Positions 1-64,000 of a DNA stretch of 64,000 nucleotides are shown here, piece by piece; within the stretch, counting starts at the first letter, position 1, and the number at the start of each line of letters is the position of its first letter. The stretch is taken from contig NC_013526.1 in the NCBI RefSeq assembly GCF_000025005.1, forward strand, positions 682,001 through 746,000, written 5' to 3'. Made by a program: the position numbers and the translations under genes. The DNA is from Thermobaculum terrenum ATCC BAA-798. GTDB lineage: Bacteria > Chloroflexota > Chloroflexia > Thermobaculales > Thermobaculaceae. A model generated the notes under the pieces. It did not search any database and was not told the origin of the DNA. It saw nothing but the letters and a program-made list of their open reading frames with translations.

Positions 1-2
1 GG

Positions 3-620
3 CTGGAGAGGTGGATCACCCTTAGGGCCGGTGAGCCCACCCTGCGATGTCGCTACAGGCTGACGAACCTGGGGAGGGAGCCGCAGCCCTTCCTGTGGAA
101 GGTGCACGTCGCGGTGGGGGTCGACGAGCACTGCAGGATAGATCTCCCCGCCACGGAGATGTACCTCGAGGAGTTCGGGCGCAGCCGGGGCGGCCGCACC
201 GGGCTGGCCTACCGGTGGCCGTACCTGGAGGGGGAGCGGGGGGAGCTGCACGACATGCGCCGGGCCCTGCCCCCGGTCTCCGGCGTGTGCGAGTTTCAGT
301 ACGCGACGAGGCTCGAGGCCGGCTGGTGCGCCGTGACCCACGCTCGGGAGGGGTTGAGCTTCGCGCTGGCCTTCGACCCCGAGGTGCTCTCCTCCTGCTG
401 GCTGTTCGCCAGCTACGGCGGATGGCGGGGCCTGCAGGTGCTCGTGTTGGAGCCGTGCACCGGGTACCCGATCAGCGTGAACGAGGGCCTGAGGCGGGGC
501 ACGCACAGGGTGCTGCACCCCGGCGCGCAGGTGGAGTGCGAGCTGCTGGCGGTGGTGCACGAGGGAGGCAAGGGCGTGGCCCACGTGGGCCTGGATGGGC
601 ATGTGGAGCCCGAGCGGTAG
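3..620 (+). CDS. Galactose-mutarotase-like (aldose epimerase superfamily) protein, C-terminal part
   Basis: The reading frame is open from the left edge, so the N-terminus lies outside the window; 205 codons are visible. The visible part is rich in short beta-strand-like stretches such as RCRYRLTNLGREPQPFLWKV, followed by a loop with aromatic and acidic residues and a closing strand region (VECELLAVVHEGGKGVAHVG). This pattern (a strand pair with TNxG, then FLWKVHVAV) is typical of the carbohydrate-binding supersandwich of aldose-1-epimerase and DUF4432-like proteins. It sits next to glycosidase and sugar transport genes on the same strand, which fits a role in sugar anomer handling or glycan processing. 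I cannot see the catalytic half, so the exact family is uncertain. Confidence 0.55.
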   Translation: MERWITLRAGEPTLRCRYRLTNLGREPQPFLWKVHVAVGVDEHCRIDLPATEMYLEEFGRSRGGRTGLAYRWPYLEGERGELHDMRRALPPVSGVCEFQYATRLEAGWCAVTHAREGLSFALAFDPEVLSSCWLFASYGGWRGLQVLVLEPCTGYPISVNEGLRRGTHRVLHPGAQVECELLAVVHEGGKGVAHVGLDGHVEPER

Positions 621-701
621 CGGCGGAGGTCGCCGCCCTCGCCACGAGCCGGGTCGGCACTGGCGAGGGCGGGCAGATCGGGCATCAAGCGGAGGAGATG
701 G

Positions 702-2354
702 ATGGACGTGACGGAGCTGAGCTATGATCCTCAAGATCCGTTCTTTTCGATCCCTGGCGACGACCGTGGCATGGCCTGGGGCGTGCAGATATTTACCACC
801 GGTAACCTCTACGGGCTTGCACCCGAGCACACCGAGGTTGTAGCCGAGGGAGACGGGCTGCGTGTGAGCTGTAATCGCCTCAGCTGGGGTGGGCAGCAGG
901 GGCGCAGCGAAGGACAGGTCGAGGCTGTGGTCAGCGTGCGTGGGCGCAGCGTGACGCTGCGCATCAGCGCCTGGCACGATGAGCCCGTGAAGGCGATCAA
1001 GCTACTGTTGCGTAACCTCCCCACAGAGGTCCAAAGAGAGGGACTCTGGCACCCCACCCTCCCCCAGGGAGAGAGTCTCTGGCCTAGGTCAGGCTCTCCC
1101 GTTCTCTGGCGCTACCCCGGACCGGAGTGGCTGACCCCGTGGGCATGCATTGGGGAGGCTCAAGGCGCGATCTCCATCAGCGTCAGGGATCCTGAGGTCA
1201 GAGCTAAGCGCCTATACGCGCATGTGCCCCCATACCTACACCTTCCAGAAGTGGAGGTCATCTGTGAAGAGAGCGCACTCAGGTGGTGTTCCCACTTCAC
1301 TAGTCCTGAGATCAAGATAAGCTTCTTGAGTGGTTTGGCCGATCTGGAGGCCGATTTTAGGGCTCACCTTGAGTTCCTTGAGGGCTCGTATGGGTTGCGT
1401 AGGTGGGAGGACAGGCAGGACGTGCCCGGCTGGGCGAGGGACATAAAGCTGGTGGTTTACCTGCATGGACAACATTGGACGGGTCATGTATTCAATACGT
1501 TTGACAAGATGGCCTATGTCCTGGAACAGCTCACCAGGCTTATTGCTGGTCGCCATGTACTGTGCTTTGTACCGGGATGGTCTGGGCGGTACTACTTCTC
1601 GTATCCTCTGTACGCTCCGGGTGAGTCGTTGGGAGGAAGCGGCGCCTTTGAGCGTTTTATATCCGTAGCGCACAGGTTGGGGGTCAAGGTGATGCCGATG
1701 TTCGGAGCGACGGGCGCGAACGCCCGCCTCTATCCAGGATGGGAGAGGGCCGCGTTCTTGAATCGCACCGGCAGGGTGGTCAAGCTCATCAACGCCCCCG
1801 ACTGGGACACGGATAGGCACGAGGAGGACGACCAAGTCTTCTTGAACCCTGGAGAGCCCAGCTTCCGGCAGCACCTGATCGAGGAGATCAGACGCACGGT
1901 AGCACGTTATGGGGTTGACGCCGTGTTCCTGGATGCGTCGTCGGCTTGGTTCAACGATCCCAGGTATGACGTCTACGCAGGCTATCGAGAGCTGGTGGCG
2001 AGCCTGAGGGAGCGCTTCCCCCACATATTGATCGCTGGCGAGGGATGGTACGATGCCCTGCTCGCTCTGCTCCCAATGAACCAGAGCCTCTTGGGAGTCT
2101 CGGTACGCTATAGGTTGCCAGAGCTACTTACTCGCTATGCGCGCGTCTTTGGCCACATGGCACAGGGAGCACCGGCGTCTACTTGGCCACATGGCACAGG
2201 GAGCACCGGCGTCTACGAGGAGGGCTTTCTGCCTGTGCGGCACGAGCAGCCGGAGTTCGGTCACATCCTCAGCGTAAACGTGGTAGAGGACACTCTGGAT
2301 CGGTACTGGGAAGAGATGGCTACCATCTGTCGCATGGCTCTTCGCAGCGCTTGA
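702..2354 (+). CDS. Putative glycoside-hydrolase-like TIM-barrel protein with N-terminal beta-sandwich
   Basis: 550 residues. The first ~220 residues look like a beta-sandwich sugar-binding domain. From about residue 235 there is a barrel-like part with VPGWARDIKLVVYLHG, then FVPGWSGRYYFSYPLYAPG, VKVMPMFGATGANARLYPG and VDAVFLDASSAWFNDP; the last resembles the strand-end acidic motif of retaining glycosidases. No signal peptide is visible, so it is probably cytoplasmic. The start ATG lies 4 nt after GGAGGAG; an out-of-frame ATG lies just before it. The gene precedes a GH99-like gene by 22 bp and is probably co-transcribed. The C-terminal part contains a 34-bp tandem duplication read in two frames. 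I do not recognise the family with confidence and assign no substrate. Confidence 0.6.
   Translation: MDVTELSYDPQDPFFSIPGDDRGMAWGVQIFTTGNLYGLAPEHTEVVAEGDGLRVSCNRLSWGGQQGRSEGQVEAVVSVRGRSVTLRISAWHDEPVKAIKLLLRNLPTEVQREGLWHPTLPQGESLWPRSGSPVLWRYPGPEWLTPWACIGEAQGAISISVRDPEVRAKRLYAHVPPYLHLPEVEVICEESALRWCSHFTSPEIKISFLSGLADLEADFRAHLEFLEGSYGLRRWEDRQDVPGWARDIKLVVYLHGQHWTGHVFNTFDKMAYVLEQLTRLIAGRHVLCFVPGWSGRYYFSYPLYAPGESLGGSGAFERFISVAHRLGVKVMPMFGATGANARLYPGWERAAFLNRTGRVVKLINAPDWDTDRHEEDDQVFLNPGEPSFRQHLIEEIRRTVARYGVDAVFLDASSAWFNDPRYDVYAGYRELVASLRERFPHILIAGEGWYDALLALLPMNQSLLGVSVRYRLPELLTRYARVFGHMAQGAPASTWPHGTGSTGVYEEGFLPVRHEQPEFGHILSVNVVEDTLDRYWEEMATICRMALRSA
2149..2216 (+). repeat. 34-bp perfect tandem duplication inside the TIM-barrel gene
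   Basis: Two adjacent identical 34-bp units cover 2149-2182 and 2183-2216, each beginning TTGGCCACATGG and ending CGGCGTCTAC. Because 34 is not a multiple of three, the first copy is translated as GHMAQGAPAST and the second as PHGTGSTGVY. The sequence on both sides looks like genuine coding sequence in the present frame. Confidence 0.95.
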
Positions 2355-2376
2355 TCAAGCTGATGAGGAGGGATGT

Positions 2377-3522
2377 ATGGAAGTAGGCTGTTACGTGTTT
2401 CCGCACTATCACCGCAGCGCGCTCAACGACGTGCTGTACGGGCCTGGGTGGACGGAGTACGTGCTGCTGCGGGGAGCCAGGCCGTGGTTTGAGGGGCATC
2501 CCCAGCCCAGGACGCCCCTGCTTGGGGAGCTGGACGAGCGGGAGCCCAGCACCTGGCACAGGTACATCCAGCTGGCGAGGGCTGCCGGGATAGATGTGTT
2601 CATCTTCGACTGGTACTGGTATGGGGGAGGGCCAGTGCTGCATGAGGCTTTGGAGGAGGGTTTGTTGGGGGTGGGGGATGGTGGGGGGATGAGGTTTGCG
2701 GTGATGTGGACCAACCATCCGTGGGCCTACTGGTTCCCCACGGCCGGGGCGAGGGCCTCGCAGGGGTGGTTGGGGGAGTGGGAGGATGGGGAGCTTGGGG
2801 CGTACGAGCTGGTGTACGATGCTCCCCATGGAGTGGAGATCTGGCGGAGCCTGAGCTACATCCTGAGCAGGTACTGTGGGCATCCCTGGTACTGGCGGGT
2901 GGAGGGCAGGCCGGTGGTGGGGTTGTGGGACGTGTCGCTGCTGGTGGGGGAGCTGGGGTTGGAGGGCACGAGGAGGCTGCTGGAGGGGTTGAGGGAGCTG
3001 GCCCTCAGGTTGGGCCTGCCTGGCATCCACTTCCACGCGGTCTGCCAGGAGCCCGGGGTGCTGCGGGCGCTGGGGGAGGTGCTGGCCGTGGGCGTGGACA
3101 GCTACGGGCTGTACAACTCGGTGGCGGTGGGGGCCAGCAGGCTGCCGATCTCGGACAACCTGCCCAGGTACGAGGACGCCGTCCGGGAGGTGGTGGAGCG
3201 GGTGTGGCCCAAGCAGGCCGGGCTGTCGGCGCTGCCCTACTGGCCGTGCGTCAGCCCCGGCTGCGACGACACTCCCAGGCACCTGCTGCCGCGGGACCTG
3301 GAGCACCCGCGCAGCTGGCGGACGAGGCCGGTGGTGGGGGAGACGCCCGAGGTCTTCGAGGGGTTCGTGCGCGCTGGGGTGGAGTTCCTGCAGGGGAGGG
3401 GAGGTCCCAAGGTGCTGCTGATCGGCTCCTGGAACGAGTGGACGGAGGGCCATTACCTCCTGCCGGACACCAGGCTGGGCTTCGGCATGCTCCGAGCCCT
3501 CCAAAGAGCCCTCACCTCCTAG
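2377..3522 (+). CDS. GH99-like / WbsX-family protein
   Basis: 381 residues, close to the usual length of the WbsX (glycosyltransferase WbsX, GH99-like) family. Family hallmarks are present: an N-terminal FPHYH followed by YGPGWTEYVLLRGARPWFEG, an FIFDWYWYGGG strand, and a C-terminal GSWNEWTEGHYLLPDT that corresponds to the NEWNEWxEGxxLEPD signature. In GH99 proper the related residues act on alpha-mannosides; in WbsX homologues the role is usually unproven. There is no signal peptide. It follows the TIM-barrel gene closely and faces the end of the first ABC transporter; the two stop codons share one CTAG tetramer. Probable intracellular processing of imported oligosaccharide. Confidence 0.75.
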   Translation: MEVGCYVFPHYHRSALNDVLYGPGWTEYVLLRGARPWFEGHPQPRTPLLGELDEREPSTWHRYIQLARAAGIDVFIFDWYWYGGGPVLHEALEEGLLGVGDGGGMRFAVMWTNHPWAYWFPTAGARASQGWLGEWEDGELGAYELVYDAPHGVEIWRSLSYILSRYCGHPWYWRVEGRPVVGLWDVSLLVGELGLEGTRRLLEGLRELALRLGLPGIHFHAVCQEPGVLRALGEVLAVGVDSYGLYNSVAVGASRLPISDNLPRYEDAVREVVERVWPKQAGLSALPYWPCVSPGCDDTPRHLLPRDLEHPRSWRTRPVVGETPEVFEGFVRAGVEFLQGRGGPKVLLIGSWNEWTEGHYLLPDTRLGFGMLRALQRALTS

Positions 3523-4412
3523 CCCTTGATGCCGGTGAAGACTATCCCCTGGATGAAGAGGCGCTGCGCCAGGAAGAACACCAGCAGGACCGGCAGGGTG
3601 GCGATGAACGACGCCGCCATCAGCAGGTGCATCTGGGGGCCCACCCGGGCGCTCCCCTGGAAGTTGGCGATGCCCAGGGCGACTGTGTACATGTCCTCGG
3701 AGTTGATGTAGATCAGGGGTGTGAAGAAGTCGTTCCAGGAGCCGATGAACGCGAAGATCGCCACGGTTATGATGGCCGGCCTGGAGAGGGGCAGGATGAC
3801 CCGCCAGAAGATCTGCAGGGCGGAGGCGCCGTCTATGCGGGCCGCGTCCTCCAGCTCCAGCGGGATCGTCAGGAAGAACTGGCGCAGCAGGAAGATGAAG
3901 AAGGCGTTGCCGAAGAACGCCGGGACTATCAGGGGCTTGAAGGTGTTGATCCAACCCAGCTTCTGGAAGACGATGAACGTCGGCACGATCGTCACCGCGC
4001 CGGGCAGCATCAGGGTGGAGAGCAGCACCATGAAGATCAGGTCGCGGCCCGGCGAGCGCAGGCGCGCGAAGCTGTAGGCCGCCAGGGAGGAGGACAGCAC
4101 GCTGCCCAGGACCACCATCCCCGACACGAAGGCGCTGTTCAGCATGTAGCGGCCGAAGGGCACGGCGCTGAACACCTCCGCGTAGTTGCCCCACTGCGGG
4201 GGCACCGGGACCCATTTGGGCGGGAAGAGGTAGACGTCCAAGGGCCTCTTGAGGGAGGTGGAGACCATCCACGCCAGGGGGATCATGATGATCACCGCGC
4301 CCACCAGGATGATCAGCAGGGAGGCCGCCGTCTCGAGGCGACGCCTCCACCTGCGCGTGGCTAGGCGCTCCCGAGCGGTCAGCACGGCCTGCAGCTGCGA
4401 CACCCTGGCCAT
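3519..4412 (-). CDS. Carbohydrate ABC transporter permease (MalG type)
   Basis: 297 residues with about six membrane segments and the EAA-loop form [25 protein letters not shown], which contacts the ATPase. The C-terminus, IQGIVFTGIKG, is typical of the MalG/CUT1 subfamily. The start ATG overlaps the stop of the upstream permease by one base (TGATG), implying translational coupling. It forms a transporter with the permease and lipoprotein upstream. No ATPase gene is nearby, so a shared MsmK-like ATPase encoded elsewhere is likely, as is common for CUT1 systems. The substrate cannot be read from sequence; the context suggests an oligosaccharide or glycoside. Confidence 0.9.
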   Translation of the reverse strand: MARVSQLQAVLTARERLATRRWRRRLETAASLLIILVGAVIIMIPLAWMVSTSLKRPLDVYLFPPKWVPVPPQWGNYAEVFSAVPFGRYMLNSAFVSGMVVLGSVLSSSLAAYSFARLRSPGRDLIFMVLLSTLMLPGAVTIVPTFIVFQKLGWINTFKPLIVPAFFGNAFFIFLLRQFFLTIPLELEDAARIDGASALQIFWRVILPLSRPAIITVAIFAFIGSWNDFFTPLIYINSEDMYTVALGIANFQGSARVGPQMHLLMAASFIATLPVLLVFFLAQRLFIQGIVFTGIKG

Positions 4413-5341
4413 CACCTGCCCCTCCTCTCGCCCTCGTAGTACACCCACATCGGCGTGGTCCTGAACACCGCTATCGTGAGCAGGAGGACGAGCATGAACA
4501 GGGTCCAGGCCAGCGCCGAGGCGTACCCCATCTTGAAGTAGTTGAACGCGTTGCGGTAGAGGTAGAGCATGTAGAACAGCGTGGAGTTCTCCGGCCCTCC
4601 CCCGGTCAGCACGTAGGCCTCCGTGAAGTACTGGAAGGCGCCTATCAGCCCTATGACGAGGTTGAACAGGATGACGGGGGAGATCATGGGGATCGTGACG
4701 TACCACAGCTTGGCGAGGCGCCCCGCGCCGTCGATCTCCGCGGCCTCGTACAGCTCCGTGGGGATGCCCTGCAGCCCGGAGAGGTAGATCAGCATGCTCC
4801 CCCCGATGCCCCACAGCCCCATGATGATCAAGGAGGGCAGCGCCCAAGTGGTGCTGCCCAGCCAGTCAGGACCCTTGATGCCCAGGTAGCCCAACAGCAC
4901 GTTCAGCAGGCCGAACTCCGGGTTGAACAACCACCTCCACAGGATCGCCACCGCCACCCCCGAGATCACCGAGGGCAGGAGGTACACGGTGCGCCACAGC
5001 GCCAGGGCGGGCACCTTCTGGTTCATCAGGATGGCCACCGCCAGCGCCAGGGTCAGCCCGAGGGGCAGCCCGGCCGCGGCGTAGATCGTGGTGACCTTGA
5101 GCGACTGCCAGAAGAAGGGGTCGCGCACCATCTGCAGGTAGTTGGCCAACCCCACCCACCTAGGGGGAGAGAGCAGGTCGTAGTCGGTGAAGCTGAGGGC
5201 GAAGGAGGCCAGCATCGGGAAGAGCGTGAACAACAGGAAGCCCAGCACCGCCGGCGCCATGAACAGGTAGCCCTCCACCGCCTCACGCAACCTCAGAGAT
5301 ATGCGGCGAGACCCGCTGCTGGCCCTACCGATCCTGGCCAT
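4412..5341 (-). CDS. Carbohydrate ABC transporter permease (MalF type)
   Basis: 309 residues with an N-terminal cytoplasmic stretch, then six membrane segments beginning GYLFMAPAVLGFLLFTLFPML. The EAA loop reads YEAAEIDGAGRLAKLWYVTIP. A GTG two codons upstream is a possible start, but GGGAGGT lies at proper spacing from the ATG at 5341, so that ATG is preferred. It is the second gene of the binding-protein/permease/permease operon transcribed leftward. CUT1 permeases pair as heterodimers, and this one should pair with the downstream MalG-type subunit. Confidence 0.9.
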   Translation of the reverse strand: MARIGRASSGSRRISLRLREAVEGYLFMAPAVLGFLLFTLFPMLASFALSFTDYDLLSPPRWVGLANYLQMVRDPFFWQSLKVTTIYAAAGLPLGLTLALAVAILMNQKVPALALWRTVYLLPSVISGVAVAILWRWLFNPEFGLLNVLLGYLGIKGPDWLGSTTWALPSLIIMGLWGIGGSMLIYLSGLQGIPTELYEAAEIDGAGRLAKLWYVTIPMISPVILFNLVIGLIGAFQYFTEAYVLTGGGPENSTLFYMLYLYRNAFNYFKMGYASALAWTLFMLVLLLTIAVFRTTPMWVYYEGERRGR

Positions 5342-5363
5342 ACCCACCTCCCAACACCGATAG

Positions 5364-6815
5364 CTAGCCGGATTGCAGCACCTTGTTCCCGTCCCTCTCC
5401 ACGGTCACGGCGAACTCCTGCGGCGTCATCCGGTTGCGGATGAACTTGTCCCAGTTGGGGTTCCACACCTTGTCCATCATCTCCTGCTGGTTGGGGTGCT
5501 GGATGTCCGCCGGCCTGGCGCGCTCCAGCGACTTGACCCAGACGTCGCCGTGCGGGGGCATCCCCGGCTGTCGCAGGAAGACGGAGGAGAACGCCACGTC
5601 CAGCCTCGCGGGCACCTGGATCAGCTGCTTGGCTATCAGCGTCTGCGCCTCCTTGCTGGCCGCGAACCAGCGGACGAACTCCCAGCACAGGTCGGGGTTC
5701 CTCGTCCTGGCGTTGATCTGCATCGGCGTGCCCGGCCAGAACGCCCCTATGAAGCCCTTGGGCCCCCTGGGCATCATCTGCACGTCCCACCTGAAGGCCT
5801 TTATAGCCTTGCGCGACTGGATGCTCCAGCCACCGTCGAGCAGCATGGCGACCTTGCCGCTCTCGAAGGAGCCCGCCTCCCCCAGGGCGCTGGCCTGCTC
5901 CGGGGTGGGGGCGACCTTGTACTTGTACATCAGGTCCTGGATGAACTGCAGCACCTTGAGCACCGGGAGGTTGTTCAGGGTGAGCCTGCTGTAGAACGGC
6001 CGCCTGTCGACTATGTCCCCTCCCTCCATCCACACCAGGTTGGCCCATCCCCAGTAGGCCACCAGGATGCCGAGCGCCGTGCCGAACTGGACCACCTTCT
6101 CCCCTTTGCGCAGCGTGAGCTCCTTGGCGGCGTCCACGAAGTCGTCCCAGGTCCAGTCCGCGCCGGGATACTTGACGCCCGCCTTGTCGAACAGGTCCCT
6201 GTTGTAGTACAGCAGGTGGGTGTCCGCACCGGAGTAGAGGCCGTAGATGTGGCCGGTCCCGAAGCGGTAGATGTCCCAGCCGGCCTGGATGAACTTCGAC
6301 CCATCCAGCAGGATGGGGTCGGCCTCCACGCGGGCGGTGAGGTCCAGCAGCCGGCCCTCCTTGAAGAGCTTGTAGGTGATGTCGGTGGTGGTGATGATGT
6401 CGGGACCCGTGCCGGTGGCCAGCAGGATCTTCAGCTTGGTGGTATATTGGTCTCCTGGCGGCAGCGTGAGCCTGATGCGGGTGCCCGGGTACTCCTTCAT
6501 GAAGGCCGCGGCCATCTCCTTGAAGTACTGGATGCTCGCGGGCCCCCAGTTGTAGTACGAGAACTCGATCTCCCCCGTCACCCTGCCCCCGCTCACGGGC
6601 GCGGTCGGCGCCGCCGAGGCGGCGGCGGTGGGCACGGCCGTCGGGAACACGCTGATCGGCGTGGTGGGCACGGTCGGGGCGGGGCGAATGCTAGGGGTGG
6701 GCGCGGGGCTGCCCCCAGGCGTCGGCCCCCGCCCGCAGGCGTACAGCGAGCCCACCACGGCCGTGGCCCCAAGCACCCTCAGGAAACGCCTCCGACTCAC
6801 CCTGCTCCCGCTCAT
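5364..6815 (-). CDS. Sugar ABC transporter substrate-binding lipoprotein
   Basis: 483 residues. The N-terminus has a twin-arginine-like SRRRFLRVLG motif, a hydrophobic stretch and a lipobox ending LYAC, so it is probably exported (perhaps by Tat) and lipid-anchored. A Pro/Ala/Thr-rich linker follows. The mature part is a family-1 extracellular solute-binding protein: YYNWGPASIQYFKEMAAAF, then TGPDIITT and later KVAMLLDGGWSI. The start was chosen at the ATG six bases after GGAGGAGGT; a longer frame upstream lacks a ribosome site and would spoil the signal peptide. It is the first gene of the leftward ABC operon behind a readable promoter and palindromic operator. Confidence 0.9.
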   Translation of the reverse strand: MSGSRVSRRRFLRVLGATAVVGSLYACGRGPTPGGSPAPTPSIRPAPTVPTTPISVFPTAVPTAAASAAPTAPVSGGRVTGEIEFSYYNWGPASIQYFKEMAAAFMKEYPGTRIRLTLPPGDQYTTKLKILLATGTGPDIITTTDITYKLFKEGRLLDLTARVEADPILLDGSKFIQAGWDIYRFGTGHIYGLYSGADTHLLYYNRDLFDKAGVKYPGADWTWDDFVDAAKELTLRKGEKVVQFGTALGILVAYWGWANLVWMEGGDIVDRRPFYSRLTLNNLPVLKVLQFIQDLMYKYKVAPTPEQASALGEAGSFESGKVAMLLDGGWSIQSRKAIKAFRWDVQMMPRGPKGFIGAFWPGTPMQINARTRNPDLCWEFVRWFAASKEAQTLIAKQLIQVPARLDVAFSSVFLRQPGMPPHGDVWVKSLERARPADIQHPNQQEMMDKVWNPNWDKFIRNRMTPQEFAVTVERDGNKVLQSG

Positions 6816-6851
6816 GGCACACCTCCTCCCGTAGCCTCCATCGCTCCTTGT

Positions 6852-6926
6852 GTTCATGTATATGAACTAGGTTCTCTTCAGAGAACCTAGCGAGGTTATG
6901 TTAACGCATGCCCGCGGGCTTGTCAA
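6852..6926 (-). promoter_or_regulatory. Promoter with palindromic operators for the first sugar ABC operon
   Basis: On the reverse strand TTGACA (6926-6921), a 17-bp spacer and TAACAT (6903-6898) form a good housekeeping promoter. The predicted start is near 6891. Directly downstream lies a perfect inverted repeat, CTAGGTTCTC-TTCA-GAGAACCTAG (6867-6890), and next to it a second one, GTTCAT-GTAT-ATGAAC (6852-6867). Operators at the start site usually bind repressors of the LacI, GntR or ROK type; no such regulator gene lies in this window. The larger repeat could also form an RNA hairpin in the 5' leader. Confidence 0.75.
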
Positions 6927-6936
6927 CGGGTGGCGG

Positions 6937-9072
6937 CTACAGGGGCCTGCCCATCCCCTCGTACCTATCTAACACCACGGGGGGGAGCGCCTGCTGCCTG
7001 GCCGCTACGTGCAGCTCCTCGTCCCCGAGGGCGTCGCCGACCCACAGGCAGAACTCGAAGGTGTGCTCGCCCTGGTCGGTGTGGTCGTCCCTGCCGCCGT
7101 ACACCTCGGGGTCCTGCCCCATCCACGCCATCTTGGGGCTGCGCAGCAGCGTCCACTGCCAGCGCGCCCCGTGCAGGCTCAGGCTGTACGCGTCCTGCGT
7201 GACCAGCGCCAGCTGCGCTCCCTCGAGCTCCACCCTGGACCACCCCTGCACCGGCCACTCGACGGGCCCAGGCGTCCTCTCCACCGCTCCCCCCGCCTGG
7301 CCGTCGGTCCAGCGGCGCACGGCGCCGGCCAGGTGGATCGGCATCTGCAGCGCCCTGAACCGCTCGGCAAAGAGCACCTCCAGCCGCATGTGGAGCCGTG
7401 GATCGCCTCGGTGGAGGCTGAGCGTCCACCTCACGCGCGATCGCCCCAGCCAGCCCTCGGCGCGCAGCCTGGCGCGCAGCGGCCCGCTCTCCTCGATCGC
7501 CCATCGCAGGCCCCCCAGCTCCGCCTCCACCGGCTCCTCGAACCGGTCGGTGTGGAAGGTCCAGGTATCCGTGTGGTCGGCGCGCAGGTGCAGCCCTATA
7601 CCCTCCAGCAGGGGCCTGCCGCGGCTGCTCAGCCCCACCACCCCGGACCCTCCCACCTCCACCCGCAGGTGGGCGTTCTCCAGGTATCCCTCAGCAACCG
7701 CCAGGTCGGTCCGCACCTCCTTGCCGGGGGCAGGGCCGTCCCGCACCAGCAGCTGGAGCCCGGAGGTCGGCGCCAGCTCGACCGGGAACACCACGCGCGT
7801 GGCGCCCGGGGCGCCGGGCTGCACCCGCTGCACGTCCACAGGGCGGCCATCTGGGTCGCTCAGCCACCTGTCCCCCCACGGCTGGAAGTCCAGCCAGGGC
7901 TCGGCCTCCACGTACCCCTCCCAGGGAGCGGCATCGAGGTTGACCACCACCAGCTGGTGCGCGTTGACCGGCGGCAGCTGGCGGCGCGCCCACAGCCTGG
8001 TGGCCTCCAGCACGACCTCCTCGCCGGCGATCTGCGCCCTCCCCTGCATCGCCCTCACCGCCCCCCAGCACTGCGGGGCGGCCGTGCCCGCCAGCACGTC
8101 GTGGAACTCCGTCAGCAGCAGGTCCTCCCACGCGGCCTCCAGCCTCCCCCCCAGCTCCCGCGCCCGCGAGGGCTCCCGCACCAGCCGCTCGACCGCCCCC
8201 CGCGACGCCTCCAGGAGGTGCTCGGTCCGGCGCTGCCGCTGCTTGATGTCGTGCATCACGCTGTAGCAGCCGGGGAAGGTGTGCTGCAGCTCCTCCGTCA
8301 CGACCGGCAGGCGCTCCCTCTCGCCGGCCACGGCCTCGAAGAACGCCTCCGGCGTGCTGAACCGCAGCTCTATCCCCTCCCACGCGTCGCGGTGTTCCAA
8401 GATGTACTCTATCTGCGCCTTGGTGGGCCCTCCGCCGTGGTTGCCCACGCCGTAGAAGCACATCGTGTGCCCCAGGTCACCGGAGGCCTCCACCGCCATC
8501 ATGATCCGCTCGTAGAGGTCCTCCTCGTAGAAGGTGTACGAGGGCACTATCCTGAACCCGACGACCTCGCCGCCCTTCGGCCCCCTCCACCGGAAGGTCT
8601 GGGCCGGCAGGGGCTGCTGCTGCGGGCTCGGGCGGTGGAACACGAACCCCACGTACCCCTCGTCCGCCAGGATGTCCGGCAACGTCGCCGGGTGGCCGAA
8701 GGAGTCCACCTGGTAGGCCACGCGGGGGACCACCCCGAACCGCTCCCGAAAGTACCTGCGGCCGTGCTCGATCTGCCTCCGCCAGCCGGCCTCCGTCGGC
8801 AGGTTGGAGTCGGGCTGGACGAACTGCCCGCCGGTGACGTGCCACTGGCCCCGCCGGACCAGCCCCCTCACCCGCTCGAACAGGTCGGGGTCCAGCCGCT
8901 CCACCCAGCGATAGAGCCAGGCCTCCCCCCGAGTGAAGATGAACTCCGGGTACTCGTCGCACCGGTCGGCGGCCGAGCGGAAGGTGCCCAGGGCCTCGTC
9001 CACCCCCGCCTGCCACGGCCACAGCCAGATGGGGTCGATGTGCGCGTTGCCGATCATGTGCACCACGGTCAT
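6937..9072 (-). CDS. Alpha-mannosidase, glycoside hydrolase family 38
   Basis: 711 residues. The N-terminus has the GH38 metal-site motif NAHIDPIWLW (His11, Asp13). The catalytic nucleophile motif AYQVDSFGH places the nucleophile at Asp123, followed by the GF and FHRPSPQQ region. The middle and C-terminal part match the GH38 helical middle domain and beta-sandwich. GH38 enzymes hydrolyse terminal alpha-mannose by a retaining mechanism, usually with zinc. The protein has no signal peptide, so it acts inside the cell on imported glycosides, and at 711 residues it is compact for the family (often 800-1000). It is divergent from the second ABC operon and shares an overlapping promoter region with it. 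Confidence 0.92.
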   Translation of the reverse strand: MTVVHMIGNAHIDPIWLWPWQAGVDEALGTFRSAADRCDEYPEFIFTRGEAWLYRWVERLDPDLFERVRGLVRRGQWHVTGGQFVQPDSNLPTEAGWRRQIEHGRRYFRERFGVVPRVAYQVDSFGHPATLPDILADEGYVGFVFHRPSPQQQPLPAQTFRWRGPKGGEVVGFRIVPSYTFYEEDLYERIMMAVEASGDLGHTMCFYGVGNHGGGPTKAQIEYILEHRDAWEGIELRFSTPEAFFEAVAGERERLPVVTEELQHTFPGCYSVMHDIKQRQRRTEHLLEASRGAVERLVREPSRARELGGRLEAAWEDLLLTEFHDVLAGTAAPQCWGAVRAMQGRAQIAGEEVVLEATRLWARRQLPPVNAHQLVVVNLDAAPWEGYVEAEPWLDFQPWGDRWLSDPDGRPVDVQRVQPGAPGATRVVFPVELAPTSGLQLLVRDGPAPGKEVRTDLAVAEGYLENAHLRVEVGGSGVVGLSSRGRPLLEGIGLHLRADHTDTWTFHTDRFEEPVEAELGGLRWAIEESGPLRARLRAEGWLGRSRVRWTLSLHRGDPRLHMRLEVLFAERFRALQMPIHLAGAVRRWTDGQAGGAVERTPGPVEWPVQGWSRVELEGAQLALVTQDAYSLSLHGARWQWTLLRSPKMAWMGQDPEVYGGRDDHTDQGEHTFEFCLWVGDALGDEELHVAARQQALPPVVLDRYEGMGRPL

Positions 9073-9111
9073 GCCTGCTACCTCCTCCCGTCTTGATCTT
9101 TCTCTAGGGTA

Positions 9112-9146
9112 TTGACAACGTTAGCATAGAGGCTTATGATAGTCAA
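9112..9146. promoter_or_regulatory. Fully overlapping face-to-face promoters (mannosidase / second ABC operon)
   Basis: Forward strand: TTGACA (9112-9117), 17 bp, TATGAT (9135-9140), a near-consensus promoter for the genes starting at 9275. Reverse strand: TTGACT (9146-9141), 17 bp, TAACGT (9123-9118), a weaker promoter for the mannosidase. Each -35 box lies downstream of the other's -10 box, so RNA polymerase could occupy only one at a time. AACGTT at 9117-9122 is a LacI-type half-symmetric core, but I see no full operator. Confidence 0.7.
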
Positions 9147-9274
9147 CAACCGAGCGCATAGAGGCAGCTGATCGGGCGGAAGAAGGAGGTGGTCCGAGCG
9201 GAGCAGCGATCTTCAAGGTCCTACAACACCCGCGCTTTGCAGGGCACACACCTTACAACGATGGAGGAACCACG

Positions 9275-10837
9275 ATGCGAGACAGCCTTATCAGCCGGAG
9301 ACGATTCATCCAGATCGCGGGCTTGGCCACCGTCCTGACGACGCTGGAGGCCTGCGGAGGTGCGGCCGGCACCACGCCCACCCCGGCGGGCACGGGCGCT
9401 TCGCCCTCACCCACGGCCGCCGCCTCACCTTCGCCATCGCCCCCGAGCTCGCCCTCACCCTCGCCCACGACCCCCAGCTCGCCCTCGCCCACCGCGGCCC
9501 CCGTGGTCACCCCCACCGCGGCCCCCAGCGGCACCCAGGGCTCGATAGGCCTGCCCAAGCAGATAGCGGGGGGCAAGACGGTGTCGATCCGCGTGGAGAA
9601 CACCCCGCGACCCGAGGACCGCGCGGCCTACCAGCTCTGGCGGGACAAGATAGCCAGGTTCAACAAGCTGTACCCCAACGTCAAGATAGTCAGCGACACG
9701 TACGCCTGGGATCCCTCCACCTTTCCCGCGAGGATCCAAGGAGGTACCGCTGGTGACCTGTGGCTCGTGCCGTTCACCGAGGTCCAGAAGCTGATCTCCC
9801 AGAAGGTCGTGGCGGACATCACCGACCTGATGCAGAGCTGGCAGTACTTCCAGGACTGGAACCCAGGGATGCTCAAGATCGTGACGGGGCTGGACGGGCG
9901 CATATACGGCATCCCGGCCGGGGGCTACGTCATGGGCCTGGTGTACAACCGGGCGCTCTTCAAGCAGGCTGGGTTGGACCCCGAGAAGCCCCCGCGGACC
10001 TGGGATGAGCTGGCGTCGGACGCGCAGAAGCTGACCGACCGCAGCAAGAACCGGGCCGGGTTCGCCGTGCTGACCACCGGCAACCAGGGCGGGTGGCAGC
10101 TGCTGAACTTCGTCTGGCAGGCCGGGGGGGACTTCGAGAAGCAGGTCAACGGCAAGTGGAGGGCGGTGTTCGATTCGCCGCAGGCCGCTCGGGCGCTGCA
10201 GTTCTACCACGACCTCCGGTGGCGGTACGACGTCCTGCCGCGCAACACCCTCCTGAAGGCGGATGACATATTCCCGATGCTGGCGTCGGAGCAGCTCGCG
10301 ATAGCGATCTTCTCGCCCGGTTGGATCGACATAGTCGTGAGCCAGCACGGGGGCAAGCTGGAGGACTTCGGCATGGCTCCCCTCCCGGCCGGCCCGGCCG
10401 GGCGTGCGGAGCAGACCGGGGGCGCCGTGCGCTTCATCAACGCCAAGAGCAGCCCCGAGGCCAGGGAGGCCGCATTCTGGTTCGCCATCTGGGAGGAGTT
10501 CGACCTCAACGAGGTCTTGTTCAACACCCAGGCCGCCGCCATGGCGGGCAAGCTGGTGGGGCTGCCCGATATACCCCTCATGCGAGGGGAGTACCAGCGC
10601 AAGCTCCAACAGATCATCAGCAGGTACACGAACGTGCCCACGCAGAACTACCGGCTGTACGTCCAGGAGGCCGGTCGGTACGCCCGTCCCGAGCCGCCCA
10701 TAGAGGCCCAGGCGCTGTACGCCCTGTTGGATCCGGTGGTCCAGGCCGTGCTGACGGACAAGAACGCCGATCCCAGGGCGCTGCTCGGGCGGGCGGCCAG
10801 GGAGTTCCAGACGAGGTTCCTGGACAAGGCCCAGTAG
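9275..10837 (+). CDS. Sugar ABC transporter substrate-binding lipoprotein
   Basis: 520 residues. SRRRFIQIAGLAT plus a lipobox ending LEAC marks an exported lipoprotein. It is followed by about 55 residues of almost pure Pro/Ser/Thr/Ala (SPSPSP-type repeats), a flexible tether between lipid anchor and binding domain. The rest is a family-1 solute-binding protein with GGTAGDLWLVPFTEVQKL, GRIYGIPAGGYVMGLVYN and FGMAPLPAGPAGRAEQTGG. GGAGG lies seven bases before the ATG. It is first in an operon with two permeases, probably extending through the glycosidases downstream. The substrate is not readable; the context suggests complex polysaccharide fragments. Confidence 0.9.
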   Translation: MRDSLISRRRFIQIAGLATVLTTLEACGGAAGTTPTPAGTGASPSPTAAASPSPSPPSSPSPSPTTPSSPSPTAAPVVTPTAAPSGTQGSIGLPKQIAGGKTVSIRVENTPRPEDRAAYQLWRDKIARFNKLYPNVKIVSDTYAWDPSTFPARIQGGTAGDLWLVPFTEVQKLISQKVVADITDLMQSWQYFQDWNPGMLKIVTGLDGRIYGIPAGGYVMGLVYNRALFKQAGLDPEKPPRTWDELASDAQKLTDRSKNRAGFAVLTTGNQGGWQLLNFVWQAGGDFEKQVNGKWRAVFDSPQAARALQFYHDLRWRYDVLPRNTLLKADDIFPMLASEQLAIAIFSPGWIDIVVSQHGGKLEDFGMAPLPAGPAGRAEQTGGAVRFINAKSSPEAREAAFWFAIWEEFDLNEVLFNTQAAAMAGKLVGLPDIPLMRGEYQRKLQQIISRYTNVPTQNYRLYVQEAGRYARPEPPIEAQALYALLDPVVQAVLTDKNADPRALLGRAAREFQTRFLDKAQ

Positions 10838-10850
10838 CGGAGGCGGGTGC

Positions 10851-11780
10851 ATGCGCGCGGCAAAGGCCAGCCCCAGGACCATGGCTCGGGGAGCGACGTG
10901 GGCGCACATTAGGAGGAAGGTGCTGGAGCAGGCCACGGCCTACGCCTTCCTGCTCCCCGCGCTCCTCGTGTTCGCGCTCTTCAGCTGGTACCCCATCCTG
11001 AAGGGGTTCACCGTGGCGCTCCAGCAGGTCACGCTGGGGGGGGAGGCCAGGTGGGTGGGGTTGGCCAACTTCCGGTACGTGCTGAGCGACCCCCTGCTCC
11101 CGATCGCTTGGCGCAACACCCTGTACTTCGCCGGGCTGGGGTTGGTGATCGGCTTCTTCGTGCCGGTGGTGCTCGCGATCCTGGTCAACGAGGTGCGGCG
11201 TGGCCAGGCCCTCTTCCGGGTCGGGTTCTACCTGCCGTCCATCATGCCCCTGGTGGTCGTCGTGCTCCTGTGGAAGTGGATCTACGACCCGGGCAACGGG
11301 CTGCTGAACGGCGTGCTGCAGAGCCTGGGCCTGCCCCAGCTGGGGTGGTATCAGGACCCGAAGCTGGCCATGCCGAGCCTCGTCATCATGTCCACCTGGA
11401 CCTACGCGGGCGCGACGACGCTGATCTACCTGGCGGCCCTGCAGGGCATCCCGGCCCACCTCTACGAGGCGGCCGAGATAGACGGGGCCACCGTGCTCCA
11501 GCGGATGAGGTACATCACCCTGCCGCAGCTCCGCGGCGTGATGCTGATCATGCTGATCCTGCAGATCATCGGCACGATGCAGGTGTTCACGGAGCCGTTC
11601 GTCATGACGGGGGGAGGACCCAACAACGCCACCCTCACGGTGATGCTCCTGATCTACCAGTACGCCTTCGCGTACTCCAACTTCGGCGCGGCCACGGCCC
11701 TGGGGCTGATGCTGTTCGTCGTGCTGGTGGTGTTCTCGATCGCGTACTTCGTCCTGACGCGCAGGCTACAACAACTGTAG
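10851..11780 (+). CDS. Carbohydrate ABC transporter permease (MalF type)
   Basis: 309 residues with six predicted membrane segments, starting with ATAYAFLLPALLVFALFSWYP. The EAA loop reads YEAAEIDGATVLQRMRYITLPQL, and FTEPFVMTGGGP is a conserved CUT1 segment. It starts 13 bp after the binding-protein stop, with GGAGG seven bases ahead of the ATG. It pairs with the next permease. The first ~25 residues are basic and extend the cytoplasmic N-terminus. Confidence 0.9.
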   Translation: MRAAKASPRTMARGATWAHIRRKVLEQATAYAFLLPALLVFALFSWYPILKGFTVALQQVTLGGEARWVGLANFRYVLSDPLLPIAWRNTLYFAGLGLVIGFFVPVVLAILVNEVRRGQALFRVGFYLPSIMPLVVVVLLWKWIYDPGNGLLNGVLQSLGLPQLGWYQDPKLAMPSLVIMSTWTYAGATTLIYLAALQGIPAHLYEAAEIDGATVLQRMRYITLPQLRGVMLIMLILQIIGTMQVFTEPFVMTGGGPNNATLTVMLLIYQYAFAYSNFGAATALGLMLFVVLVVFSIAYFVLTRRLQQL

Positions 11781-11793
11781 GAGGGGAAGCACC

Positions 11794-12732
11794 ATGGCCA
11801 CACCGATGAGAGCTCCCGCGGCGCCCGTGGAGGAGGTCCGCGCAGCTAGGGGGGAGGCGCACGAGCGCTCGCTCATCTCGCCGATGGATCTGCGGACCTG
11901 GCGCTACCGCCTGCTGTACGCCGCCATCCTGCTGGTGCTCCTGGGGGCGCTGGCCACGGCCCTCTTCCCCCTCTACTGGATGTTCACGAACGCCTTCAAG
12001 CCGACGGCGGAGATCTACAAGTTCCCCCCCAGCCTGGTCCCCCAGTCCTGGAATCCCGCGAACTTCAAGCTCATATGGGAGGTCTTCCCCTTCCCCAAGT
12101 ACTTCAGGAACACGCTGGTCATCGCGCTCGGCACGTTGCTCCTGCAGATCACGGTGAGCAGCATGGCCGGCTACGCCCTGTCCAAGCTGCGCCCAGCCCT
12201 CGGCCGCGTGGTGCTGCTCGCCTTCCTGAGCACCCTGATGGTGCCCAGCGTGGCGTACCTCATTCCGCAGTTCCTGAACATCAGGTCCCTGCCGATCCTG
12301 CACATCAGCCTGTTCAACACCTACTGGGCCATCTGGCTGCCCGCGGCCGCCAGCGCCTTCAACATCTTCCTCTTCAAGGGCTTCTTCGACGAGATCCCCA
12401 ACGAGCTGGTGGAGGCGGCGCGCGTGGACGGCGCCTCCACCCTGCAGATCTTCTGGCGGATCATCCTGCCCCTCTCCAGGCCGGTGCTCGCGGTGGTGGG
12501 GATCTTCACCTTCACCGGCTCGTGGAACGACTTCCTGTGGCCCCTGCTGGTGATCCAGGACCCGAACAAGCAGCCGGTGTCCGTGGCCCTCTATTACCTG
12601 AACACGTCCAACGTGCAGTGGAACGCGATGATGGCGGCGCTGCTCATCACCGCCCTGCCCCCGATCCTCGTAGCCCTGCTGTTCCAGAGGCAGCTGGTGC
12701 GGGGGATTGCCTTCACGGGGCTAACGGGCTGA
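11794..12732 (+). CDS. Carbohydrate ABC transporter permease (MalG type)
   Basis: 312 residues with six membrane segments. The first begins near YRLLYAAILLVLLGALATALFP after ~45 cytoplasmic residues, longer than in most MalG-type proteins. The EAA loop is VEAARVDGASTLQIFWRIILPL and the C-terminus is RGIAFTGLTG, both typical of CUT1 permeases. It follows its partner by 13 bp and precedes a secreted multidomain glycosidase, suggesting that degradation outside the cell and uptake are encoded together. Confidence 0.9.
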   Translation: MATPMRAPAAPVEEVRAARGEAHERSLISPMDLRTWRYRLLYAAILLVLLGALATALFPLYWMFTNAFKPTAEIYKFPPSLVPQSWNPANFKLIWEVFPFPKYFRNTLVIALGTLLLQITVSSMAGYALSKLRPALGRVVLLAFLSTLMVPSVAYLIPQFLNIRSLPILHISLFNTYWAIWLPAAASAFNIFLFKGFFDEIPNELVEAARVDGASTLQIFWRIILPLSRPVLAVVGIFTFTGSWNDFLWPLLVIQDPNKQPVSVALYYLNTSNVQWNAMMAALLITALPPILVALLFQRQLVRGIAFTGLTG

Positions 12733-12786
12733 GCGGCAAGGGTGCGGGAGTCGGCAGATGGCGACGCGCATGCGGAGGAGGACGAT

Positions 12787-15700
12787 ATGAGAGGTAAACA
12801 TATAGGTAGGCTGTTGGCGGTGGCGGCCATGGTGGCCACGCTGCTTGGCTCCCAAGGGGCCATCCCAGCACGAGCTGTTGAGGCGTTGTTCTACGACGAC
12901 TTCTCGACTCCCAGCCCTCGATGGGTAGTCGAGGGGGGCACGTGGCAGGTGCAGGATGGGTACTACACCGGTGATGGCGGGTTCGAAGATGCGCCCGAGC
13001 CGGACTACGCCTGGGTGGACGGCATCGGGACGAACGTGGTCATTACGACGCAGGTGACTCCTCTCGCCTACGTCACGGACCACCGGATCGGTATCTCCGC
13101 CCACGTGCGCGGCGGACACACACCATCGAACACGGACACGAAGTGGAGCCTCATCCTGCACGATGGGACGCTCTCGCTGCTGGAGGAGGGGATCGCCTGG
13201 AGGGCCCAGGTGCCGTTCGATTACGCACCCGACCACGCCTACCTGTTGAAGATGTCGATCTCGGGCGGCCGAGTGCAGGGAAAGGCCTGGGAGGTGGGCT
13301 CGCCCGAGCCCGCTGGCTGGATGGTCACCGCGGAGTTCACCACGCAGCTCGGGGAGGACGGTGTGGGGTTGTACAGCGGCAGGGCGCGCGCGAGGTTCGA
13401 CTTCATCCGCGTGGATCCAGGCCCACCTAACCTCAGCCTCGGATCCGATCGGGTGGGCAACGTCTTCGTGGACGGCGAGGCTGCGGAGCTCACGGCAACC
13501 GTCAGAGATCAGGGCGGCCAGGGGGGCAGCTATACCCTGGAGTACGCCATCCAAAACGCGTACGGCCAGAGCGTCCGGCAAGGATCGGAATCCCTGAGCC
13601 TGCCGCCCGGCGGCGAGGTCCAGCGCACGGTGAGCGTGAGCCCCTCAGCGCACGGGTACTACTCGGCGAGCTTCGAGCTGCGGGCCGGCACCGAGGTGGT
13701 GGCCAGCGCGAGCACCACCCTCGCCATAGTGGCGGCGCCGATCGAGGGTACGCGACCCGAGTCCCCATGGGGCATAGGAGGGGGCGGCGCCTTCATCGGC
13801 ATCCGCTTCGGAGAGCAGCAGGCGCGGAACTCCCTTGAGCTGGTCCACAGGGCGAACATCGCCTTCACGCGCGAGGAGATCTTTTGGGAGAGCGTCGAGC
13901 CCCGCCAGGGAGAGTTCCACTGGGAGGTGTTCGATCCCTCCGTGGAGGAGGCGCACAGGCAGGGGGTGCTCATCATGGGGCTGCTGGACTACTTCGCCCC
14001 CTGGTCCGTGCCCTACGGCTATGGAGGGCAGGAGGGCGAGGTGGATTTCGATACGGCAGTGCGCAACTACGCCAACTACGTGTACCAGACCGTGAGCCGT
14101 TACAAGCCGGGGGGAGTGCTGGCCCAGCAGGAGGGGTGGAGCGATGGCTACGGCATCCGATACTGGGAGGTGTGGAACGAGCCCCCTACCTTCTGGTTCG
14201 GTACGGCTGAGCAGTTCGGTCAACTCGTGAGGGCGGCGTCCGAGGCGATCCGTAGCGCCGATCCACAGGCAACAGTGGTCGTCTCCAGTGGAGGGCCAGA
14301 GTTCGACCAGACGGTGATCGAGGTGGCGGGCATAGAGGCCTACGATGCGCTAGCGATCCACCTCTATCCGGGTCCAACCAGTCCCGAGGCGGGCAGCTTC
14401 GTGCGGAGCGTGCGGGACACACGGGACTTCCTAGACCGCCACGGTGGGCAGGACGTAGCGATCTGGATCACCGAGATGGGCTGGGACACCACCGGGGGGG
14501 TCTCCGAGTGGGAGCAGGCCAGCTACATAGTGCGGGCGAGCGTCCAGACGCTCGCGGCAGGATCAGAGCGCAACTTCATATTCACCTTCAACTACGGCTC
14601 CGAGCCCCCTGGCTGGGGCATCGTACATCCCGATCTGACCCCGAAGATCTCGTACGTGGCCTACTCCACGCTCACCCACCTGCTGGAGGGCACGAGGCCT
14701 ATGGGCGAGGTGCCGATGGGCTCGGCGCTCCGGGCGTACGTCTTCGAGGGAGGTGGCAGGTCAGTCGGGGTGGTGTGGAGCGTCGCCGAGGATGGCGAGC
14801 TCACGATCGACACCCAGGGCATGCACCTCTCGGCGCTCGATCTGATGAACAACCCGACCGGCGAGCACAGCGGCGACCACCTCACGATCAGCCTTACCGG
14901 TCGCCCGGTGTTCCTGGTTGGCGAGGGCGTAACAGCCAACCAGATGCAGGCGATGATCGAGCGGGGCGCGGTGAGCGGGATCACGCCCCTCGGCATCGAC
15001 ATCTCCCAGTTGGGTGACCTGCCGACCACGCTCCCGCCGCTAGAGGTAACGGTGACCAACAGGGTGAACGTGCCGCAGTCCGGGACCGTCACGCTGTCGC
15101 TACCTCCGGGTTGGGAGGTACAAGACAACAGCCTGGCTTTCGGGCCGCTCGCCCCGGGGGAGGAAGCAACGCTCACCTATCGCTTGGAGGAGGTGGTCAC
15201 GCGCGACGACAACACCTACGCCGTCACCGCCACAGCAGCGCTCGACAACGGCGGCAGAGTGTCGGCTACCGAGAACCTGTTTGTGACAGCGGTAGTCCAC
15301 GGCACCCCCACGATCGATGGGGATCTCTCCGACTGGACCCGCGCAGCTCCCGTGCATGCGGACACGGCGGACAAGGTGGTTGGCATCCCCGGCTGGACTC
15401 CGCAAGACCTGTCCGCCACCGCCTGGACCATGTGGGACGATGATTACCTCTACTTTGCAGCAAAAGTGACGGACGATACGTTCAGCCAACCAAACACCGA
15501 CGGCAACATCTGGATGGGGGACAGCGTGCAGCTGTTCTTCGACACCCTCAATGACAAGACGACTTACCAGGATGAGGACGATCAGGAATGGGGCATCGCG
15601 CTCACCCCGGACGGACCAGAGGTGTTCCGCTGGAGCGGCGGTGGAGGCTTCGGATACGTGGACTTGGCACGACTTGCTGCGGTGCGCGGCGAGAACGGAG

Positions 15701-16212
15701 ATGTAACTTACGAGCTGGCCATCCCGCTGGCTGAGTTAGCACCTCTGCGACCCGCGCCGAGTTCACGGACGGGATTCACCTTCCTCGTGAACGACGACGA
15801 CGGTGGAGGGCGCGAGGGCTGGATCTCGTGGACCCCAGGGGTGGGCAACGCGTGGAATCCATCGCTCTTCTCCACCTGGACCTTCGTCGAATCGATCGGC
15901 CAAGCGGCGTTGCGCGTCGAGCGCGACCGCGGCAAACCCCTCGCGGACACGATCGCCTTCACCTTAGGCGGGGGCACGGCCCAGCTCATCGTGCACAACC
16001 ACGGCGTCACGGCAATGGAGGTGCGCTTCAGCGGTGGGCAGGTGCTCACCCTGAGCACCAAGAGGTCCACGGGCCGAGATACCTACCGTATCGCGCTCGA
16101 GGGGGACACGACGATAGACGTAAGCCAGTACGTCCGGGAGGGTGCGAACGCGATGGCCGTCAGGCCGCTGGGAGCGCCAGGAAGGTTCGCGATCCTTACG
16201 GTGTTCGACTGA
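12787..16212 (+). CDS. Secreted multidomain glycoside hydrolase with CBM9-like domain
   Basis: 1141 residues. The start is the ATG after GGAGGAGGACGAT; it opens a signal peptide (GRLLAVAAMVATLLGSQ, cleavage near ARA-VEA). Approximate order: a concanavalin-like fold (residues 20-210), a CARDB-like beta domain (220-315), then a GH39/GH5-like TIM barrel (320-640) with RYWEVWNEPP (likely acid/base Glu) and IWITEMGWDT (likely nucleophile Glu). An NEW3-like beta domain (~755-830) and a CBM9-like domain (~840-1035, DLSATAWTMWDDDYLYFAAK) follow, then ~100 residues I do not recognise. It acts outside the cell; the neighbouring ABC transporter would import the products. The sugar specificity is not readable. 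Confidence 0.8.
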   Translation: MRGKHIGRLLAVAAMVATLLGSQGAIPARAVEALFYDDFSTPSPRWVVEGGTWQVQDGYYTGDGGFEDAPEPDYAWVDGIGTNVVITTQVTPLAYVTDHRIGISAHVRGGHTPSNTDTKWSLILHDGTLSLLEEGIAWRAQVPFDYAPDHAYLLKMSISGGRVQGKAWEVGSPEPAGWMVTAEFTTQLGEDGVGLYSGRARARFDFIRVDPGPPNLSLGSDRVGNVFVDGEAAELTATVRDQGGQGGSYTLEYAIQNAYGQSVRQGSESLSLPPGGEVQRTVSVSPSAHGYYSASFELRAGTEVVASASTTLAIVAAPIEGTRPESPWGIGGGGAFIGIRFGEQQARNSLELVHRANIAFTREEIFWESVEPRQGEFHWEVFDPSVEEAHRQGVLIMGLLDYFAPWSVPYGYGGQEGEVDFDTAVRNYANYVYQTVSRYKPGGVLAQQEGWSDGYGIRYWEVWNEPPTFWFGTAEQFGQLVRAASEAIRSADPQATVVVSSGGPEFDQTVIEVAGIEAYDALAIHLYPGPTSPEAGSFVRSVRDTRDFLDRHGGQDVAIWITEMGWDTTGGVSEWEQASYIVRASVQTLAAGSERNFIFTFNYGSEPPGWGIVHPDLTPKISYVAYSTLTHLLEGTRPMGEVPMGSALRAYVFEGGGRSVGVVWSVAEDGELTIDTQGMHLSALDLMNNPTGEHSGDHLTISLTGRPVFLVGEGVTANQMQAMIERGAVSGITPLGIDISQLGDLPTTLPPLEVTVTNRVNVPQSGTVTLSLPPGWEVQDNSLAFGPLAPGEEATLTYRLEEVVTRDDNTYAVTATAALDNGGRVSATENLFVTAVVHGTPTIDGDLSDWTRAAPVHADTADKVVGIPGWTPQDLSATAWTMWDDDYLYFAAKVTDDTFSQPNTDGNIWMGDSVQLFFDTLNDKTTYQDEDDQEWGIALTPDGPEVFRWSGGGGFGYVDLARLAAVRGENGDVTYELAIPLAELAPLRPAPSSRTGFTFLVNDDDGGGREGWISWTPGVGNAWNPSLFSTWTFVESIGQAALRVERDRGKPLADTIAFTLGGGTAQLIVHNHGVTAMEVRFSGGQVLTLSTKRSTGRDTYRIALEGDTTIDVSQYVREGANAMAVRPLGAPGRFAILTVFD

Positions 16213-16235
16213 GGGGCCGGCTTGGGAGGTGTGCT

Positions 16236-18830
16236 ATGGTCAAGGCATCTGACGTAAGGGCTATACTCACAGCGGTGCTCATGATCGGGCTTGTCGCGGT
16301 AGCAGGCCTCCGCGGGACGATCCCGGCTGCGACGGCCACACACTACCGCGAGATCACGGTCGACACCAACACCGCGACCGGAGCATTCAACAGGGCGCTG
16401 TTTAGCGTGACGGGGTACGCACAGCTCAAGGTGTCCGCACAGCCCATAGCGCAGGACACGTACGCCATGCTGCATCCGGCCGGGACCCAACAACGCATCG
16501 AGACGATGATCGACCAGACCTCCCCCGAGCCCGGCACCTTCTACCCCGACAGGATGTTCCGGTTCGTGGACAACACGGACGACGCCTACTTCAGGGAGGT
16601 CACCGGCAAGGGGATGGAGCCGGTGCTGCTGCTGGCGTACAACACGCCTTGGCTCACCCGCACTGGGGCGCTGAACGAGCCGCCGACCGACCCTCAGGCG
16701 TGGGCAGACATAGCCTCCAAGGTGATCGAGCACTACAACGGGGATGGCTCCGACCCGAACTACAAGCTGAGGGTGAAGTACGTCGAGATCTGGAACGAGC
16801 CGAACCTGGACCAGTTCTGGAGCGGCACGGACGAGCAGTACTTCGAGCTCTTCAGGGTGGTGGCCCGCACCATCCACGCGCGCTTCCCCGGGGTGATGGT
16901 GGGCGGCCCGGTGTACTCGCCGGGAGCCCCAGGCTACTACGAGTACGGCCAGCGCTTCGTCGATGCCGTCGGGGAGGAGATGGACTTCTTCGTGTACCAC
17001 TCCTACGGCGACTCCGTCGCCAAGATCCGCTCGGACATCGAGCTGTGGCGCGACTACATCGCCTCGCACACCTCCCACCACCACCCCAAGCTCATGGTCA
17101 CCGAGTCGGAGCAGTTCATCACCGACGACGCGGCCAAGCTCCAGTACATGCTCGACAGGCAGTTCGCGCTCCTCGACTACGCCGACACCCTCCTGGGCTG
17201 GCACCAGTTCTGCCTGTACGAGTACCGTGAGGGCTGGTACACGTTCGGGCTGATCCACGGCGATGGCTCCGTGTTCCCGGGCAACTACTGGCCGTACTGG
17301 CTGTTCCGCGACGCCTCCGGTAGGACGCTGCGGGTGACGGCCAGCTCGCCCTCGGGCGGGGCGGGCCCCGAGCACTACGTCGCGACGCGCTCGGAGGACG
17401 GGCGGAAGATCAACCTGGTGTACTGGCGACCGCAAAGCGCCTCGGGGGACCAGGTGACCCGGTTCTCCTTTGTGCTCCCGCGCGATGGCGTGAGGCGGGT
17501 GTTCACTGCCTCCCTCCTCCTCGGGGACACGCAGGGGGTGGTCGACGCGGAGGCGGTGGAGGGCACAGCCCGTAGGTTCAACTACACGCTGAGGCTCCCA
17601 CCCGGCGCGGCGGTCTCCCTGACGCTGGACGACGCAGCCAGGGCGTCAGCGCCCTGGCTCGGGCTGACCTCCACGGCCGGCGAGGTACCCCTCCACGGCA
17701 CGTTCGAGGTGACCGCGACGCTCCTCAACTCGACGCCCGACCCCATCAGCGGGGAGATCGGCCTGCGCGGGCTCCCGCCGAACTGGACCGTTATGGCAGT
17801 CTCGGGCAACCCACGCTTCGCCAACCTCGAGACCGGCGACTCCACGAGCGTGACCTGGAGCGTCAAGGCCGACACCGTGACGGATGGGCCGCTGGCGTTC
17901 TACGCCCAAGTGGCGTTGGGTGACGGCCGATCCACCCACTCCATCCCGGTGCGCGTGCAGGTGCTCCGCCCGGTACGGATAGTCCCGGTGCCGGACTACA
18001 CCTACTTCGCACCGGGCGAGACTCGCCAGTTCACCCTGAGGCTCACCAACGCCCTCTCCACCCCGATCGATGGCACGGTCGCGCTGGAGGGCCCCGCCAG
18101 CTGGAGCCCCTCCGCCCCGCAGGCGCTCTCGCTGGACGCCCACCAGACACGGGAGTACGCCTTCACGCTGACGGCGCCGGTGGATGCCGCCCTCGGCACG
18201 GCCACCGCCTATGCAAGGGTCACCCTCGGCGGGGACACCTACACCAGGCCGATCAGCCTGGTGGTCAAGCAGTACGACCCGAACCGCCCAAGCACGATCG
18301 TGGACCTCTCCCCGTACTACAACGGTGACGGCTTCTCGTACGACAGCAACCCCGGTGACGGGGACCTGGACTACAGCGGCTTCCTGCTGCCGGCCGACAC
18401 CTTCCCCGGGAACCAGCGGGTCCGCTACATGGGCGTGCTCTTCCAGACGCCAGATGTGGCGGACGGCGCCAGGAACGAGGTGGCGGTGGATGGCCAGACG
18501 GTGAGCGTGCCCGCGGGCAGCTACAAGGCGCTGGCGATGCTGGTGAACGCCACCAACGGGGACAGGTCGGGGACGGTCAAGCTGACGTACGCGGGCGGAG
18601 AACGGGAGGCCGTGCCGCTGCAGGTGAGCGACTGGTGCGCGGGAGCGCACTACGGAGAGGAGGCCGTGATCTGGTTCGATCACAGGCACAGCCCCTCCGG
18701 TGACGCCCAGCCCCCGTGTGGTATATACTACACCGAGGTGCCCGTGGACCCGGGCCGCACGCTGCAAGCGGTGAGCTTCCCCTCCGAGCCGAACCTGCAC
18801 CTGTTCGCGCTGTCGGGGGTGGGACCATGA
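16236..18830 (+). CDS. Secreted glycoside hydrolase (GH39/GHA-like) with NEW3-type domains
   Basis: 864 residues. The ATG is five bases after GGGAGGT and opens a signal peptide (ILTAVLMIGLVAVAGLRG). The catalytic barrel spans about residues 40-380, with KYVEIWNEPNLDQFW (likely acid/base Glu) and LMVTESEQFI (likely nucleophile Glu), as in clan GH-A beta-glycosidases such as family 39. A beta-sandwich follows, then two consecutive NEW3-like/Ig-like domains (~490-690), then a C-terminal beta domain with GDGDLDYSGFLLPADTFP. The preceding gene ends 23 bp upstream and has a similar architecture, so the two probably cooperate on one extracellular polymer. No anchor is visible at the C-terminus. Confidence 0.78.
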   Translation: MVKASDVRAILTAVLMIGLVAVAGLRGTIPAATATHYREITVDTNTATGAFNRALFSVTGYAQLKVSAQPIAQDTYAMLHPAGTQQRIETMIDQTSPEPGTFYPDRMFRFVDNTDDAYFREVTGKGMEPVLLLAYNTPWLTRTGALNEPPTDPQAWADIASKVIEHYNGDGSDPNYKLRVKYVEIWNEPNLDQFWSGTDEQYFELFRVVARTIHARFPGVMVGGPVYSPGAPGYYEYGQRFVDAVGEEMDFFVYHSYGDSVAKIRSDIELWRDYIASHTSHHHPKLMVTESEQFITDDAAKLQYMLDRQFALLDYADTLLGWHQFCLYEYREGWYTFGLIHGDGSVFPGNYWPYWLFRDASGRTLRVTASSPSGGAGPEHYVATRSEDGRKINLVYWRPQSASGDQVTRFSFVLPRDGVRRVFTASLLLGDTQGVVDAEAVEGTARRFNYTLRLPPGAAVSLTLDDAARASAPWLGLTSTAGEVPLHGTFEVTATLLNSTPDPISGEIGLRGLPPNWTVMAVSGNPRFANLETGDSTSVTWSVKADTVTDGPLAFYAQVALGDGRSTHSIPVRVQVLRPVRIVPVPDYTYFAPGETRQFTLRLTNALSTPIDGTVALEGPASWSPSAPQALSLDAHQTREYAFTLTAPVDAALGTATAYARVTLGGDTYTRPISLVVKQYDPNRPSTIVDLSPYYNGDGFSYDSNPGDGDLDYSGFLLPADTFPGNQRVRYMGVLFQTPDVADGARNEVAVDGQTVSVPAGSYKALAMLVNATNGDRSGTVKLTYAGGEREAVPLQVSDWCAGAHYGEEAVIWFDHRHSPSGDAQPPCGIYYTEVPVDPGRTLQAVSFPSEPNLHLFALSGVGP

Positions 18831-18862
18831 GCGAGATCTCACGTGGGAAGGAGGAGAGGTAG

Positions 18863-19714
18863 GTGAGCCCCAATCCCAGACTCAACAGGCTGTTTGCGCC
18901 GGACGGCAAGTGCTTCGACGTGGCGGTAGACCACGGCTTCTTCAACGAGGGGACCTTCCTGGAGGGCATCGAGGACATGCGGAGGGCAGTCACGACCTTG
19001 GTCGAGGCGGGCCCCGACGCCATCCAGCTCTCCCCAGGACAGGCCAGGCTGCTGCAGGAGATCCCCGGCAAGCAGAAGCCCGCGCTCGTGCTGCGCACCG
19101 ACGTGGCCAACGTGTACGGCAGGGTGCTCCCTCGCCACCTGTTCAGCCAGCTGATCGAATCTCCCCTCGAGCAGGCGCTGCGGCTGGACGCGGCCTGCGT
19201 GGTCGTCAACCTCTTCCAGATACCCGGCCAGCCGGAGCTGTACCACGAGTGCCTGCGCAACGTGGCGCGCCTCAAGCCCGAGTGCGAGCGGTACGGCATG
19301 CCGCTGATGGTTGAGCCGCTGGTGATGAGGCCCAACGAGGTGGCGGGCGGCTACATGGTGGACGGGGACCCCGAGAAGATAGTGCCGCTTGTCCGGCAGG
19401 CGGTGGAGCTGGGGGCCGACGTCATCAAGGCCGATCCCACCGATGACCCAGCGGATTACTGGCGGGTGGTCCAGGCGGCGGGGGAGGCGCCCGTGCTGGT
19501 CAGGGGCGGTGGCCGGGTACCGGACGAGGAGGTCCTGCGGCGGACGCACGCCCTGATGCGGCAGGGGGCGCAGGGGATAGTCTACGGCCGCAACGTCATC
19601 CAGCACCCGCACCCCCGAGCGATGGTGCGGGCGCTCATGATGGTCGTCCACGAGGGCGCCGGGCCCGAGCAGGCGATGCGGGCGATAAGGGAGGCCGCCC
19701 ATGCCCAGGCGTAG
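18863..19714 (+). CDS. Class I fructose-bisphosphate-aldolase / LsrF-type aldolase
   Basis: 283 residues; GTG start after AGGAGAGGT. It has the DeoC/LacD/FbaB-type barrel: DVAVDHGFF near residue 20 and VIKADPTDD with the expected Schiff-base lysine Lys189, then VLVRGGGRV (phosphate-binding strand end). Such enzymes cleave ketose phosphates to dihydroxyacetone phosphate and an aldehyde without a metal. With the kinase and isomerase downstream it could complete a route from imported sugar to triose phosphates. The next gene starts inside its last 14 bases, so translation is coupled. The precise substrate (fructose-1,6-P2, fructose-1-P, tagatose or a deoxysugar phosphate) is open. Confidence 0.75.
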   Translation: MSPNPRLNRLFAPDGKCFDVAVDHGFFNEGTFLEGIEDMRRAVTTLVEAGPDAIQLSPGQARLLQEIPGKQKPALVLRTDVANVYGRVLPRHLFSQLIESPLEQALRLDAACVVVNLFQIPGQPELYHECLRNVARLKPECERYGMPLMVEPLVMRPNEVAGGYMVDGDPEKIVPLVRQAVELGADVIKADPTDDPADYWRVVQAAGEAPVLVRGGGRVPDEEVLRRTHALMRQGAQGIVYGRNVIQHPHPRAMVRALMMVVHEGAGPEQAMRAIREAAHAQA

Positions 19715-20858
19715 GGTCCGCTTCGGGATCATAGGGGCGGGGCTGATGGGGCGCGAGTTCGCGGTCGCCTCCGCCCGCTGGCCTGCCCTGCTGGACCTGG
19801 ACGTCGCCCCCGAGATAGTTGCCGTGTGCGACGTCGACCCCGCGGCCTTCGCCTGGTACAGGGAGCGCTTCCCGTCCGTCGCGCTCTACACCCACGACTA
19901 CCGAGAGCTGCTGGCCAGCGACGAGGTGGAGGCGGTGTACTGCGCGATCCCGCACAACCTGCACGCTCAGGTGTACGTGGATGCCATCGAGGCTGGCAAG
20001 CACCTGCTGGGCGAGAAGCCGTTCGGGATCGACCTGCCAGCCTACGAGCGCATCATGCGCGCCGTGCGGGCGCACCCCGAGGTGCTGGTGAGGGTCTCCT
20101 CGGAGTTCCCCTTCTACCCAGGAGCCCAGAGGATCGTGCAAGCGGTGCAGCAGGGGCGCCTGGGCAGGATCATAGAGGTCCGCGCGGGCTTCCTCCACTC
20201 CAGCGACCTGGACCCCAACAAGCCCATCAACTGGAAGCGGAGGGCCGATACGAACGGCGAGTACGGCTGCATGGGAGACCTCGGCATGCACGTGGTCCAC
20301 CTGCCCGCGCGCTTCGGCTGGCTGCCCAAGAACGTGCGGGCGCTGCTCTCCAACATCGTGCCCGAGCGGCCCGACCAGCAGGGACGGATGGTGCCCTGCG
20401 ACACCTGGGACAACGCCATCCTGGCCACGGAGGTGGAGGCGGAGGACCAGAGCTTCCCGATGATCCTGGAGACCAAGCGCATATCGCCCGGGGAGACCAA
20501 TACGTGGTACCTGGAGGTCATGGGGACGGAGCGCTCGCTCGCGTTCAGCACCAAGCGCCCCAGGACGCTGCGCTTCCTGGAGTACCGGCCCGGCGGCGAG
20601 CAGGCCTGGCAGTCGCTGGACCTGGGCCACGAGAGCGTGTACCGGACCGTGACAGGAGGCATCTTCGAGTTCGGCTTCCCCGACGCGATCCTGCAGATGT
20701 GGGCGGCGTTCCTGGACGAGCTGGCGCACGGAGAGGAGATGATCGGGGGCTTCAGGTGCGCCACCCCCCAGGAGGCGGGGGTGAGCCACAGCCTGTTCAC
20801 CGCCGCGCTGGAGTCGCATCGCACCTCTGCGGTGGTGCCTGTGGGGGCAGGAGGGTAG
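19701..20858 (+). CDS. Gfo/Idh/MocA-family NAD(P)-dependent oxidoreductase
   Basis: 385 residues. The N-terminal Rossmann motif is FGIIGAGLMGREFA. The second signature, AVYCAIPHNLHAQVYVDAIE, leads to the conserved GEKPFGI containing the catalytic-region Lys of the EKP motif. The C-terminal alpha/beta domain contains GCMGDLGMHVVHLPARFGW, with the substrate-site His. Members oxidise or reduce sugars, sugar acids or inositols. It overlaps the aldolase gene by 14 bp and lies 6 bp before the kinase gene, placing it firmly in the sugar operon. The substrate is unknown. Confidence 0.88.
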   Translation: MPRRRVRFGIIGAGLMGREFAVASARWPALLDLDVAPEIVAVCDVDPAAFAWYRERFPSVALYTHDYRELLASDEVEAVYCAIPHNLHAQVYVDAIEAGKHLLGEKPFGIDLPAYERIMRAVRAHPEVLVRVSSEFPFYPGAQRIVQAVQQGRLGRIIEVRAGFLHSSDLDPNKPINWKRRADTNGEYGCMGDLGMHVVHLPARFGWLPKNVRALLSNIVPERPDQQGRMVPCDTWDNAILATEVEAEDQSFPMILETKRISPGETNTWYLEVMGTERSLAFSTKRPRTLRFLEYRPGGEQAWQSLDLGHESVYRTVTGGIFEFGFPDAILQMWAAFLDELAHGEEMIGGFRCATPQEAGVSHSLFTAALESHRTSAVVPVGAGG

Positions 20859-20864
20859 GCCGGG

Positions 20865-22004
20865 ATGCGCGCGGAGGCCGTGGTGGCGGGCCACACCTGC
20901 CTGGATATCATACCGGAGTGGACGCACCGCTCTGGCCTGGAGCTGCTGCCGGGCACCATCACACACGTGGGGCCCGCGGGCATCGCCACCGGCGGCTGCA
21001 TGCCCAACACGGGGCTGGCGCTGGGCAGGTTGGGCGTCAGGACCCGCCTGGTGGGCAAGGTGGGGCAGGACGAGTTTGGCCAGCTCGTGCGCGAGCTGCT
21101 GGAGAGGCGCGGGCGGCACATGGAGGTCAGGCTGCTGCCCAGCCCTGGGGAGCACACGTCCTACAGCGTGATCCTCAACCCCCCGCAGATCGACCGCGTG
21201 GTGCTGCACTACCCCGGCACCAACGACACCTTCACGAGCAGGGACCTGCCGTCCGATGCCCTGGCGGGGGCGCGGCTGCTGCACTTCGGCTATCCCCCCA
21301 TCATGCGCGCGATGTACGAGGACGGGGGCAGGGAGCTGGAGGAACTGCTGCGGAGGGCCAAGGAGCTGGGGCTCACGACGTCGCTGGACATGGCGTACCC
21401 CGACCCCGATAGCCCGGCGGGCAGGGCGGACTGGCCCTCGATCCTGGAGAGGGCGCTCCCCTGGACAGACGTGTGCGTGCCCTCGATCGGCGAGATCCTC
21501 CTGATGCTCGGGCAGCCCCAAGGAGTGGTGACCCCGGAGCGCGTCCGCGGCGTCGGGGCGAGGCTGCTGGAGATGGGCGCGGCGATCGCCGGGGTGAAGC
21601 TGGGCGAGCGGGGACTGTACCTGCGGACGGCTGGAGAGGAGAGGCTCGGGCGCGCCGGGCCCGCGCTGACGGCCAGGGGGGAGTGGGCGTGCAGGGAGCT
21701 GTGGGCCAACGTGTTCGAGGTCCAGGTGGTGGGGACCACGGGGGCCGGAGACGCCACCATGGCGGGGCTGTTGATGGCGTTGCTGCGGGGCTTGCCCCCG
21801 GAGGAGGCGCTCACCGCGGCGTGCGCGGTGGGAGCCTGCAGCGTGGAGGCCCCGGACGCCACTAGCGGGATCCCAAGCTGGCAGGAGATCGAGGCCCGAG
21901 TGCGCGCGGGCTGGCCCAGGCAGCGTCGCAGCCCGGGCCCGGGCTGGGCCGAGACCCGCACCCCGGGCGTGTGGCGCGGCCCGGACGACGTGACCAACAG
22001 GTGA
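20865..22004 (+). CDS. PfkB-family sugar kinase
   Basis: 379 residues, longer than the usual 300-340. It has the N-terminal glycine-rich motif GGCMPNTGLALGRLG and the C-terminal signature VGTTGAGDATMAGLLMALL with the catalytic Asp and anion hole. The family phosphorylates sugars such as fructose, tagatose-6-P or deoxygluconate. Residues after ~340 form a Pro/Arg-rich tail (RQRRSPGPGWAETRTPG) unlike the family. In context, a fructose-type kinase acting after the lyxose/mannose isomerase and before the aldolase would make a continuous pathway. Confidence 0.85.
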   Translation: MRAEAVVAGHTCLDIIPEWTHRSGLELLPGTITHVGPAGIATGGCMPNTGLALGRLGVRTRLVGKVGQDEFGQLVRELLERRGRHMEVRLLPSPGEHTSYSVILNPPQIDRVVLHYPGTNDTFTSRDLPSDALAGARLLHFGYPPIMRAMYEDGGRELEELLRRAKELGLTTSLDMAYPDPDSPAGRADWPSILERALPWTDVCVPSIGEILLMLGQPQGVVTPERVRGVGARLLEMGAAIAGVKLGERGLYLRTAGEERLGRAGPALTARGEWACRELWANVFEVQVVGTTGAGDATMAGLLMALLRGLPPEEALTAACAVGACSVEAPDATSGIPSWQEIEARVRAGWPRQRRSPGPGWAETRTPGVWRGPDDVTNR

Positions 22005-22574
<570 letters not shown>

Positions 22575-22620
22575 GAGGCTAACGCCCAGCCAGGCCGGCA
22601 AGGCAGGGCGCGCCCCGTTA

Positions 22621-22651
22621 GCTCAGGGGAGATCGGCGATCTCCCCTGAGC
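22621..22651 (+). terminator. Perfect 14-bp hairpin after the sugar operon
   Basis: GCTCAGGGGAGATC and GATCTCCCCTGAGC are perfect complements around a GGC loop. No T-run follows, so it may be a transcript-end stabiliser rather than a classical intrinsic terminator. The rest of 22575-22833 contains no gene that I can support. Confidence 0.6.
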
Positions 22652-22833
22652 CCATCCAGTAGGATCGCACCCCAAGGCTACGGTTCGTAATCACCCGCGA
22701 GGAGAGCCGGGGGCCGGGGAGCCCAGGACGCCCCTGCTGCTCACCCCGCAGCCCAGGCAACACTTGCAGGGCCACCAGGGCATCGAGGCACGGACGGGGT
22801 AGATGGGTGCGTCCATCTATCGACGTGCCCCCA

Positions 22834-24021
22834 TCACGACGAGCCCTCGCCCTCCTCCGGCGTCAGGAGGGAGGCGCGGTGCTGGATCACGAGGATGTTG
22901 ACCACCAGGCACAGCAGCGCGAACTCCGAGAGCAGCATGAAGGCGATCGCGTAGGAGCCCGCGACGTCGTGGACCACCCCCATGACGAGCGGGGGGAAGA
23001 ACCCGCCCAATCCGCCGGCTGCGCCCACGAGGCCTGTCACGGTACCCGTCTCGGCCGGGAAGTAGCTGCTCACCAGCTTGAACACCGCGCCGTTGCCGAG
23101 CCCAAGCATCCCAGCTATGCCCAGGAAGGCGACGGTGAGGATCGGCATGCCGGGCAGGAAGGCGAGCACGACGGCGAACGCGGCCACCACCAGGAACGTC
23201 GCGTTCAGGATCGGGGCGCCCCCCACCCTGTCGGCGAGGTACCCACCGATGGGGCGCGCCAGCGTCGCCACCGCGACGAACCCCGCGGTCCTGGTGCCCG
23301 CGTCCGGCCTCGACAGCCCGTACTCGCTCACCAGCAGAATCGGGAGGTACACGCTGATGGCGACGAACCCTCCAAAGGTGACGAAGTAGAAGAGGGCCAG
23401 CACCCAGGAGATAGGCCGGCGGCGGAACACGGACAGGCGCTCCCGGAGAGAGGGCACGCGAACGACCCGACCAGGGGCATCGCGGCCCAGCAGCCAAAAG
23501 AGGGCAGCCATGACGACCAGGACCGGCAAGTGCACCCAGAAGGTCGTGCGCCAACCGAGGCTGTCGGCCAGCTTGGGCGCCAGGAAGCTGGAGATCGCGG
23601 TACCGAAGTTGCCCATCCCGTACACACCGAGCGCGAGTCCCTGCCGATCGGGAGGCCACCAAGCGGCGACGAACGGCGCTCCCACCGCGAAGGAGGCTCC
23701 AGCCACGCCCAGCATAAGGCTCACGGCCAGCAGGGTCGCGTAGGAGGATGTCATTCCGGCCAGCCCCACCGGCAGGAGCAGGCCAAGGAGGAGCAGGGTG
23801 AACACGAGCCTGCCCCCGTAGCGATCGGCCAGGATCCCCAGGGGAAGGCGCAGCAGCGAGCCCAGCAGCACCGGCAGGGCTACCAGCAGGCCCGCCTGCG
23901 CCCCCGAGAGGCCGTAGAGTTCCCGGAAGGTGGGCGCCAAGGGCGAGATCAGACCCCAGACAGCGAAGCAGGTCGTGAACGCCAAGGTGCTCAGCACCAG
24001 CGCGCGCACTCGCCCGCCCAT
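22834..24021 (-). CDS. Nitrate/nitrite MFS transporter (NarK/NNP type)
   Basis: 395 residues with 12 predicted membrane segments. The nitrate-porter signature region is present: FAVGAPFVAAWWPPDRQG and LALGVYGMGNFGTAIS. FKLVSSYFPAETGTVTGLVG in the second half matches the repeated NNP signature. The family imports nitrate by proton symport or exchanges it for nitrite. It is the last gene of the leftward nitrate operon, 3 bp after the small membrane-protein gene. Together with the molybdoenzyme this supports nitrate as the operon's substrate. Confidence 0.88.
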   Translation of the reverse strand: MGGRVRALVLSTLAFTTCFAVWGLISPLAPTFRELYGLSGAQAGLLVALPVLLGSLLRLPLGILADRYGGRLVFTLLLLGLLLPVGLAGMTSSYATLLAVSLMLGVAGASFAVGAPFVAAWWPPDRQGLALGVYGMGNFGTAISSFLAPKLADSLGWRTTFWVHLPVLVVMAALFWLLGRDAPGRVVRVPSLRERLSVFRRRPISWVLALFYFVTFGGFVAISVYLPILLVSEYGLSRPDAGTRTAGFVAVATLARPIGGYLADRVGGAPILNATFLVVAAFAVVLAFLPGMPILTVAFLGIAGMLGLGNGAVFKLVSSYFPAETGTVTGLVGAAGGLGGFFPPLVMGVVHDVAGSYAIAFMLLSEFALLCLVVNILVIQHRASLLTPEEGEGSS

Positions 24022-24024
24022 AGG

Positions 24025-24321
24025 CTAAGAGCCCCCTCGCCGCCTGACCCGCGGCCGCCGCCGGATGAGCCAGATAACCCCCAGCCCTCCCAGGAAGATC
24101 GCGCCGGACACTATCGCCAGCTGCCACACATCCCTGCCGCTGCCCCCCAAGTACAGGTCCAGCGCCACCGTCAGCAGCCACAGCTGGATGCCCATCAGGA
24201 TCATGCCTATCGAGAGGGCCAGCAGCACCAACGGCCCTTGGCCTGGCGGCGGGCCCTCGCCCGGCTCCACGGCGTGCGACTCGGCAGCTACGGCTGTCTG
24301 GTGGGTGCTCTCGTCGCTCAC
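24025..24321 (-). CDS. Small two-helix membrane protein of the nitrate operon (DUF6755-like)
   Basis: 98 residues, GTG start overlapping the Rieske stop (GTGA). About 30 polar residues precede two membrane helices (LVLLALSIGMILMGIQLWLL and WQLAIVSGAIFLGGLGVIWLI); the tail is arginine-rich. It resembles small two-helix proteins annotated DUF6755 that accompany Rieske and molybdoenzyme genes; this is from memory, not a search. It may anchor or link the Rieske protein to the quinone-oxidising membrane unit. Confidence 0.65.
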   Translation of the reverse strand: MSDESTHQTAVAAESHAVEPGEGPPPGQGPLVLLALSIGMILMGIQLWLLTVALDLYLGGSGRDVWQLAIVSGAIFLGGLGVIWLIRRRPRVRRRGGS

Positions 24322-24845
24322 ACCTCCACCCCCACAGCGTAGATGGCGTCGCCCCGGCGCCGCAGCTTGATGCGCGGTAGCCGCCTGGGCGGCGGCCCCG
24401 CTACGGGCTCCCCCGTGGCCGGGTCGAAGACCCCGTCGTGGCACGGGCAGTACAGCCGCCGACGATCTGCCTGGTAGTACACCGCGCACGACAGATGGGT
24501 GCAGCGCTGGCTGTAGGCCACCAGCGTGCCTCCGGGCAGGTAGAGGAGCATCGCCTGGTCGTCCGGCCCCGGGTAGTTGAAGTAGATGGCGCGCCCCTCC
24601 TGTAGGTCGCCGACCCTGGCGATCAGCTTCGGGGCGTGCCGCCTGGGCCTCTGCAGCAGGCCGAGCACCGCCAACAGCAGGGTGCTCACGAACAGCGCTC
24701 CAGAGGTGTAGACGGCGAAGAACAGCAGCTCGCGGCGCGACACCAGGTCGTCGGCGTCCCAGTGGTACGGGAACTCCGAGCGCCAGCGGTCCCCCCGCGC
24801 ACGAGTCTCCTGGGACCTTGGGTCGCGCCCGATCACAGCACCCAC
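24318..24845 (-). CDS. Rieske [2Fe-2S] protein
   Basis: About 175 residues; two GTG starts (24845 and 24836) are possible. The first is five or more bases after a GGGGAGGGA site and is preferred; the second overlaps the upstream stop (GTGA). There is one membrane helix (LLFFAVYTSGALFVSTLLLA) near residue 45. The Rieske ligands are CTHLSC and CPCHDG, with the usual two Cys and two His; there is no disulfide doubt because both extra cysteines are present. It would pass electrons between the membrane subunit and the ferredoxin or molybdoenzyme. A Rieske protein is not part of classical NarGHI, so its presence defines an unusual complex. Confidence 0.85.
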   Translation of the reverse strand: MGAVIGRDPRSQETRARGDRWRSEFPYHWDADDLVSRRELLFFAVYTSGALFVSTLLLAVLGLLQRPRRHAPKLIARVGDLQEGRAIYFNYPGPDDQAMLLYLPGGTLVAYSQRCTHLSCAVYYQADRRRLYCPCHDGVFDPATGEPVAGPPPRRLPRIKLRRRGDAIYAVGVEV

Positions 24846-25450
24846 GGCTTCTCCCTCCCCATCCCAGTCGCCGCGAGGTCGCCCCTCTCCAGCAGCCCCA
24901 AGTCGAGGGCCGGCCGATCCTCGGGCAGGATGTGGTAGATCCTCGTCCTCACCCCTTGGGATCCAAAGAGCGTGAGGTTCACGGCGCGGCCCCGCCGCTC
25001 GGCCACGAACTCCTCGTAGCTGCCGTACCACAACGCGTCCGTGGGGCAGGCCTGGGCGCACCAAGGCTGCAGGCCCTGCGAGGTCCGATCGTAACACAGG
25101 TTGCACTTCTTCATCAACCTACTCTCCAGGTCCATCTTCGGCACGCCGAACGGGCAGGCGTACACGCAGTTCCGGCAGGCGATGCAGCGCGAGGGGTCAG
25201 CCATCTGCACGACGCCCTCTGGCGTGATCAGGATCGCCATCACCGGGCAGACCTGCGCGCAGGGGGCCACGGGGTCCTCGCAGTGCATGCAGATGGTCGG
25301 CTGGGTGGCCGTGCTGAGCCCCCGGTCGATGAAGTCCACCATGATCATGCTCTCTCCCTTGTGCGAGTCGCACTCCCGGCAGGCCGCCTCGCACGCTCGG
25401 CAGCCGATGCACCTGGAAGGATCCACGAACATCGTCTTGATGACCGCCAC
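24833..25450 (-). CDS. Four-cluster ferredoxin subunit (DmsB/NrfC/HybA-like)
   Basis: 205 residues, GTG start six bases after GGGAGGGA and 11 bp after the catalytic-subunit stop. Four cysteine groups are visible: CIGCRACEAAC, CMHCEDPVAPCAQVC, CIACRNCVYACPFG and CNLCYDR...CAQACP, the pattern for four [4Fe-4S] clusters. Such proteins wire a molybdoenzyme to its membrane partner. No Tat signal is present, so the complex faces the cytoplasm. The gene end overlaps the Rieske start region. Confidence 0.9.
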   Translation of the reverse strand: MAVIKTMFVDPSRCIGCRACEAACRECDSHKGESMIMVDFIDRGLSTATQPTICMHCEDPVAPCAQVCPVMAILITPEGVVQMADPSRCIACRNCVYACPFGVPKMDLESRLMKKCNLCYDRTSQGLQPWCAQACPTDALWYGSYEEFVAERRGRAVNLTLFGSQGVRTRIYHILPEDRPALDLGLLERGDLAATGMGREKPWVL

Positions 25451-25461
25451 CGCGTCCCTCC

Positions 25462-27762
25462 CTAGTAAGTCTTCGCCCGCTTCTCCGGCTCGCTGCGGGA
25501 CTCCCCTGTGTCGTAAGGGAACATCCTCGGCGCGCTCTCCGGCGTGAAGTGCCGCACCGCACCATCCGCCGTCGGGCCGCGTGGGGAGTCGAGCCTCTCG
25601 ACGGCGGCGGCGCACACCTTGTACTCTGGGATCTTCACCGTGGGCTCCACGGCCGGGTTGGTGAGCTGGTTGACCGCCTGCTCGTGCCCGTAGTGGAACG
25701 GGATGAAGATCGTGTCAGGCCGGATCGTCGGCACGACGAGCACCCTCAGCTCCATCGAGCCCCTGGGCGTGCGCACTCGCACGCGCTCGCCGTCGGTGAT
25801 GCCCAGCCGCTCGGCCACTTGAGGGTGGATCTCGACCCAGGGCTCCGGAGCCTGCGAGCGCAGGAAGCCCAGCCGCCTGGTCTGGTTGCCGCTCAGGTAG
25901 TGGTACACCACCCTGCCCGTCGTCAGCCGCAGGGGATAAGCTCCCCCGGGCTCCTCGGCCGGAGGGGTGTACTCCACGGGGTGGAAGCGCGCCCTGCCGT
26001 CCGGGTGCCCAAAACGCTCGGTGAACAGCCGCGGCGTGCCGGGGTGGTCCTCGCTCGGGCAGGGCCAGAACACCCCGCCCTGCGACTCGATCTTCTCCCA
26101 GGTGATGCCGTAGTAATCGGACACCCCTCCCCTCGTCGCCACCCGCAGCTCATCCCAGATGTCGCGGGTGGAGCTGTAGCGGAAGAACTCACCCCTACCG
26201 AGGCGACGGGCCAGGTCGATAATTATGTCGACATCCCGCCGCGCCTCCCCAGGCGGGTCAGCGGCCCGGTTGAGCTTCACCACCCTCCCCTCGAGGTTCG
26301 TGGTCGTGCCCTCGTCCTCGCACCACACCGAGCCCGGCAGCACCACGTCCGCCTGCTCCGCCGTCTCGGACATGAAGAAGTCGATCACCACCAACGGGTC
26401 GAGGTTGCGGAGCGCCCGCCCCACCACCTCGACGTTCGGCAGCGAGACCATCAGGTTGGAGCAGATCACCAGGCAGCTCTTGATCTCCCCCTTCGCCATC
26501 AGCCCCACCATCTCGGTCGCGGCCGCCCCCTCCCACGGCATCTCCTCCACGGGAATGCCCCACACGCGGGCGATGTACTCCCGGTCCTCGGGCACATCGA
26601 TGTGACGGTAGCCCGGCAGCTGGTTCGCCTTCTGCCCCACCTCGCGTCCCCCCTGGCCATTGCCCTGTCCGGTCAGCATCATGCTGCCGCCCCCCGGCTT
26701 GCCGACCTGGCCGCGCGCCAGCGCCAGGTTGATGCAGGCCAGGCAGTTGTCCACCCCGTGGGTGCTGTGCTCGATCCCGCGCGCGTGCATCACCAGCGAG
26801 GTGGGCGCCCTCCCGTAGAGCCGCGCCGCCGCGACGATCCGCTCGGCCGGCACGCCGGAGATCCGCTCGGCCAGCTCCGGCGTGTACCTCTCCACCACCT
26901 CCCTCACCGCCTCCCAGCCGACCGTGCGTCGCTGGATGTACTCCTCGTCAACGAGGCCATCGTGGACTATCTGGCGGAGCATAGCGTTCAGGACAGCGAT
27001 ATCGGTGCCAGGCCGCACGGGCAACCACAGGTCGGCCGTGCGGGCGGTGGCGGTCTCTCGTGGGTCCAGCACGATCAGGCTGGCGCCCTTGTCCCTTGCC
27101 CTCCACAGCCACTGCATCATCACCGGGAAGCACTCGGCGACGTTGGAGCCCACCACGAGCAGGCAGTCCGCCAGCGGGATGTCCGTCATCGGCAGCGGCG
27201 CGCGGTCTATGCCGAAGGCGCGGGCGTAGGCCACCGCCGCCGAGGACATGCACAGCCTGCCGTTGTAGTCCACGTGGCGCGTCCCCAACGCCACGCGCGC
27301 GAACTTCCCCACGAGGTAGCACTTCTCGTTCGTCATCGACGAGCCGCTGTACACCGCGACCGCGTCCCTGCCGTGGCGCGCCTGGATCTCGCGCCAGCGA
27401 GCCACCACGTAGTCCAGCGCCTCGTCCCAGCTCGCCCTCTCGAGCCTGCTCCCCTTGCCTCCCCTGCGGATCATGGGGTACGTCAGGCGGTCGGAGTGGT
27501 TCACCTGCTGGTAGGCCACGACGCCCTTGGGGCAGAGCTTCCCCCTGTTGTGGGGGAAGTCCCGCGGCTCCACGCCCGTCACCTGCCCGTCGGTGACCCG
27601 CAGGTGCATCCCGCACTGCACTCCGCAGAAGCAGCAGTGGGTGGGGACGAGCTCGTCCGGCAGGCGATCGGCCTCCTCCCAGCCCATCGGTGGCTCGCCC
27701 GTCGACTGGAAGTCGTAGTTGAAGTCGCGCCCCGGGAAGAACACGTCCTTGTTCACGCTCAT
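25462..27762 (-). CDS. Molybdopterin oxidoreductase, probable nitrate reductase catalytic subunit (Nas/Nap type)
   Basis: 766 residues. Cys43, Cys46, Cys50 (THCCFCGVQC) and Cys77 (LCPKG) bind a [4Fe-4S] cluster. The likely molybdenum ligand is Cys171 in YNGRLCMSSA, as in Nap/Nas nitrate reductases; formate dehydrogenases usually have a CH or UH pair here. The C-terminal molybdopterin-dinucleotide domain is seen as YPLRLTTGRV and FIPFHYGHEQAVN. There is no Tat signal, so it is cytoplasmic. The NarK-type transporter gene in the operon supports nitrate. Its start overlaps the membrane subunit stop by one base (TGATG). A formate or other oxyanion substrate is the main alternative. Confidence 0.82.
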   Translation of the reverse strand: MSVNKDVFFPGRDFNYDFQSTGEPPMGWEEADRLPDELVPTHCCFCGVQCGMHLRVTDGQVTGVEPRDFPHNRGKLCPKGVVAYQQVNHSDRLTYPMIRRGGKGSRLERASWDEALDYVVARWREIQARHGRDAVAVYSGSSMTNEKCYLVGKFARVALGTRHVDYNGRLCMSSAAVAYARAFGIDRAPLPMTDIPLADCLLVVGSNVAECFPVMMQWLWRARDKGASLIVLDPRETATARTADLWLPVRPGTDIAVLNAMLRQIVHDGLVDEEYIQRRTVGWEAVREVVERYTPELAERISGVPAERIVAAARLYGRAPTSLVMHARGIEHSTHGVDNCLACINLALARGQVGKPGGGSMMLTGQGNGQGGREVGQKANQLPGYRHIDVPEDREYIARVWGIPVEEMPWEGAAATEMVGLMAKGEIKSCLVICSNLMVSLPNVEVVGRALRNLDPLVVIDFFMSETAEQADVVLPGSVWCEDEGTTTNLEGRVVKLNRAADPPGEARRDVDIIIDLARRLGRGEFFRYSSTRDIWDELRVATRGGVSDYYGITWEKIESQGGVFWPCPSEDHPGTPRLFTERFGHPDGRARFHPVEYTPPAEEPGGAYPLRLTTGRVVYHYLSGNQTRRLGFLRSQAPEPWVEIHPQVAERLGITDGERVRVRTPRGSMELRVLVVPTIRPDTIFIPFHYGHEQAVNQLTNPAVEPTVKIPEYKVCAAAVERLDSPRGPTADGAVRHFTPESAPRMFPYDTGESRSEPEKRAKTY

Positions 27763-28820
27763 CAGAGGAACCTCCTGCCAACCCCGCCATAGTACGCCTG
27801 GCCGCGGAGCACCCTCTTGCAGGTGGGGCAGTACTCCTGCAGCCACCCCCTATCGCCGCCCAGGTCGTAGTCCTGTCCCAGCTCGCCCAGCGTGGCCCGC
27901 AGGTCCCCGATGAACTGCTGGGACGGCAGCTCCTCGCCGCAGCGCCGGCATCGTCCCGGCTCGGCCCGCGACCTACCGTAGTGCTCCACGTCGTGGCTCA
28001 CCGTCTGGTAGAGCGTCACGCCTATGCTCGCGGGCCGCTGGACGATGTGGAAGAACTTGCCGAACGGGATCGACAGGAGCCACGCCACCACCGTCACCTG
28101 GTGGGCCAGCGATATGAACCAGTAGAACTTGCCGTGCCACCACAGGGAGGACGCCGTCAGCGCCAGCCCCGTTATGGCGATGGCGAACAGCAGCACGAGC
28201 GGCACCAGGTCGAACCCGAAGCGCTGGGTGGTCCTCAGCCCCACGTCGGTGGTGCGGCGCCACAGGGCGATGCCCACCCCTATGATCAGCAGCAGCGCAG
28301 TGAAGTCCAGGGCGTGGAACAGCGCGAAGCCCGTGCCCGCCCTCGTGGGGAAGGTGAACACCGGGAAGCCAAAGAACCACAGCTGGTAGTGGTCAGGCGG
28401 CACGAAGGTGAACCTGATCCAGCCGAAGGTGAGCGGGAAGGTGATGAGGCAGGAGATCACTACCCCCCAGAAGATCGACATGTGCATGATCCACCGCTGC
28501 CGGCTGCGTCGGCGGATGAACGTCTGCCCGAAGATATCGCGCCACCAGGCGATCGGGATCAACGTCGTGTAGCGGCGGAAGTTCCGCCAGGAGAGGAACG
28601 TCGTCCAGCCCGCCTTGAAGTACCGCCAGGTGGGAGGTCGCGTGAGCCAGAGCGTGTATCGGTAGACGATCGCCGCCAGGGCGAACACCGTGGCCACCGC
28701 GTACCCGATCAGCGCGGAGTCGAAGTCCCGCAGCCCGCGCGATCCGATGTAGATGAGCACCAGCAGCACCAGGGTGGCCAACACCGCCAGCGCTGCAGCA
28801 GGCAGCTCGCGCCTCTGCAT
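27762..28820 (-). CDS. Membrane cytochrome-like subunit (NarI/HdrE-like) with C-terminal Cys motifs
   Basis: 352 residues. Seven or so membrane helices include two N-terminal ones, then MHMSIFWGVVISCLITFPL, ALFHALDFTALLLIIGVGIAL and FWFISLAHQVTVVAWLLSIP; several histidines at helix ends could bind b-type heme, as in NarI. A soluble tail has CRRCGEELPS and YCPTCKR, a pair of CxxC motifs. AGAGGAGG directly abuts an ATG at 28826, while the ATG at 28820 has six-base spacing and is chosen. It is the first gene of the nitrate operon and probably the quinol-oxidising anchor. Confidence 0.75.
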   Translation of the reverse strand: MQRRELPAAALAVLATLVLLVLIYIGSRGLRDFDSALIGYAVATVFALAAIVYRYTLWLTRPPTWRYFKAGWTTFLSWRNFRRYTTLIPIAWWRDIFGQTFIRRRSRQRWIMHMSIFWGVVISCLITFPLTFGWIRFTFVPPDHYQLWFFGFPVFTFPTRAGTGFALFHALDFTALLLIIGVGIALWRRTTDVGLRTTQRFGFDLVPLVLLFAIAITGLALTASSLWWHGKFYWFISLAHQVTVVAWLLSIPFGKFFHIVQRPASIGVTLYQTVSHDVEHYGRSRAEPGRCRRCGEELPSQQFIGDLRATLGELGQDYDLGGDRGWLQEYCPTCKRVLRGQAYYGGVGRRFL

Positions 28821-28875
28821 CTCCATCCTCCTCTGCACCATGCTACCACGGGCCGCCGCCCGGAGGATGGCCTCT

Positions 28876-28904
28876 ATTATAACACGGCCACTACCCGTTG
28901 TCGA
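28876..28904 (-). promoter_or_regulatory. Promoter of the nitrate operon
   Basis: Reverse strand TCGACA (28904-28899), 17 bp, TATAAT (28881-28876). The predicted start is near 28869, giving a leader of about 49 nt. The palindrome CACCC-CTTG-GGGTG centred at 28920.5 lies about 52 bp upstream of this start and may activate it. Confidence 0.75.
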
Positions 28905-28956
28905 CGGATCAATCACCCCTTGGGGTGGGGTGCTCCAGCGTATCCGTGGGCATAAT
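28892..28956 (+). promoter_or_regulatory. Island operator pair and -10 box for the 28985 operon
   Basis: Perfect palindrome CACCC-CTTG-GGGTG at 28914-28927, with a second half-site copy TACCC-GTTG-TCGAC at 28892-28905, 22 bp upstream. CATAAT (28951-28956) is a likely -10, putting the start near 28963 and the proximal site about 42.5 bp upstream. The geometry matches the other island promoters. The same element lies between this operon and the divergent nitrate operon and could serve both. Confidence 0.6.
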
Positions 28957-28984
28957 GGGAGTGAGGTTCGACGGAGGTATGGCG

Positions 28985-29476
28985 ATGGCCTATAAACTCA
29001 GGACGCGCGTGCAGCGGGCCGATGCCGGCCTGCTGATCCTCATCCTGGGAGGGGGCGCCCTGATCCTGCTCGGCCTGCTCGCCCTCGCGATCCCTTCTCG
29101 ATGGGGCCCCCAGCTAGCGCCGCCCACCACCCCAGAGGGAGTGGTACAGCGGTTCTACCTGGCTGCCTACAACGGAGACTTCGACCGCGCCTACAGCTAT
29201 CTATCCCAAGATGCCAAGAGGCGCATCTCCGCCGACGATCTGGAGCAGCTTGGGTCAGAACTCCGCGGCAGCAGGATCCAGGTGGGCATGTCCAAGGTGC
29301 AAGACGACGGCGCCAGGGTGGAGGTGGCCATAACGCGCTTTGGTCCCGTTGGGCCGTTCGGTCCTGAGGAGTGGACTGAGCGTCGTGACGTGTACCTGCG
29401 ACGCGAGGCGGGCACATGGAAGATCACGGGTGGGGCGTTTCTCTTGGTACCTAAGGAATTGCCGGTGACCAAGTGA
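28985..29476 (+). CDS. Membrane-anchored NTF2-like (DUF4878-type) protein
   Basis: 163 residues. GGAGGT touches one ATG (28979) and has six-base spacing to the ATG at 28985, which is taken as the start. One membrane helix (LLILILGGGALILLGLLALA) is followed by an extracytoplasmic domain: TPEGVVQRFYLAAYNGDFDRAYSYLS, then alternating strands ending GTWKITGGAFLL. That is the shape of DUF4878/SnoaL-like domains, which often act as lipoprotein or membrane-bound accessory domains of unknown role. It is first in a long operon (through 40135) behind an island operator. Confidence 0.65.
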   Translation: MAYKLRTRVQRADAGLLILILGGGALILLGLLALAIPSRWGPQLAPPTTPEGVVQRFYLAAYNGDFDRAYSYLSQDAKRRISADDLEQLGSELRGSRIQVGMSKVQDDGARVEVAITRFGPVGPFGPEEWTERRDVYLRREAGTWKITGGAFLLVPKELPVTK

Positions 29477-29513
29477 TACCGCCCGGGAAGGCTACTGCAG
29501 GAGGAGTTACAGC

Positions 29514-31460
29514 ATGTTTGGGTCAAACGTAATAGGAGTGCTCGCGCCCGGCCTTGCAGTATTGGCACCGGTGCTGCTTATCTGGGTCATCACCCGCGAG
29601 CGGCTGAGCATCGCCGTCGTAAGACGTCTATACGTCTACGCCGCAGCGTTCCTCGGCCTGCAGCTGGCGGCGGTTGGAGCTCGGGGTGTGCTCTCCGTGC
29701 TGCTCGAGCGGCTATCGGCTAGCGTGGTTGGCAGCCCGGAAGAGGAGGTGCAGCGGCTGAGCCTAGCCGTTGCGCTGCTCATAGTAGGGTTCCCGCTGTG
29801 GGGCTTCCACTGGTCATTGGCTCAGAGGGGTGCAGATCGTTCGGAGGAGCGGCACTCGCCGGTGCGCAGGCTGTACGGTTACGCGGTGCTGGCCGTCTCG
29901 ATGCTCGTGCTGCTGTTCTCGAGCCAGGATTTGATCGGAGGAGTCCTGAGACCGTCCGGGCTTGATTTGACACCCGGCTGGATCCCTCGGGCCATCGCCT
30001 CTCTCCTGATCTATGGCGCGATATGGGCGTACCATTGGCGAGTCATGGGAGCTGACAGGGCTGTGGTAGAGGCTGCCGATGCTCCCGCGACGCTCCGACG
30101 CTGGTACTTAGTGGTCGTCCAGGCGTTTGGCCTGGCGACGGCGGCTTTGGGCGCGACCAACCTTATCAGCCAGCTCCTGCGGGTTTGGCTGGTGCCAGCG
30201 ATAGGCCAAGCGCCTCCGTTTGGCTGGATGGTTGCAGGGCTAGTGGCCGGACTGGCGGTCTGGCTGCCTCACCACCTGTGGGCGCGGCAGCTCGTCCGCC
30301 GGCCTGGGCCGCTGCGCGAGGACGAGGCACGGTCGACCTTGAGGCAGGTGTACGCGGCGGTAGTGATCACCCTAACGGCGGCTGCCGCTCTGGGAGCGTT
30401 CGCCTCGCTCCTGCGCGCCGTCCTGCTCGTCGCGTTCGGTGGCATGGGCTGGGCATCGGTGCTGGAAGACTACACACTTGCGATCGCGACGATCCTGGTC
30501 GCGGTGCCGATCTGGGCCTACCATCGGCGACAGCTTGCCGAGGAGGCGTTGCTGGCGGATATCCCGGCACGACCGGATACGGCCAGGAGGGTGATCTGGT
30601 ACCTGACGGCAGCTGTAGGGCTCGGTGCGCTCTTCTTTGGGCTCGGAGGCCTGGTGTACACGCTGCTGCAGATGGTCCTGACCTCGAACGCGATCGGTGC
30701 TGGCTGGCGCGAGCCGCTCAGCACGTATCTGGCCCTATCGTCCGTGGCGCTGCCGATCTACGCCGTCGCCGCGCGAGCCATCGAGAGCTTGGTCCGCAGA
30801 TCGCCCGCGGAGGAGCGGACGCTCGCCCGCCGCATCTACCTGTACGGGGCGCTCCTGTTCGGCATCTCCGCGACGATCGTTACCGGAGTCATGCTCCTGA
30901 GAGTCATACTGCAGTTCGTCCTGGGAGCACCACCACCTAACCCGGCCATTGACCTCAGTCGCTGGCTCGGGTACTTCCTCGTCGCTGCCGCCATTGCGGC
31001 CCATCACGCTGTGCTGGTGCGCAGGACAGGCAGGACCGTAGTGGATATCGGCCGCGGCACCATAGTCGCCGTCGTGGCGGATCCGCCCCTGCAGCAGGCG
31101 ATAGCCGACTGTCTGCGGCACGAGCTGCCGGGCGCCGAGGTGAGGGTCTCCGGGACGAGGGAGCTCGAGGCTACATCGTCGGCTCTTGCTGGAGCGGATG
31201 TCCTCATCTTGACGCTGGGGGCATTGCTGGAGGCGGCGGTAGCAGAGGCCGCTGCCAGGTACGCCGGCGGCCGGATACTGATCCCTACCGAGGTTGCGGG
31301 CTACGAGCTGGTGGGTACCCAAGCGAACCCGGAGGCGCTAGCCAGGGATGCGGCCAGGCTGGTACGGGAGCGCCTCGGGCGCGGTACCGAGGGGGCCGCT
31401 GCGCGCCCGAGGCACCAGCACCCACCGTTGGGAGGGAGCGGCGGTGTCGAGCGCAAGTAG
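29514..31460 (+). CDS. Multi-repeat DUF5671-like membrane protein with C-terminal soluble domain
   Basis: 648 residues. About five repeats of a two-helix unit are visible, each opening with an RRLYVYAAAFLGLQL-like segment (RRLYGYAVLAVSML, RRWYLVVVQAFGLA, RQVYAAVVITLTAA, RRVIWYLTAAVGLG, RRIYLYGALLFGIS) and followed by a second helix and an AYHRRQ/AHHAVLVRR turn. From about 520 there is a soluble alpha/beta part (VVADPPLQQAIADCLRHELPG). It resembles the DUF5671 family, whose function is unknown. Its last 17 bases overlap the ATPase start, so the two are coupled. Confidence 0.7.
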   Translation: MFGSNVIGVLAPGLAVLAPVLLIWVITRERLSIAVVRRLYVYAAAFLGLQLAAVGARGVLSVLLERLSASVVGSPEEEVQRLSLAVALLIVGFPLWGFHWSLAQRGADRSEERHSPVRRLYGYAVLAVSMLVLLFSSQDLIGGVLRPSGLDLTPGWIPRAIASLLIYGAIWAYHWRVMGADRAVVEAADAPATLRRWYLVVVQAFGLATAALGATNLISQLLRVWLVPAIGQAPPFGWMVAGLVAGLAVWLPHHLWARQLVRRPGPLREDEARSTLRQVYAAVVITLTAAAALGAFASLLRAVLLVAFGGMGWASVLEDYTLAIATILVAVPIWAYHRRQLAEEALLADIPARPDTARRVIWYLTAAVGLGALFFGLGGLVYTLLQMVLTSNAIGAGWREPLSTYLALSSVALPIYAVAARAIESLVRRSPAEERTLARRIYLYGALLFGISATIVTGVMLLRVILQFVLGAPPPNPAIDLSRWLGYFLVAAAIAAHHAVLVRRTGRTVVDIGRGTIVAVVADPPLQQAIADCLRHELPGAEVRVSGTRELEATSSALAGADVLILTLGALLEAAVAEAAARYAGGRILIPTEVAGYELVGTQANPEALARDAARLVRERLGRGTEGAAARPRHQHPPLGGSGGVERK

Positions 31461-34191
31461 CGCCGCTGCAGGATCGCACGACTGGTATAAGCTCGACGTC
31501 GACCGCGTGCTTGAGCAGCTGAGGGTCGACCCCAATCAAGGGCTCAGCGACCTCGAGGCGGCCAGGCGCCTACACAGGTATGGCCCTAACCTGCTGCCCG
31601 ATCGCAGCTCCAGGCGACCGGTCGAGCTTCTGGCCGCGCAGTTGAGGAGCACGCTGGTCCTCGTCCTGGCGGGGGCATCCGCCGTATCTCTAGCCCTGGG
31701 CGACCTCGTCGATGCCGCGGCGATCGCCGTAATCCTCCTGCTCAACGCCTCCCTAGGTTTCTGGCAGGAGTACAGGGCGGAGCGGGCTATGTCTGCGCTC
31801 AGGCAGCTGTCGGCGCCCGTGGTGAGGGTACGGCGTGAGGGGCGGGTGCTGGAGCTGCCGGCTGGGCAGCTCGTCCCCGGAGACGTGGTGCTGCTGGAGG
31901 CGGGCAACATCGTCCCCGCGGACGGTAGGCTGCTGGAGTGCTCCAATCTGCGCGTGCAGGAGGCCGCGCTCACCGGTGAGTCGGAGCCTGTGGAAAAGCA
32001 GGTAGCCGCGCTCACCGGTGACCTGCCGCTTGGCGACCGACGCAACATGGTGTACGCTGGCACCTTCGTCGCCTACGGCCGCGGCACGGCGGTGGTCACC
32101 GAGACCGGGATGAACACCGAGCTCGGCACCGTGGCGGCGCTGCTGGGCTCGGTGAGGGCGCAGCCCACGCCCTTACAGGTGAGGCTCAACCACCTCGGCA
32201 GGTTGCTGGCGGGCGTCGCCGTGGTCCTCGCCCTGGTCATCTTTGCGCTCGGCCTGCTCCGCGGCGAGGACTGGCGGCTGGTCTTTTTGACGGCCGTGAG
32301 CCTCGCCGTCGCCGCCGTGCCGGAGGGGCTGCCGGCCGTGGTGACGATCGCCCTGGCGCTGGGCGCTCAGAGGATGCTGAGGCGCCGAGCCCTGATCCGC
32401 GTGTTGACGGCCGTGGAGACGCTCGGCGCGGTCACCACGATCTGCACCGACAAAACGGGCACGCTCACGGAGAACAAGATGAGGGTGACGGTCCTGGAGG
32501 TGCCGGGGGCGAGGACACCCCCACCTGCATCCCCGAGCGGTGCCGCCCGCAGCCAGGCCGATAGGCCCGGGATAGGACTTCTCCTGTTAGGCGGCGCCCT
32601 ATGCAGCGACGCCTGGCTGCCGCCTGAGGAGGCCGCGGAGGCTGACCCCCGGGTGGTAGGGGATCCCACCGAGGCGGCGATCGTGGTGGCTGCCGCCCGG
32701 TGGGGCTTGCTGAAGTTCGAGCTGGAGCGGTACCTGCCGCGGGTTGCGGAGGTGCCGTTCGATTCGGAACGCAAGCGGATGACGACCGTGCACCAGGTGA
32801 GGCACGACCTCGTGGCCGATAAGCCCCAGGCGCCTTGGTGGGGCAAGCACCTACCCTCACCCCACAGCCCCTACCTGGCGTTCACTAAGGGGGCCGTGGA
32901 CAGCGTCCTGCAGGTGTCCAGCTACCTCTGGGTCGACGGCCGGTCGGTACCGATGGATGACGCCCGCCGTAGGGAGCTGCTGGAGGCACAAGATGCGATA
33001 GCTCGAGGCGGGGAGCGCGTCCTCGGCATCGCCTACAGGCCGCTGGAGTCCCTACCCCCGATGGACGCCCCCATCGAGCAGGCGCTCACCTTCGTCGGCA
33101 TGATCGGCATGATGGATCCACCTCGTCCGGAGGCGTACGCAGCCGTCGCCCGATGCAGGCGCGCGGGGATACGGCCGATCATGATCACCGGAGACCATCC
33201 CCTCACCGCCCTGCGCGTCGCCCAGGCTCTGGACATCGCCACCGACGCCCATGTGCTGACCGGGAAGGAGCTGGAGGTGATGGGCATCGACCACCTCGCG
33301 AGCGTGGTGGAGCAGGTGTCCGTATATGCCCGCGTATCCCCTCTGCACAAGCTGAAGATAATCCAAGCGCTCCAGCGGCGAGGGCACGTGGTCGCGATGA
33401 CCGGTGACGGCGTCAACGACGCCCCAGCGCTCAAGGCAGCGGACGTCGGCGTGGCGATGGGGCTCAAGGGCACGGACGTCGCCAAAGAGGCGGCGGAGAT
33501 CGTGCTCTTGGACGACAACTTCAGCACGATAGTAGCGGCCGTGGAGGAGGGTCGAGCGATCTACGACAACATACGCAAGTTCGTGCGCTACCTGCTGGCC
33601 AGCAACGTGGCAGAGCTCTTCGTCATGCTCCTTGGGCCGTTGATCGGCATGCCGCTGCCGCTGCTGTCCCTGCAGATCCTGTGGATCAACCTGGTAACCG
33701 ACGGCCTGCCCGCCCTCGCGCTCGGCTTGGAGCCCGCCGAGCCGGACGTGATGGAGCGACCACCCCGCAGCCCAGACGAACATATCCTCGGAGGAGGACT
33801 CGCCCCCCGCATCGTCTGGACCAGCCTCTTGATGGGGGTTATCTCCCTAGCCCTTGGCGCGATCTACTGGTGGCATGGTGCTCCCCAGTGGCAGAGCATG
33901 GTCTTCATGACCCTAACTTTGTCCCAGATGGCCCACGTGCTGGCCGCCCGCTCCGAACGCAAGCTGCTGCTCACCCTCGGCCCGAGGTCCAACCCCTACC
34001 TGCTGGGGGCGGTGGTCCTGACCGTGCTCCTGCAGGTAATGGCGGTCTACGCCAGCCCCCTGCAGGCGGTGCTTGGGACGGTGGGGCTGCCGGCGATGGA
34101 CCTGCTGTTGAGCTTGGCAGCTAGCTCCATCATCCTCGTGGCCCTTGAGCTCGAGAAGGTGATCCGGCATGCCGGGACTAGCCGGAGATGA
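31444..34191 (+). CDS. P2-type cation-transporting ATPase (Ca2+-ATPase/CtpF-like)
   Basis: 915 residues; GTG start after GGGAGGGAGC. Actuator motif [11 protein letters not shown]; phosphorylation motif [13 protein letters not shown] with Asp336; hinge [17 protein letters not shown]. The ion-site helices read [16 protein letters not shown] (M4) and [17 protein letters not shown] (M6), the pattern of P2A calcium pumps; manganese or other divalent ions remain possible. A CtpF-like ATPase belongs to the hypoxia (DosR) regulon of mycobacteria, a suggestive parallel. It is the third gene of the long rightward operon. Confidence 0.9.
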
Positions 34192-34208
34192 TGCCAAGGC
34201 TGGACTCC

Positions 34209-34222
34209 CACCCCGATGGGTG
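34209..34222 (+). promoter_or_regulatory. Possible additional island operator before the acetate kinase gene
   Basis: CACCC-CGAT-GGGTG, a perfect 5-bp inverted repeat with 4-bp spacer, lies in the 226-bp gap between the ATPase and acetate kinase genes. A related string, GACACCACCCCCAG, follows at 34228. The distance to the start codon (about 200 bp) is larger than at other island promoters and I see no convincing -10 box. The rest of the gap (34223-34417) holds nothing else that I recognise. Confidence 0.4.
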
Positions 34223-34417
34223 GCTGGGACACCACCCCCAGAGATCGCCACGACTATCCGGGAGGATGTGTTGGCAAGCATCTTCCTGGGCTACCATGGT
34301 ACCAGCGATGCAAGGTACTTGGAGCATGCACGATGCAGCTACCGTGGTCCTCTCCGGCAACTACCTCTCGGTGGGGGACGGCCCATCCGAGCCCCACCCA
34401 ACGCGGGAGGTGAGCGC

Positions 34418-35539
34418 ATGCGCGTGCTGACCGTGAACGCCGGCAGCTCGTCCCTGCGCCTAGGACTGTGCGAGGGCGATGGAGCGGTTATCAGGCGGAT
34501 TGCCGAGGTGAAGTACGAGGGCACGCAGATCGTCGTCGCCTGGCTTGAGTCGTTCTTGGCGCAGGCTCCCTCTGAGGTGGACGCTGTCGCGCACAGGGTG
34601 GTGCACGGGGGCGAGCACATGACCTCCTCCCGCCTGATAGACGCGGGCGTTGAGGGAGAGATCGAGCGCCTGGCGCCGCTTGCCCCCCTGCACAATCCTC
34701 CGGCGCTGCAGTGGATCAGGGCGTGCCGCCGAGTGTTGGGGGACAGAGTCCCCCAGGTGGCCGTGTTCGACACCGCCTTCTACTGCCATCTGCCGGCAGT
34801 GGCCAGGGCTTACGCGCTGCCCCTGGAGACCTGCAGGGAGCTTGGGATCCGGAGGTACGGCTTCCACGGGATCGCCCATCAGGCGATGTGGCGGCGGTGG
34901 CGTCAGCTGCGCCCGGATCTAGAGGACGGGGGTAGGGTCATATCCCTTCAGCTCGGCGCCGGCTGCTCGGCAACGGCCATAGCCCGCGGGGGACCTCTGG
35001 ATACCTCCATGGGGTTCTCCCCGTTGGAGGGGCTCGTCATGGCCACCCGCCCGGGCGACGTAGATCCCGGGGCGATGGTGTACCTCCAGAGGGCGCTTGG
35101 GTGGGGGCCCAACGAGCTCGACGACCTGCTCAACAACCACTCCGGGCTGCTCGGGCTGTCCGGGCTCAGTGGGGACATGCGCGTGCTCCTGAGCTCCGAC
35201 AGTCCCGAGGCCAGGCTGGCGGTGGAGCTCTACTGCTACCGGGCCCGCAAGTACGTCGGGGCCTACATGGCGGTGCTGGCAGGCGCAGACGGCATCTTGT
35301 TCGGAGGAGGTGTGGGGGAGCACGCCCCGCAGGTGCGCCAGGCGATCCTGCGCGATATGGAGTGGTGCGGGATAGCGCTGGACCCCGAGGCCAACGCGGC
35401 GGCCACCTCTGGCGAACACCGCATCAGCCTAGCGGATAGCCTGGACGTGTGGGTCGTCCCCGTGGACGAGGCCGCGGTACTGGCCGAGGAGGCCATCAGG
35501 GTGGTCTCAAAGATTGGAGATGAGGGAGGTCAGATGTAG
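34418..35539 (+). CDS. ackA: Acetate kinase
   Basis: 373 residues, slightly shorter than the usual ~400. VNAGSSSLRLGL at residue 6 is the phosphate-binding signature; VAHRVVHGG, VFDTAFYCHLP, RRYGFHGIAHQ and LFGGGVGEHAP match acetate kinase motifs, some with divergent residues (GxGEH rather than GIGEN). The ATG is six bases after GGGAGGT. It converts acetyl phosphate and ADP to acetate and ATP. The phosphoketolase gene starts at the base after its stop codon, so the two form a unit that yields ATP from sugar phosphate without oxygen. Confidence 0.92.
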   Translation: MRVLTVNAGSSSLRLGLCEGDGAVIRRIAEVKYEGTQIVVAWLESFLAQAPSEVDAVAHRVVHGGEHMTSSRLIDAGVEGEIERLAPLAPLHNPPALQWIRACRRVLGDRVPQVAVFDTAFYCHLPAVARAYALPLETCRELGIRRYGFHGIAHQAMWRRWRQLRPDLEDGGRVISLQLGAGCSATAIARGGPLDTSMGFSPLEGLVMATRPGDVDPGAMVYLQRALGWGPNELDDLLNNHSGLLGLSGLSGDMRVLLSSDSPEARLAVELYCYRARKYVGAYMAVLAGADGILFGGGVGEHAPQVRQAILRDMEWCGIALDPEANAAATSGEHRISLADSLDVWVVPVDEAAVLAEEAIRVVSKIGDEGGQM

Positions 35540-37987
35540 ATGACGCAGCGACGCTATGCCCCAGAAGCCATCAGGGTTCAGGAGATGGCAGCTCTGTACC
35601 GGCAGAAGAGCCCGGATTTCGCAGGTTGGGCCGCCGGTTACGGGGTGATAGAGCACACAGATCTCACGCAGGTCCGCGTCTGGGAGATGGCACAGCTGCT
35701 GCACGCCCGCGGGGTGGTGACAGCGCCCGAGGAGGTCTACCGGATACTGGCAGCAGCGGACAGGATCACGAGCGCAGGCATGTGGCTCGTGGTCCACTCG
35801 ACCTACGCGCGCAACGTGTACACCGATGGCCGCGACCTGCACGCGGCCGACTTCAAGCCCAACCCTGAGGGTCACACCGGGGGATCGCTCAACATGGTGC
35901 CGGCCTACGTGGGCTACCTGGCAGCCAATGCCATCTCCCGAGTGACTCGTGCCTGGCTGATGGGACAGGGACATTGCGTGGCCGCCATCGACTCGGTAAA
36001 CCTGCTCGTGGGCAACATGTCCCACGCCCACGCCGAGCGCTACGATCTCTCGGATGCGGGCTTGACCCGCTTCGTGCGTGACTTCTACGCCTACACCATC
36101 ACGCCGGATGGCCGGCCGGAGTCGCCGCGTGGCAGCCACGTGAACGCGCACACAGCCGGGGGACTCATGGAGGGTGGCTACCTGGGGTTTGCCGAGCTCC
36201 AGTACGTGCACATGCCCCTGCCGGGGGAGCGCTTGGTGGCGTTCCTCTCCGATGGCTCCTTCGAGGAGCAGCGCGGCAGCGACTGGGCGCCGCGCTGGTG
36301 GCGGGCCGAGGACTGTGGCCTGGTGTGCCCCATCATGATAGCCAACGGCCGCAGGATCGACCAGCGCACGACTATGGCCCAGCAGGGAGGTGTCGAGTGG
36401 TTCCGAGAACACTTGCGCCTCAACGGCTTCGATCCCTTGGACATAGATGGCAGGGACCCTGCGGCGTTCGCCTGGGCCATCCTGGAGATGGAGGAGAGGC
36501 TCACGGCCCTCGCCGGCGCGGTCCGAGAGGGTGAGATACGCTATCCCGTCCCGCTGCCCTACGCCATAGCCGAGACCATCAAGGGCTATGGCTTCCCGGG
36601 GGAGGGCACCAACCTCGCGCACAACCTGCCCCTCGGGGCTATCCCGGCGTTCGATTTCGAGGCACGCTCGGAGTTCAACGCCGGGGCGCGCAGGCTCTGG
36701 GTGCCCTTGCCGGAGATCGAGCGCGCTGTCAGTATCTTGAACAACCACGAGCTCGCCCACAGGCCGCGAGAGAGGGACAACCCGCTGGCCAAACGTCACG
36801 TGCTCGCCCCTGATCTCCCGGAGCCGGAGTGGCGGGACCCCTCGCCCGAGGCGCGGGTCACTCCGATGGCCGGCATCGACGCCTACTTCTGTCGGGTCCT
36901 CCGCGCCAATCCGGAGCTGCGCCCGAGGGTGGGCAACCCAGATGAGATGCGCAGCAACCGCATGCACGCCACCCTGGAGATGCTAAAGCACCGCGTGACC
37001 GACCCAGAGCCCCACGTGCCCGAGGCCGTGGACGGCAAGGTGATCACCGCGCTCAACGAGGAGGCCGTGGTGTCCGCGGCGCTCGCCAACAAGGGCGGCA
37101 TCAACCTGGTGGTGACCTACGAGGCGTTCGCCGTCAAGATGCTGGGCGCCATCCGCCAAGAGCTGATCTTCGCCCGTCACCAGAGGGAAGCCGGCTACGA
37201 CCCTGGCTGGCTATCGGTGCCGGTGGTGCTGACGTCCCATACCTGGGAGAACGCCAAGAACGAGCAATCCCACCAGGACCCCACGCTGGCCGAGGCCCTA
37301 ATGGGAGAGATGTCCGACGTCTCCCGTGTGGTGTTCCCAGCTGATTGGAACACGGCCAGCGCGACCCTGAGAGCGGCGTACGGGACCCAAGGGCAGATCT
37401 GGGCCGTCGTCGTGCCCAAGAACCCCGTGCCCGTCCGGTTTGAGCCGGATGAGGCCGCGGCGCTGATCGAGCATGGGGCTTGGCGCCTCCGGGGCAAAGG
37501 CGACGAGGAGGTGCTGCTGGGGGCGGTGGGAGCCTACCAGCTGGAGCAAGCCCTGCTGGCCTCGAGGAGGCTCGAGGCCAGGGGTATCCCTCACTCGGTC
37601 GTGTACATCCTTGAGCCTGGGAGGTTCCGGACGCCCCGGGATAGCATCGAGGCGACCCACGTGGCGTCCCCGGAGACCGTGGTGACGCTCTTCCCTCCCA
37701 AGGCCGCGACCCGGCTCTTCCTCGTACACATGAGGCCGGAGCCTTTCCTGGGAACGGTGCGTCCCCTGGACACGGGCCCTGGACGCACGCGTGCGCTGGG
37801 TTATATCAACCGAGGCGGGACGCTCAGCATCGACGGGATGCTGTTTGCCAACCGCTGCACCTGGGCTCACGCCCTGGTCGCGATCGCCGAGGGGCTCGAG
37901 ATCGCGCCCGAGGAGCTGCTGGACCCAGCGGAGCTTGCTGCCGTGCGCGGGCAGGGAGACCCAACCGTGCTCATGGGAGAGCGCTGA
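35540..37987 (+). CDS. xfp: Phosphoketolase (divergent Xfp family)
   Basis: 815 residues, the normal length. Active-site histidines are in register: GHTGG near residue 115, MGQGHCVAA in place of the usual GPGHGGP, SHVNAH with EGGYLG, and NEQSHQDPTLAEALM, which matches the NGFSHQDPG region. The TPP-magnesium motif is altered, reading LSDGSFEEQRGSDW where the family has a GDGEAETG-like motif. It makes acetyl phosphate plus glyceraldehyde-3-P from xylulose-5-P (or erythrose-4-P from fructose-6-P). ATG abuts the acetate kinase stop; GGGAGGT lies upstream. The divergence suggests a separate clade. Confidence 0.85.
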   Translation: MTQRRYAPEAIRVQEMAALYRQKSPDFAGWAAGYGVIEHTDLTQVRVWEMAQLLHARGVVTAPEEVYRILAAADRITSAGMWLVVHSTYARNVYTDGRDLHAADFKPNPEGHTGGSLNMVPAYVGYLAANAISRVTRAWLMGQGHCVAAIDSVNLLVGNMSHAHAERYDLSDAGLTRFVRDFYAYTITPDGRPESPRGSHVNAHTAGGLMEGGYLGFAELQYVHMPLPGERLVAFLSDGSFEEQRGSDWAPRWWRAEDCGLVCPIMIANGRRIDQRTTMAQQGGVEWFREHLRLNGFDPLDIDGRDPAAFAWAILEMEERLTALAGAVREGEIRYPVPLPYAIAETIKGYGFPGEGTNLAHNLPLGAIPAFDFEARSEFNAGARRLWVPLPEIERAVSILNNHELAHRPRERDNPLAKRHVLAPDLPEPEWRDPSPEARVTPMAGIDAYFCRVLRANPELRPRVGNPDEMRSNRMHATLEMLKHRVTDPEPHVPEAVDGKVITALNEEAVVSAALANKGGINLVVTYEAFAVKMLGAIRQELIFARHQREAGYDPGWLSVPVVLTSHTWENAKNEQSHQDPTLAEALMGEMSDVSRVVFPADWNTASATLRAAYGTQGQIWAVVVPKNPVPVRFEPDEAAALIEHGAWRLRGKGDEEVLLGAVGAYQLEQALLASRRLEARGIPHSVVYILEPGRFRTPRDSIEATHVASPETVVTLFPPKAATRLFLVHMRPEPFLGTVRPLDTGPGRTRALGYINRGGTLSIDGMLFANRCTWAHALVAIAEGLEIAPEELLDPAELAAVRGQGDPTVLMGER

Positions 37988-38006
37988 GGAGGGGGAGGGT
38001 GGCTCT

Positions 38007-39179
38007 ATGGCGGCTTTTGGAGACAGAGGCACAGCGAGAAAGGAGCGAGCGATGGACTCACGCAAGCATGCACAGGCGGAAGGGATGATCGAGAGCCTAC
38101 TGGTACCTCTCGATGGCTCGGAGGTCGGTGAGCGAGCGCTGCCCTACGCTCGCGCCCTGGCCCAGGCTACGGGAGCACGCGTCCTGTTGGTCAGGGTGGT
38201 CTGGGAGGACCCGGCACAAGGCGACGCCAGGTCGGACGCTCAGGCTTACCTGCAGCAGGTCGCCGAGGAGCTCGGGCGGAGTGGGGTGGTCCCCCAGGTC
38301 GAGATCCTCGAGGGCGGTGCGGCCGAGGCGATATCGCTGGAGGCACGACGGCGTGGGGCCGACCTGATCGTGATGACCACGCACGGGCGGACGGGTGTGG
38401 GCAGGTGGCTGTACGGCAGCGTCGCCGAGGGCGTGCTGCGCCTGGCGGAGGTGCCGGTGTTGCTGGCCAGGGCCTGGCAGGATCCCACCGTCGCCGACCG
38501 CATCGCCGACCACCCCCGCATCATGGTGCCGCTGGACGGCTCGCCGTTCGCCGAACGGGCCCTGCCGGTGGCCGAGAGGCTCGCGGATGTCCTGCACGGC
38601 GAGCTGGCGCTCGTGCGGGCGGTGCCGGCTCCCGACCTGGTGTTCGGCCCCGACAGGGCGGTCTGGCCGCTGCTGGAGTCGGAGATCCAGGCGGGCGCGG
38701 CCGAGGCCCAGAGCTACCTGGAGGGCCTCGCCAGGCAGATGGCGGAGCGCGGCAGGAGCGTGATGGTGGAGGTGTGCGTGTCCGAGGTGGGCGAGACGGT
38801 CGGCAAGACGCTGGCGGACGCCGCCCGAAGGCGGGACATAGGGCTCATGGTGATGAGCACCCACGGGTTCACCGGGATCAAGCGCCTGCTGCTGGGTAGC
38901 ACGGCCGAGGAGGTGCTGCACGTCGGCGCAACGCCGTTGGTGATGGTACCCCCACGCGCGGCCACGGCGGCCTCGCCGCAGGATGGCGAGGCCCACGTTC
39001 CGGCCGACAGGCCCCGGCTGAGCCTGCAGCTAGGCGCCGATGACGCCTCGCTGATCAGGACAGCGCTGGCAGCGTACGCGCGCACGCTGCCAGCCGATGA
39101 CCAGGAGGCAAGGGCGCGCGTAGCTCGCCTGCTGGACCAGATATCCCGAGCGCAGGGGCAAGCTAATAAGTCCCCTTAG
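38007..39179 (+). CDS. Universal stress protein, two USP domains plus C-terminal extension
   Basis: 390 residues. Domain 1 begins ESLLVPLDGSEVGERALPYA and ends THGRTGVGRWLYGSVAEGVL; domain 2 begins HPRIMVPLDGSPFAERALPVA and ends THGFTGIKRLLLGSTAEEVL. Both have the HG-x9-GS ATP-binding loop. A C-terminal part (LGADDASLIRTALAAYA and on) resembles the tail of another USP encoded at 49436. GGGGGAGGG supports the ATG used here; a second ATG at 38052 behind AAAGGAG is an equally good start. USPs bind ATP and support survival in stress. Confidence 0.9.
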   Translation: MAAFGDRGTARKERAMDSRKHAQAEGMIESLLVPLDGSEVGERALPYARALAQATGARVLLVRVVWEDPAQGDARSDAQAYLQQVAEELGRSGVVPQVEILEGGAAEAISLEARRRGADLIVMTTHGRTGVGRWLYGSVAEGVLRLAEVPVLLARAWQDPTVADRIADHPRIMVPLDGSPFAERALPVAERLADVLHGELALVRAVPAPDLVFGPDRAVWPLLESEIQAGAAEAQSYLEGLARQMAERGRSVMVEVCVSEVGETVGKTLADAARRRDIGLMVMSTHGFTGIKRLLLGSTAEEVLHVGATPLVMVPPRAATAASPQDGEAHVPADRPRLSLQLGADDASLIRTALAAYARTLPADDQEARARVARLLDQISRAQGQANKSP

Positions 39180-39214
39180 GTTCCAACCCAACGATCAAGA
39201 CGTAGGAGGAGATC

Positions 39215-40135
39215 ATGGAAGCCCTAAACACAGAGCCCATCAGGAAGCTGCTCGTGCCGCTGGACGGCTCGCTAGCCGCTGAGCAGGCGCTGCCGTACGC
39301 CGAAGCGTTGGCGCGTCGGAGCGGCGCCGGCGTGATCTTGCTGCGCGCCGTGCCCGAGCCCCGTGGGGTGCCCGACCCGATCGAGGCGCATCTAAGAGAG
39401 GTGCACGAGGCCAATGAGTACCTGGCAGAGGTCGCCAGCCGGCTGGCCGCTGGGGAGATCCAGGTGGAGACCTCCGTGCCGCTGGGCGACGCTGTGCGGT
39501 GGATAGCCGAGGAGGCTCAGCTACGGCAAGCCGACCTGATCGTGATGGCCACGCACGGGAGAACCGGTATAGGCAGGTGGCTGTACGGCAGCGTCGCTGA
39601 AGGGGTCTTGACCCGATCGACCGTGCCCATCCTGATGGTCAGAGCGTGGCAGATGCAGCCACGATGGGAAGCCTTGGCGCACGCACCGCGGATCTTGGTG
39701 CCTTTGGACGGGTCGGCCTTTGCAGAGGAGGCCTTACCGGTGGCCAGGCGATTGGCCGACGCACTGGGCGGCGAGCTGGCGCTCGTGCGCGCGGTGTATC
39801 CTCCATCCGCCACGCTCGCGCAGGAGTGGATGGTGGCCTCCTACCTGGCGGAGGAGTTGGAAACCAGAGAGCAGGAAGCCGAGGCGTACCTGGCGGAGAT
39901 AGCTCGGCGACTAGCCTCGGAAGGACGAGAGACCGAGATCTACGTGAAGGTGGGAGGCCCAGTTGGCGTCATCGAGGCCGTGGCCTCGGAGTGCGAGGCG
40001 GCGCTCGTAGTCATGGCGACCCACGGGCGCACGGGTGCCAGCCGCTTGGTGCTCGGCAGCGTGGCGCACGCCATGCTCTTGCGGAGCCAGGTCCCCATAG
40101 TGCTTACGCGTCCACAGCACCTGCGGCGCGATTGA
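39215..40135 (+). CDS. Universal stress protein, two USP domains
   Basis: 306 residues. Domain 1: RKLLVPLDGSLAAEQALPYA to THGRTGIGRWLYGSVAEGVL. Domain 2: PRILVPLDGSAFAEEALPVA to THGRTGASRLVLGSVAHAML. Both ATP-binding loops are intact. GGAGGAGATC precedes the ATG. It is the last gene of the long rightward operon that starts at 28985 and converges with the response regulator gene across 15 bp. Confidence 0.9.
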   Translation: MEALNTEPIRKLLVPLDGSLAAEQALPYAEALARRSGAGVILLRAVPEPRGVPDPIEAHLREVHEANEYLAEVASRLAAGEIQVETSVPLGDAVRWIAEEAQLRQADLIVMATHGRTGIGRWLYGSVAEGVLTRSTVPILMVRAWQMQPRWEALAHAPRILVPLDGSAFAEEALPVARRLADALGGELALVRAVYPPSATLAQEWMVASYLAEELETREQEAEAYLAEIARRLASEGRETEIYVKVGGPVGVIEAVASECEAALVVMATHGRTGASRLVLGSVAHAMLLRSQVPIVLTRPQHLRRD

Positions 40136-40150
40136 AGGCATGGACACGCT

Positions 40151-40807
40151 TCATTCCTGACCGTCGGGACGACGGCGCACTAGGCCGTGCTGGAGGGCAT
40201 AGGCCACGACCTGCGTGCGGTTCTGGAGGTGCAGCTTGTCCAGGATGTTGCGCAGGTGGTACTTGACGGTGTTCTCGGAGAGTATCAGCCTCTCCGCGAG
40301 CTCCTTGTTCGATGTCACTCCCTGCACAAGCAGCTCGAGGATCTCCTGCTCCCTCTCGGTAAGCACCTCGGGCTCCCGCTCCGCGCGCCCAGCCGGCTTG
40401 CTCATCTCGCGCAGGAGCTTCCGAGCCAGTCCCGGGGTGAAGGCAGGCTCCCCCCTGGAAGCGGCCTCCAGCAGCTCGAAGAACTGGTCCGAGCGCACAT
40501 CTTTGAACATGTAACCCAGCGCGCCCGACTTGACCGCCTCGAAGAGGTCCTCGTCGTCCTCAGATGCCGTCAGGACCACCACCTTCACCTCGGGCATCTC
40601 GGCGCTGATCATCCGCGTGGCCGCCAGGCCGTCCATCCCAGGCATCTTTAGGTCCATCAGCACCACGTCGGGCCGCAGCTCGCGCGCCAGCTCCACGGCC
40701 TCCTTCCCCGTCTCCGCCTCACCTACCACCTCCACGCCCCGCGCCTCCAGCAACGTGCGCAGGCTGTCGCGAAACAGGGCGTGATCATCAGCTATCAGCA
40801 CTCGCAT
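40151..40807 (-). CDS. NarL/DosR-type response regulator
   Basis: 218 residues. Receiver domain MRVLIADDHALFRDSL with acidic pocket DD and phosphoacceptor Asp52 (VVLMDLKMPG); the conserved Thr/Lys region is VVLTASEDDE and later GYMFKDV. The C-terminal LuxR-type helix-turn-helix is LTEREQEILELL to NTVKYHLRNILDKLHLQNR. It is 3 bp downstream of its kinase gene in a three-gene operon behind an island operator. It is the leading candidate to bind the repeated YACCC-N4-GGGTR element; this is inference. Confidence 0.93.
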   Translation of the reverse strand: MRVLIADDHALFRDSLRTLLEARGVEVVGEAETGKEAVELARELRPDVVLMDLKMPGMDGLAATRMISAEMPEVKVVVLTASEDDEDLFEAVKSGALGYMFKDVRSDQFFELLEAASRGEPAFTPGLARKLLREMSKPAGRAEREPEVLTEREQEILELLVQGVTSNKELAERLILSENTVKYHLRNILDKLHLQNRTQVVAYALQHGLVRRRPDGQE

Positions 40808-40810
40808 ACC

Positions 40811-42187
40811 CTACCTCCTAGCAGTTACTCTGGACCGCAGGGGGAACCGCGCTACGACCCTGGTGCCCCTGCCCTGAGCAGCATCTATCTCCAGCTTGCC
40901 CCCTATGCTCTCGGCGCGCTCCCGCATCGTCGAGAGTCCGAACTTGGGGAAGTCCCCACGGGAGGGAGATCCGGGATCGAACCCCACGCCGTTGTCCTCT
41001 ACCGACACCTCCAGCCAGCCATCCTGCTCCCGCAGAGTTACCCTGACGCGAGACGCGCCCGAGTGCTTGCGCACGTTGGCCAGCGCCTCCTGCACGATGC
41101 GCAGCAGCTGCAGATCGGCCCCCGAGGGTAGCCCCAGACCCTCCTCGGAGACGTGTACCTCCAGCTCGGCCTGGATGTTGCTTTGGTCTTCCCACTGCTC
41201 GAGATACGCCCTCAGCGTCTCGAGGAAGCCCCGCTGGGCGTCAGGGGATGTTCGCAGCGCCAGGATGTTCTCCCGCAGATCGGTATAGGCCTCGCGCGCT
41301 GCCTGTTCCATGCGCTCCAGCTCCTGCTCCACACGCTCCAGCTGCCCCGCCTCCAGTAGGGTGCGCACGGCCTGCGTCTTCAGGTTCACGTAGCCCAGCA
41401 CCTGGGCCAGGCCATCGTGCATCTCGCGGGCTATGCGCGCCCTCTCCTGCGATATGGCCAGCTCCAGCACCTGACGGTGCAGGCGAGCGTTCTCGATCGC
41501 CAGCGCTGCCTGGGTAGCGAACCTGGACAGGATCCGCTCGTCCTCCTCGGTGAACTCCTGGGCTCCCTCCTTCTCCGTCAGGTACAGGCTGCCCAATATC
41601 CTACCCCGCGCCTCTATCGGCACGGCCAGGAGGGATCGCATGGGCGGATGGTTGAGGGGGAACCCCACCGAGCAAGGGTGCTGCGTGAGATCGCGTAGGC
41701 GAAGGCTACGGCCCTCCTCCAGCACGATCCCCAGGAGGCCATGCCCTCGAGGGGGCGGGCCTATCCTCTCGCGCTCCTCGGGGGTGATCCCCGAGGTCAC
41801 GAAGTACTCCACCTCCCCATCCTCTCCCAGCACCGATAGGGCTCCGTAGCGCGCGCCCACGAGCTGGCGGGCTCGGTCCACGATCCGCTGCAGCACTTTC
41901 TCCAGCTCGAGCTCCCCCGAGATGTCCAGCCCTGCCTCGTGCAGGGCCAGCAGCTCGCTGTTCTGATGCCTCAGCTGCTCTTGCAGGTGCTCGACGTACC
42001 TGAACACCGCCTCGGAGAAGAGCAGCGCCCCCAGGAGCAGCATCCCCCCGAGCAACAGGTAGCCCGCCCAGGAGGATATGAAGGCATCCCCTAGGGCGCG
42101 CCGGATGAGCTCCAGCAGACCTATGAACAGGATCGGCGCGATCACCGTGACCCACTTCAACCTAGCAAGCGTTAGACGCACTCTCAC
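40811..42187 (-). CDS. GAF-domain sensor histidine kinase (DosS/NarX-like)
   Basis: 458 residues; GTG start. Two membrane helices (residues 12-30 and 40-58), a short coil, a GAF domain (about 95-235), then HisKA_3 with ERARIAREMHDGL (phospho-His257) and an HATPase_c domain ending DNGVGFDPGSP...GTRVVARFPL. The GAF segment GHGLLGIVLEEG, RLRDLTQHPCSVGFPLNHPP, SLYLTEKEGA closely follows the heme-binding GAF-A of mycobacterial DosS/DosT. His170 lies in the HPxSVGF motif where I recall the heme ligand (His149 of DosS) to be. It is therefore a candidate oxygen/NO/CO or redox sensor for the adjacent regulator. Confidence 0.9.
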   Translation of the reverse strand: MRVRLTLARLKWVTVIAPILFIGLLELIRRALGDAFISSWAGYLLLGGMLLLGALLFSEAVFRYVEHLQEQLRHQNSELLALHEAGLDISGELELEKVLQRIVDRARQLVGARYGALSVLGEDGEVEYFVTSGITPEERERIGPPPRGHGLLGIVLEEGRSLRLRDLTQHPCSVGFPLNHPPMRSLLAVPIEARGRILGSLYLTEKEGAQEFTEEDERILSRFATQAALAIENARLHRQVLELAISQERARIAREMHDGLAQVLGYVNLKTQAVRTLLEAGQLERVEQELERMEQAAREAYTDLRENILALRTSPDAQRGFLETLRAYLEQWEDQSNIQAELEVHVSEEGLGLPSGADLQLLRIVQEALANVRKHSGASRVRVTLREQDGWLEVSVEDNGVGFDPGSPSRGDFPKFGLSTMRERAESIGGKLEIDAAQGRGTRVVARFPLRSRVTARR

Positions 42188-42458
42188 ACCCTAGATTATA
42201 GTACGGCCCGGCGACGTCTGCTCGATACGGTGATCTAGCGTCCAGGAGCACAGACAGCAGTTGGTGGTAGCCGTAGGCGAGCCTCCGCGGCTCGAACTCC
42301 ACCCAACGCCAGGATCGCGCGAGCTTCTCCACATCGACGTACCTGGCGACCTCCAGCTCCGAGAGCTCCACTTGCCCCCCCTGTGGCACCCAATCCTCCC
42401 CCTGCACCCTCAAGACTATCACCTGCCGGTCCCGCCCTAGCTCGATCGAGTACCTCAT
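42162..42458 (-). CDS. Small unknown protein co-encoded with the sensor kinase
   Basis: 98 residues. ATG start after GGAAGG with about seven bases spacing. The kinase start lies within its last 26 bases, so the two genes are coupled. The N-terminal half is strand-rich (SIELGRDRQVIVLRVQGEDW), the middle helical (SELEVARYVDVEKLARSW), with no signal peptide or helix that could span the membrane. I do not recognise the family; a role next to the kinase is only inferred from position. Confidence 0.6.
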   Translation of the reverse strand: MRYSIELGRDRQVIVLRVQGEDWVPQGGQVELSELEVARYVDVEKLARSWRWVEFEPRRLAYGYHQLLSVLLDARSPYRADVAGPYYNLGCESASNAC

Positions 42459-42471
42459 CAACCAACCTTCC

Positions 42472-42556
42472 ACTATAGATATGTTAAGCTAGGGTAACAA
42501 CATCCCATGACCTGCACCACACCCATAAGGGTGGTCCTGCCCTAACCTGTGGGGCG
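42472..42556 (-). promoter_or_regulatory. Island operator pair and promoter of the two-component operon
   Basis: CACCC-ATAA-GGGTG (42520-42533) and TAACC-TGTG-GGGCG (42543-42556) lie 23 bp apart. Two -10 candidates on the reverse strand: TACCCT (42496-42491), which places the operators at about -42.5 and -65.5 as elsewhere, and TATAGT (42477-42472) with TTGTTA as a -35 box (42500-42495, 17-bp spacer). The reverse-strand string CAGGACCACCC spans the proximal copy. Confidence 0.6.
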
Positions 42557-42581
42557 GTCGCTGCCCGCATCGCGCGGCACC

Positions 42582-43697
42582 TCATCCCGAGATGGTCACC
42601 CCTATCAGCCGCCCGACGCCGTAGGTGAGCAGCGCTGCGGCCAGCCCGATCAGCACCTGCCGTAGTCCCGAGTGGGCCGCGTTGCGTCCGGTCAGCAGCG
42701 TGATCGCCGCACCGATGAGGAACAGCGCAAGCGTGCTGAGCACCAGGCTGGCTCCCACGGCCATGATCCCAGAGAGCCACATGAACGGCACGACCGGCAC
42801 GATAGCGCCGAGCGCGAACAGGAAGAAGGACGTACCCGCCGCCACCCATGCGGACCCACCTAGCTCTTCCGGATCTATACCCAGCTCCTCGCGGGAGAGG
42901 GTATCCAGCGCCGCCCCCTGGTCCGCCAGCAGCCTGCTAGCTAGGTCACGGGCCTCCTGCTCGGGAAGGCCCTTGGCCTGGTAGATCAAACGCAGCTCCT
43001 CCTCTTCCTCCTGCGGTATCTCCCGCAGCTCCGCGGCCTCGATCTGGATCTGCCGCTGGTACAGCTCGCGCGCGCTCTGCACGGAGAGCCACTCGCCCAT
43101 CGCCATCGAGCCCGCACCCGCCAGCAGCCCCGCAAGCCCCGTGATCAGTATGGATCGACCCGAGAGCTCCGCACCCGCGACACCCATCACGAGGCTGAGG
43201 TTAGAGACGAGGCCGTCGTTGGCTCCCAGCACTGCCGCGCGCAGCGCGTTCCCTCCTGCCGCCCGGTGCCGACCCTCCAGCTGCGCAAGCGCCGGTCCCT
43301 GTAGTCCCCCAGCGGAGATCGTGCGCAGGATCCGCGCGTGGGAGAGCTCCTCGCCCGACATACCGGTGCCGATGGTCTCCACCTGCCCCGAGTAACCATG
43401 ACTGTCCGCCCGCTCCATGTCGGCGATCGTCGGCAGCACCGCCTGGGGGCCCAGCCAGTAAGCCAGGCGCATCAGCACGCGCGTCCGCCAGCCCGGGCGC
43501 GCTGGCGGTACTGGCACCCCTGCTGCCTGCAGCTTGCGTGCCCAAAACTCGGCATGTGCCTGCTCCGTATCCGCCAGCCTCCTGTACACCTCGGCCAGCT
43601 GCTGGTTACGCTCCGCCCTCGACAGTGCCCTGTACAGCGCCGCGCTGTCCACTTCATCCTGCCAGTTGTGCCGATATCGCTCCACTTCCTGCGCCAT
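42582..43697 (-). CDS. VIT1/CCC1-type iron transporter with N-terminal ferritin-like domain (MbfA-like)
   Basis: 371 residues. Residues 1-150 form a ferritin/rubrerythrin-like four-helix part with EVDSAALYRALSRAE, DTEQAHAEFWA and GEELSHARIL; its acidic and His residues suit a di-iron site. The C-terminal part is a VIT/CCC1 five-helix transporter (RAAVLGANDGLVSNLSLVMG, GAGSMAMGEWLSVQS). Proteins of this fusion type (MbfA) export iron and protect against peroxide. The start at 43697 has GGAGAAGG upstream; an earlier ATG pair at 43733 overlaps a TATGAT box and lacks a ribosome site. Confidence 0.88.
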   Translation of the reverse strand: MAQEVERYRHNWQDEVDSAALYRALSRAERNQQLAEVYRRLADTEQAHAEFWARKLQAAGVPVPPARPGWRTRVLMRLAYWLGPQAVLPTIADMERADSHGYSGQVETIGTGMSGEELSHARILRTISAGGLQGPALAQLEGRHRAAGGNALRAAVLGANDGLVSNLSLVMGVAGAELSGRSILITGLAGLLAGAGSMAMGEWLSVQSARELYQRQIQIEAAELREIPQEEEEELRLIYQAKGLPEQEARDLASRLLADQGAALDTLSREELGIDPEELGGSAWVAAGTSFFLFALGAIVPVVPFMWLSGIMAVGASLVLSTLALFLIGAAITLLTGRNAAHSGLRQVLIGLAAALLTYGVGRLIGVTISG

Positions 43698-43742
43698 CAG
43701 CCTTCTCCATACACAGTGCTTTTGGTCCATCATAGCAAGTTA

Positions 43743-44714
43743 TCAGCGGCTGATCCTTCGTGCGGGGAGCTTCTCCAGGATGTTGCTTATTATGTGGATC
43801 ACGATCACGGTGGCAAGCACGGCGAACGTTCCAAAGCCCACTATCGGGCCCATGACCTCACCCGTGCTGAATCTGACTCCCGACCGCACCTGCTGCAGCG
43901 TCTGAAGGCCGATCATCGGTGCCAGGAATATCTCCAGCACGAGCAGCGGCAGTGCCATCAGGTAACCCATGGGGCTGCGTTGCCATATCAGGACGCCAGC
44001 GCAGGCCACTGCGGGCACAATGACCGCCATGTCCAGCGCGTTGGTGAACAGGGTAGTCTAGGTATCCCAGTCTTGGGGTGACTCGTGCTGGATGAGCGAG
44101 GATACTGGCTCTATAAGCCATATGGCTAGGGTCACCATGCCGCTTGCCAACAGGAAGAGGGCTGGCACGCGGCGCGGCATGTGGACCGAGCAATGGGTCC
44201 CCAGCACCTGCGGATCGATAGACCTGAAGGCCAGGAGCAGCGTCCAGAGACTTGCCGAGAAAAGCGCGACCTACAACAGGCACAGCTTGTGGTAGGCGAC
44301 GTTGAGCGCGTAGCTTGCGTAGACGTAGAGGAAGTAGATGAGCGCCCCAAGGAGCAGCAACCCACCGCGCAGAGATCCGCGACGATAGAGAGTCAGCGAG
44401 GCCAGGAGCAACGGTATACCCAGCAGCGAGGTGAGGTCGGTACCCATGTTTCCCGCGCCCTGGAAAAGCGTGTCGTAGCGGTAGAGACCTCGCCCGTGAA
44501 TCTCGGCCGTCTGTCCCCGCAGCGTCTCGTAGAGGTAAGATCTCCCCTCGCCTTGCCACAGCAACCCGATTGCCGTCGCAACGGCCGCAAGCAGAGCGAC
44601 CAGCAACGAGAGGCCCACGACCGCGCCGGATACCCTGACCGGCACGTCCCGAGGACTGTACCCACGCGTAATTGTATGTTTTTGACAGACCAGTGCTTCC
44701 GCATCGCCGGTCAT
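43743..44714 (-). pseudogene. Multi-helix membrane protein gene interrupted by two in-frame TAG codons
   Basis: 324 codons from ATG (AAGGAGG upstream) to the final stop, all in one frame except TAG at 44273-44271 and TAG at 44059-44057. The three parts together give eight membrane helices: GAVVGLSLLVALLAAVATAIG, then LGIPLLLASLTLY, LLLLGALIYFLYVYASYAL, a helix right after the first TAG (VALFSASLWTLLLAF), one before the second, and three after it. The intact paralogue at 45611-46480 has the same layout and carries tyrosine at the first TAG position (CLL-TAG-VALF versus FPLYWAI) and near the second (DT-TAG versus NTY). Either two nonsense mutations or stop-codon readthrough explains this. Confidence 0.8.
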
Positions 44715-44840
44715 GATGATCCTCCTTAGCTCTGCATCAAGCCCCGATGAAGCCCGCGCAGGTAAAGAGCTGGGACATGAACTCCAACCATCAACTCGCG
44801 GCCACAGCAGCAGTGGTACGCCAACAAACACCTCGGTACG

Positions 44841-45350
44841 TTAGCCATCAGGGTGACGGCCAACTAGCGCATGGAGCCCGGTAGCGATCCCCCGTGCCCA
44901 CTGCCGGGTGAGCTCCCAGTCACGGAAGTCTCCCTCTGGGACTCTTAGCGCCAACACGACTGCTCTCTCCCCAAAGCCCAGTTTGTGCTTATCCAGCTTG
45001 CCAGCCAACACCTGGTGGGCACGTGCCCTGGTGGTCTCCATAATCTCGGACACATCTACCGCCTCCTCCGGCAATGGCTTGCCTCCTATGGGCCCGCTGG
45101 AGAACAGCCAAACAGGTCGCTCTGCCAGCTCTATGGCGTGTCGAGCGACTAGCTCCCGCGCCTGCTCCAACCACCGACCCATATACACGGCACTCCCAAG
45201 GATCACGCCGTCGTACCCGGCGATCTCCCCGACATTACTGGCCTCATGGAGGTCGGTCTCCACACCTTGTGCCCGCAGCTCATCGGCAATCGCCTGTGCG
45301 ACCTCCCGGGTGCTGCCATGCTTGCTGGCAAAGGCCACCAGTACCTTCAT
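44841..45350 (-). CDS. Flavodoxin-domain protein (HemG-like)
   Basis: 169 residues. FMN-binding loop MKVLVAFASKHGSTREVA, then YDGVILGSAVYMGRW and VWLFSSGPIGGKP, matching the flavodoxin_5 family that includes menaquinone-dependent protoporphyrinogen oxidase HemG. The C-terminal FRDWELTRQWARGIA is shared with the flavodoxin encoded at 50819. Probably a redox enzyme that uses quinone or protects quinones in low oxygen. It lies in a leftward gene series running from 46480 to 42582. Confidence 0.85.
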   Translation of the reverse strand: MKVLVAFASKHGSTREVAQAIADELRAQGVETDLHEASNVGEIAGYDGVILGSAVYMGRWLEQARELVARHAIELAERPVWLFSSGPIGGKPLPEEAVDVSEIMETTRARAHQVLAGKLDKHKLGFGERAVVLALRVPEGDFRDWELTRQWARGIATGLHALVGRHPDG

Positions 45351-45380
45351 GTCAACTCCTCCTCGTATCCCTCGTTGTGC

Positions 45381-45584
45381 CTACTCGCTGATGGGTCTCT
45401 TAGGGATGATCCAGACCAGGATGAGGTACACCAGGGGAGCCAATGGTCCTGTGGTGAACAGCAGCCCAAAGAACAGCGCCAGCCGAACTAGCGTAGGGTC
45501 CACTCCGAAGTACTCGGCTATCCCACCAGCCACACCTGATAGCATTCGATCCTCCCTAGAGCGGTACAGTCTGCGTGTCTCCAT
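45381..45584 (-). CDS. PspC-domain protein
   Basis: 67 residues, a single PspC domain. RRLYRSREDRMLSGVAGGIAEYFG, then DPTLVRLALFFGLLFTTGP and one long helix LVYLILVWIIPKRP, the family signature end to end. GGAGGGAGATC precedes the ATG. PspC-type proteins sense or respond to envelope stress. It lies 27 bp after the upstream membrane-protein gene. Confidence 0.9.
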   Translation of the reverse strand: METRRLYRSREDRMLSGVAGGIAEYFGVDPTLVRLALFFGLLFTTGPLAPLVYLILVWIIPKRPISE

Positions 45585-45610
45585 GATCTCCCTCCAAGCA
45601 TCTATTATCG

Positions 45611-46480
45611 TCACGCCGCTTGCCGGATCACCGCAGCATCCGCAACGTCCCTCGTATGAGTCGCATATAGCAGAAGCCAGCAAGCGGCCAGCACGGCCAG
45701 AGCCACGGTGCCTATGGCCGTGATCACGAGGAAAGGTACACTGGCAAAGGGATCTCTCCTGATCGCCATCGCTGCTGCCATCCCGGCCACTGCGCCAGCT
45801 TCGCACATCAGGAACCCCAGCAGGCCGTACACCGCTCTGGTAGCAGATCGCCTGCGCATGAGAAGGCCCATGCCAGCGGCCAATGCCGCCGGGATGACGA
45901 AGGCCGTATCCAGCAGCCTAATGACCCAGTAGGTGTTGGGGTCGCCCAGGTACTCCTGGCTAATGTTCGAGCCCGAGAGCACATCCCAAATGGACTTGCT
46001 CCAGGTCAACCCCAGCAGGACTCCCAGGAGTATGAGCACGCCCGAGGTCGTCCACCTTAGTCGGGTCCCCGGCTCGGGTATCTCCCGCCGCGACAGCCTC
46101 GCCCAAGCTGCCAGGGCGCTGGAGGCAGCCAGCACGGTGATCGCCCAGTACAGGGGGAAGAACCGCTCGTTGTTGCCCGGATACCTTGCGTAGTCGACAC
46201 CCAGGACCAGCGAGAAGGCCAGGTACAGGGCATACAAGCTTGGAGCAAGCGCGAGGGGAGGAGCCAGATCGTGCCCTCTGATCGCCAGTAGCCCGGCAGT
46301 TATGGCCATAGGAGCCACGATCAGGAGCGACACTATCTCGCCGCCCACCAATTGTGTCTCTGCACTGGCTGATACCCGGAACCTGATCACCTCCAGGACG
46401 AGCGGTCCCAGCAGCGAGCTGGCCGCCACACACGTGCCCAGCAGGATCAGCCCGAGCCCCCACATACGTTCACTCCTCAC
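45611..46480 (-). CDS. Eight-helix membrane protein, intact paralogue of the interrupted gene
   Basis: 289 residues from the GTG behind AAAGGAGG (an ATG at 46465 behind GAGGAG is the alternative). Eight membrane helices. Shared with the interrupted gene: a GGEIVSLLIVAPM segment (versus GTDLTSLLGIPLL), YALYLAFSLVLGVDY, ERFFPLYWAITVLAA and RLLDTAFVIPAALAAG (versus NALDMAVIVPAVACAG). I know no function for the family. It is first in a leftward series of membrane, PspC, flavodoxin and iron-transport genes. Confidence 0.7.
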   Translation of the reverse strand: MRSERMWGLGLILLGTCVAASSLLGPLVLEVIRFRVSASAETQLVGGEIVSLLIVAPMAITAGLLAIRGHDLAPPLALAPSLYALYLAFSLVLGVDYARYPGNNERFFPLYWAITVLAASSALAAWARLSRREIPEPGTRLRWTTSGVLILLGVLLGLTWSKSIWDVLSGSNISQEYLGDPNTYWVIRLLDTAFVIPAALAAGMGLLMRRRSATRAVYGLLGFLMCEAGAVAGMAAAMAIRRDPFASVPFLVITAIGTVALAVLAACWLLLYATHTRDVADAAVIRQAA

Positions 46481-46875
46481 CCATCTTGCCTCCTTTCGCT
46501 CTCCCCCAATAGTACACCCCTCGCCTCTTATGCGGACCGCGACGTGGGGTGGTTGGTGGAACATAAGCGGGTAGTCTGGCTGCTACCCCAAAAGGTGGCA
46601 TTAGCTGGACTCGCGCTCTGGTCGCCGTACTTGCTGGTCCCGGGGTGGACGATTCATGGCTGGAGGCAGGAGGTAGCGCCACAACGCGTCACTCCGACGA
46701 TGACGTACTCGCAAAGAGTGCCGCGGACCTCGCCCCAAAGACGTACACCATGACCCATCGGCAAGCCAACCAGGTCAGGAGGCAGGGCGATCCGGGTGAC
46801 TGCGAGGTCGGGATCTCATCATGGGGCTGCGCAGCCCGGGCACGGCCCCCTAGCCGGGGCTGCGCCCAAAGGAGC
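46481..46875. other. Long intergenic stretch between divergent operons
   Basis: About 520 bp separate the divergent start codons at 46480 and 47000. Apart from the regulatory sites listed separately, this part contains short hairpin-forming GC runs (GGGCTGC-GCAGCCC at 46824-46837 and GGCCCCCTAGCCGGGGC just after). I see no gene: open frames here have no ribosome site and no plausible protein character. Confidence 0.6.
46509..46598 (-). promoter_or_regulatory. Degenerate island operator region upstream of the 46480 operon
   Basis: On the + strand GGGTAGTCTGGC (46569-46580) and TACCC-CAAA-AGGTG (46584-46597) resemble the island element, 24 bp apart by their centres. Possible reverse-strand -10 boxes are CATAAG (46532-46527) and TACTAT (46514-46509). 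With CATAAG the proximal copy would be about 46 bp upstream, so the fit to the common geometry is weaker than elsewhere. Confidence 0.4.
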
Positions 46876-46942
46876 CACCCCAAGGTGTGGGACGAAACCA
46901 CCTATTGGGGTGTTGTTCCTCTTGGATTACCCTGCGTACACT
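46876..46942 (+). promoter_or_regulatory. Island operator pair and -10 box of the DoxX gene at 47000
   Basis: CACCC-CAAG-GTGTG (46876-46889) and CACCT-ATTG-GGGTG (46899-46912), 23 bp apart. TACACT at 46937-46942 serves as -10, giving a start near 46949 and sites at -66.5 and -43.5. CGAAACCACC overlaps the proximal copy in the expected orientation. Confidence 0.65.
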
Positions 46943-46951
46943 TAGGCTAGC

Positions 46952-46973
46952 AGATGTGAGATATCCCACATCT
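46952..46973 (+). promoter_or_regulatory. CRP/FNR-like 22-bp palindrome just downstream of the DoxX promoter
   Basis: A 22-bp inverted repeat with one mismatched pair, containing TGTGA-GATATC-CCACA, one base from the CRP consensus half-site spacing TGTGA-N6-TCACA. It lies a few bases after the predicted start, where a bound protein would repress. No CRP/FNR-family gene is in the window. Confidence 0.5.
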
Positions 46974-46999
46974 AGACTGCAGATAAAGGAGGTAAAGCT

Positions 47000-47761
47000 A
47001 TGCGTGACAGCAAGCAGAACTTGATGTGGGGGGCGTTGGTAGCCGCCATTATAGGAGGTCTGCTGCTCTACTACAGTGGCCTGAGGGGAGCCGATCAAGG
47101 GCTGGCGTTCGCGGCGCTGGTGGTCGGTCTGATCCTCTTCATAGCCACTACCTGGGTGCTAGCGAGCGCCTACAAGCCGGGGGACTACACGCCCAGCCCT
47201 GACGATCTTCCCCATCGCGAATGGAGGTGGTACCAGTTCCTCCGCCACGGGTACAACGCGGCGGTGCTCCTCCTGCCCATCCGCATCTACCTGGGTTACC
47301 TCTGGCTCTCGTCCGGGTGGGATAAGGTGAACAGCCCTGCCTGGACCGGCAGTCAGGCCGGGGCAGCTCTACGGGGGTTCGTGCAGGGGGCGCTGGCCAA
47401 GACGAGTGGCGAGCACCCCGACGTGCAGGGGTGGTACGCCTGGTTCCTGCGAGAGCTGGTGCTGCCCAACGCCACGCTGTTCAGCTACCTGGTGGCGTGG
47501 GGGGAGGTGCTGGTGGGCATCGCGCTGATCCTGGGGGTGCTCACGGGGGTTGCGGCCCTCGTCGGCGGGTTCATGAACGCCAACTTCCTGCTGGCGGGCG
47601 CGGTCTCCACCAACCCCATCATGCTCGCGCTAGAGCTAGTGCTGATCATAGGCTGGCGACCGGCCGGCTGGTGGGGGCTGGATCGATGGATCATCCCGCG
47701 CATCCGGCCGCTGTGGGGCGAGGGCCAGCCCACGAGCGTGCGAGCCCGAGAGGTAACCTAA
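47000..47761 (+). CDS. DoxX-family membrane protein
   Basis: 253 residues. AAAGGAGG precedes the ATG. Two N-terminal helices (residues 10-55) precede the DoxX domain: LGYLWLSSGWDKV, then HPDVQGWYAWFLRELVLPNATLFSYLVAWGEV and NANFLLAGAVSTNP. It is clearly homologous to the DoxX protein at 56264, with an N-terminal extension the other lacks. DoxX proteins are subunits of thiosulfate:quinone oxidoreductases or of oxidative-stress membrane complexes. It stands alone between an island promoter and strong hairpins. Confidence 0.85.
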   Translation: MRDSKQNLMWGALVAAIIGGLLLYYSGLRGADQGLAFAALVVGLILFIATTWVLASAYKPGDYTPSPDDLPHREWRWYQFLRHGYNAAVLLLPIRIYLGYLWLSSGWDKVNSPAWTGSQAGAALRGFVQGALAKTSGEHPDVQGWYAWFLRELVLPNATLFSYLVAWGEVLVGIALILGVLTGVAALVGGFMNANFLLAGAVSTNPIMLALELVLIIGWRPAGWWGLDRWIIPRIRPLWGEGQPTSVRAREVT

Positions 47762-47778
47762 CCGTACGGTCGTCTTCC

Positions 47779-47820
47779 CGGTTCATGGGGGCGGTGGGGA
47801 CCCACCGCCCCCATGAACCG
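47779..47820. terminator. 20-bp-arm perfect hairpin between convergent genes
   Basis: Two perfectly complementary 20-base arms (starting CGGTTCATGG and ending CCATGAACCG) flank a two-base GA centre. It lies between the DoxX gene and the oppositely oriented VIT gene. No T-run follows in either direction, but the stem is strong enough to act as a bidirectional transcript end. Confidence 0.7.
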
Positions 47821-47877
47821 TATGTGCGGCCAGGGGTGCACCGCAGCCCGCTGCGCTCCCGAGGCCTAAGAATCAGG

Positions 47878-47903
47878 GGTGTGGCTCCGCGCGGAGCCAC
47901 ACC
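47878..47903. terminator. 26-bp perfect palindrome abutting the VIT stop codon
   Basis: GGTGTGGCTCCGC followed directly by its complement GCGGAGCCACACC, ending at the base next to the VIT gene's stop codon. It forms a loop-poor hairpin in RNA of either strand and probably ends the leftward stress operon. Confidence 0.65.
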
Positions 47904-48449
47904 TTACGCGCCGCTCAGGACCGCCACAAGGGCGCCCGTGGCGTAAGCCACCGCAGACGCGGCGGCGCCTATGAGGAACATCTCCAGCCCACTCCGCCAC
48001 CACGACCGCTTCGTCACCCAGCTACGTGTGGCCCCAAACGCGAACATGGTGGTCAGCGCGAGCGCTGCGGTGAGCGCGAAGTGGTGCGGGGGCGCTACCG
48101 GCGCCAGGAAGGCGATGAGCGGGAGGGCTCCCACCACGACGAAGGCTCCAAACGTTGCCAGAGCGTGCCGCAACGGCGAGCTGTCGTCCGGTTCCCGGCC
48201 GCTCGCCTCCAGAGTGGCCGACTCCGAGCGGATGGCGAGGTAGCTGCTCGCGCCCATCGAGAAGCCGTCGGCGAGCAGGTTGGCCAGCCCCAGTATCAGG
48301 ACCACGTAGGGCGGGAGATCGGCGCCAGCGGAGCCGGCTACGACGGCGAAGGTGGTGACGATACCATCGTTGGCTCCGTACACCAGATCTCTGATGTAGC
48401 GGGAGGCCGCGTCACGCACCGTCTCGCGCAGCTCGCCGGGGCTAGCCAT
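47904..48449 (-). CDS. VIT1/CCC1-family transporter (short form)
   Basis: 181 residues, transporter part only. [24 protein letters not shown] is the family signature; [23 protein letters not shown] gives the second conserved helix. It lacks the ferritin-like domain seen in the homologue at 42582. The start ATG has GGGAGGAGG upstream; an earlier in-frame start adds nine unlikely residues. Probably moves Fe2+ or Mn2+. It is the last gene of the five-gene leftward operon that begins with a flavodoxin. Confidence 0.88.
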
Positions 48450-48518
48450 GCGGAGCCTCCTCCCGAGAGAGACCACCGTCCGGCAGGCCGTAAACGACCA
48501 CCCCTCTCGGACAACACC

Positions 48519-49406
48519 TCACGGCTGAGGCGCCTCCTTGGAAGGGCATATCAGGACCGGACCGGGAGCAGCGTGCAGCACCTTGATCGAGGTGCTGCCG
48601 AGATCGGGAGGCTGGGCAGCATCCAGTCCCCTGCGGCCCACGGCGATGAGCGCCCGCCCCGATAACTCCTCGGAGGCTCGCACCAGCACCTCCGCCGCGT
48701 CACCCGCCTCCAGCCGGATCTCCGGCCTACGGCCAGCCACCCCCTGTAGGTCAAAAGCCCGATCGTTGAGGTGCTGCAGCGCGAGCCTCAGCAGCTCCTC
48801 CCGTGCCGGAGGCATACCTGCCTCGTCCCCAGGTGGCGGGGGGTAGGCCCACAGCAACGTCGCGCTGACTGAGTAGAGCTTGGCAAGCTCGCAGGCGATC
48901 TCGGCAGCCCTCTCGGCCTCGGGGGAGAAATCCTCCCCTACCACAACCCACCGAGGGGGCCAGGCCGCCTCTCCACCGCGCATGACCAGCACGGGGCACG
49001 GAGCGCGCTGCACAACTCCTTCGGATACGCTGCCCAGCACCAGCCGCTGGAGGCGGCCGAGCCCGCGGCTACCCATCGCCACAAGCCCGGCCGACAGCTC
49101 GAGCGCGAGCTTGACGATCTCCTGGGACGGCCTGCCCTCCACGAAGTGGATGTCCGCTACGGGGGCCCCGCACCGCTCCACCTCCCGTGCCTCTCCCAGC
49201 AGCAGCTCCCAAGAGCTCTCCTCCGCCCCCTCGAACCCGGCGTCCACCCCAAAGGGGTGCGTTGCCAGGCGCTTGGGCCTCTCGACATGGATCAGGTGCA
49301 GCTTGGACCCTGTCCTGCCGGCCAGATCCGCGGCCGCCACCATGGCGAGCCTGGAGTCGGGAGAGCCGTCCGTGGCCAGCAGGATAGTTGTTGGGAAGAA
49401 ACTCAT
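48519..49406 (-). CDS. Universal stress protein, two USP domains
   Basis: 295 residues. Domain 1: TTILLATDGSPDSRLAMVAA to MGSRGLGRLQRLVLGSVSEG, with an intact ATP-binding loop. Domain 2 (PPRWVVVGEDFSPEAERAAE to VGRRGLDAAQPPDLGSTS) keeps the fold but has a more degenerate loop. It differs in sequence style from the other USPs in the island (THG is replaced by GSRG and GRRG). It lies 29 bp after the upstream USP gene in the operon. Confidence 0.88.
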   Translation of the reverse strand: MSFFPTTILLATDGSPDSRLAMVAAADLAGRTGSKLHLIHVERPKRLATHPFGVDAGFEGAEESSWELLLGEAREVERCGAPVADIHFVEGRPSQEIVKLALELSAGLVAMGSRGLGRLQRLVLGSVSEGVVQRAPCPVLVMRGGEAAWPPRWVVVGEDFSPEAERAAEIACELAKLYSVSATLLWAYPPPPGDEAGMPPAREELLRLALQHLNDRAFDLQGVAGRRPEIRLEAGDAAEVLVRASEELSGRALIAVGRRGLDAAQPPDLGSTSIKVLHAAPGPVLICPSKEAPQP

Positions 49407-49435
49407 CCTGGATACCTCCTTGGAGGAGACGTACG

Positions 49436-50473
49436 CTATCCTTCGGAGGATAGCAGTGTCCGCTCCAGATCCCGTAGGATATTACGAGCATCCTCTTCGC
49501 CGTCCGGGATAGCTTGGGACAGCGCTCTGAGCGCCGCCCAGACGAGCGCGCGCCCGGAGCCATCCAGCTCCAATCGGCAGTCGGAGCTCGGTAGATACAG
49601 ATAGTTGGTCCACCCGAACCTGCGGGGCCGTACCAGGAGCAGCGGCATAGTACCATCCCCGATGAGCCGAGACGGCACGCTCCCAGTCGGCAGCCAGTCT
49701 CGCCCGATGCGGCTGTGCGTGGCCATCACCACCAGCGCCGCATCTCTGTGATGATAGACCTCACTTATGACCTCGGCCGGCGGTCCCGGACGCACCTCTA
49801 TCCGGGCTCTGTAGCCCTCCAGAGCTAGATGGAGCCGAAGCTGCGCCAGGTAGCTTAGTGCCTCGATCCTGCTAAGCACCATCTGTCGTCTCGATACATC
49901 CTCCTGTCGAGGGTAGGCCGTTGACAGCCATAGCTCAGCCCCCAACCGATCTGCTAGGGCCTTGGCCACGACCAATGCCTCTTCGGCAGCCAACGACCCA
50001 TCCAAAGGCACGAGGATCCTGGGGTGTTTTTGGGCCAACAACGCCACGGATTTCGAGGGGTCGGTGGGCACCAGCAGCACGGGCACCTGGGCACGCGACA
50101 ACACCTCGCTAGCGACCCGGCCGTACGCGGCCGAACCCGCGCAGCCCATCCCGTGGGCGGTCATAACAATCATATCCGCCTGGCGCAGCCTCGCCTCCTC
50201 CAGGATCCATGCCGCCGCCCTCCCGCACCGCACCACGCCCCGGGCTGGGACTCCACGTTGGGACACCTCCTCCGCCAGTGCCCCCACGTACTCCGCGGCG
50301 GCGTGATGAGCCTCCTCGTCCCTCTCGGTCAGGTACGCCTCGCGTCGATCGTCAAGCTCGGCAATCCTCACCAGCAGCAACTTCGCCTCTAGCCTAGAAG
50401 CCAGCACCTCGGCATAGGCCAAGGCCTGCTCGGCCAGGCTGGAACCATCCAAGGGCACCAGCAGGGTCCGCAT
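49436..50473 (-). CDS. Universal stress protein, two USP domains plus C-terminal extension
   Basis: 345 residues. Domain 1: MRTLLVPLDGSSLAEQALAYA to TAHGMGCAGSAAYGRVASEVL. Domain 2: HPRILVPLDGSLAAEEALVVA to THSRIGRDWLPTGSVPSRLI. Both ATP loops carry substitutions (HGMGCAG, HSRIGRD), so nucleotide binding may be weakened. The tail LELDGSGRALVWAALRAL resembles the tail of the USP at 38007. The ATG at 50473 is preferred over a GTG three codons upstream because of spacing from the GGAAGG site. Confidence 0.88.
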   Translation of the reverse strand: MRTLLVPLDGSSLAEQALAYAEVLASRLEAKLLLVRIAELDDRREAYLTERDEEAHHAAAEYVGALAEEVSQRGVPARGVVRCGRAAAWILEEARLRQADMIVMTAHGMGCAGSAAYGRVASEVLSRAQVPVLLVPTDPSKSVALLAQKHPRILVPLDGSLAAEEALVVAKALADRLGAELWLSTAYPRQEDVSRRQMVLSRIEALSYLAQLRLHLALEGYRARIEVRPGPPAEVISEVYHHRDAALVVMATHSRIGRDWLPTGSVPSRLIGDGTMPLLLVRPRRFGWTNYLYLPSSDCRLELDGSGRALVWAALRALSQAIPDGEEDARNILRDLERTLLSSEG

Positions 50474-50496
50474 CCCAACCACCTTCCTCTCTAACG

Positions 50497-50826
50497 CTAG
50501 CGATCCGCATCCTCGGTCAGCACACGCCTACACTCTTCGTATTCCTCGCGGTCGATCTCCCCGCGGGCGTAGCGCTCGCGCAACATGCGCAGCGCGGCGT
50601 CATCCTGGCGTCGGGACAGGGATCGGACTAGACCCACACCCCCCAGGACCAGGGCTCCCCAGAAGAGGAGCATCAGCACCGCGCCCACGGCCCATCCCCA
50701 ACCCCAGTTGTGCATCCAGCCTCCCCACCCCATCATCGTGCCCATGCCCATCAGGGGCATGAGCAACAGCAGGGCGACGGAGCCGACGAGCACGTAGACC
50801 CACACGTTGGCGTCATCCCTATTCAT
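50497..50826 (-). CDS. SHOCT-domain membrane protein
   Basis: 109 residues. Two membrane helices (VWVYVLVGSVALLLLMPLMG and AVGAVLMLLFWGALVLGGVG) flank a Trp/Gly/Met-rich loop (MGWGGWMHNWGWGW). The C-terminal SHOCT motif is ALRMLRERYARGEIDREEYE. AAGGAGGTGAAAG precedes the ATG, which lies eight bases inside the flavodoxin gene end. SHOCT modules occur on many small membrane proteins and probably mediate protein contact; no activity is known. Confidence 0.85.
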   Translation of the reverse strand: MNRDDANVWVYVLVGSVALLLLMPLMGMGTMMGWGGWMHNWGWGWAVGAVLMLLFWGALVLGGVGLVRSLSRRQDDAALRMLRERYARGEIDREEYEECRRVLTEDADR

Positions 50827-51358
50827 CTTTCACCTCCTTGTCGGCAGCGCTATGGCCGCTGAGCCTCGCGAGCTGCCGATATACTTGCTGCACCCAGGAG
50901 CGCATGGCCTCCCAATCGCGGAAGTCGTGCTCCTCCGAGCGCGGCAGCCCAACCTGCTGCCGCGACATGAAAGGTACCATCCTGCCAGCCACCTCCCCGC
51001 CGAAGAGTCCCACGGCCACCGGCCGCACCATCTGGCGCACATCCTCCAGCATCCGCATGGCCTCCTGACGGTGTTGCGCCGTATCCGTGCTCATGACCAT
51101 GCTCAGGAGGAACAGAGCAACGGGCTTCCTAGATAGCTCGTCCTGATACACCCTCACGAACTCCGTGGCCTCGGGCAACCAGTGCATGTGGCGGACGCCG
51201 CTGCCGACCAGCACGGCGTCGTAGGGAGCTACCCTCCGCACCTCGCCCACCGGCATCACGTCCACCTCCGCTCCCAGGCGTCGCAGTTCCTCCCCCATGA
51301 ACTCGGCGACCTCCGCCGTCGAGCCCAATCGGCTGGCGTACGCTACGAGCACCTTCAT
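50819..51358 (-). CDS. Flavodoxin-domain protein (HemG-like)
   Basis: 179 residues. MKVLVAYASRLGSTAEVAEFM is the FMN loop; YDAVLVGSGVRHMHWLPEA and VALFLLSMVMSTDT follow. DFRDWEAMRSWVQQVYRQL matches the tail of the flavodoxin at 44841. GGAGGT precedes the ATG. It leads the operon flavodoxin, SHOCT, USP, USP, VIT, with an island operator upstream. Confidence 0.85.
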   Translation of the reverse strand: MKVLVAYASRLGSTAEVAEFMGEELRRLGAEVDVMPVGEVRRVAPYDAVLVGSGVRHMHWLPEATEFVRVYQDELSRKPVALFLLSMVMSTDTAQHRQEAMRMLEDVRQMVRPVAVGLFGGEVAGRMVPFMSRQQVGLPRSEEHDFRDWEAMRSWVQQVYRQLARLSGHSAADKEVKDE

Positions 51359-51386
51359 CACCGCACCTCCTATCTCGCCTAAGCCC

Positions 51387-51429
51387 AGGATAGCGCGTGG
51401 GCTGCCTGGGCACCACACACCTAAGGGTG
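51387..51429 (-). promoter_or_regulatory. Island operator and -10 box of the flavodoxin operon
   Basis: CACAC-CTAA-GGGTG at 51416-51429, read on the reverse strand as CAAGACCACCCTTAGG, with TATCCT (51392-51387) as -10. Predicted start near 51380; site centre about 42.5 bp upstream. Confidence 0.6.
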
Positions 51430-51448
51430 GTCTTGGCGGAGCCAGCCT

Positions 51449-51500
51449 TACCCCTTAGGGTAGTCCTGGCTCACGCCCGCTGCGCAACCGATGGTATAAT
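51449..51500 (+). promoter_or_regulatory. Island operator and extended -10 promoter of the PAS-GAF kinase gene
   Basis: TACCC-CTTA-GGGTA (51449-51462) and TGGTATAAT (51492-51500), an extended -10. Predicted start near 51507; site centre about 51.5 bp upstream. Its centre is 33 bp from the neighbouring copy, so one copy may serve each divergent gene. Confidence 0.6.
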
Positions 51501-51534
51501 GACCGCACCAGCAAGCTTTGGGGGAGGAGGGGAG

Positions 51535-53166
51535 ATGAGAACAGATGCCCACAACCATCGCCTAGATGAGGGCGTTCTCAGGCAGCTACTGGAGATGGCG
51601 CCCGATGCGATCCTCACGGTCGACTGCGAGGGATTGATCCTCTTCGCCAACTCGCGGACCGAGCAGCTCTTCGGGTACCCCAGGGAGGAGCTGCTCGGGC
51701 AGACGATCGAGATCCTGCTGCCCGAGCAGCTGAGAGAGATCCACCGGCACCACCGCCAAGAGTACTACCGAGCGCCCCGTACCAGGCCCATGGGGATAGG
51801 GCTGGAGCTCTGGGCGAGGCGCAAGGATGGCACGGAATTCCCCGTGGAGATCAGCCTCAGCCCACTGGACACGGAGCATGGCCTGCTCGTGTCGGCCGCG
51901 GTGCGAGACATCACACCTCGCAAGCGTCTGGAGGAGGGCTTGCGATTCCTCTCGGAGGCCAGCAGGTTGCTCGCCTCCGCCATCGACCGCGACACCGTGC
52001 TGCAGGTGACGGCTCGCCTGCCGGTGCCCAGGCTAGCTGACTGCTGCATCGTGGATGTGCTGGGGGGCGATGGCCGCCTCCAGAGGGTGGCGATCAGCCA
52101 CAAGGACAGCGATCTGGAAGCGCGCCTCCAGGAGGCGCTGGGCGAGTACGCTGCCGAGCCGGGCAGCGACCACCCAGTGTGGAGGGTGCTGCGCACCGGC
52201 CGCGCTTGCCTGTCTTCCCGGCCCGACGAGGCCGGGTTGGGAGGATCTTCTAGCCAACTGCGCCTGTTGGAGGCACTCGCGCCGCGCTCGTACCTCTGCG
52301 CACCACTCGTGGCTAGAGATCGGGTGCTGGGCACTATACTGCTCCTCTCCAGTGAGCTCGACAGATACAAGGAGGAGGAGCTGGCGCTGGGGGAGGAGCT
52401 CGGCCGGCGCGCCGGCGTGGCGCTGGACAACGCCCATCTCTATCAGGAACTGCAGGATGCGATCAAGACCAGGAACGACTTCCTGGCCATGATCACTCAC
52501 GACCTCAAGACCCCCCTGGCCACCGCCGGTACGTACCTCCAGGCCCTCAGGCTGCAGCTCACAACCAGTGGCCGGGACGAGGATCCAGGCCTCAAGGCCA
52601 TACTGGGCAATATGGAGCGTACCATCCACCAGATGGCCGACCAGGTCCAGGAGCTCCTGGACATAGCCCGCCTGCAGAGCGGCCAGGAGCTGGAGCTTGC
52701 GCGGCGCCCGGTATCGCTGGCGGAGATCGCCCTGCAGGCCGTCGAGGACTTCAGGAAGACCGCTCGGGGGCACCAGCTGCGGCTCAGGATCGACCAACCG
52801 GAGCCCATCGGTATGTGGGACGCCGCCCGCCTGCAGCGGGTGGTCGCCAACCTGCTGTCCAACGCCATCAAGTACAGCCCCGAGGGAGGGGACGTAGAGG
52901 TCAGCGTCCGCTTGGAGGGGGACGCCAACAGCGGGGTAGGCGTGTTGACGGTGCGGGACCACGGCATCGGCATACCTGCGGCGGAGCTGCGGCGCGTGTT
53001 CGACCGCTTCTACCGGGCGAGCAACGCCAAGGGCAGCTCCGGCGGCACCGGGATGGGCCTGGCCAGCGCCAAGCAGATAGTAGAGCAACACGGCGGGACG
53101 ATCGAGGTGGACAGCAAGGAGGGATCAGGCTCGACCTTCACGGTCAGGTTGCCCCTGCAGGGTTGA
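51535..53166 (+). CDS. Orphan PAS-GAF sensor histidine kinase
   Basis: 543 residues, no membrane helices. PAS domain (about 15-125: LLEMAPDAILTVDCEGLILFAN to SAAVRDITPRK), GAF domain (about 150-295), HisKA with FLAMITHDLKTPLATAG (phospho-His), and HATPase_c (NLLSNAIKYSPEGGDVEVSV, DHGIGIP, SGGTGMGLASAKQIVEQHGG). ATG after GGGGGAGGAGGGG. No response regulator gene is adjacent, so its partner is unknown; it might feed the regulator at 40151. Its last 42 bases overlap the end of the opposite ATPase gene. Confidence 0.92.
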   Translation: MRTDAHNHRLDEGVLRQLLEMAPDAILTVDCEGLILFANSRTEQLFGYPREELLGQTIEILLPEQLREIHRHHRQEYYRAPRTRPMGIGLELWARRKDGTEFPVEISLSPLDTEHGLLVSAAVRDITPRKRLEEGLRFLSEASRLLASAIDRDTVLQVTARLPVPRLADCCIVDVLGGDGRLQRVAISHKDSDLEARLQEALGEYAAEPGSDHPVWRVLRTGRACLSSRPDEAGLGGSSSQLRLLEALAPRSYLCAPLVARDRVLGTILLLSSELDRYKEEELALGEELGRRAGVALDNAHLYQELQDAIKTRNDFLAMITHDLKTPLATAGTYLQALRLQLTTSGRDEDPGLKAILGNMERTIHQMADQVQELLDIARLQSGQELELARRPVSLAEIALQAVEDFRKTARGHQLRLRIDQPEPIGMWDAARLQRVVANLLSNAIKYSPEGGDVEVSVRLEGDANSGVGVLTVRDHGIGIPAAELRRVFDRFYRASNAKGSSGGTGMGLASAKQIVEQHGGTIEVDSKEGSGSTFTVRLPLQG

Positions 53167-55620
53167 ATTCCGCGGCCGACCCAGGTGCCGCGAATACAGC
53201 CAGCGCTTGACCAGCTCCGTCACGATCAGGTACGCCGCCACGAGACACGCCAGGATCAGCAGGTAGCCGGCGGGCAACGGCACGAAGCCTAGCTTGCCGG
53301 CCAGGGGAGAGTAGGGCAGCGCCATGCCCAGGAGGACCACCGACGCGACCGTCGCCGCCAGCGGTTTGCTGGGCAGCGACGCGAGGGGGTTGCCGAACGT
53401 CCGGATCACGAGCACGACCAAGGTCTGGGTCGCTAGGGACTCCACGAACCAACCCGTGTGGAACATACTCTCCGAAGAGTGGAACAGCTTGAGCAGGACG
53501 GCGAAGGTGAGTAGGTCGAAGCCTGAGCTCACGGGCCCCATGACCAGCATGAACTCCCGGACCAAGCCCAAGTCCCACCGCCTCGGCTTGCGCACGAAGG
53601 TCGGATCCACGTTATCGGTGGGTATGCTGACCTGCGCGAGATCGTACAGGAAGTTGTTCAGCAGCACCTGTGTGGGCAGCAGGGGCAGGAAGGGCAACAG
53701 CACGGCCGCGGCGGCCATGCTGATCACGTTCCCGAAGTTTGAGCTGGTGCCCATCAAGATGTACTTCATGACGTTGCCGAAGGCCCTGCGACCGTGCACG
53801 ATCCCTTCGTGGAGAACTCGCAGGCTGCGCTCTGATAGCACGACGTCGGCCGCATCCTTGGCCACCTCCGCCCCCTTGGCGGCCGAGATCCCCACGTCGG
53901 CGTTCCGCAGGGCCGGAGCATCGTTGATGCCGTCCCCCAGGTAGCCCACCACGTGGCCCCTGCCACGCAGCGCCAGGATGATGCGGCTCTTTTGGGCGGG
54001 CGACACGCGGGCGAACACCTGGACATCCTCGGCGAGCCGTCCCAAGCCGGCGTCATCGAGTGCGTCCACCTGCGCCCCTAGGACGACGCGCGAGGCATCC
54101 ACGCCCACGCTGGCACAGACGTGCCTGGCCACCAGCTCGCTATCCCCGGTGAGGATCTTGACCTTCACCCCGTCCGCCGCCAGCGCGGCGATCGAGCTCC
54201 CGGCGTCGTCCAGCGGGGGATCGAGGAAGGCTAGGAACCCCGCCAGCACCAGCTTCGACTCGGCTAGCTGAGAGGGCTGATCCATCAGCTTGTAGGCCAC
54301 AGCCAGCACCCTGTGGCCCAGAGCGCCCAGGCGCTCTGGGGCCTGCAGGCAGCGCTCCCGCGCCGCTTCGTCCAGGGGGAGGACCTCACCGCCCGCCTCG
54401 TAGCTGGAGCAGATGGGGAGCACGCTCTCCGGAGCCCCCTTCGTGACCAACAGGTACCCCTCACTGCCCTCCAACATCACCGACAACCTACGTCGATCGA
54501 AATCGAACGGCAGCTCCCTCACCTTGATGTAACTGGGGGCTGGGGCTTTTACGTGGGCGAGGATGGCGGCATCCAGTGGGTTGTCTGCTCCTGCAGAGTA
54601 GTAGCTGTTGAGGAGGGCCAGCTCCAACACCCTGTCGCTCGGCGAGCCCAGGGCATCCAGGTGCTCCACCAGCCGCATCTCCCCGGTGGTGAGCGTGCCC
54701 GTCTTGTCGCTGCACAGCACGTCGATGCTCCCGAGGTTTTGGATCGCCGGCAGGTGCTTGACGATCACGCGGTGACTGGCCATCCTCATGGCGCCGTGGG
54801 CGAGGGCGATCGTCGTGACCATGGGCAGGAACTCGGGTGTGAGCCCCACCGCCAGGGCAACGGAGAAGAGCAGCGCCTCCAGAGGGTCGCGCCTCCGCAT
54901 GAGGCTGGCCATTAGCACGAACCCCACCAAGAACACGATCACCCTCAGGATGAGGACGCTGAACGTCCGCAGCCCTCGCTCGAACTCGGTCTCAGGCTGT
55001 CGCTCGGATAGCCTGGCCGCGATCTCCCCGAACTGCGTGCGCGCCCCCGTGGCGGTGACGCGCACGACGCCGCTGCCGCTCACCACGTACGTGCCCAGGT
55101 AGACGCGCGAGTCCCTGCCTGGCGGCTTCTCCACCGGCAGGGACTCGCCGGTCAGCACGGACTCCTGTACCTGCAGCCCCTCGGACACCAGCAGCCAGCC
55201 GTCGGCTGGCACGGGATCCCCCGCCACGAGCCTCACCAGATCCCCCGGTACTACCTCGCGGCGTGGGACGACCCGCCAGGTTCCATCACGCAGCACCTTG
55301 GCGGTGGGCACGGCTTGGGCCCTCAGCCGCTCGATCGCCCGCTGCGAGCGGTGGATCTGCAGGTAGCTGAGGGCGCTGGAGAGCATCACCATAGCCACGA
55401 TGATGGCGGCGTTGACCTGTTCGCCAACGAGCGCCGAAGCCCCGGCCGCGGTCAGCAGGAGGAGCGACAAAGGGTTGGCCAGAGGCGCCAGCAGCCGGCC
55501 GACGGCCCCGACGCGCCTCCCCTGCACAGGTTCGTTGGGGCCGACCTCCCTGAGCCTCCTACGCGCCTCCCGCTCGCTCAAATCCGAGAGCTGGCGCTCG
55601 CCCATCCCCCGCTCACACAC
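53125..55620 (-). CDS. mgtA: Magnesium-type P-type ATPase (MgtA/MgtB-like)
   Basis: 831 residues from a GTG behind AAGGAAGG; an ATG at 55605 is the alternative. LSEREARRRLREVGPNE opens the actuator part; SVLTGESLPVEK; phosphorylation motif CSDKTGTLT with Asp305 (GTG numbering); GYLGDGINDAPALRNADVG hinge. The M4 stretch GLTPEFLPMVTTIALAHGA and MGTSSNFGNVISMAAAAVLLP, NNFLYDLAQVSIPTDNVD are P3B signatures specific to Mg2+ importers. It follows a small membrane-protein gene and overlaps its end by eight bases. Confidence 0.92.
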   Translation of the reverse strand: MCERGMGERQLSDLSEREARRRLREVGPNEPVQGRRVGAVGRLLAPLANPLSLLLLTAAGASALVGEQVNAAIIVAMVMLSSALSYLQIHRSQRAIERLRAQAVPTAKVLRDGTWRVVPRREVVPGDLVRLVAGDPVPADGWLLVSEGLQVQESVLTGESLPVEKPPGRDSRVYLGTYVVSGSGVVRVTATGARTQFGEIAARLSERQPETEFERGLRTFSVLILRVIVFLVGFVLMASLMRRRDPLEALLFSVALAVGLTPEFLPMVTTIALAHGAMRMASHRVIVKHLPAIQNLGSIDVLCSDKTGTLTTGEMRLVEHLDALGSPSDRVLELALLNSYYSAGADNPLDAAILAHVKAPAPSYIKVRELPFDFDRRRLSVMLEGSEGYLLVTKGAPESVLPICSSYEAGGEVLPLDEAARERCLQAPERLGALGHRVLAVAYKLMDQPSQLAESKLVLAGFLAFLDPPLDDAGSSIAALAADGVKVKILTGDSELVARHVCASVGVDASRVVLGAQVDALDDAGLGRLAEDVQVFARVSPAQKSRIILALRGRGHVVGYLGDGINDAPALRNADVGISAAKGAEVAKDAADVVLSERSLRVLHEGIVHGRRAFGNVMKYILMGTSSNFGNVISMAAAAVLLPFLPLLPTQVLLNNFLYDLAQVSIPTDNVDPTFVRKPRRWDLGLVREFMLVMGPVSSGFDLLTFAVLLKLFHSSESMFHTGWFVESLATQTLVVLVIRTFGNPLASLPSKPLAATVASVVLLGMALPYSPLAGKLGFVPLPAGYLLILACLVAAYLIVTELVKRWLYSRHLGRPRNSTLQGQPDREGRA

Positions 55621-56014
55621 GGCGGCCTTCCTTGGGGTGCCGGAACTGCTGTCGCAGGGACAGGGCAACGATCGCGAGCCCAACGGCAACGTAGCACCCC
55701 AGAAGCCAAGTGTAGCCGACGACTAGCAGCTCCACGGCCTCAAAAGCCATGAGCATTAGGCCGGACACGAGAGATATCTGTAGACCCAGCGGGTGGCGTT
55801 TGGATTGCAGCCACGTAGCCACCATCGCGCTACCACCTACAAGCAGCATCAGCGCCAAGCCCGGAATGGTGTAGCTGGCAAACAGCGAGCCCTGGAGCCT
55901 GTCGATAGGGGGCGTGTATCCCAGCAGCAGGCCGAGGACTCCTCCGAGGGCTGTGAGCCCCAAGAAGCCGTCCAGCAAAGCCAGCAGCTTCCTCTCCAAA
56001 TGTTGAACCCTCAT
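55613..56014 (-). CDS. Small four-helix membrane protein before the Mg2+ ATPase
   Basis: 133 residues. Four membrane helices: LLALLDGFLGLTALGGVLGL, TIPGLALMLLVGGSAMVAT, ISLVSGLMLMAFEAVELLVV and LLGCYVAVGLAIVALSL; the tail is basic. The ATG at 56014 has GAGGAG eight bases upstream; the longer frame has none. I do not recognise a family. Overlap with the ATPase gene suggests joint translation. Confidence 0.65.
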   Translation of the reverse strand: MRVQHLERKLLALLDGFLGLTALGGVLGLLLGYTPPIDRLQGSLFASYTIPGLALMLLVGGSAMVATWLQSKRHPLGLQISLVSGLMLMAFEAVELLVVGYTWLLGCYVAVGLAIVALSLRQQFRHPKEGRRV

Positions 56015-56220
56015 GATTCGAGCTCCTCTCATCAAGTGCCTCAGGGCACGGCTTCGGGCGCCTACCTACCCAAGCCCACAGCAGGCCCTGCCCCCAGGCC
56101 AGCCAGTGCCGGCTGACTCGGAGGAAGCTCCACCACCTCAAGAGCAAGCAGCACGACCCCACCCGCCCGCTCTCCTAGAGGACGAGGGCCTCAATCCGCT
56201 GCCGTCTGCGCAAGCTAAGG

Positions 56221-56244
56221 GCCGGCCGGCAAGAGCCGGCCGGC
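56221..56244. terminator. GC-only hairpin after the DoxX gene
   Basis: GCCGGCCGGC-AAGA-GCCGGCCGGC, ten perfect base pairs, 20 bp beyond the DoxX stop. No T-run. The remainder of 56015-56220 shows no gene and no convincing copy of the island operator. Confidence 0.6.
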
Positions 56245-56263
56245 AGAGATCTGGAGCGCATGC

Positions 56264-56869
56264 CTACCGAGGCGTGACCGCCGGAGAGGCATGGCGATGG
56301 AGGATCCTCTCGGCCATCGGTCCCGCGTGCCCCGGCACCCCGACCAGGGGCAGGACGTACCTGTCGAGACCGATGTACCCCGCTATCCTCCAGGCGAGCA
56401 TGAGCCCTATGGCCCCGATGAGCAGGATGGGGTTGGTGGAGACCGCGCCCGCCAGCAGGTAGTTGGCGTTCATCACGGCACCGAAGAAGGCCGCTATCCC
56501 CGTGAGCACCCCCAGGATCAGCGCGATGCCCACCAGCACCTCCCCCCACGCCACCAGGTAGCTGAACAGCGCGGCATGGGGGATCACCAGCTCTCGCAGG
56601 AACCAGGCGTACCACCCCTGCACGTCGGGGTGCTCGCCGCCCGTCTTGGCCAGCGCCCCCTTGGCAAATCCCGCCACCGCCGCCCCGGCCTTGGAGCCCA
56701 CCCAGACTCCAGATGGGTCAACGATCTTCTCCCACCCAGCTCGCAGCCACTCGTAACCCACATAGAGCCTCACCACCAGCCAGAAGATCGCCATCCTGGA
56801 GTCGGCGAACAAGAACCGAGTGATGCTGGGCTCCGGAATCTGTGTGGGGTCTGCCATAGCAACTCTCAT
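56264..56869 (-). CDS. DoxX-family membrane protein
   Basis: 201 residues, four helices. LYVGYEWLRAGWEKI, then HPDVQGWYAWFLRELVIPHAALFSYLVAWGEV and MNANYLLAGAVSTNP, nearly identical over long stretches to the DoxX protein at 47000. The C-terminal ~25 residues are polar and unrelated. GGGAGGT lies seven bases before the ATG. It is headed by a triple island operator and ends at a hairpin. Confidence 0.87.
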   Translation of the reverse strand: MRVAMADPTQIPEPSITRFLFADSRMAIFWLVVRLYVGYEWLRAGWEKIVDPSGVWVGSKAGAAVAGFAKGALAKTGGEHPDVQGWYAWFLRELVIPHAALFSYLVAWGEVLVGIALILGVLTGIAAFFGAVMNANYLLAGAVSTNPILLIGAIGLMLAWRIAGYIGLDRYVLPLVGVPGHAGPMAERILHRHASPAVTPR

Positions 56870-56913
56870 CGTAAGTACCTCCCGTTAGGTTATTAGAGCC
56901 GTTTCCAGTTCTC

Positions 56914-57001
56914 AGCATAGCCCTTCGAGCCCTCAGCCAGAACACTCCATGGGGTTGTTCCGCGCTACCTAGGGGGCAGTCTTGCCCTACCCCTTAGGAT
57001 G
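56914..57001 (-). promoter_or_regulatory. Triple island operator and -10 box of the DoxX gene at 56264
   Basis: Three copies spaced exactly 22 bp: ACTCC-ATGG-GGTTG (56944-56957), TACCT-AGGG-GGCAG (56966-56979), TACCC-CTTA-GGATG (56988-57001). The reverse-strand -10 is TATGCT (56919-56914), start near 56907; sites lie at -43.5, -65.5 and -87.5. The furthest copy overlaps the stop region of the upstream USP gene. The middle one contains the inner palindrome GGGCA-GTCT-TGCCC. Confidence 0.6.
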
Positions 57002-57964
57002 GCCGCCCTCCTCACCCACTGCGGCGGCGCTGCCTGTGCCCGCCCCCTCCACGGCACCGCCCGTCGGGCGGACAAGCACCAGGGGAGCTGTGCCCCTGAG
57101 GAGCACCGAGTGCGCCACGCTGCCCAGCAACAGCCGAGTGGTTGCGCCCCTGCCATGCGTGGCCATCACCACCAACGCCGCCCCCACCTCGCGGGCCGCG
57201 TCATCTATCACCTCGACCGGCGCCCCGACGCCCACGTACGTGCGCGGCCTCCTGCCGCCGGACCACCTACGAGCCACCGCCTCCAGGTAGCTCCGGGCGC
57301 CCTCCTCCCGCACCTCCAGCTCCTCCTGGAGGTAGGAGGTCGCCATCCACTCATTGGCGAGCGTGAGGGTGGGGGGATACACGGCCCGCACCAGCACCAT
57401 CTCTCCCCCCAAGGTATCGGCCAGCAGCGCCGCGAATGGGATGGCGGCCTCGGCAAACGCCGAGCCGTCCAGGGGTACCAGCAGCACGGGGGCCTGGCCG
57501 AGCCTATCGACGTCGGGGTTATGTATCCATGCCCGGACCAGCATCACGGGCACCTTCGCCCGCGCGAGCACGCCCTCGGCGACGCTGCCGTACAGGAACC
57601 GAAACACGCCGCTGCGGCCGTGCGTGGTCATCACGATCAGGTCGGCGTCCTGCGCCTCCGCGGCGATCCGCGCGGCCGGCACCCCCTGCAGCACGGACCT
57701 CAGCGCCCTCACCCCCCGGGCCTCGATCCTGCCGGCTATCTCGCCTAGGTAGCTGCGCGCCTCTTGGACCTCAAGGAGGTGTTCTCGCGCCTCCGCGGGG
57801 CCACCAGGCCATTCGGCAGGCACCACCCGCACCAGCAAGATCTCCGCGCCGCTGCGCTCCGCCAGGACCTGGGCATACGGCAGCGCCTGCTCAGCGAGCT
57901 CGGAGCCGTCGAGCGGCACCACAATCCTCCTCAGTGTAGTGGGTTCGTGAGTGTTGGACATCAT
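56987..57964 (-). CDS. Universal stress protein, two USP domains
   Basis: 325 residues. Domain 1: RRIVVPLDGSELAEQALPYA to THGRSGVFRFLYGSVAEGVL. Domain 2: APVLLVPLDGSAFAEAAIPFA to THGRGATTRLLLGSVAHSVL. Both ATP loops intact. AAGGAG lies seven bases before the first of two adjacent ATGs. A Gly/Ala-rich tail follows domain 2. It is the third gene of the leftward set USP, flavodoxin, USP. Confidence 0.9.
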   Translation of the reverse strand: MMSNTHEPTTLRRIVVPLDGSELAEQALPYAQVLAERSGAEILLVRVVPAEWPGGPAEAREHLLEVQEARSYLGEIAGRIEARGVRALRSVLQGVPAARIAAEAQDADLIVMTTHGRSGVFRFLYGSVAEGVLARAKVPVMLVRAWIHNPDVDRLGQAPVLLVPLDGSAFAEAAIPFAALLADTLGGEMVLVRAVYPPTLTLANEWMATSYLQEELEVREEGARSYLEAVARRWSGGRRPRTYVGVGAPVEVIDDAAREVGAALVVMATHGRGATTRLLLGSVAHSVLLRGTAPLVLVRPTGGAVEGAGTGSAAAVGEEGGHPKG

Positions 57965-58038
57965 CTGATTTCTCCTTAGGGTAGATCTCGAGAGCGGTCC
58001 CTGGCGAGGCCCCGACCCACGCTCCTCCAGGCCAGCGG

Positions 58039-58647
58039 CTAGGGCGTCATCGCGGCGATCCGCCCCAGCCGCAGCCACATGGCCACCGTGGCGACCCTCT
58101 CCCCCAGCTCCCTGGCGGCATCCAGCTCCGTCAGGTTCGGAGGTCGGTCGCCGCCCGGACCAGCGACCGCCACAGCGCCGTAAGGGGACCTATGCTCCAC
58201 GAACATAGGTTCCGGTAGCCCTGGGGTCACCACGACCATCCCCAGGTGCATCATGAGCCTGAGCACGGCCTGCAGGGCATGCTCGCTGCCGGCGTGCTCC
58301 GCGCCGCAGCTGACGAAGGCTGCCCCCACCTTGTCCTGGAACATCTGGTGCCACCAAGGTGCCCGGCCCTCGACTTTGGCGCCTACCTGCCCAGAGAGCA
58401 GGGTCTCGAAGAAAGAGAGCGCCGGCGATGCCGCGTTGCCGAAGTACGCCGGGGTGCCCACTACGAGGGCATCAGCGGCTCGCAGGTCTGCCAGCTCCGG
58501 CGGCGGCTCCTCGCCTATGCGATACAGCAGGACCTCAGCGCCTGGCACTCGCCTGCAGCCCTCCGCCACCGCCTGGGCCATCGCGGCCACCGAGCCGAAC
58601 CTGGAGTAGTACACCACGGCCACCTTTACGTCACGATCCGCATCCAC
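58039..58647 (-). CDS. Flavodoxin-family / WrbA-like NAD(P)H:quinone oxidoreductase
   Basis: 202 residues from a GTG seven bases after AAGGGAGGG. VKVAVVYYSRFGSVAAMAQAV is the FMN loop; LRAADALVVGTPAYFGNAASP and AAFVSCGAEHAGSEHALQ match WrbA-type strands, and HRSPYGAVAVAGPGG is the typical WrbA end loop. WrbA proteins reduce quinones by two electrons and protect membranes in stress. It lies between two USP genes. Confidence 0.87.
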   Translation of the reverse strand: MDADRDVKVAVVYYSRFGSVAAMAQAVAEGCRRVPGAEVLLYRIGEEPPPELADLRAADALVVGTPAYFGNAASPALSFFETLLSGQVGAKVEGRAPWWHQMFQDKVGAAFVSCGAEHAGSEHALQAVLRLMMHLGMVVVTPGLPEPMFVEHRSPYGAVAVAGPGGDRPPNLTELDAARELGERVATVAMWLRLGRIAAMTP

Positions 58648-58681
58648 GACATTTCCCTCCCTTGTCACCCTCAGCCCGCGC

Positions 58682-59557
58682 CTAAGGACGCCTGGCAAGC
58701 AGCACCAACGGGGCGGCGCCGCAGCGCAGCACCTCGGTCGCCACGCTGCCCAGCACCAGCCGCTCGAGGCCGGTACGAGCGTGCGTGGTCATCACCACCA
58801 GCCCCGCCCCGTGGCCACGCTCCGCCCGGCATATCTCCCTCCCCGGATCGCCGAGGGCCACGTCCACCTCGGCGTCCACCCCGTGCCGCCCGCAATCGCT
58901 GGCAACCCTTTGGAGGTAGCTCTCGGCCTCCAGCCGCGCCACCTCTTCGGGGGCCTCTGAGTAGCGGAAGGTATCAGGGGCTGTTTCGGTCAGGACCGCC
59001 CCCTGCTGCGCTCTCGCGCTGGCCACTCTGAACAGCACCAACTTGGCCGGAAGCATCCTCGCGATCTCTCTAGCAAGGGGCAAGGCGGCCTCGGCGAAGT
59101 CCGTGCCGTCCAGGGGCACCAAGATGGTGGCGACCTCGGTCGGCGCCATCGACTCATCAGTCCACCCTCGGACCAGCATCACCGGTGATCGAGCGCGAGC
59201 GAGCACGCCCTCGGCGACGCTGCCGTACAACCATCTGCCCACACCCGTCCGCCCGTGCGTGGTCATCACGATCAGGTCGGCTCCCTCCAGGATCGACGCG
59301 CGCACGATCACCTCCACCGGCTCCCCTATGTGGACGGTCGCCTCGACCTTCGTACTAGCATCCCTCAGCTGGGATGCCTTCTCGTCCAGGTATCGCTCAG
59401 CAGCGTTGAACGCCTCGAGCAGGTTCCCCGCCGACATATGCGGCGAGACCGCCCTCAGCAGGACCAGGCCGCCGGATGGCCCCTTCGCCAAGAGTTTGCC
59501 CCAAGGGATCGCCTTCTCCGAGAGATCAGAGCCATCCAGCGGTACTAGCACCCTCAT
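58682..59557 (-). CDS. Universal stress protein, two USP domains
   Basis: 291 residues. Domain 1: MRVLVPLDGSDLSEKAIPWG to THGRTGVGRWLYGSVAEGVL. Domain 2: ATILVPLDGTDFAEAALPLA to THARTGLERLVLGSVATEVL, with the loop His-Gly changed to His-Ala. GGAGG lies seven bases before the ATG. First gene of a leftward set, headed by an island operator pair. Confidence 0.9.
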   Translation of the reverse strand: MRVLVPLDGSDLSEKAIPWGKLLAKGPSGGLVLLRAVSPHMSAGNLLEAFNAAERYLDEKASQLRDASTKVEATVHIGEPVEVIVRASILEGADLIVMTTHGRTGVGRWLYGSVAEGVLARARSPVMLVRGWTDESMAPTEVATILVPLDGTDFAEAALPLAREIARMLPAKLVLFRVASARAQQGAVLTETAPDTFRYSEAPEEVARLEAESYLQRVASDCGRHGVDAEVDVALGDPGREICRAERGHGAGLVVMTTHARTGLERLVLGSVATEVLRCGAAPLVLLARRP

Positions 59558-59583
59558 GATCTTGCCTCCAGCTGCGAGCTTTG

Positions 59584-59657
59584 CACCCTCATGGTAGTAC
59601 GGGGAGATCGCGGCCCGACACACCCCAAGGTGTGGTTCTCAGCCACCCGCTGGGGTA
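59584..59657 (-). promoter_or_regulatory. Island operator pair and -10 box of the 59557 USP operon
   Basis: CACCC-CAAG-GTGTG (59621-59634) and CACCC-GCTG-GGGTA (59644-59657), 23 bp apart. The reverse-strand -10 is TACCAT (59596-59591), start near 59584; sites at -43.5 and -66.5, the same as at the DoxX gene at 47000. Confidence 0.65.
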
Positions 59658-60093
59658 GTACTGCGGTGCGCTGGACACCCACAAGGATACCCAGTCTCCT
59701 TCGCTCCGGAGCCCGCGCGCCTCACAGAGAGCGCTGACCCCATGGGTAACGCTTCTCAAGAGGCCAAGGCCGATCCGCCCCCATATCTCGGCATGCTGCG
59801 GTAGATCGGGGGCGCGCTCGAGGCACATACTCGAGACAAATCCTTCTTTACTAGAAGGTTCGTACATCCACAGGACGATGCATCGAGGCAGCCCCCCCGT
59901 AGTGTGCAACCAAGTTGGACAGCATGGCCCGACCCACACCAGAGGCCGCCTAGGTTATACATAGTGAGAGCCGAGAGATGGGCCAGCTACTTGGCCCCAC
60001 AGGCAGCCGAGCGCTCCGGGGAATGTGTCGTCGGCGGCCAGGTCACCATTGAGGCAGCTTGATCTCAGCGCTAGGCGGCTGCTCCCTCCCCAC
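59658..60093. other. Intergenic stretch without recognised gene
   Basis: About 435 bp between the USP promoter region and the PIG-L gene end. Open frames here have no ribosome site and unlikely composition (Cys/Trp-rich, as from antisense reading). I see no tRNA cloverleaf, repeat or promoter pair worth calling. Base composition is somewhat lower in GC than the flanking genes. Confidence 0.5.
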
Positions 60094-60804
60094 TTACTCT
60101 GTGAGGAGACCCATACGCTGCCTGACGCTGTAGTAGCTGGCAGGACGCATGAGCGCCACGGCGCGCTCGCAGCCCGCCTCCGCCCCCCGCATGCGGCTGG
60201 CCCCGTCGTACCACTGCTCGTACCTGAAGGATACCACCTCACCCCGGAAGAGGCTGTAGGCGTGGATGGCCTCCAGGTACCGGTCCCATACCTCGGTGAC
60301 GTCCAGGTACACCTCGGGCCTGAAGCCCTCCATATCCTCCCAGTTCTCCGCGAAGTACACCCGGGACGGCGAGTGTTCGGGATATTCCCGCTTGAACGCC
60401 TTCAGCCCTGCAAAGAACAGCGAGGCCATCACGTTATCGTGGGTGTTGTTGTGATCCCTGTGGAAGCTCCCCCTCCAGTGGGTGAGGATCACGGACGGCC
60501 GATGCTTGCGAATGAGGTCGGCCACCATCCACTGCGCCTCCTCATTGACTGGTAGCTCGCCGTCCGGATAGGGGAGCATGACGCACTCGGCCCCCAGGAT
60601 CTCGGCGGCCCGCTGCGCCTCCTCGCGCTTGATCTGGAGGTACTCCTCCGGCGTCAGGGTGGGGCTGCCCTTCTCACCTCCCGTCATATGGACCAGCACC
60701 GCTCGCCAACCCGCGCGGACGTGCAACAGCACGGCAGCTCCGCCCATGATCTCGGCATCGGCAGCGTGGGCCCCTACTACCATGATGCACTTGTGCGACT
60801 CCAC
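60094..60804 (-). CDS. PIG-L/LmbE-family deacetylase
   Basis: 236 residues. The zinc motif is GAHAADAEI (AHAAD in place of the common AHPDD), with THWRGSFHRDHNNTH supplying the distal His. These enzymes remove N-acetyl or similar groups from sugars or glycosides. The GTG start is five bases after AGGAGGT. The AHPDD to AHAAD change keeps the His and the last Asp. It is downstream of a GNAT gene and a sugar ABC transporter, so a role in handling N-acetylated sugars is plausible. Confidence 0.85.
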   Translation of the reverse strand: MESHKCIMVVGAHAADAEIMGGAAVLLHVRAGWRAVLVHMTGGEKGSPTLTPEEYLQIKREEAQRAAEILGAECVMLPYPDGELPVNEEAQWMVADLIRKHRPSVILTHWRGSFHRDHNNTHDNVMASLFFAGLKAFKREYPEHSPSRVYFAENWEDMEGFRPEVYLDVTEVWDRYLEAIHAYSLFRGEVVSFRYEQWYDGASRMRGAEAGCERAVALMRPASYYSVRQRMGLLTE

Positions 60805-60814
60805 AACTCACCTC

Positions 60815-61765
60815 CTACAGATCTTTCTTGAGCACGGCAAATCGCCTCACCTCATGAAAACCACACTGCGAGTATAGCTTCGCCGCATAGTCGCCGGTCC
60901 AGAGGAACCATGCAGCGTGATAACCCTTCTTCCGCATCTCCAGGAGCATGTGCGCGAGCAACACCCTGCCTATGCCACGGCTCCTGAGGTCAGGGTTCAC
61001 CCCAAAGGGGCCAAAGCGCTCAGCCCTGTGTTGGGCGTACCCCACGACCTCTTCCTCCAGGAAGGCCACCACCATCCCCACCGTGCGAGGGTCACCGGCA
61101 AACAGGTCTCCCAGCACCCCCGAGGCCTCACGGTGCCAGTCCCAGGTGAAGTGCTGCTGGACGAACGCCAGCACAGGCACTATGTCCCCAGGTTCGACCT
61201 CCCTCACCACCACCCCCTCGCCGCGCAGCCTCTCCTCCACCTCCTGGATGTGGGCCGGTATCTGGAAGCCCGTGAGCTCGGCGCGCATGCTGAGGGGACG
61301 CTCCACGACCTCCCAGCTATCGCGCAGCAGCCACTCCACCGCCCTCCCGTAGGCGTGCACATCGACGCCGGGGGTGAAGTAGTTGGGCACGTACGGCGAG
61401 ATCGCGACGGTCCTCGCCCCCAGGCTCCTCAGCCGCTGCAGCGCCTCATCCAGCAGCCTGCGCCCGATACCCCTGCCTTGCCAATCCGGCTCGACCCCGA
61501 AGGCCGTGATCCAGGCCTGCTCCGGCTGGAGGCCGTCGTTGAAGAACGGTACCCGCCGTCTGAGCGACAGGACGAAGCCCCTTAGCTGTCCTTCGCACTC
61601 GGCTACCAGGCAGCCCTCCGGATCGAAGTTAGGATCGAGCAGCACCTTGGAGCGCCAGGTAGCGGGGTTGATGGGGTCCACCACCAGCGCCGAGTTCCAC
61701 ACCCTGAGCAGGGCTTCCTCATCGGTGGCCCGATAGGGCCGAACGGAGATGTATGCTTTATCCAT
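60815..61765 (-). CDS. Tandem GNAT acetyltransferase
   Basis: 316 residues, two GNAT domains. The first (1-150) has the acetyl-CoA loop VEPDWQGRGIGRRLLDEAL; the second (about 180-316) has VNPDLRSRGIGRVLLAHML. Both pyrophosphate-binding loops (RGIGR) are intact, which is notable because one domain is often degenerate. The substrate is not known. It lies between the ABC permeases and the deacetylase gene on the same strand; an acetylation/deacetylation pair is a possible reading. Confidence 0.85.
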   Translation of the reverse strand: MDKAYISVRPYRATDEEALLRVWNSALVVDPINPATWRSKVLLDPNFDPEGCLVAECEGQLRGFVLSLRRRVPFFNDGLQPEQAWITAFGVEPDWQGRGIGRRLLDEALQRLRSLGARTVAISPYVPNYFTPGVDVHAYGRAVEWLLRDSWEVVERPLSMRAELTGFQIPAHIQEVEERLRGEGVVVREVEPGDIVPVLAFVQQHFTWDWHREASGVLGDLFAGDPRTVGMVVAFLEEEVVGYAQHRAERFGPFGVNPDLRSRGIGRVLLAHMLLEMRKKGYHAAWFLWTGDYAAKLYSQCGFHEVRRFAVLKKDL

Positions 61766-61771
61766 GGATCC

Positions 61772-62617
61772 TCACCCCTTCATACCAGTCATAGCTATAC
61801 CTTGCACGAAGTACCGCTGCAGCGCCAGGAACACCAGCACCACCGGGACGATCGCCAGCGCGGAGCCCGCCATCTGCAGGTTGATCACCTGTGGGCTGCT
61901 GGCGTAGACCTTCAGGCTGTTGAGCCCCAGCGGGATCGTCCACATGTCCGAGGACCTCACCACCACGAGCGGCCAGAGGAAGTTGTTCCATTGGTAGACG
62001 AAAGCCAGTATGCCCAGCGCGCTCAGCGCCGGAGCGCTCAGAGGGACGGCGATCTGCCAGTAGATCCGGAACTCCGACGCGCCGTCTATCCTAGCCGCAT
62101 CCAGCAGCTCCTCCGGCAGGCTCAGCATGTACTGGCGCATCAGGAATATGCCGAAGGCGGTCACGATGTTCGGTACTATCAGTCCCCAGTACGAGTTCAC
62201 CCAACCGAGCTCCTTCACTATGTAGAACACAGGGATGAGCACGACGAAGAAGGGGATCATGATGGTGGCCAGCACCAAGACGAAAAGGAGATCGCGCCCC
62301 GGAAATTGAAACTTGGCGAAGCCGTACCCGGAGAGCGAGCTGGTGAGCAGTATGCCCAAGGTGGTGGTCAGGGCCACGAAGAGGCTGTTGAAGTACATCC
62401 TGCCGAGGGGCAGGACCTCTCGCAGCCGGATGTAGTTCTCAAGCTGCGGGCTGTGCGGGAACCACACCAGGGGACGAGCCATGACCTCCGCGGAGGTCAT
62501 CAGCGAGGCCAGGATCATCCAGATGAACGGCAGCAGCATGAGAAACGCCCCCACCGATAGCACCAAGTACTTCAGAGCGTTCAGGAACGCGCTCGATGGC
62601 CTGAGTTGTGCGCTCAT
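61772..62617 (-). CDS. Carbohydrate ABC transporter permease (MalG type)
   Basis: 281 residues, six helices. EAA loop [23 protein letters not shown]-terminus [12 protein letters not shown]. The start overlaps the upstream permease stop by four bases (ATGA). Third sugar transporter of the window, separate from the two near the left end. Confidence 0.9.
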
Positions 62618-63543
62618 TCTCTCTCCCTCAACAGGCGTAGCTGGATCAAGGTCATGGCAAACACGACGACGAACAGCAGGATCGCCATAGCTGTAGCTCG
62701 TCCCATGCGCAGGAACTGAAATGCCGTCTGGTACATGTACAGCACCAGCGTGTTCGTCGAGTTGACGGGCCCGCCGTTGGTAAGGATGAAAGGCAGGTCG
62801 AACACCTGCAGGGACGACAGCGTGATGATCACGGCGACGAACAGGATCGTGGGGCGAAGCAGCGGCAAGGTGATCCTCCAGAACTGCTGCCAGCTACCAG
62901 CCCCGTCCACCTTGGCGGCATCGTACACCTCGCCAGGAATGCTCTGCAGCCCCGCCAGGAAGATGATCATGTAGTATCCCAACTCGTGCCAAATGGAGGT
63001 AGCGATAAGGCTGGGCATCGCCTGGCTTGGGCTGTTCGTGAAATCCAGCGTCGGCAACCCCAAGAACTGGAGGACACCGTTGAACAGCCCATACGTGGGG
63101 TGATAGAGGTTAGACCACACGATGGCGATGGCCACAGAAGAGGTAACGTAGGGCATGAAGAAGGCCGACCTCCAGAGAGCCCTCAGCCGCAGGCGGGAGT
63201 TGAGCAGCAGCGCCACCGCCAGGGACAGCGCCATGGTCAGCACAACGTTGCCCAAGGCGAACACGACGCTGTTCCTGAACGTCTGCCAGAACAGGGGATC
63301 CTCGAACAACAGATAGCGGTAGTTCTCGAACCCCAGAAAGCGCGCTCTGCTCAGGGGGACCAGCATGTTCCAGTCGTGCAGGCTCACGTAGATGGTGAAC
63401 AGGAAGGGGATGAGAGCGAAGACCAACAGGAAGGCGATGGAGGGGGCTATGAATAGGTAGCCCGCTACCGCCTTCCTGCCGAGCACCCTGCGGTGCGCGC
63501 GCCTCTCACGTGCTGCTTCCTTTGTGGCACTGATCGTGCGCAT
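62614..63543 (-). CDS. Carbohydrate ABC transporter permease (MalF type)
   Basis: 309 residues. [20 protein letters not shown] opens the membrane part; the EAA loop is [22 protein letters not shown] and [12 protein letters not shown] the conserved CUT1 segment. Very basic first 25 residues. It follows the binding-protein gene by six bases. Confidence 0.9.
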
Positions 63544-63549
63544 GGGCTG

Positions 63550-64000
63550 CTACTGCCTCTTCTCTTTCAAGATGCGGTCGGCCTCCTGAGCCGCCGTATC
63601 CAGCGCCTCCTTGGGTGACTTCTGCTTGTACCAGGCCGCCTCTATCTGTTTCTGCAGAGACGTCTTGATCTCCTGAGCGCCAGGTATGATCGGCTCGGTA
63701 CGCGCGTTGCGGAGGGCATCTACGAACGGCTTGATGAACGGGTCGTTGATCCTGTTGGCCAGGGCCTTTTGGTCGGACAACTGGCTGGGTAAGGCGTTCA
63801 GCCCGGTGGTAAGGTACTCCCCCATGGGCGAGGCCTTACCGTTCCTGGGACTGTTGAGGCATTCGATGAACTTCCAGGCAATGTCCGCGTGTGGGCTGTT
63901 CTTGTCAACCCCCCACAGCCAGTTGTACTGCAGCGCCACCGACTCATGGCCGTCGTTGTACGGGATGGGTGCAGAGCCAAAGCTCTTGATGCCCAGAGAG
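63550..64000 (-). CDS. Sugar ABC transporter substrate-binding protein, C-terminal part
   Basis: 150 codons visible; the gene continues beyond the right edge. GSAPIPYNDGHESVALQYNW and NSPHADIAWKFIECLNSP are typical of the hinge and closing helix of family-1 solute-binding proteins. The remainder is helical and lysine-rich, ending EADRILKEKRQ. It is the first of a binding-protein/permease/permease set. The lipobox lies outside the window. Confidence 0.85.
   Translation of the reverse strand, partial: SLGIKSFGSAPIPYNDGHESVALQYNWLWGVDKNSPHADIAWKFIECLNSPRNGKASPMGEYLTTGLNALPSQLSDQKALANRINDPFIKPFVDALRNARTEPIIPGAQEIKTSLQKQIEAAWYKQKSPKEALDTAAQEADRILKEKRQ

Follow-up and report, generated by a model that had tools for sequence, protein, structure and literature searches.

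A membrane-protein gene of Thermobaculum terrenum interrupted by two in-frame TAG codons is probably a fairly recent pseudogene

The DNA analyzed here, referred to below as the window, is a stretch of 64,000 nt corresponding to positions 682001-746000 of contig NC_013526.1 (C2) of the Thermobaculum terrenum genome. The apparent remnant of a membrane-protein gene is located on its minus strand at 43743..44714. The frame opens with an ATG at 44714 and closes with a TGA at 43743. Translation yielded 323 codons followed by the TGA. Codons 148 and 219 are the only internal stops; both are TAG, and there is no frameshift, as had been claimed in a preceding sequence-only reading of the window. The positions given there held for the first stop (TAG1, 44273-44271) but were one base off for the second (TAG2), which was read as 44059-44057 and is located at 44060-44058. 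The same reading predicted eight membrane helices, and these were backed by hydropathy and by the structure modelled with confidence for an intact homologue (pLDDT 92.8), in which there are eight long helices and, following helix 1, two short strands. G+C content by codon position remained gene-like downstream of each TAG. A strong Shine-Dalgarno-like sequence, AAGGAGG, is found at 44721..44727 on the minus strand, 5' of the ATG at 44714. The first approximately 25 residues of the frame (44640-44714) have no counterpart in the homologues, whose starts lie near codon 26, and the strong ribosome site is placed 5' of this stretch that the homologues lack.

Two further genes lie near the frame on the minus strand. 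The next gene downstream (42582-43733) encodes a rubrerythrin-like domain joined to a VIT1 family transporter domain. An intact gene at 45611..46480, put forward earlier as a paralogue, proved to be a real but remote one, with a pairwise BLASTP E value of 0.042 against the frame and a profile-profile probability of 99.4% (E 1e-21). The family of this paralogue usually has Tyr at the position equivalent to TAG1.

The nearest relatives of the frame were 52–53% identical to it over approximately 286 residues (E ~1e-87), contained no internal stop and aligned across both TAGs. A profile built from 46 intact homologues matched 43743-44714 on the minus strand at E 4e-88 with the two TAGs inside the match, and this was the sole place in the genome that it matched. 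The match was essentially full length, covering model positions 6-290 of 294 (alignment A4). A genome scan added 71 further loci, most of them labelled Chloroflexota; the profile used for the scan was that of a closer subset, since the full set of 26 relatives diverged too much to be used in this way. Scans of genome and viral contigs with the protein by itself found no relatives. Judged by sequence, the frame is a genuine member by descent of an unnamed family of eight-helix membrane proteins found mainly in Chloroflexota. Neither Pfam nor NCBIfam assigned the protein or its relatives to a named family, and the family-model search returned weak EBP and NuoJ-like matches to them. Fold searches with the homologue model were middling at best (best Z 7.5, Foldseek E 0.11), with partial likeness to the TARP and EBP folds; naming a function from these matches was dropped as they were too weak.

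Several homologues were of note in their own right. One of them (L012 in G047, 1486-2064) lacks the N-terminal third and is possibly another decayed copy. In the genomes of two relatives, two diverged copies of the family are arranged in tandem (L048, 1504-3231; L049, 1492-3219). Four homologues (L138, L151, L154 and L159) were found in contigs labelled Spirochaetales or Sphaerochaeta, which may reflect either gene transfer or mis-binned contigs.

The residues that the two stops replace were evaluated in an alignment of 98 homologues, none of which has a TAG at either column. TAG1 (codon 148, 44271..44273 on the minus strand) falls where helix 4 starts and corresponds to Tyr122 of the modelled homologue L094. 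The sequence-only reading had taken both stops to stand at tyrosine positions. At TAG1 the case for this is strong, as Tyr is invariant at this site in 98 of 98 homologues, encoded by TAT in 59 and by TAC in 39. TAG2 (codon 219, 44058..44060 on the minus strand) is located in the loop before helix 6, where the column is variable (Thr 42, Tyr 29, Val 8, Ser 6, Ala 5, His 4 and single others, n=98). Ser is present in the two closest relatives and Tyr in the next nearest, and the ancestral residue was likely Ser or Tyr. The claim of two tyrosines was consequently only half supported. Two stops that came up among the homologues were discarded: a TAG in G088/L050 is upstream of the start and hence not internal, and a TAA in G066 lies beyond the core, at the C terminus.

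Further changes were concentrated around TAG1. The strongest local motif of the family, N-x-x-F-x-x-Y, is represented in the frame by His, Cys and a stop at its three positions. Codon 142 (44289..44291 on the minus strand) encodes His where all other members covering the site have Asn, and codon 145 (44280..44282 on the minus strand) encodes Cys where 94% of members have Phe, so that the Asn and Phe losses both lie no more than six codons from TAG1. In helix 2, a codon is missing at the junction 44423..44424 on the minus strand, a gap shared among approximately 98 members only with the truncated L012. The branch leading to the frame carried 0.88 changes per column compared to approximately 0.29 for the nearest relatives, about three times as many, although this length may partly reflect the distance between taxonomic families. 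A leave-one-out tally of conserved-column losses placed the frame above most but not all relatives, and it is thus the clustering of losses in the motif, not their total, that marks it out. Taken together, the loss of the motif Asn, Phe and Tyr, the one-codon gap and the long branch give moderate support to relaxed constraint on the frame. The lost motif suggests that 43743-44714 belongs to the family by descent and not as a working member.

The pair of identical stops was itself of little diagnostic value. Two identical nonsense changes had been regarded as unusual for decay, but 54–55% of the single-base nonsense changes reachable in this gene give TAG, so that two TAGs are unsurprising (p ~0.3). 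The absence of a frameshift among two lesions is mildly unusual, with a probability of 0.02–0.18 for assumed indel-to-substitution ratios of 0.2–0.05, and these values apply to a case that was chosen by eye from a genome for which 41 pseudogenes are reported (PMC3035366). The stop pattern needs no special mechanism.

Set against the intact homologues, which have no stop in the aligned core, the two TAGs break the frame, and the frame at 43743-44714 is in all probability a fairly recent pseudogene of the Thermobaculum lineage. The proposed course of events is that the invariant Tyr codon became TAG by a point change in this lineage, that a second codon, whose ancestral residue is uncertain, also became TAG, and that substitutions at two other motif positions and the loss of one codon came in addition. 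RF1 would then end translation at codon 148, and the resulting product of 147 residues, which would span three helices out of eight, is probably degraded. We infer the loss of function, its recency and, in the living cell, termination at codon 148. The decay does not appear to be old since 19 of the 22 near-invariant positions, and with them most other conserved sites, are kept. The gene is dispensable in the class, as most relatives lack it: a member of the family is carried by no more than 28 of the 158 genomes in the class, T. terrenum itself included (27 others). The features that speak against a pseudogene are the lack of a frameshift, the conserved sites kept, the gene-like G+C and the even identity to the nearest relative in the three parts of the frame (55%, 47% and 46%); these fit recent decay and would also fit a gene in use.

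The main rival explanation, which we consider unlikely, is sequence error: the gene would be intact, and at least one of the TAGs would be a miscalled base in the deposited finished sequence. Public genomes have been documented to contain spurious internal stops (PMC11017572), and the three motif losses fall within seven codons and could each have arisen from the family consensus by one transversion; such a cluster could indicate a stretch of poor sequence quality. The T. terrenum YNP1 genome, however, which is made up of two chromosomes of 2,026,947 and 1,074,634 bases, was finished with 9.5x Sanger and 31.8x 454 coverage and polished with Illumina reads to a stated error rate of less than 1 in 100,000 (PMC3035366). 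At this rate, approximately 0.01 errors are expected in the 972 bases of the gene, and error would have to account for two stops 213 bases apart in addition to the loss of two more motif residues and the one-codon gap.

Readthrough or suppression of both UAGs, whether through a suppressor that escaped detection or through misreading by a near-cognate tRNA, would provide some full-length protein from a gene still in use. The otherwise intact frame, the strong ribosome site and the gene-like composition past both stops are compatible with this, and there is a report of bacterial in-frame stops that are conserved, with dN/dS <1 (PMC7918605). Amber suppression, which the sequence-only reading had raised, was nevertheless not borne out. 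A CTA anticodon is absent from all 46 tRNA genes that were found, and GTA is the anticodon of the single tRNA-Tyr; tyrS is likewise present in a single copy. The best match to pyrrolysyl-tRNA synthetase (pylS) scored 26.9 bits against a cut-off of 178, and most control genomes also showed weak matches. RF1 (prfA) is present (539 bits). In a gene call based on codon usage, the 51 genes called in the window ended in TAG in 26 cases, TGA in 22 and TAA in 3, which agrees with the earlier remark that TAG serves as a normal stop here. TAG as the commonest stop in the window (1-64000) is unusual for bacteria. No internal stop was observed in 177 other domain matches to ABC transporters genome-wide (77 to the PF00005 ATPase and 100 to the PF00528 permease), and RNA structure after the two TAGs was no better than in shuffled sequences (z 0.41 and 0.74), giving no readthrough signal. 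Of the internal-stop candidates flagged elsewhere in the window by coding score, the one examined, at 20856, turned out to mark the boundary between two separate genes, an oxidoreductase that ends there and a sugar kinase that follows. Two successive readthrough events would be needed, and stops read as Tyr would still leave the motif lacking its Asn and Phe. Based on these results, readthrough or suppression is very unlikely, and full expression by readthrough of two UAGs, the first of them at an invariant Tyr site, in an organism that has no amber tRNA for the purpose is more improbable still. If true, it would bear on the fidelity of UAG termination in a thermophile that uses UAG as its main stop.

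Least likely is that the 147-residue N-terminal product with its three helices is a functional shortened protein: it has a good ribosome site and start, and the N-terminal part is the best aligned (55% identity to L046), but the stop falls inside the most conserved motif of the family, where helix 4 begins, the Asn and Phe of that motif have been replaced in the part that is kept, and no homologue was found that stops at the TAG1 site.

Read as a pseudogene, the locus is an ordinary finding, and its meaning is limited largely to annotation. It clearly illustrates gene loss in a family of membrane proteins to which neither Pfam nor NCBIfam gives a name. It also advises caution, in that two identical stops are no surprise where most of the reachable nonsense changes produce that stop.

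Compared to known systems, the frame resembles systems of amber suppression and UAG recoding in having in-frame TAGs within an otherwise open frame, one of them at a Tyr site. It differs from those systems in that neither an amber tRNA nor PylS was found in T. terrenum, which has RF1 and uses TAG as its main stop, and in that the genes tested contain no further internal stop. To the unnamed eight-helix family of Chloroflexota, intact in Chloroploca, Chloroflexus and Anaerolineae, the frame shows sequence likeness over its full length; in the family members examined, a single frame stays open and carries the N-x-x-F-x-x-Y motif, whereas the T. terrenum copy is without all three motif residues. 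Bacterial nonsense pseudogenes share with the frame homologues that are recognizable across the stops, lost conserved residues, a longer branch and a normal set of release factor and tRNAs, and the frame differs from them in that it has no frameshift yet and in that both of its stops happen to be TAG.

Follow-up and report, generated by a model that had tools for sequence, protein, structure and literature searches.

A Probable DosRS-like Activator Regulon with a Distinct Candidate Operator in a Stress-Gene Cluster of Thermobaculum terrenum

1. Introduction

Why do several promoters in one cluster of stress genes share the same palindromic site, and which protein would read it? The question is raised by a stretch of about 30 kb in Thermobaculum terrenum, a bacterium of the Chloroflexota whose genome comprises 3.1 Mb in two contigs. 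The whole stretch of DNA analysed here, called the window throughout, covers 64 kb (C2:682001-746000) with a coding share of 90%; open reading frame starts across it were called with a simple home-made gene caller, and operon extents were taken from gene order. Genes near the sites encode two DoxX proteins, universal stress proteins, flavodoxin-type proteins, P-type ATPases, acetate kinase and phosphoketolase. An earlier note on this DNA had read the sites as operators lying at a fixed distance from predicted transcription starts, after which the promoters are named below. Coordinates of operators (18 bp each) and -10 hexamers are window positions, with the strand in brackets.

2. A Palindrome Shared by Six Operons

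The shared element is an 18-bp palindrome, about ACCACCCCTWAGGGGTGGT, found upstream of six operons in the window, and its candidate operator form, CYACCC-N4-GGGTRG, differs from the DosR and OsdR boxes. A palindromic matrix seeded with the six proximal and three distal window sites returns 15 matches of at least 10 bits, against 4.0 expected in first-order Markov sequence, and all 8 of its matches above 18 bits are intergenic. A plain pattern search of the window likewise gives 12 matches where 2.7 are expected, a count that none of the shuffles reaches. A second matrix, drawn exclusively from 16 sites beyond the window (one at the T. terrenum nirK locus, the other 15 in different genomes), found 8 window matches of at least 16 bits against 0.025 expected, every one intergenic, and gave each of the six proximal sites at least 13.8 bits; these 16 sites had first been detected with the window matrix, and the two site sets are thus not fully independent. 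The regulator-linkage test described in Section 5 is the cleaner one.

Genome-wide, matches that differ from CYACCCNWWNGGGTRG in no more than one letter occur at 20 distinct places, and 8 of these lie in the window, which makes up 2% of the genome, a count that is partly circular in that the pattern was derived from window sites. Most of the one-mismatch matches checked outside the window are intragenic, and these are probably chance occurrences. A matrix with its half-sites reversed gave a weak signal (p 0.011), and base composition therefore accounts for little. A regulator of the CRP/FNR type was considered and rejected: CRP-like matches occur in the genome, with none inside the window.

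3. Promoter Architecture

The earlier note had placed the proximal site centre 42.5-43.5 bp from the start in six promoters, and had conceded that its choice of -10 boxes was partly guided by this distance in three of them. A -10 matrix was therefore run over the downstream interval of 12-58 bp from every proximal centre, leaving the claimed distance out of account. In five of the six promoters the best hexamer lies either 30.5 bp (centres 28920.5, 51422.5 and 56949.5) or 31.5 bp (centres 46905.5 and 59627.5) from the site centre, and the joint -10 score of the promoters is reached in 0 of 5000 shuffles. A -10 that begins at this distance implies a start some 42.5-43.5 bp from the centre; relative to the starts of the earlier note, the centres stand at -42.5 (28963, 42484, 51380 and 56907) or -43.5 (46949 and 59584). 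The five hexamers are CATAAT at 28951-28956 (+), TACACT at 46937-46942 (+), TATCCT at 51387-51392 (-), TATGCT at 56914-56919 (-) and TACCAT at 59591-59596 (-). Two of the three promoters exposed to the admitted bias, 28963 and 46949, are thus upheld by the unguided scan. The third, 42484, is not: its candidate TACCCT at 42491-42496 (-), 30.5 bp from the centre at 42526.5, ranks fourth and is outscored farther downstream by TATAGT and TAACAT, with better hexamers at 40.5 and 49.5 bp, such that the assignment is ambiguous. The companion claim that -35 boxes are poor or absent holds, the matches at proper spacing scoring -1.9, 3.7, -0.9, 0.4 and 1.2 bits where the maximum possible is 10.4.

Outside the window, the 30.5-bp offset recurs at the kinase promoter of three related Thermomicrobiaceae MAGs (L074, L082 and L083), which are orthologous and count as one observation, and at a further locus (L097). 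Among the 16 outside sites it is the top one of all offsets (7 of 4000 shuffles), with strong hexamers at three sites; most nirK-linked sites have no -10 at the fixed distance. The offset rule is conserved in part across genomes.

Upstream of the proximal site, a second copy 22-23 bp away had been claimed for five promoters, and the copies found there differ widely in strength. Strong partners stand 23 bp upstream at 46882.5 (17.3 bits) and 59650.5 (16.1 bits), and a moderate one, also at 23 bp, at 42549.5 (7.3 bits); at 22 bp, the partner of centre 28920.5 is a half-site (28898.5, -0.1 bits) and that of 56949.5 is poor (56971.5, -4.6 bits). The third copy reported near 56994 is a good one (56994.5, 14.2 bits) lying 45 bp from the proximal centre. 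Promoter 51380 has its partner, at 51455.5 and 21.2 bits, 33 bp upstream, or about three turns instead of two. Taken jointly, the 22-23 bp spacing is beyond what 5000 shuffles produce, and spacings of 22-23, 33 and 45 bp correspond to roughly two, three and four whole turns of DNA, which fits dimers aligned on roughly one DNA face. The proposed activator layout is accordingly supported by the fixed placement, the missing -35 and the whole-turn copies; its two dimers on one face would apply clearly to three promoters and less clearly to the others.

At promoter 46949, the proximal operator ACCACCTATTGGGGTGTT (46897-46914, +) and the distal operator GCCACCCCAAGGTGTGGG (46874-46891, +) precede a gene for a DoxX-family membrane protein at 47000-47761 (+) (Pfam PF07681, 4.9e-9). 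Promoter 59584 is built in the same way, with a proximal operator at 59619-59636 (-) and a distal one, ACTACCCCAGCGGGTGGC, at 59642-59659 (-), upstream of a double-domain universal stress protein (58682-59557, -; PF00582, 2.9e-47). A second DoxX-family protein (56264-56869, -; PF07681, 1.4e-9) follows promoter 56907, whose proximal operator (56941-56958, -) is accompanied by the weak copy ACTGCCCCCTAGGTAGCG (56963-56980, -) and the third copy GCCATCCTAAGGGGTAGG (56986-57003, -). At promoter 51380 the proximal operator (51414-51431, -) and the distal ACTACCCTAAGGGGTAAG (51447-51464, -), the window's top site with the external matrix, precede a flavodoxin-domain protein (50819-51358, -; PF12724, 2.1e-32) whose gene is the first of a co-directional series that also encodes two universal stress proteins. 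That 51455.5 might act divergently on the plus-strand gene at 51535 was rejected, there being no -10 at the fixed distance.

The proximal operator of promoter 28963, ATCACCCCTTGGGGTGGG (28912-28929, +), is matched by the matrix, and its half-site copy lies at about 28890-28907 (+). From this promoter a co-directional run extends over 28985-40135 (+), encoding an unknown protein, a membrane protein, a Ca2+-type P-ATPase, acetate kinase, phosphoketolase and two universal stress proteins. An extra operator-like site stands before the acetate kinase gene (34418) at 34207-34224 (+), with 15.7 bits and no -10 at the fixed distance; the run is possibly one regulon unit with this site, centred at 34215.5, as an internal element. 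Divergent from promoter 28963, the segment 25462-28820 (-) encodes a molybdopterin oxidoreductase, whose nearest models are NasC (below its cut-off) and formate dehydrogenase alpha, together with a QmoC-like membrane protein. Another operator-like site, at 46582-46599 (-) with 14.7 bits, precedes 45611-46465 (-) and has its best -10-like hexamer at 25.5 bp.

4. The Two-Component System inside the Cluster

The remaining promoter, 42484, appears to begin the operon of a two-component system, with its proximal operator, a candidate site for the operon's own regulator, at 42518-42535 (-) and the moderate distal copy ACCGCCCCACAGGTTAGG at 42541-42558 (-). The first gene (42162-42458, -) encodes a 98-aa protein with no Pfam or NCBIfam match, and is followed by genes for a histidine kinase (40811-42145, -) and, downstream of it, a response regulator (40151-40807, -). 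Adjoining this operon, 42582-43697 (-) encodes a rubrerythrin-like N-terminus fused to a VIT1-type iron transporter domain.

The kinase comprises an N-terminal hydrophobic region, a DosS/DosT-like GAF domain, HisKA_3 and HATPase. Among solved structures the GAF domain is best matched by DosT (2vzw, E 3.9e-39) and by DevS entries at about 1e-35; it is the only one in the protein (residues 80-217), which sets the kinase apart from proteins with a tandem GAF-A/GAF-B arrangement. By alignment, His166 and Tyr188 correspond to the haem-ligand His149 and distal Tyr171 of DosS, and Ser104 occupies the position of Glu87 in DosS and Gly85 in DosT, residues whose roles in the haem pocket have been described (PMC4082495). 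It is speculation by analogy with DosT that the small residue at position 104 might help to keep an oxygen complex stable. The signal is probably redox state or one of the diatomic gases O2, NO and CO, with O2/NO responsiveness the probable case. Among the named sources of related kinases are Sphaerobacter and Thermomicrobium MAGs. The haem His is absent in the paralogous kinase on the other replicon (L075) and in most distant relatives, and the signal may differ between members of the group.

The regulator has a receiver domain with the conserved phospho-Asp and a GerE/LuxR helix-turn-helix, as is typical of the NarL/FixJ family. Besides NarL and VraR it matches DevR, and among solved structures VraR (8e-45) and NarL (3e-37) are the closest, nearer than DevR. 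This NarL/LiaR-type protein is very probably what binds the palindromes, a reading of the sequence that draws on the linkage described next.

5. The Motif and the Regulator across Genomes

For the linkage test, 27 loci were collected by similarity to the kinase, and at each of them the 350 bp that follow the top-ranking regulator homologue were scanned with the window-only matrix. Over all of them the Fisher p is 5e-17, with 12 loci at p<0.02; since the loci are partly related, this combined p overstates the number of independent events. At 20 control loci with other HisKA_3 kinases, p is 0.40. When the first 40 bp past the stop codon are left out to avoid terminators, the linkage remains at p 2e-13 against 0.72 in the control. 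Matches range from Thermomicrobiales to MAGs labelled Dehalococcoides and Anaerolineales, and the recognition helix, SENTVKYHLRNIL, is nearly invariant in the closer regulators. The motif is tied to the regulator across Chloroflexota.

In the closest genomes a site stands near Cu nitrite reductase (nirK) genes, and in several relatives it separates the regulator gene from a nirK orthologue, or from DoxX and nirK genes that form a pair. Upstream sites are missing from most DoxX and NirK homologues of other genomes, and only the closest NirK orthologues have one. Elsewhere in the T. terrenum genome, a 22-bit site separates nirK from a ferredoxin gene (L077 6458-8570; C2 about 296458-298570), and the nirK product matches PDB nitrite reductases at E 1.5e-105. 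This nirK has an extra C-terminal cupredoxin-type domain and is divergent from the ferredoxin gene; the one near-perfect operator between them may serve either gene or both. On the other replicon, a paralogous locus (L075 7680-12154; C1 about 1196680-1201154) carries a kinase-regulator pair, then an operator, then cydAB.

6. Comparison with Known Systems

The closest likeness is to DosR(DevR)-DosS/DosT of Mycobacterium tuberculosis, which also combines a kinase with a haem-type GAF domain and HisKA_3-type core with a NarL-family regulator and multi-copy palindromic boxes, the proximal one lying over the -35 region. There too the operon of the regulator carries a site, and universal stress proteins are among the targets. 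In that system the start-proximal box overlaps the -35 element and the boxes are closely packed and cooperatively bound (PMC3029386). There are also differences. The window operator is of a CACCCC type and that of DosR of a GGGACT type, and the DosR consensus has no match within the window. DosS and DosT have two GAF domains where the window kinase has one, plus an N-terminal hydrophobic segment. The window regulator is nearer to VraR and NarL than to DevR among solved structures, and DosR is not among helix-turn-helix matches below 1e-9. At the helix positions that we take to be the DNA-contacting Lys179 and Asn183 of DosR, the regulator has Asn and Tyr. That the cluster works like DosRS is well supported; that it is DosRS is not.

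LiaR/VraR and NarL, the nearest solved structures, are served by kinases that sense envelope stress or nitrate and lack a haem GAF domain, and their operators differ. The OsdR-OsdK system of Streptomyces coelicolor (PMC5069765) resembles the window in its sites grouped near the regulator genes, in targets that include stress genes and universal stress proteins, and in its link to oxygen, whereas its consensus, AGGGCCGATCGGCCCT, occurs in the window only at chance level.

7. A Model for the Regulon and Its Alternatives

Taken together, these observations make it likely, in our judgement, that the cluster is a DosRS-like, probably O2/NO-responsive and autoregulated activator regulon with a new operator, in which the palindromes are bound by the regulator encoded at 40151-40807. 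The kinase at 40811-42145 would sense O2, NO or CO, or redox state, through its DosS/DosT-like haem GAF domain and phosphorylate the regulator. A regulator dimer would then bind the proximal site at -42.5 or -43.5, compensate for the missing -35 contact and recruit RNA polymerase (class II activation), and further dimers on the copies 22-23, 33 or 45 bp upstream may strengthen binding cooperatively. The fixed placement near -42.5, the missing -35 and the whole-turn upstream copies support a class II layout for a NarL-family regulator. The system would activate the operon that encodes it together with the cluster around it (universal stress proteins, DoxX, flavodoxins, Ca2+-type P-ATPases and acetate kinase/phosphoketolase), and elsewhere sites of this type stand near nirK and cydAB. 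Against this reading count the better -10 elsewhere at promoter 42484, the two weak distal copies and the one spacing of 33 bp, as well as the sites at 34215.5 and 46590.5 and most nirK-linked sites, which lack a -10 at the fixed distance.

A further objection concerns the identity of the binding protein, since the paralogous regulator on the other replicon (C1:1198052-1198690) is 70% identical to the window regulator and might recognise these sites too. The two recognition helices hardly differ (SESTVKYHLHNIL in the paralogue), and there is a site immediately downstream of the paralogue's gene (L075 9781.5). That the window sites are bound chiefly by another regulator, most plausibly this cydAB-linked paralogue, or by both, is nevertheless unlikely: the window pair is encoded within the cluster and has a site at the promoter of its operon, and the cydAB-linked site scores lower, at 11.7 bits. 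We think it quite improbable that the sites are repressor operators. They span about -34 to -51, where a bound repressor would block RNA polymerase at the -35 region just as well, but these promoters have no usable -35 and would be weak unaided, an activator would account for the constant -10 distance and the repeated copies, and the known haem-kinase system with this layout activates transcription (PMC3029386). There is very little to be said for the palindromes as RNA hairpins, intrinsic terminators or chance features of GC-rich intergenic sequence. Some matches right after regulator genes do look hairpin-like, as at L090 12014.5, 14 bp past the stop codon; the window sites, however, precede genes and keep a fixed distance to -10 boxes, and shuffles exclude chance. 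The terminator reading is further disfavoured by the linkage signal, which persists more than 40 bp past the stop codon and has no counterpart at the control kinase loci.

8. Implications for Chloroflexota

On a wider scale, we lean towards a Chloroflexota-wide two-component family in which the sensor is, in part of the family, related to that of DosRS and the regulator is not, with a distinct CYACCC-N4-GGGTRG operator, often fixed at -42.5, that would govern hypoxic/NO respiration (nirK, cydAB) and a dormancy-like stress cluster. If this is true, a dormancy-regulon layout, with its DosR-type promoter arrangement and stress gene set, would recur beyond the Actinobacteria, run by another regulator that reads another DNA code. 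As far as the literature shows, it would also be the first time that an operator and a promoter rule are defined for any gas-responsive regulon of the Chloroflexota; literature searches, whose scope lay outside most subscription journals, found no description of such a system in the phylum. Prediction of regulons would come within reach for lineages that are largely uncultured.

Two loci, L084 and L086, carry close kinase relatives (52% and 49% identical) in MAGs labelled Acidobacteria/Thermoanaerobaculia, a placement that suggests transfer or mis-binning; the second of these loci has a 17-bit site as well.
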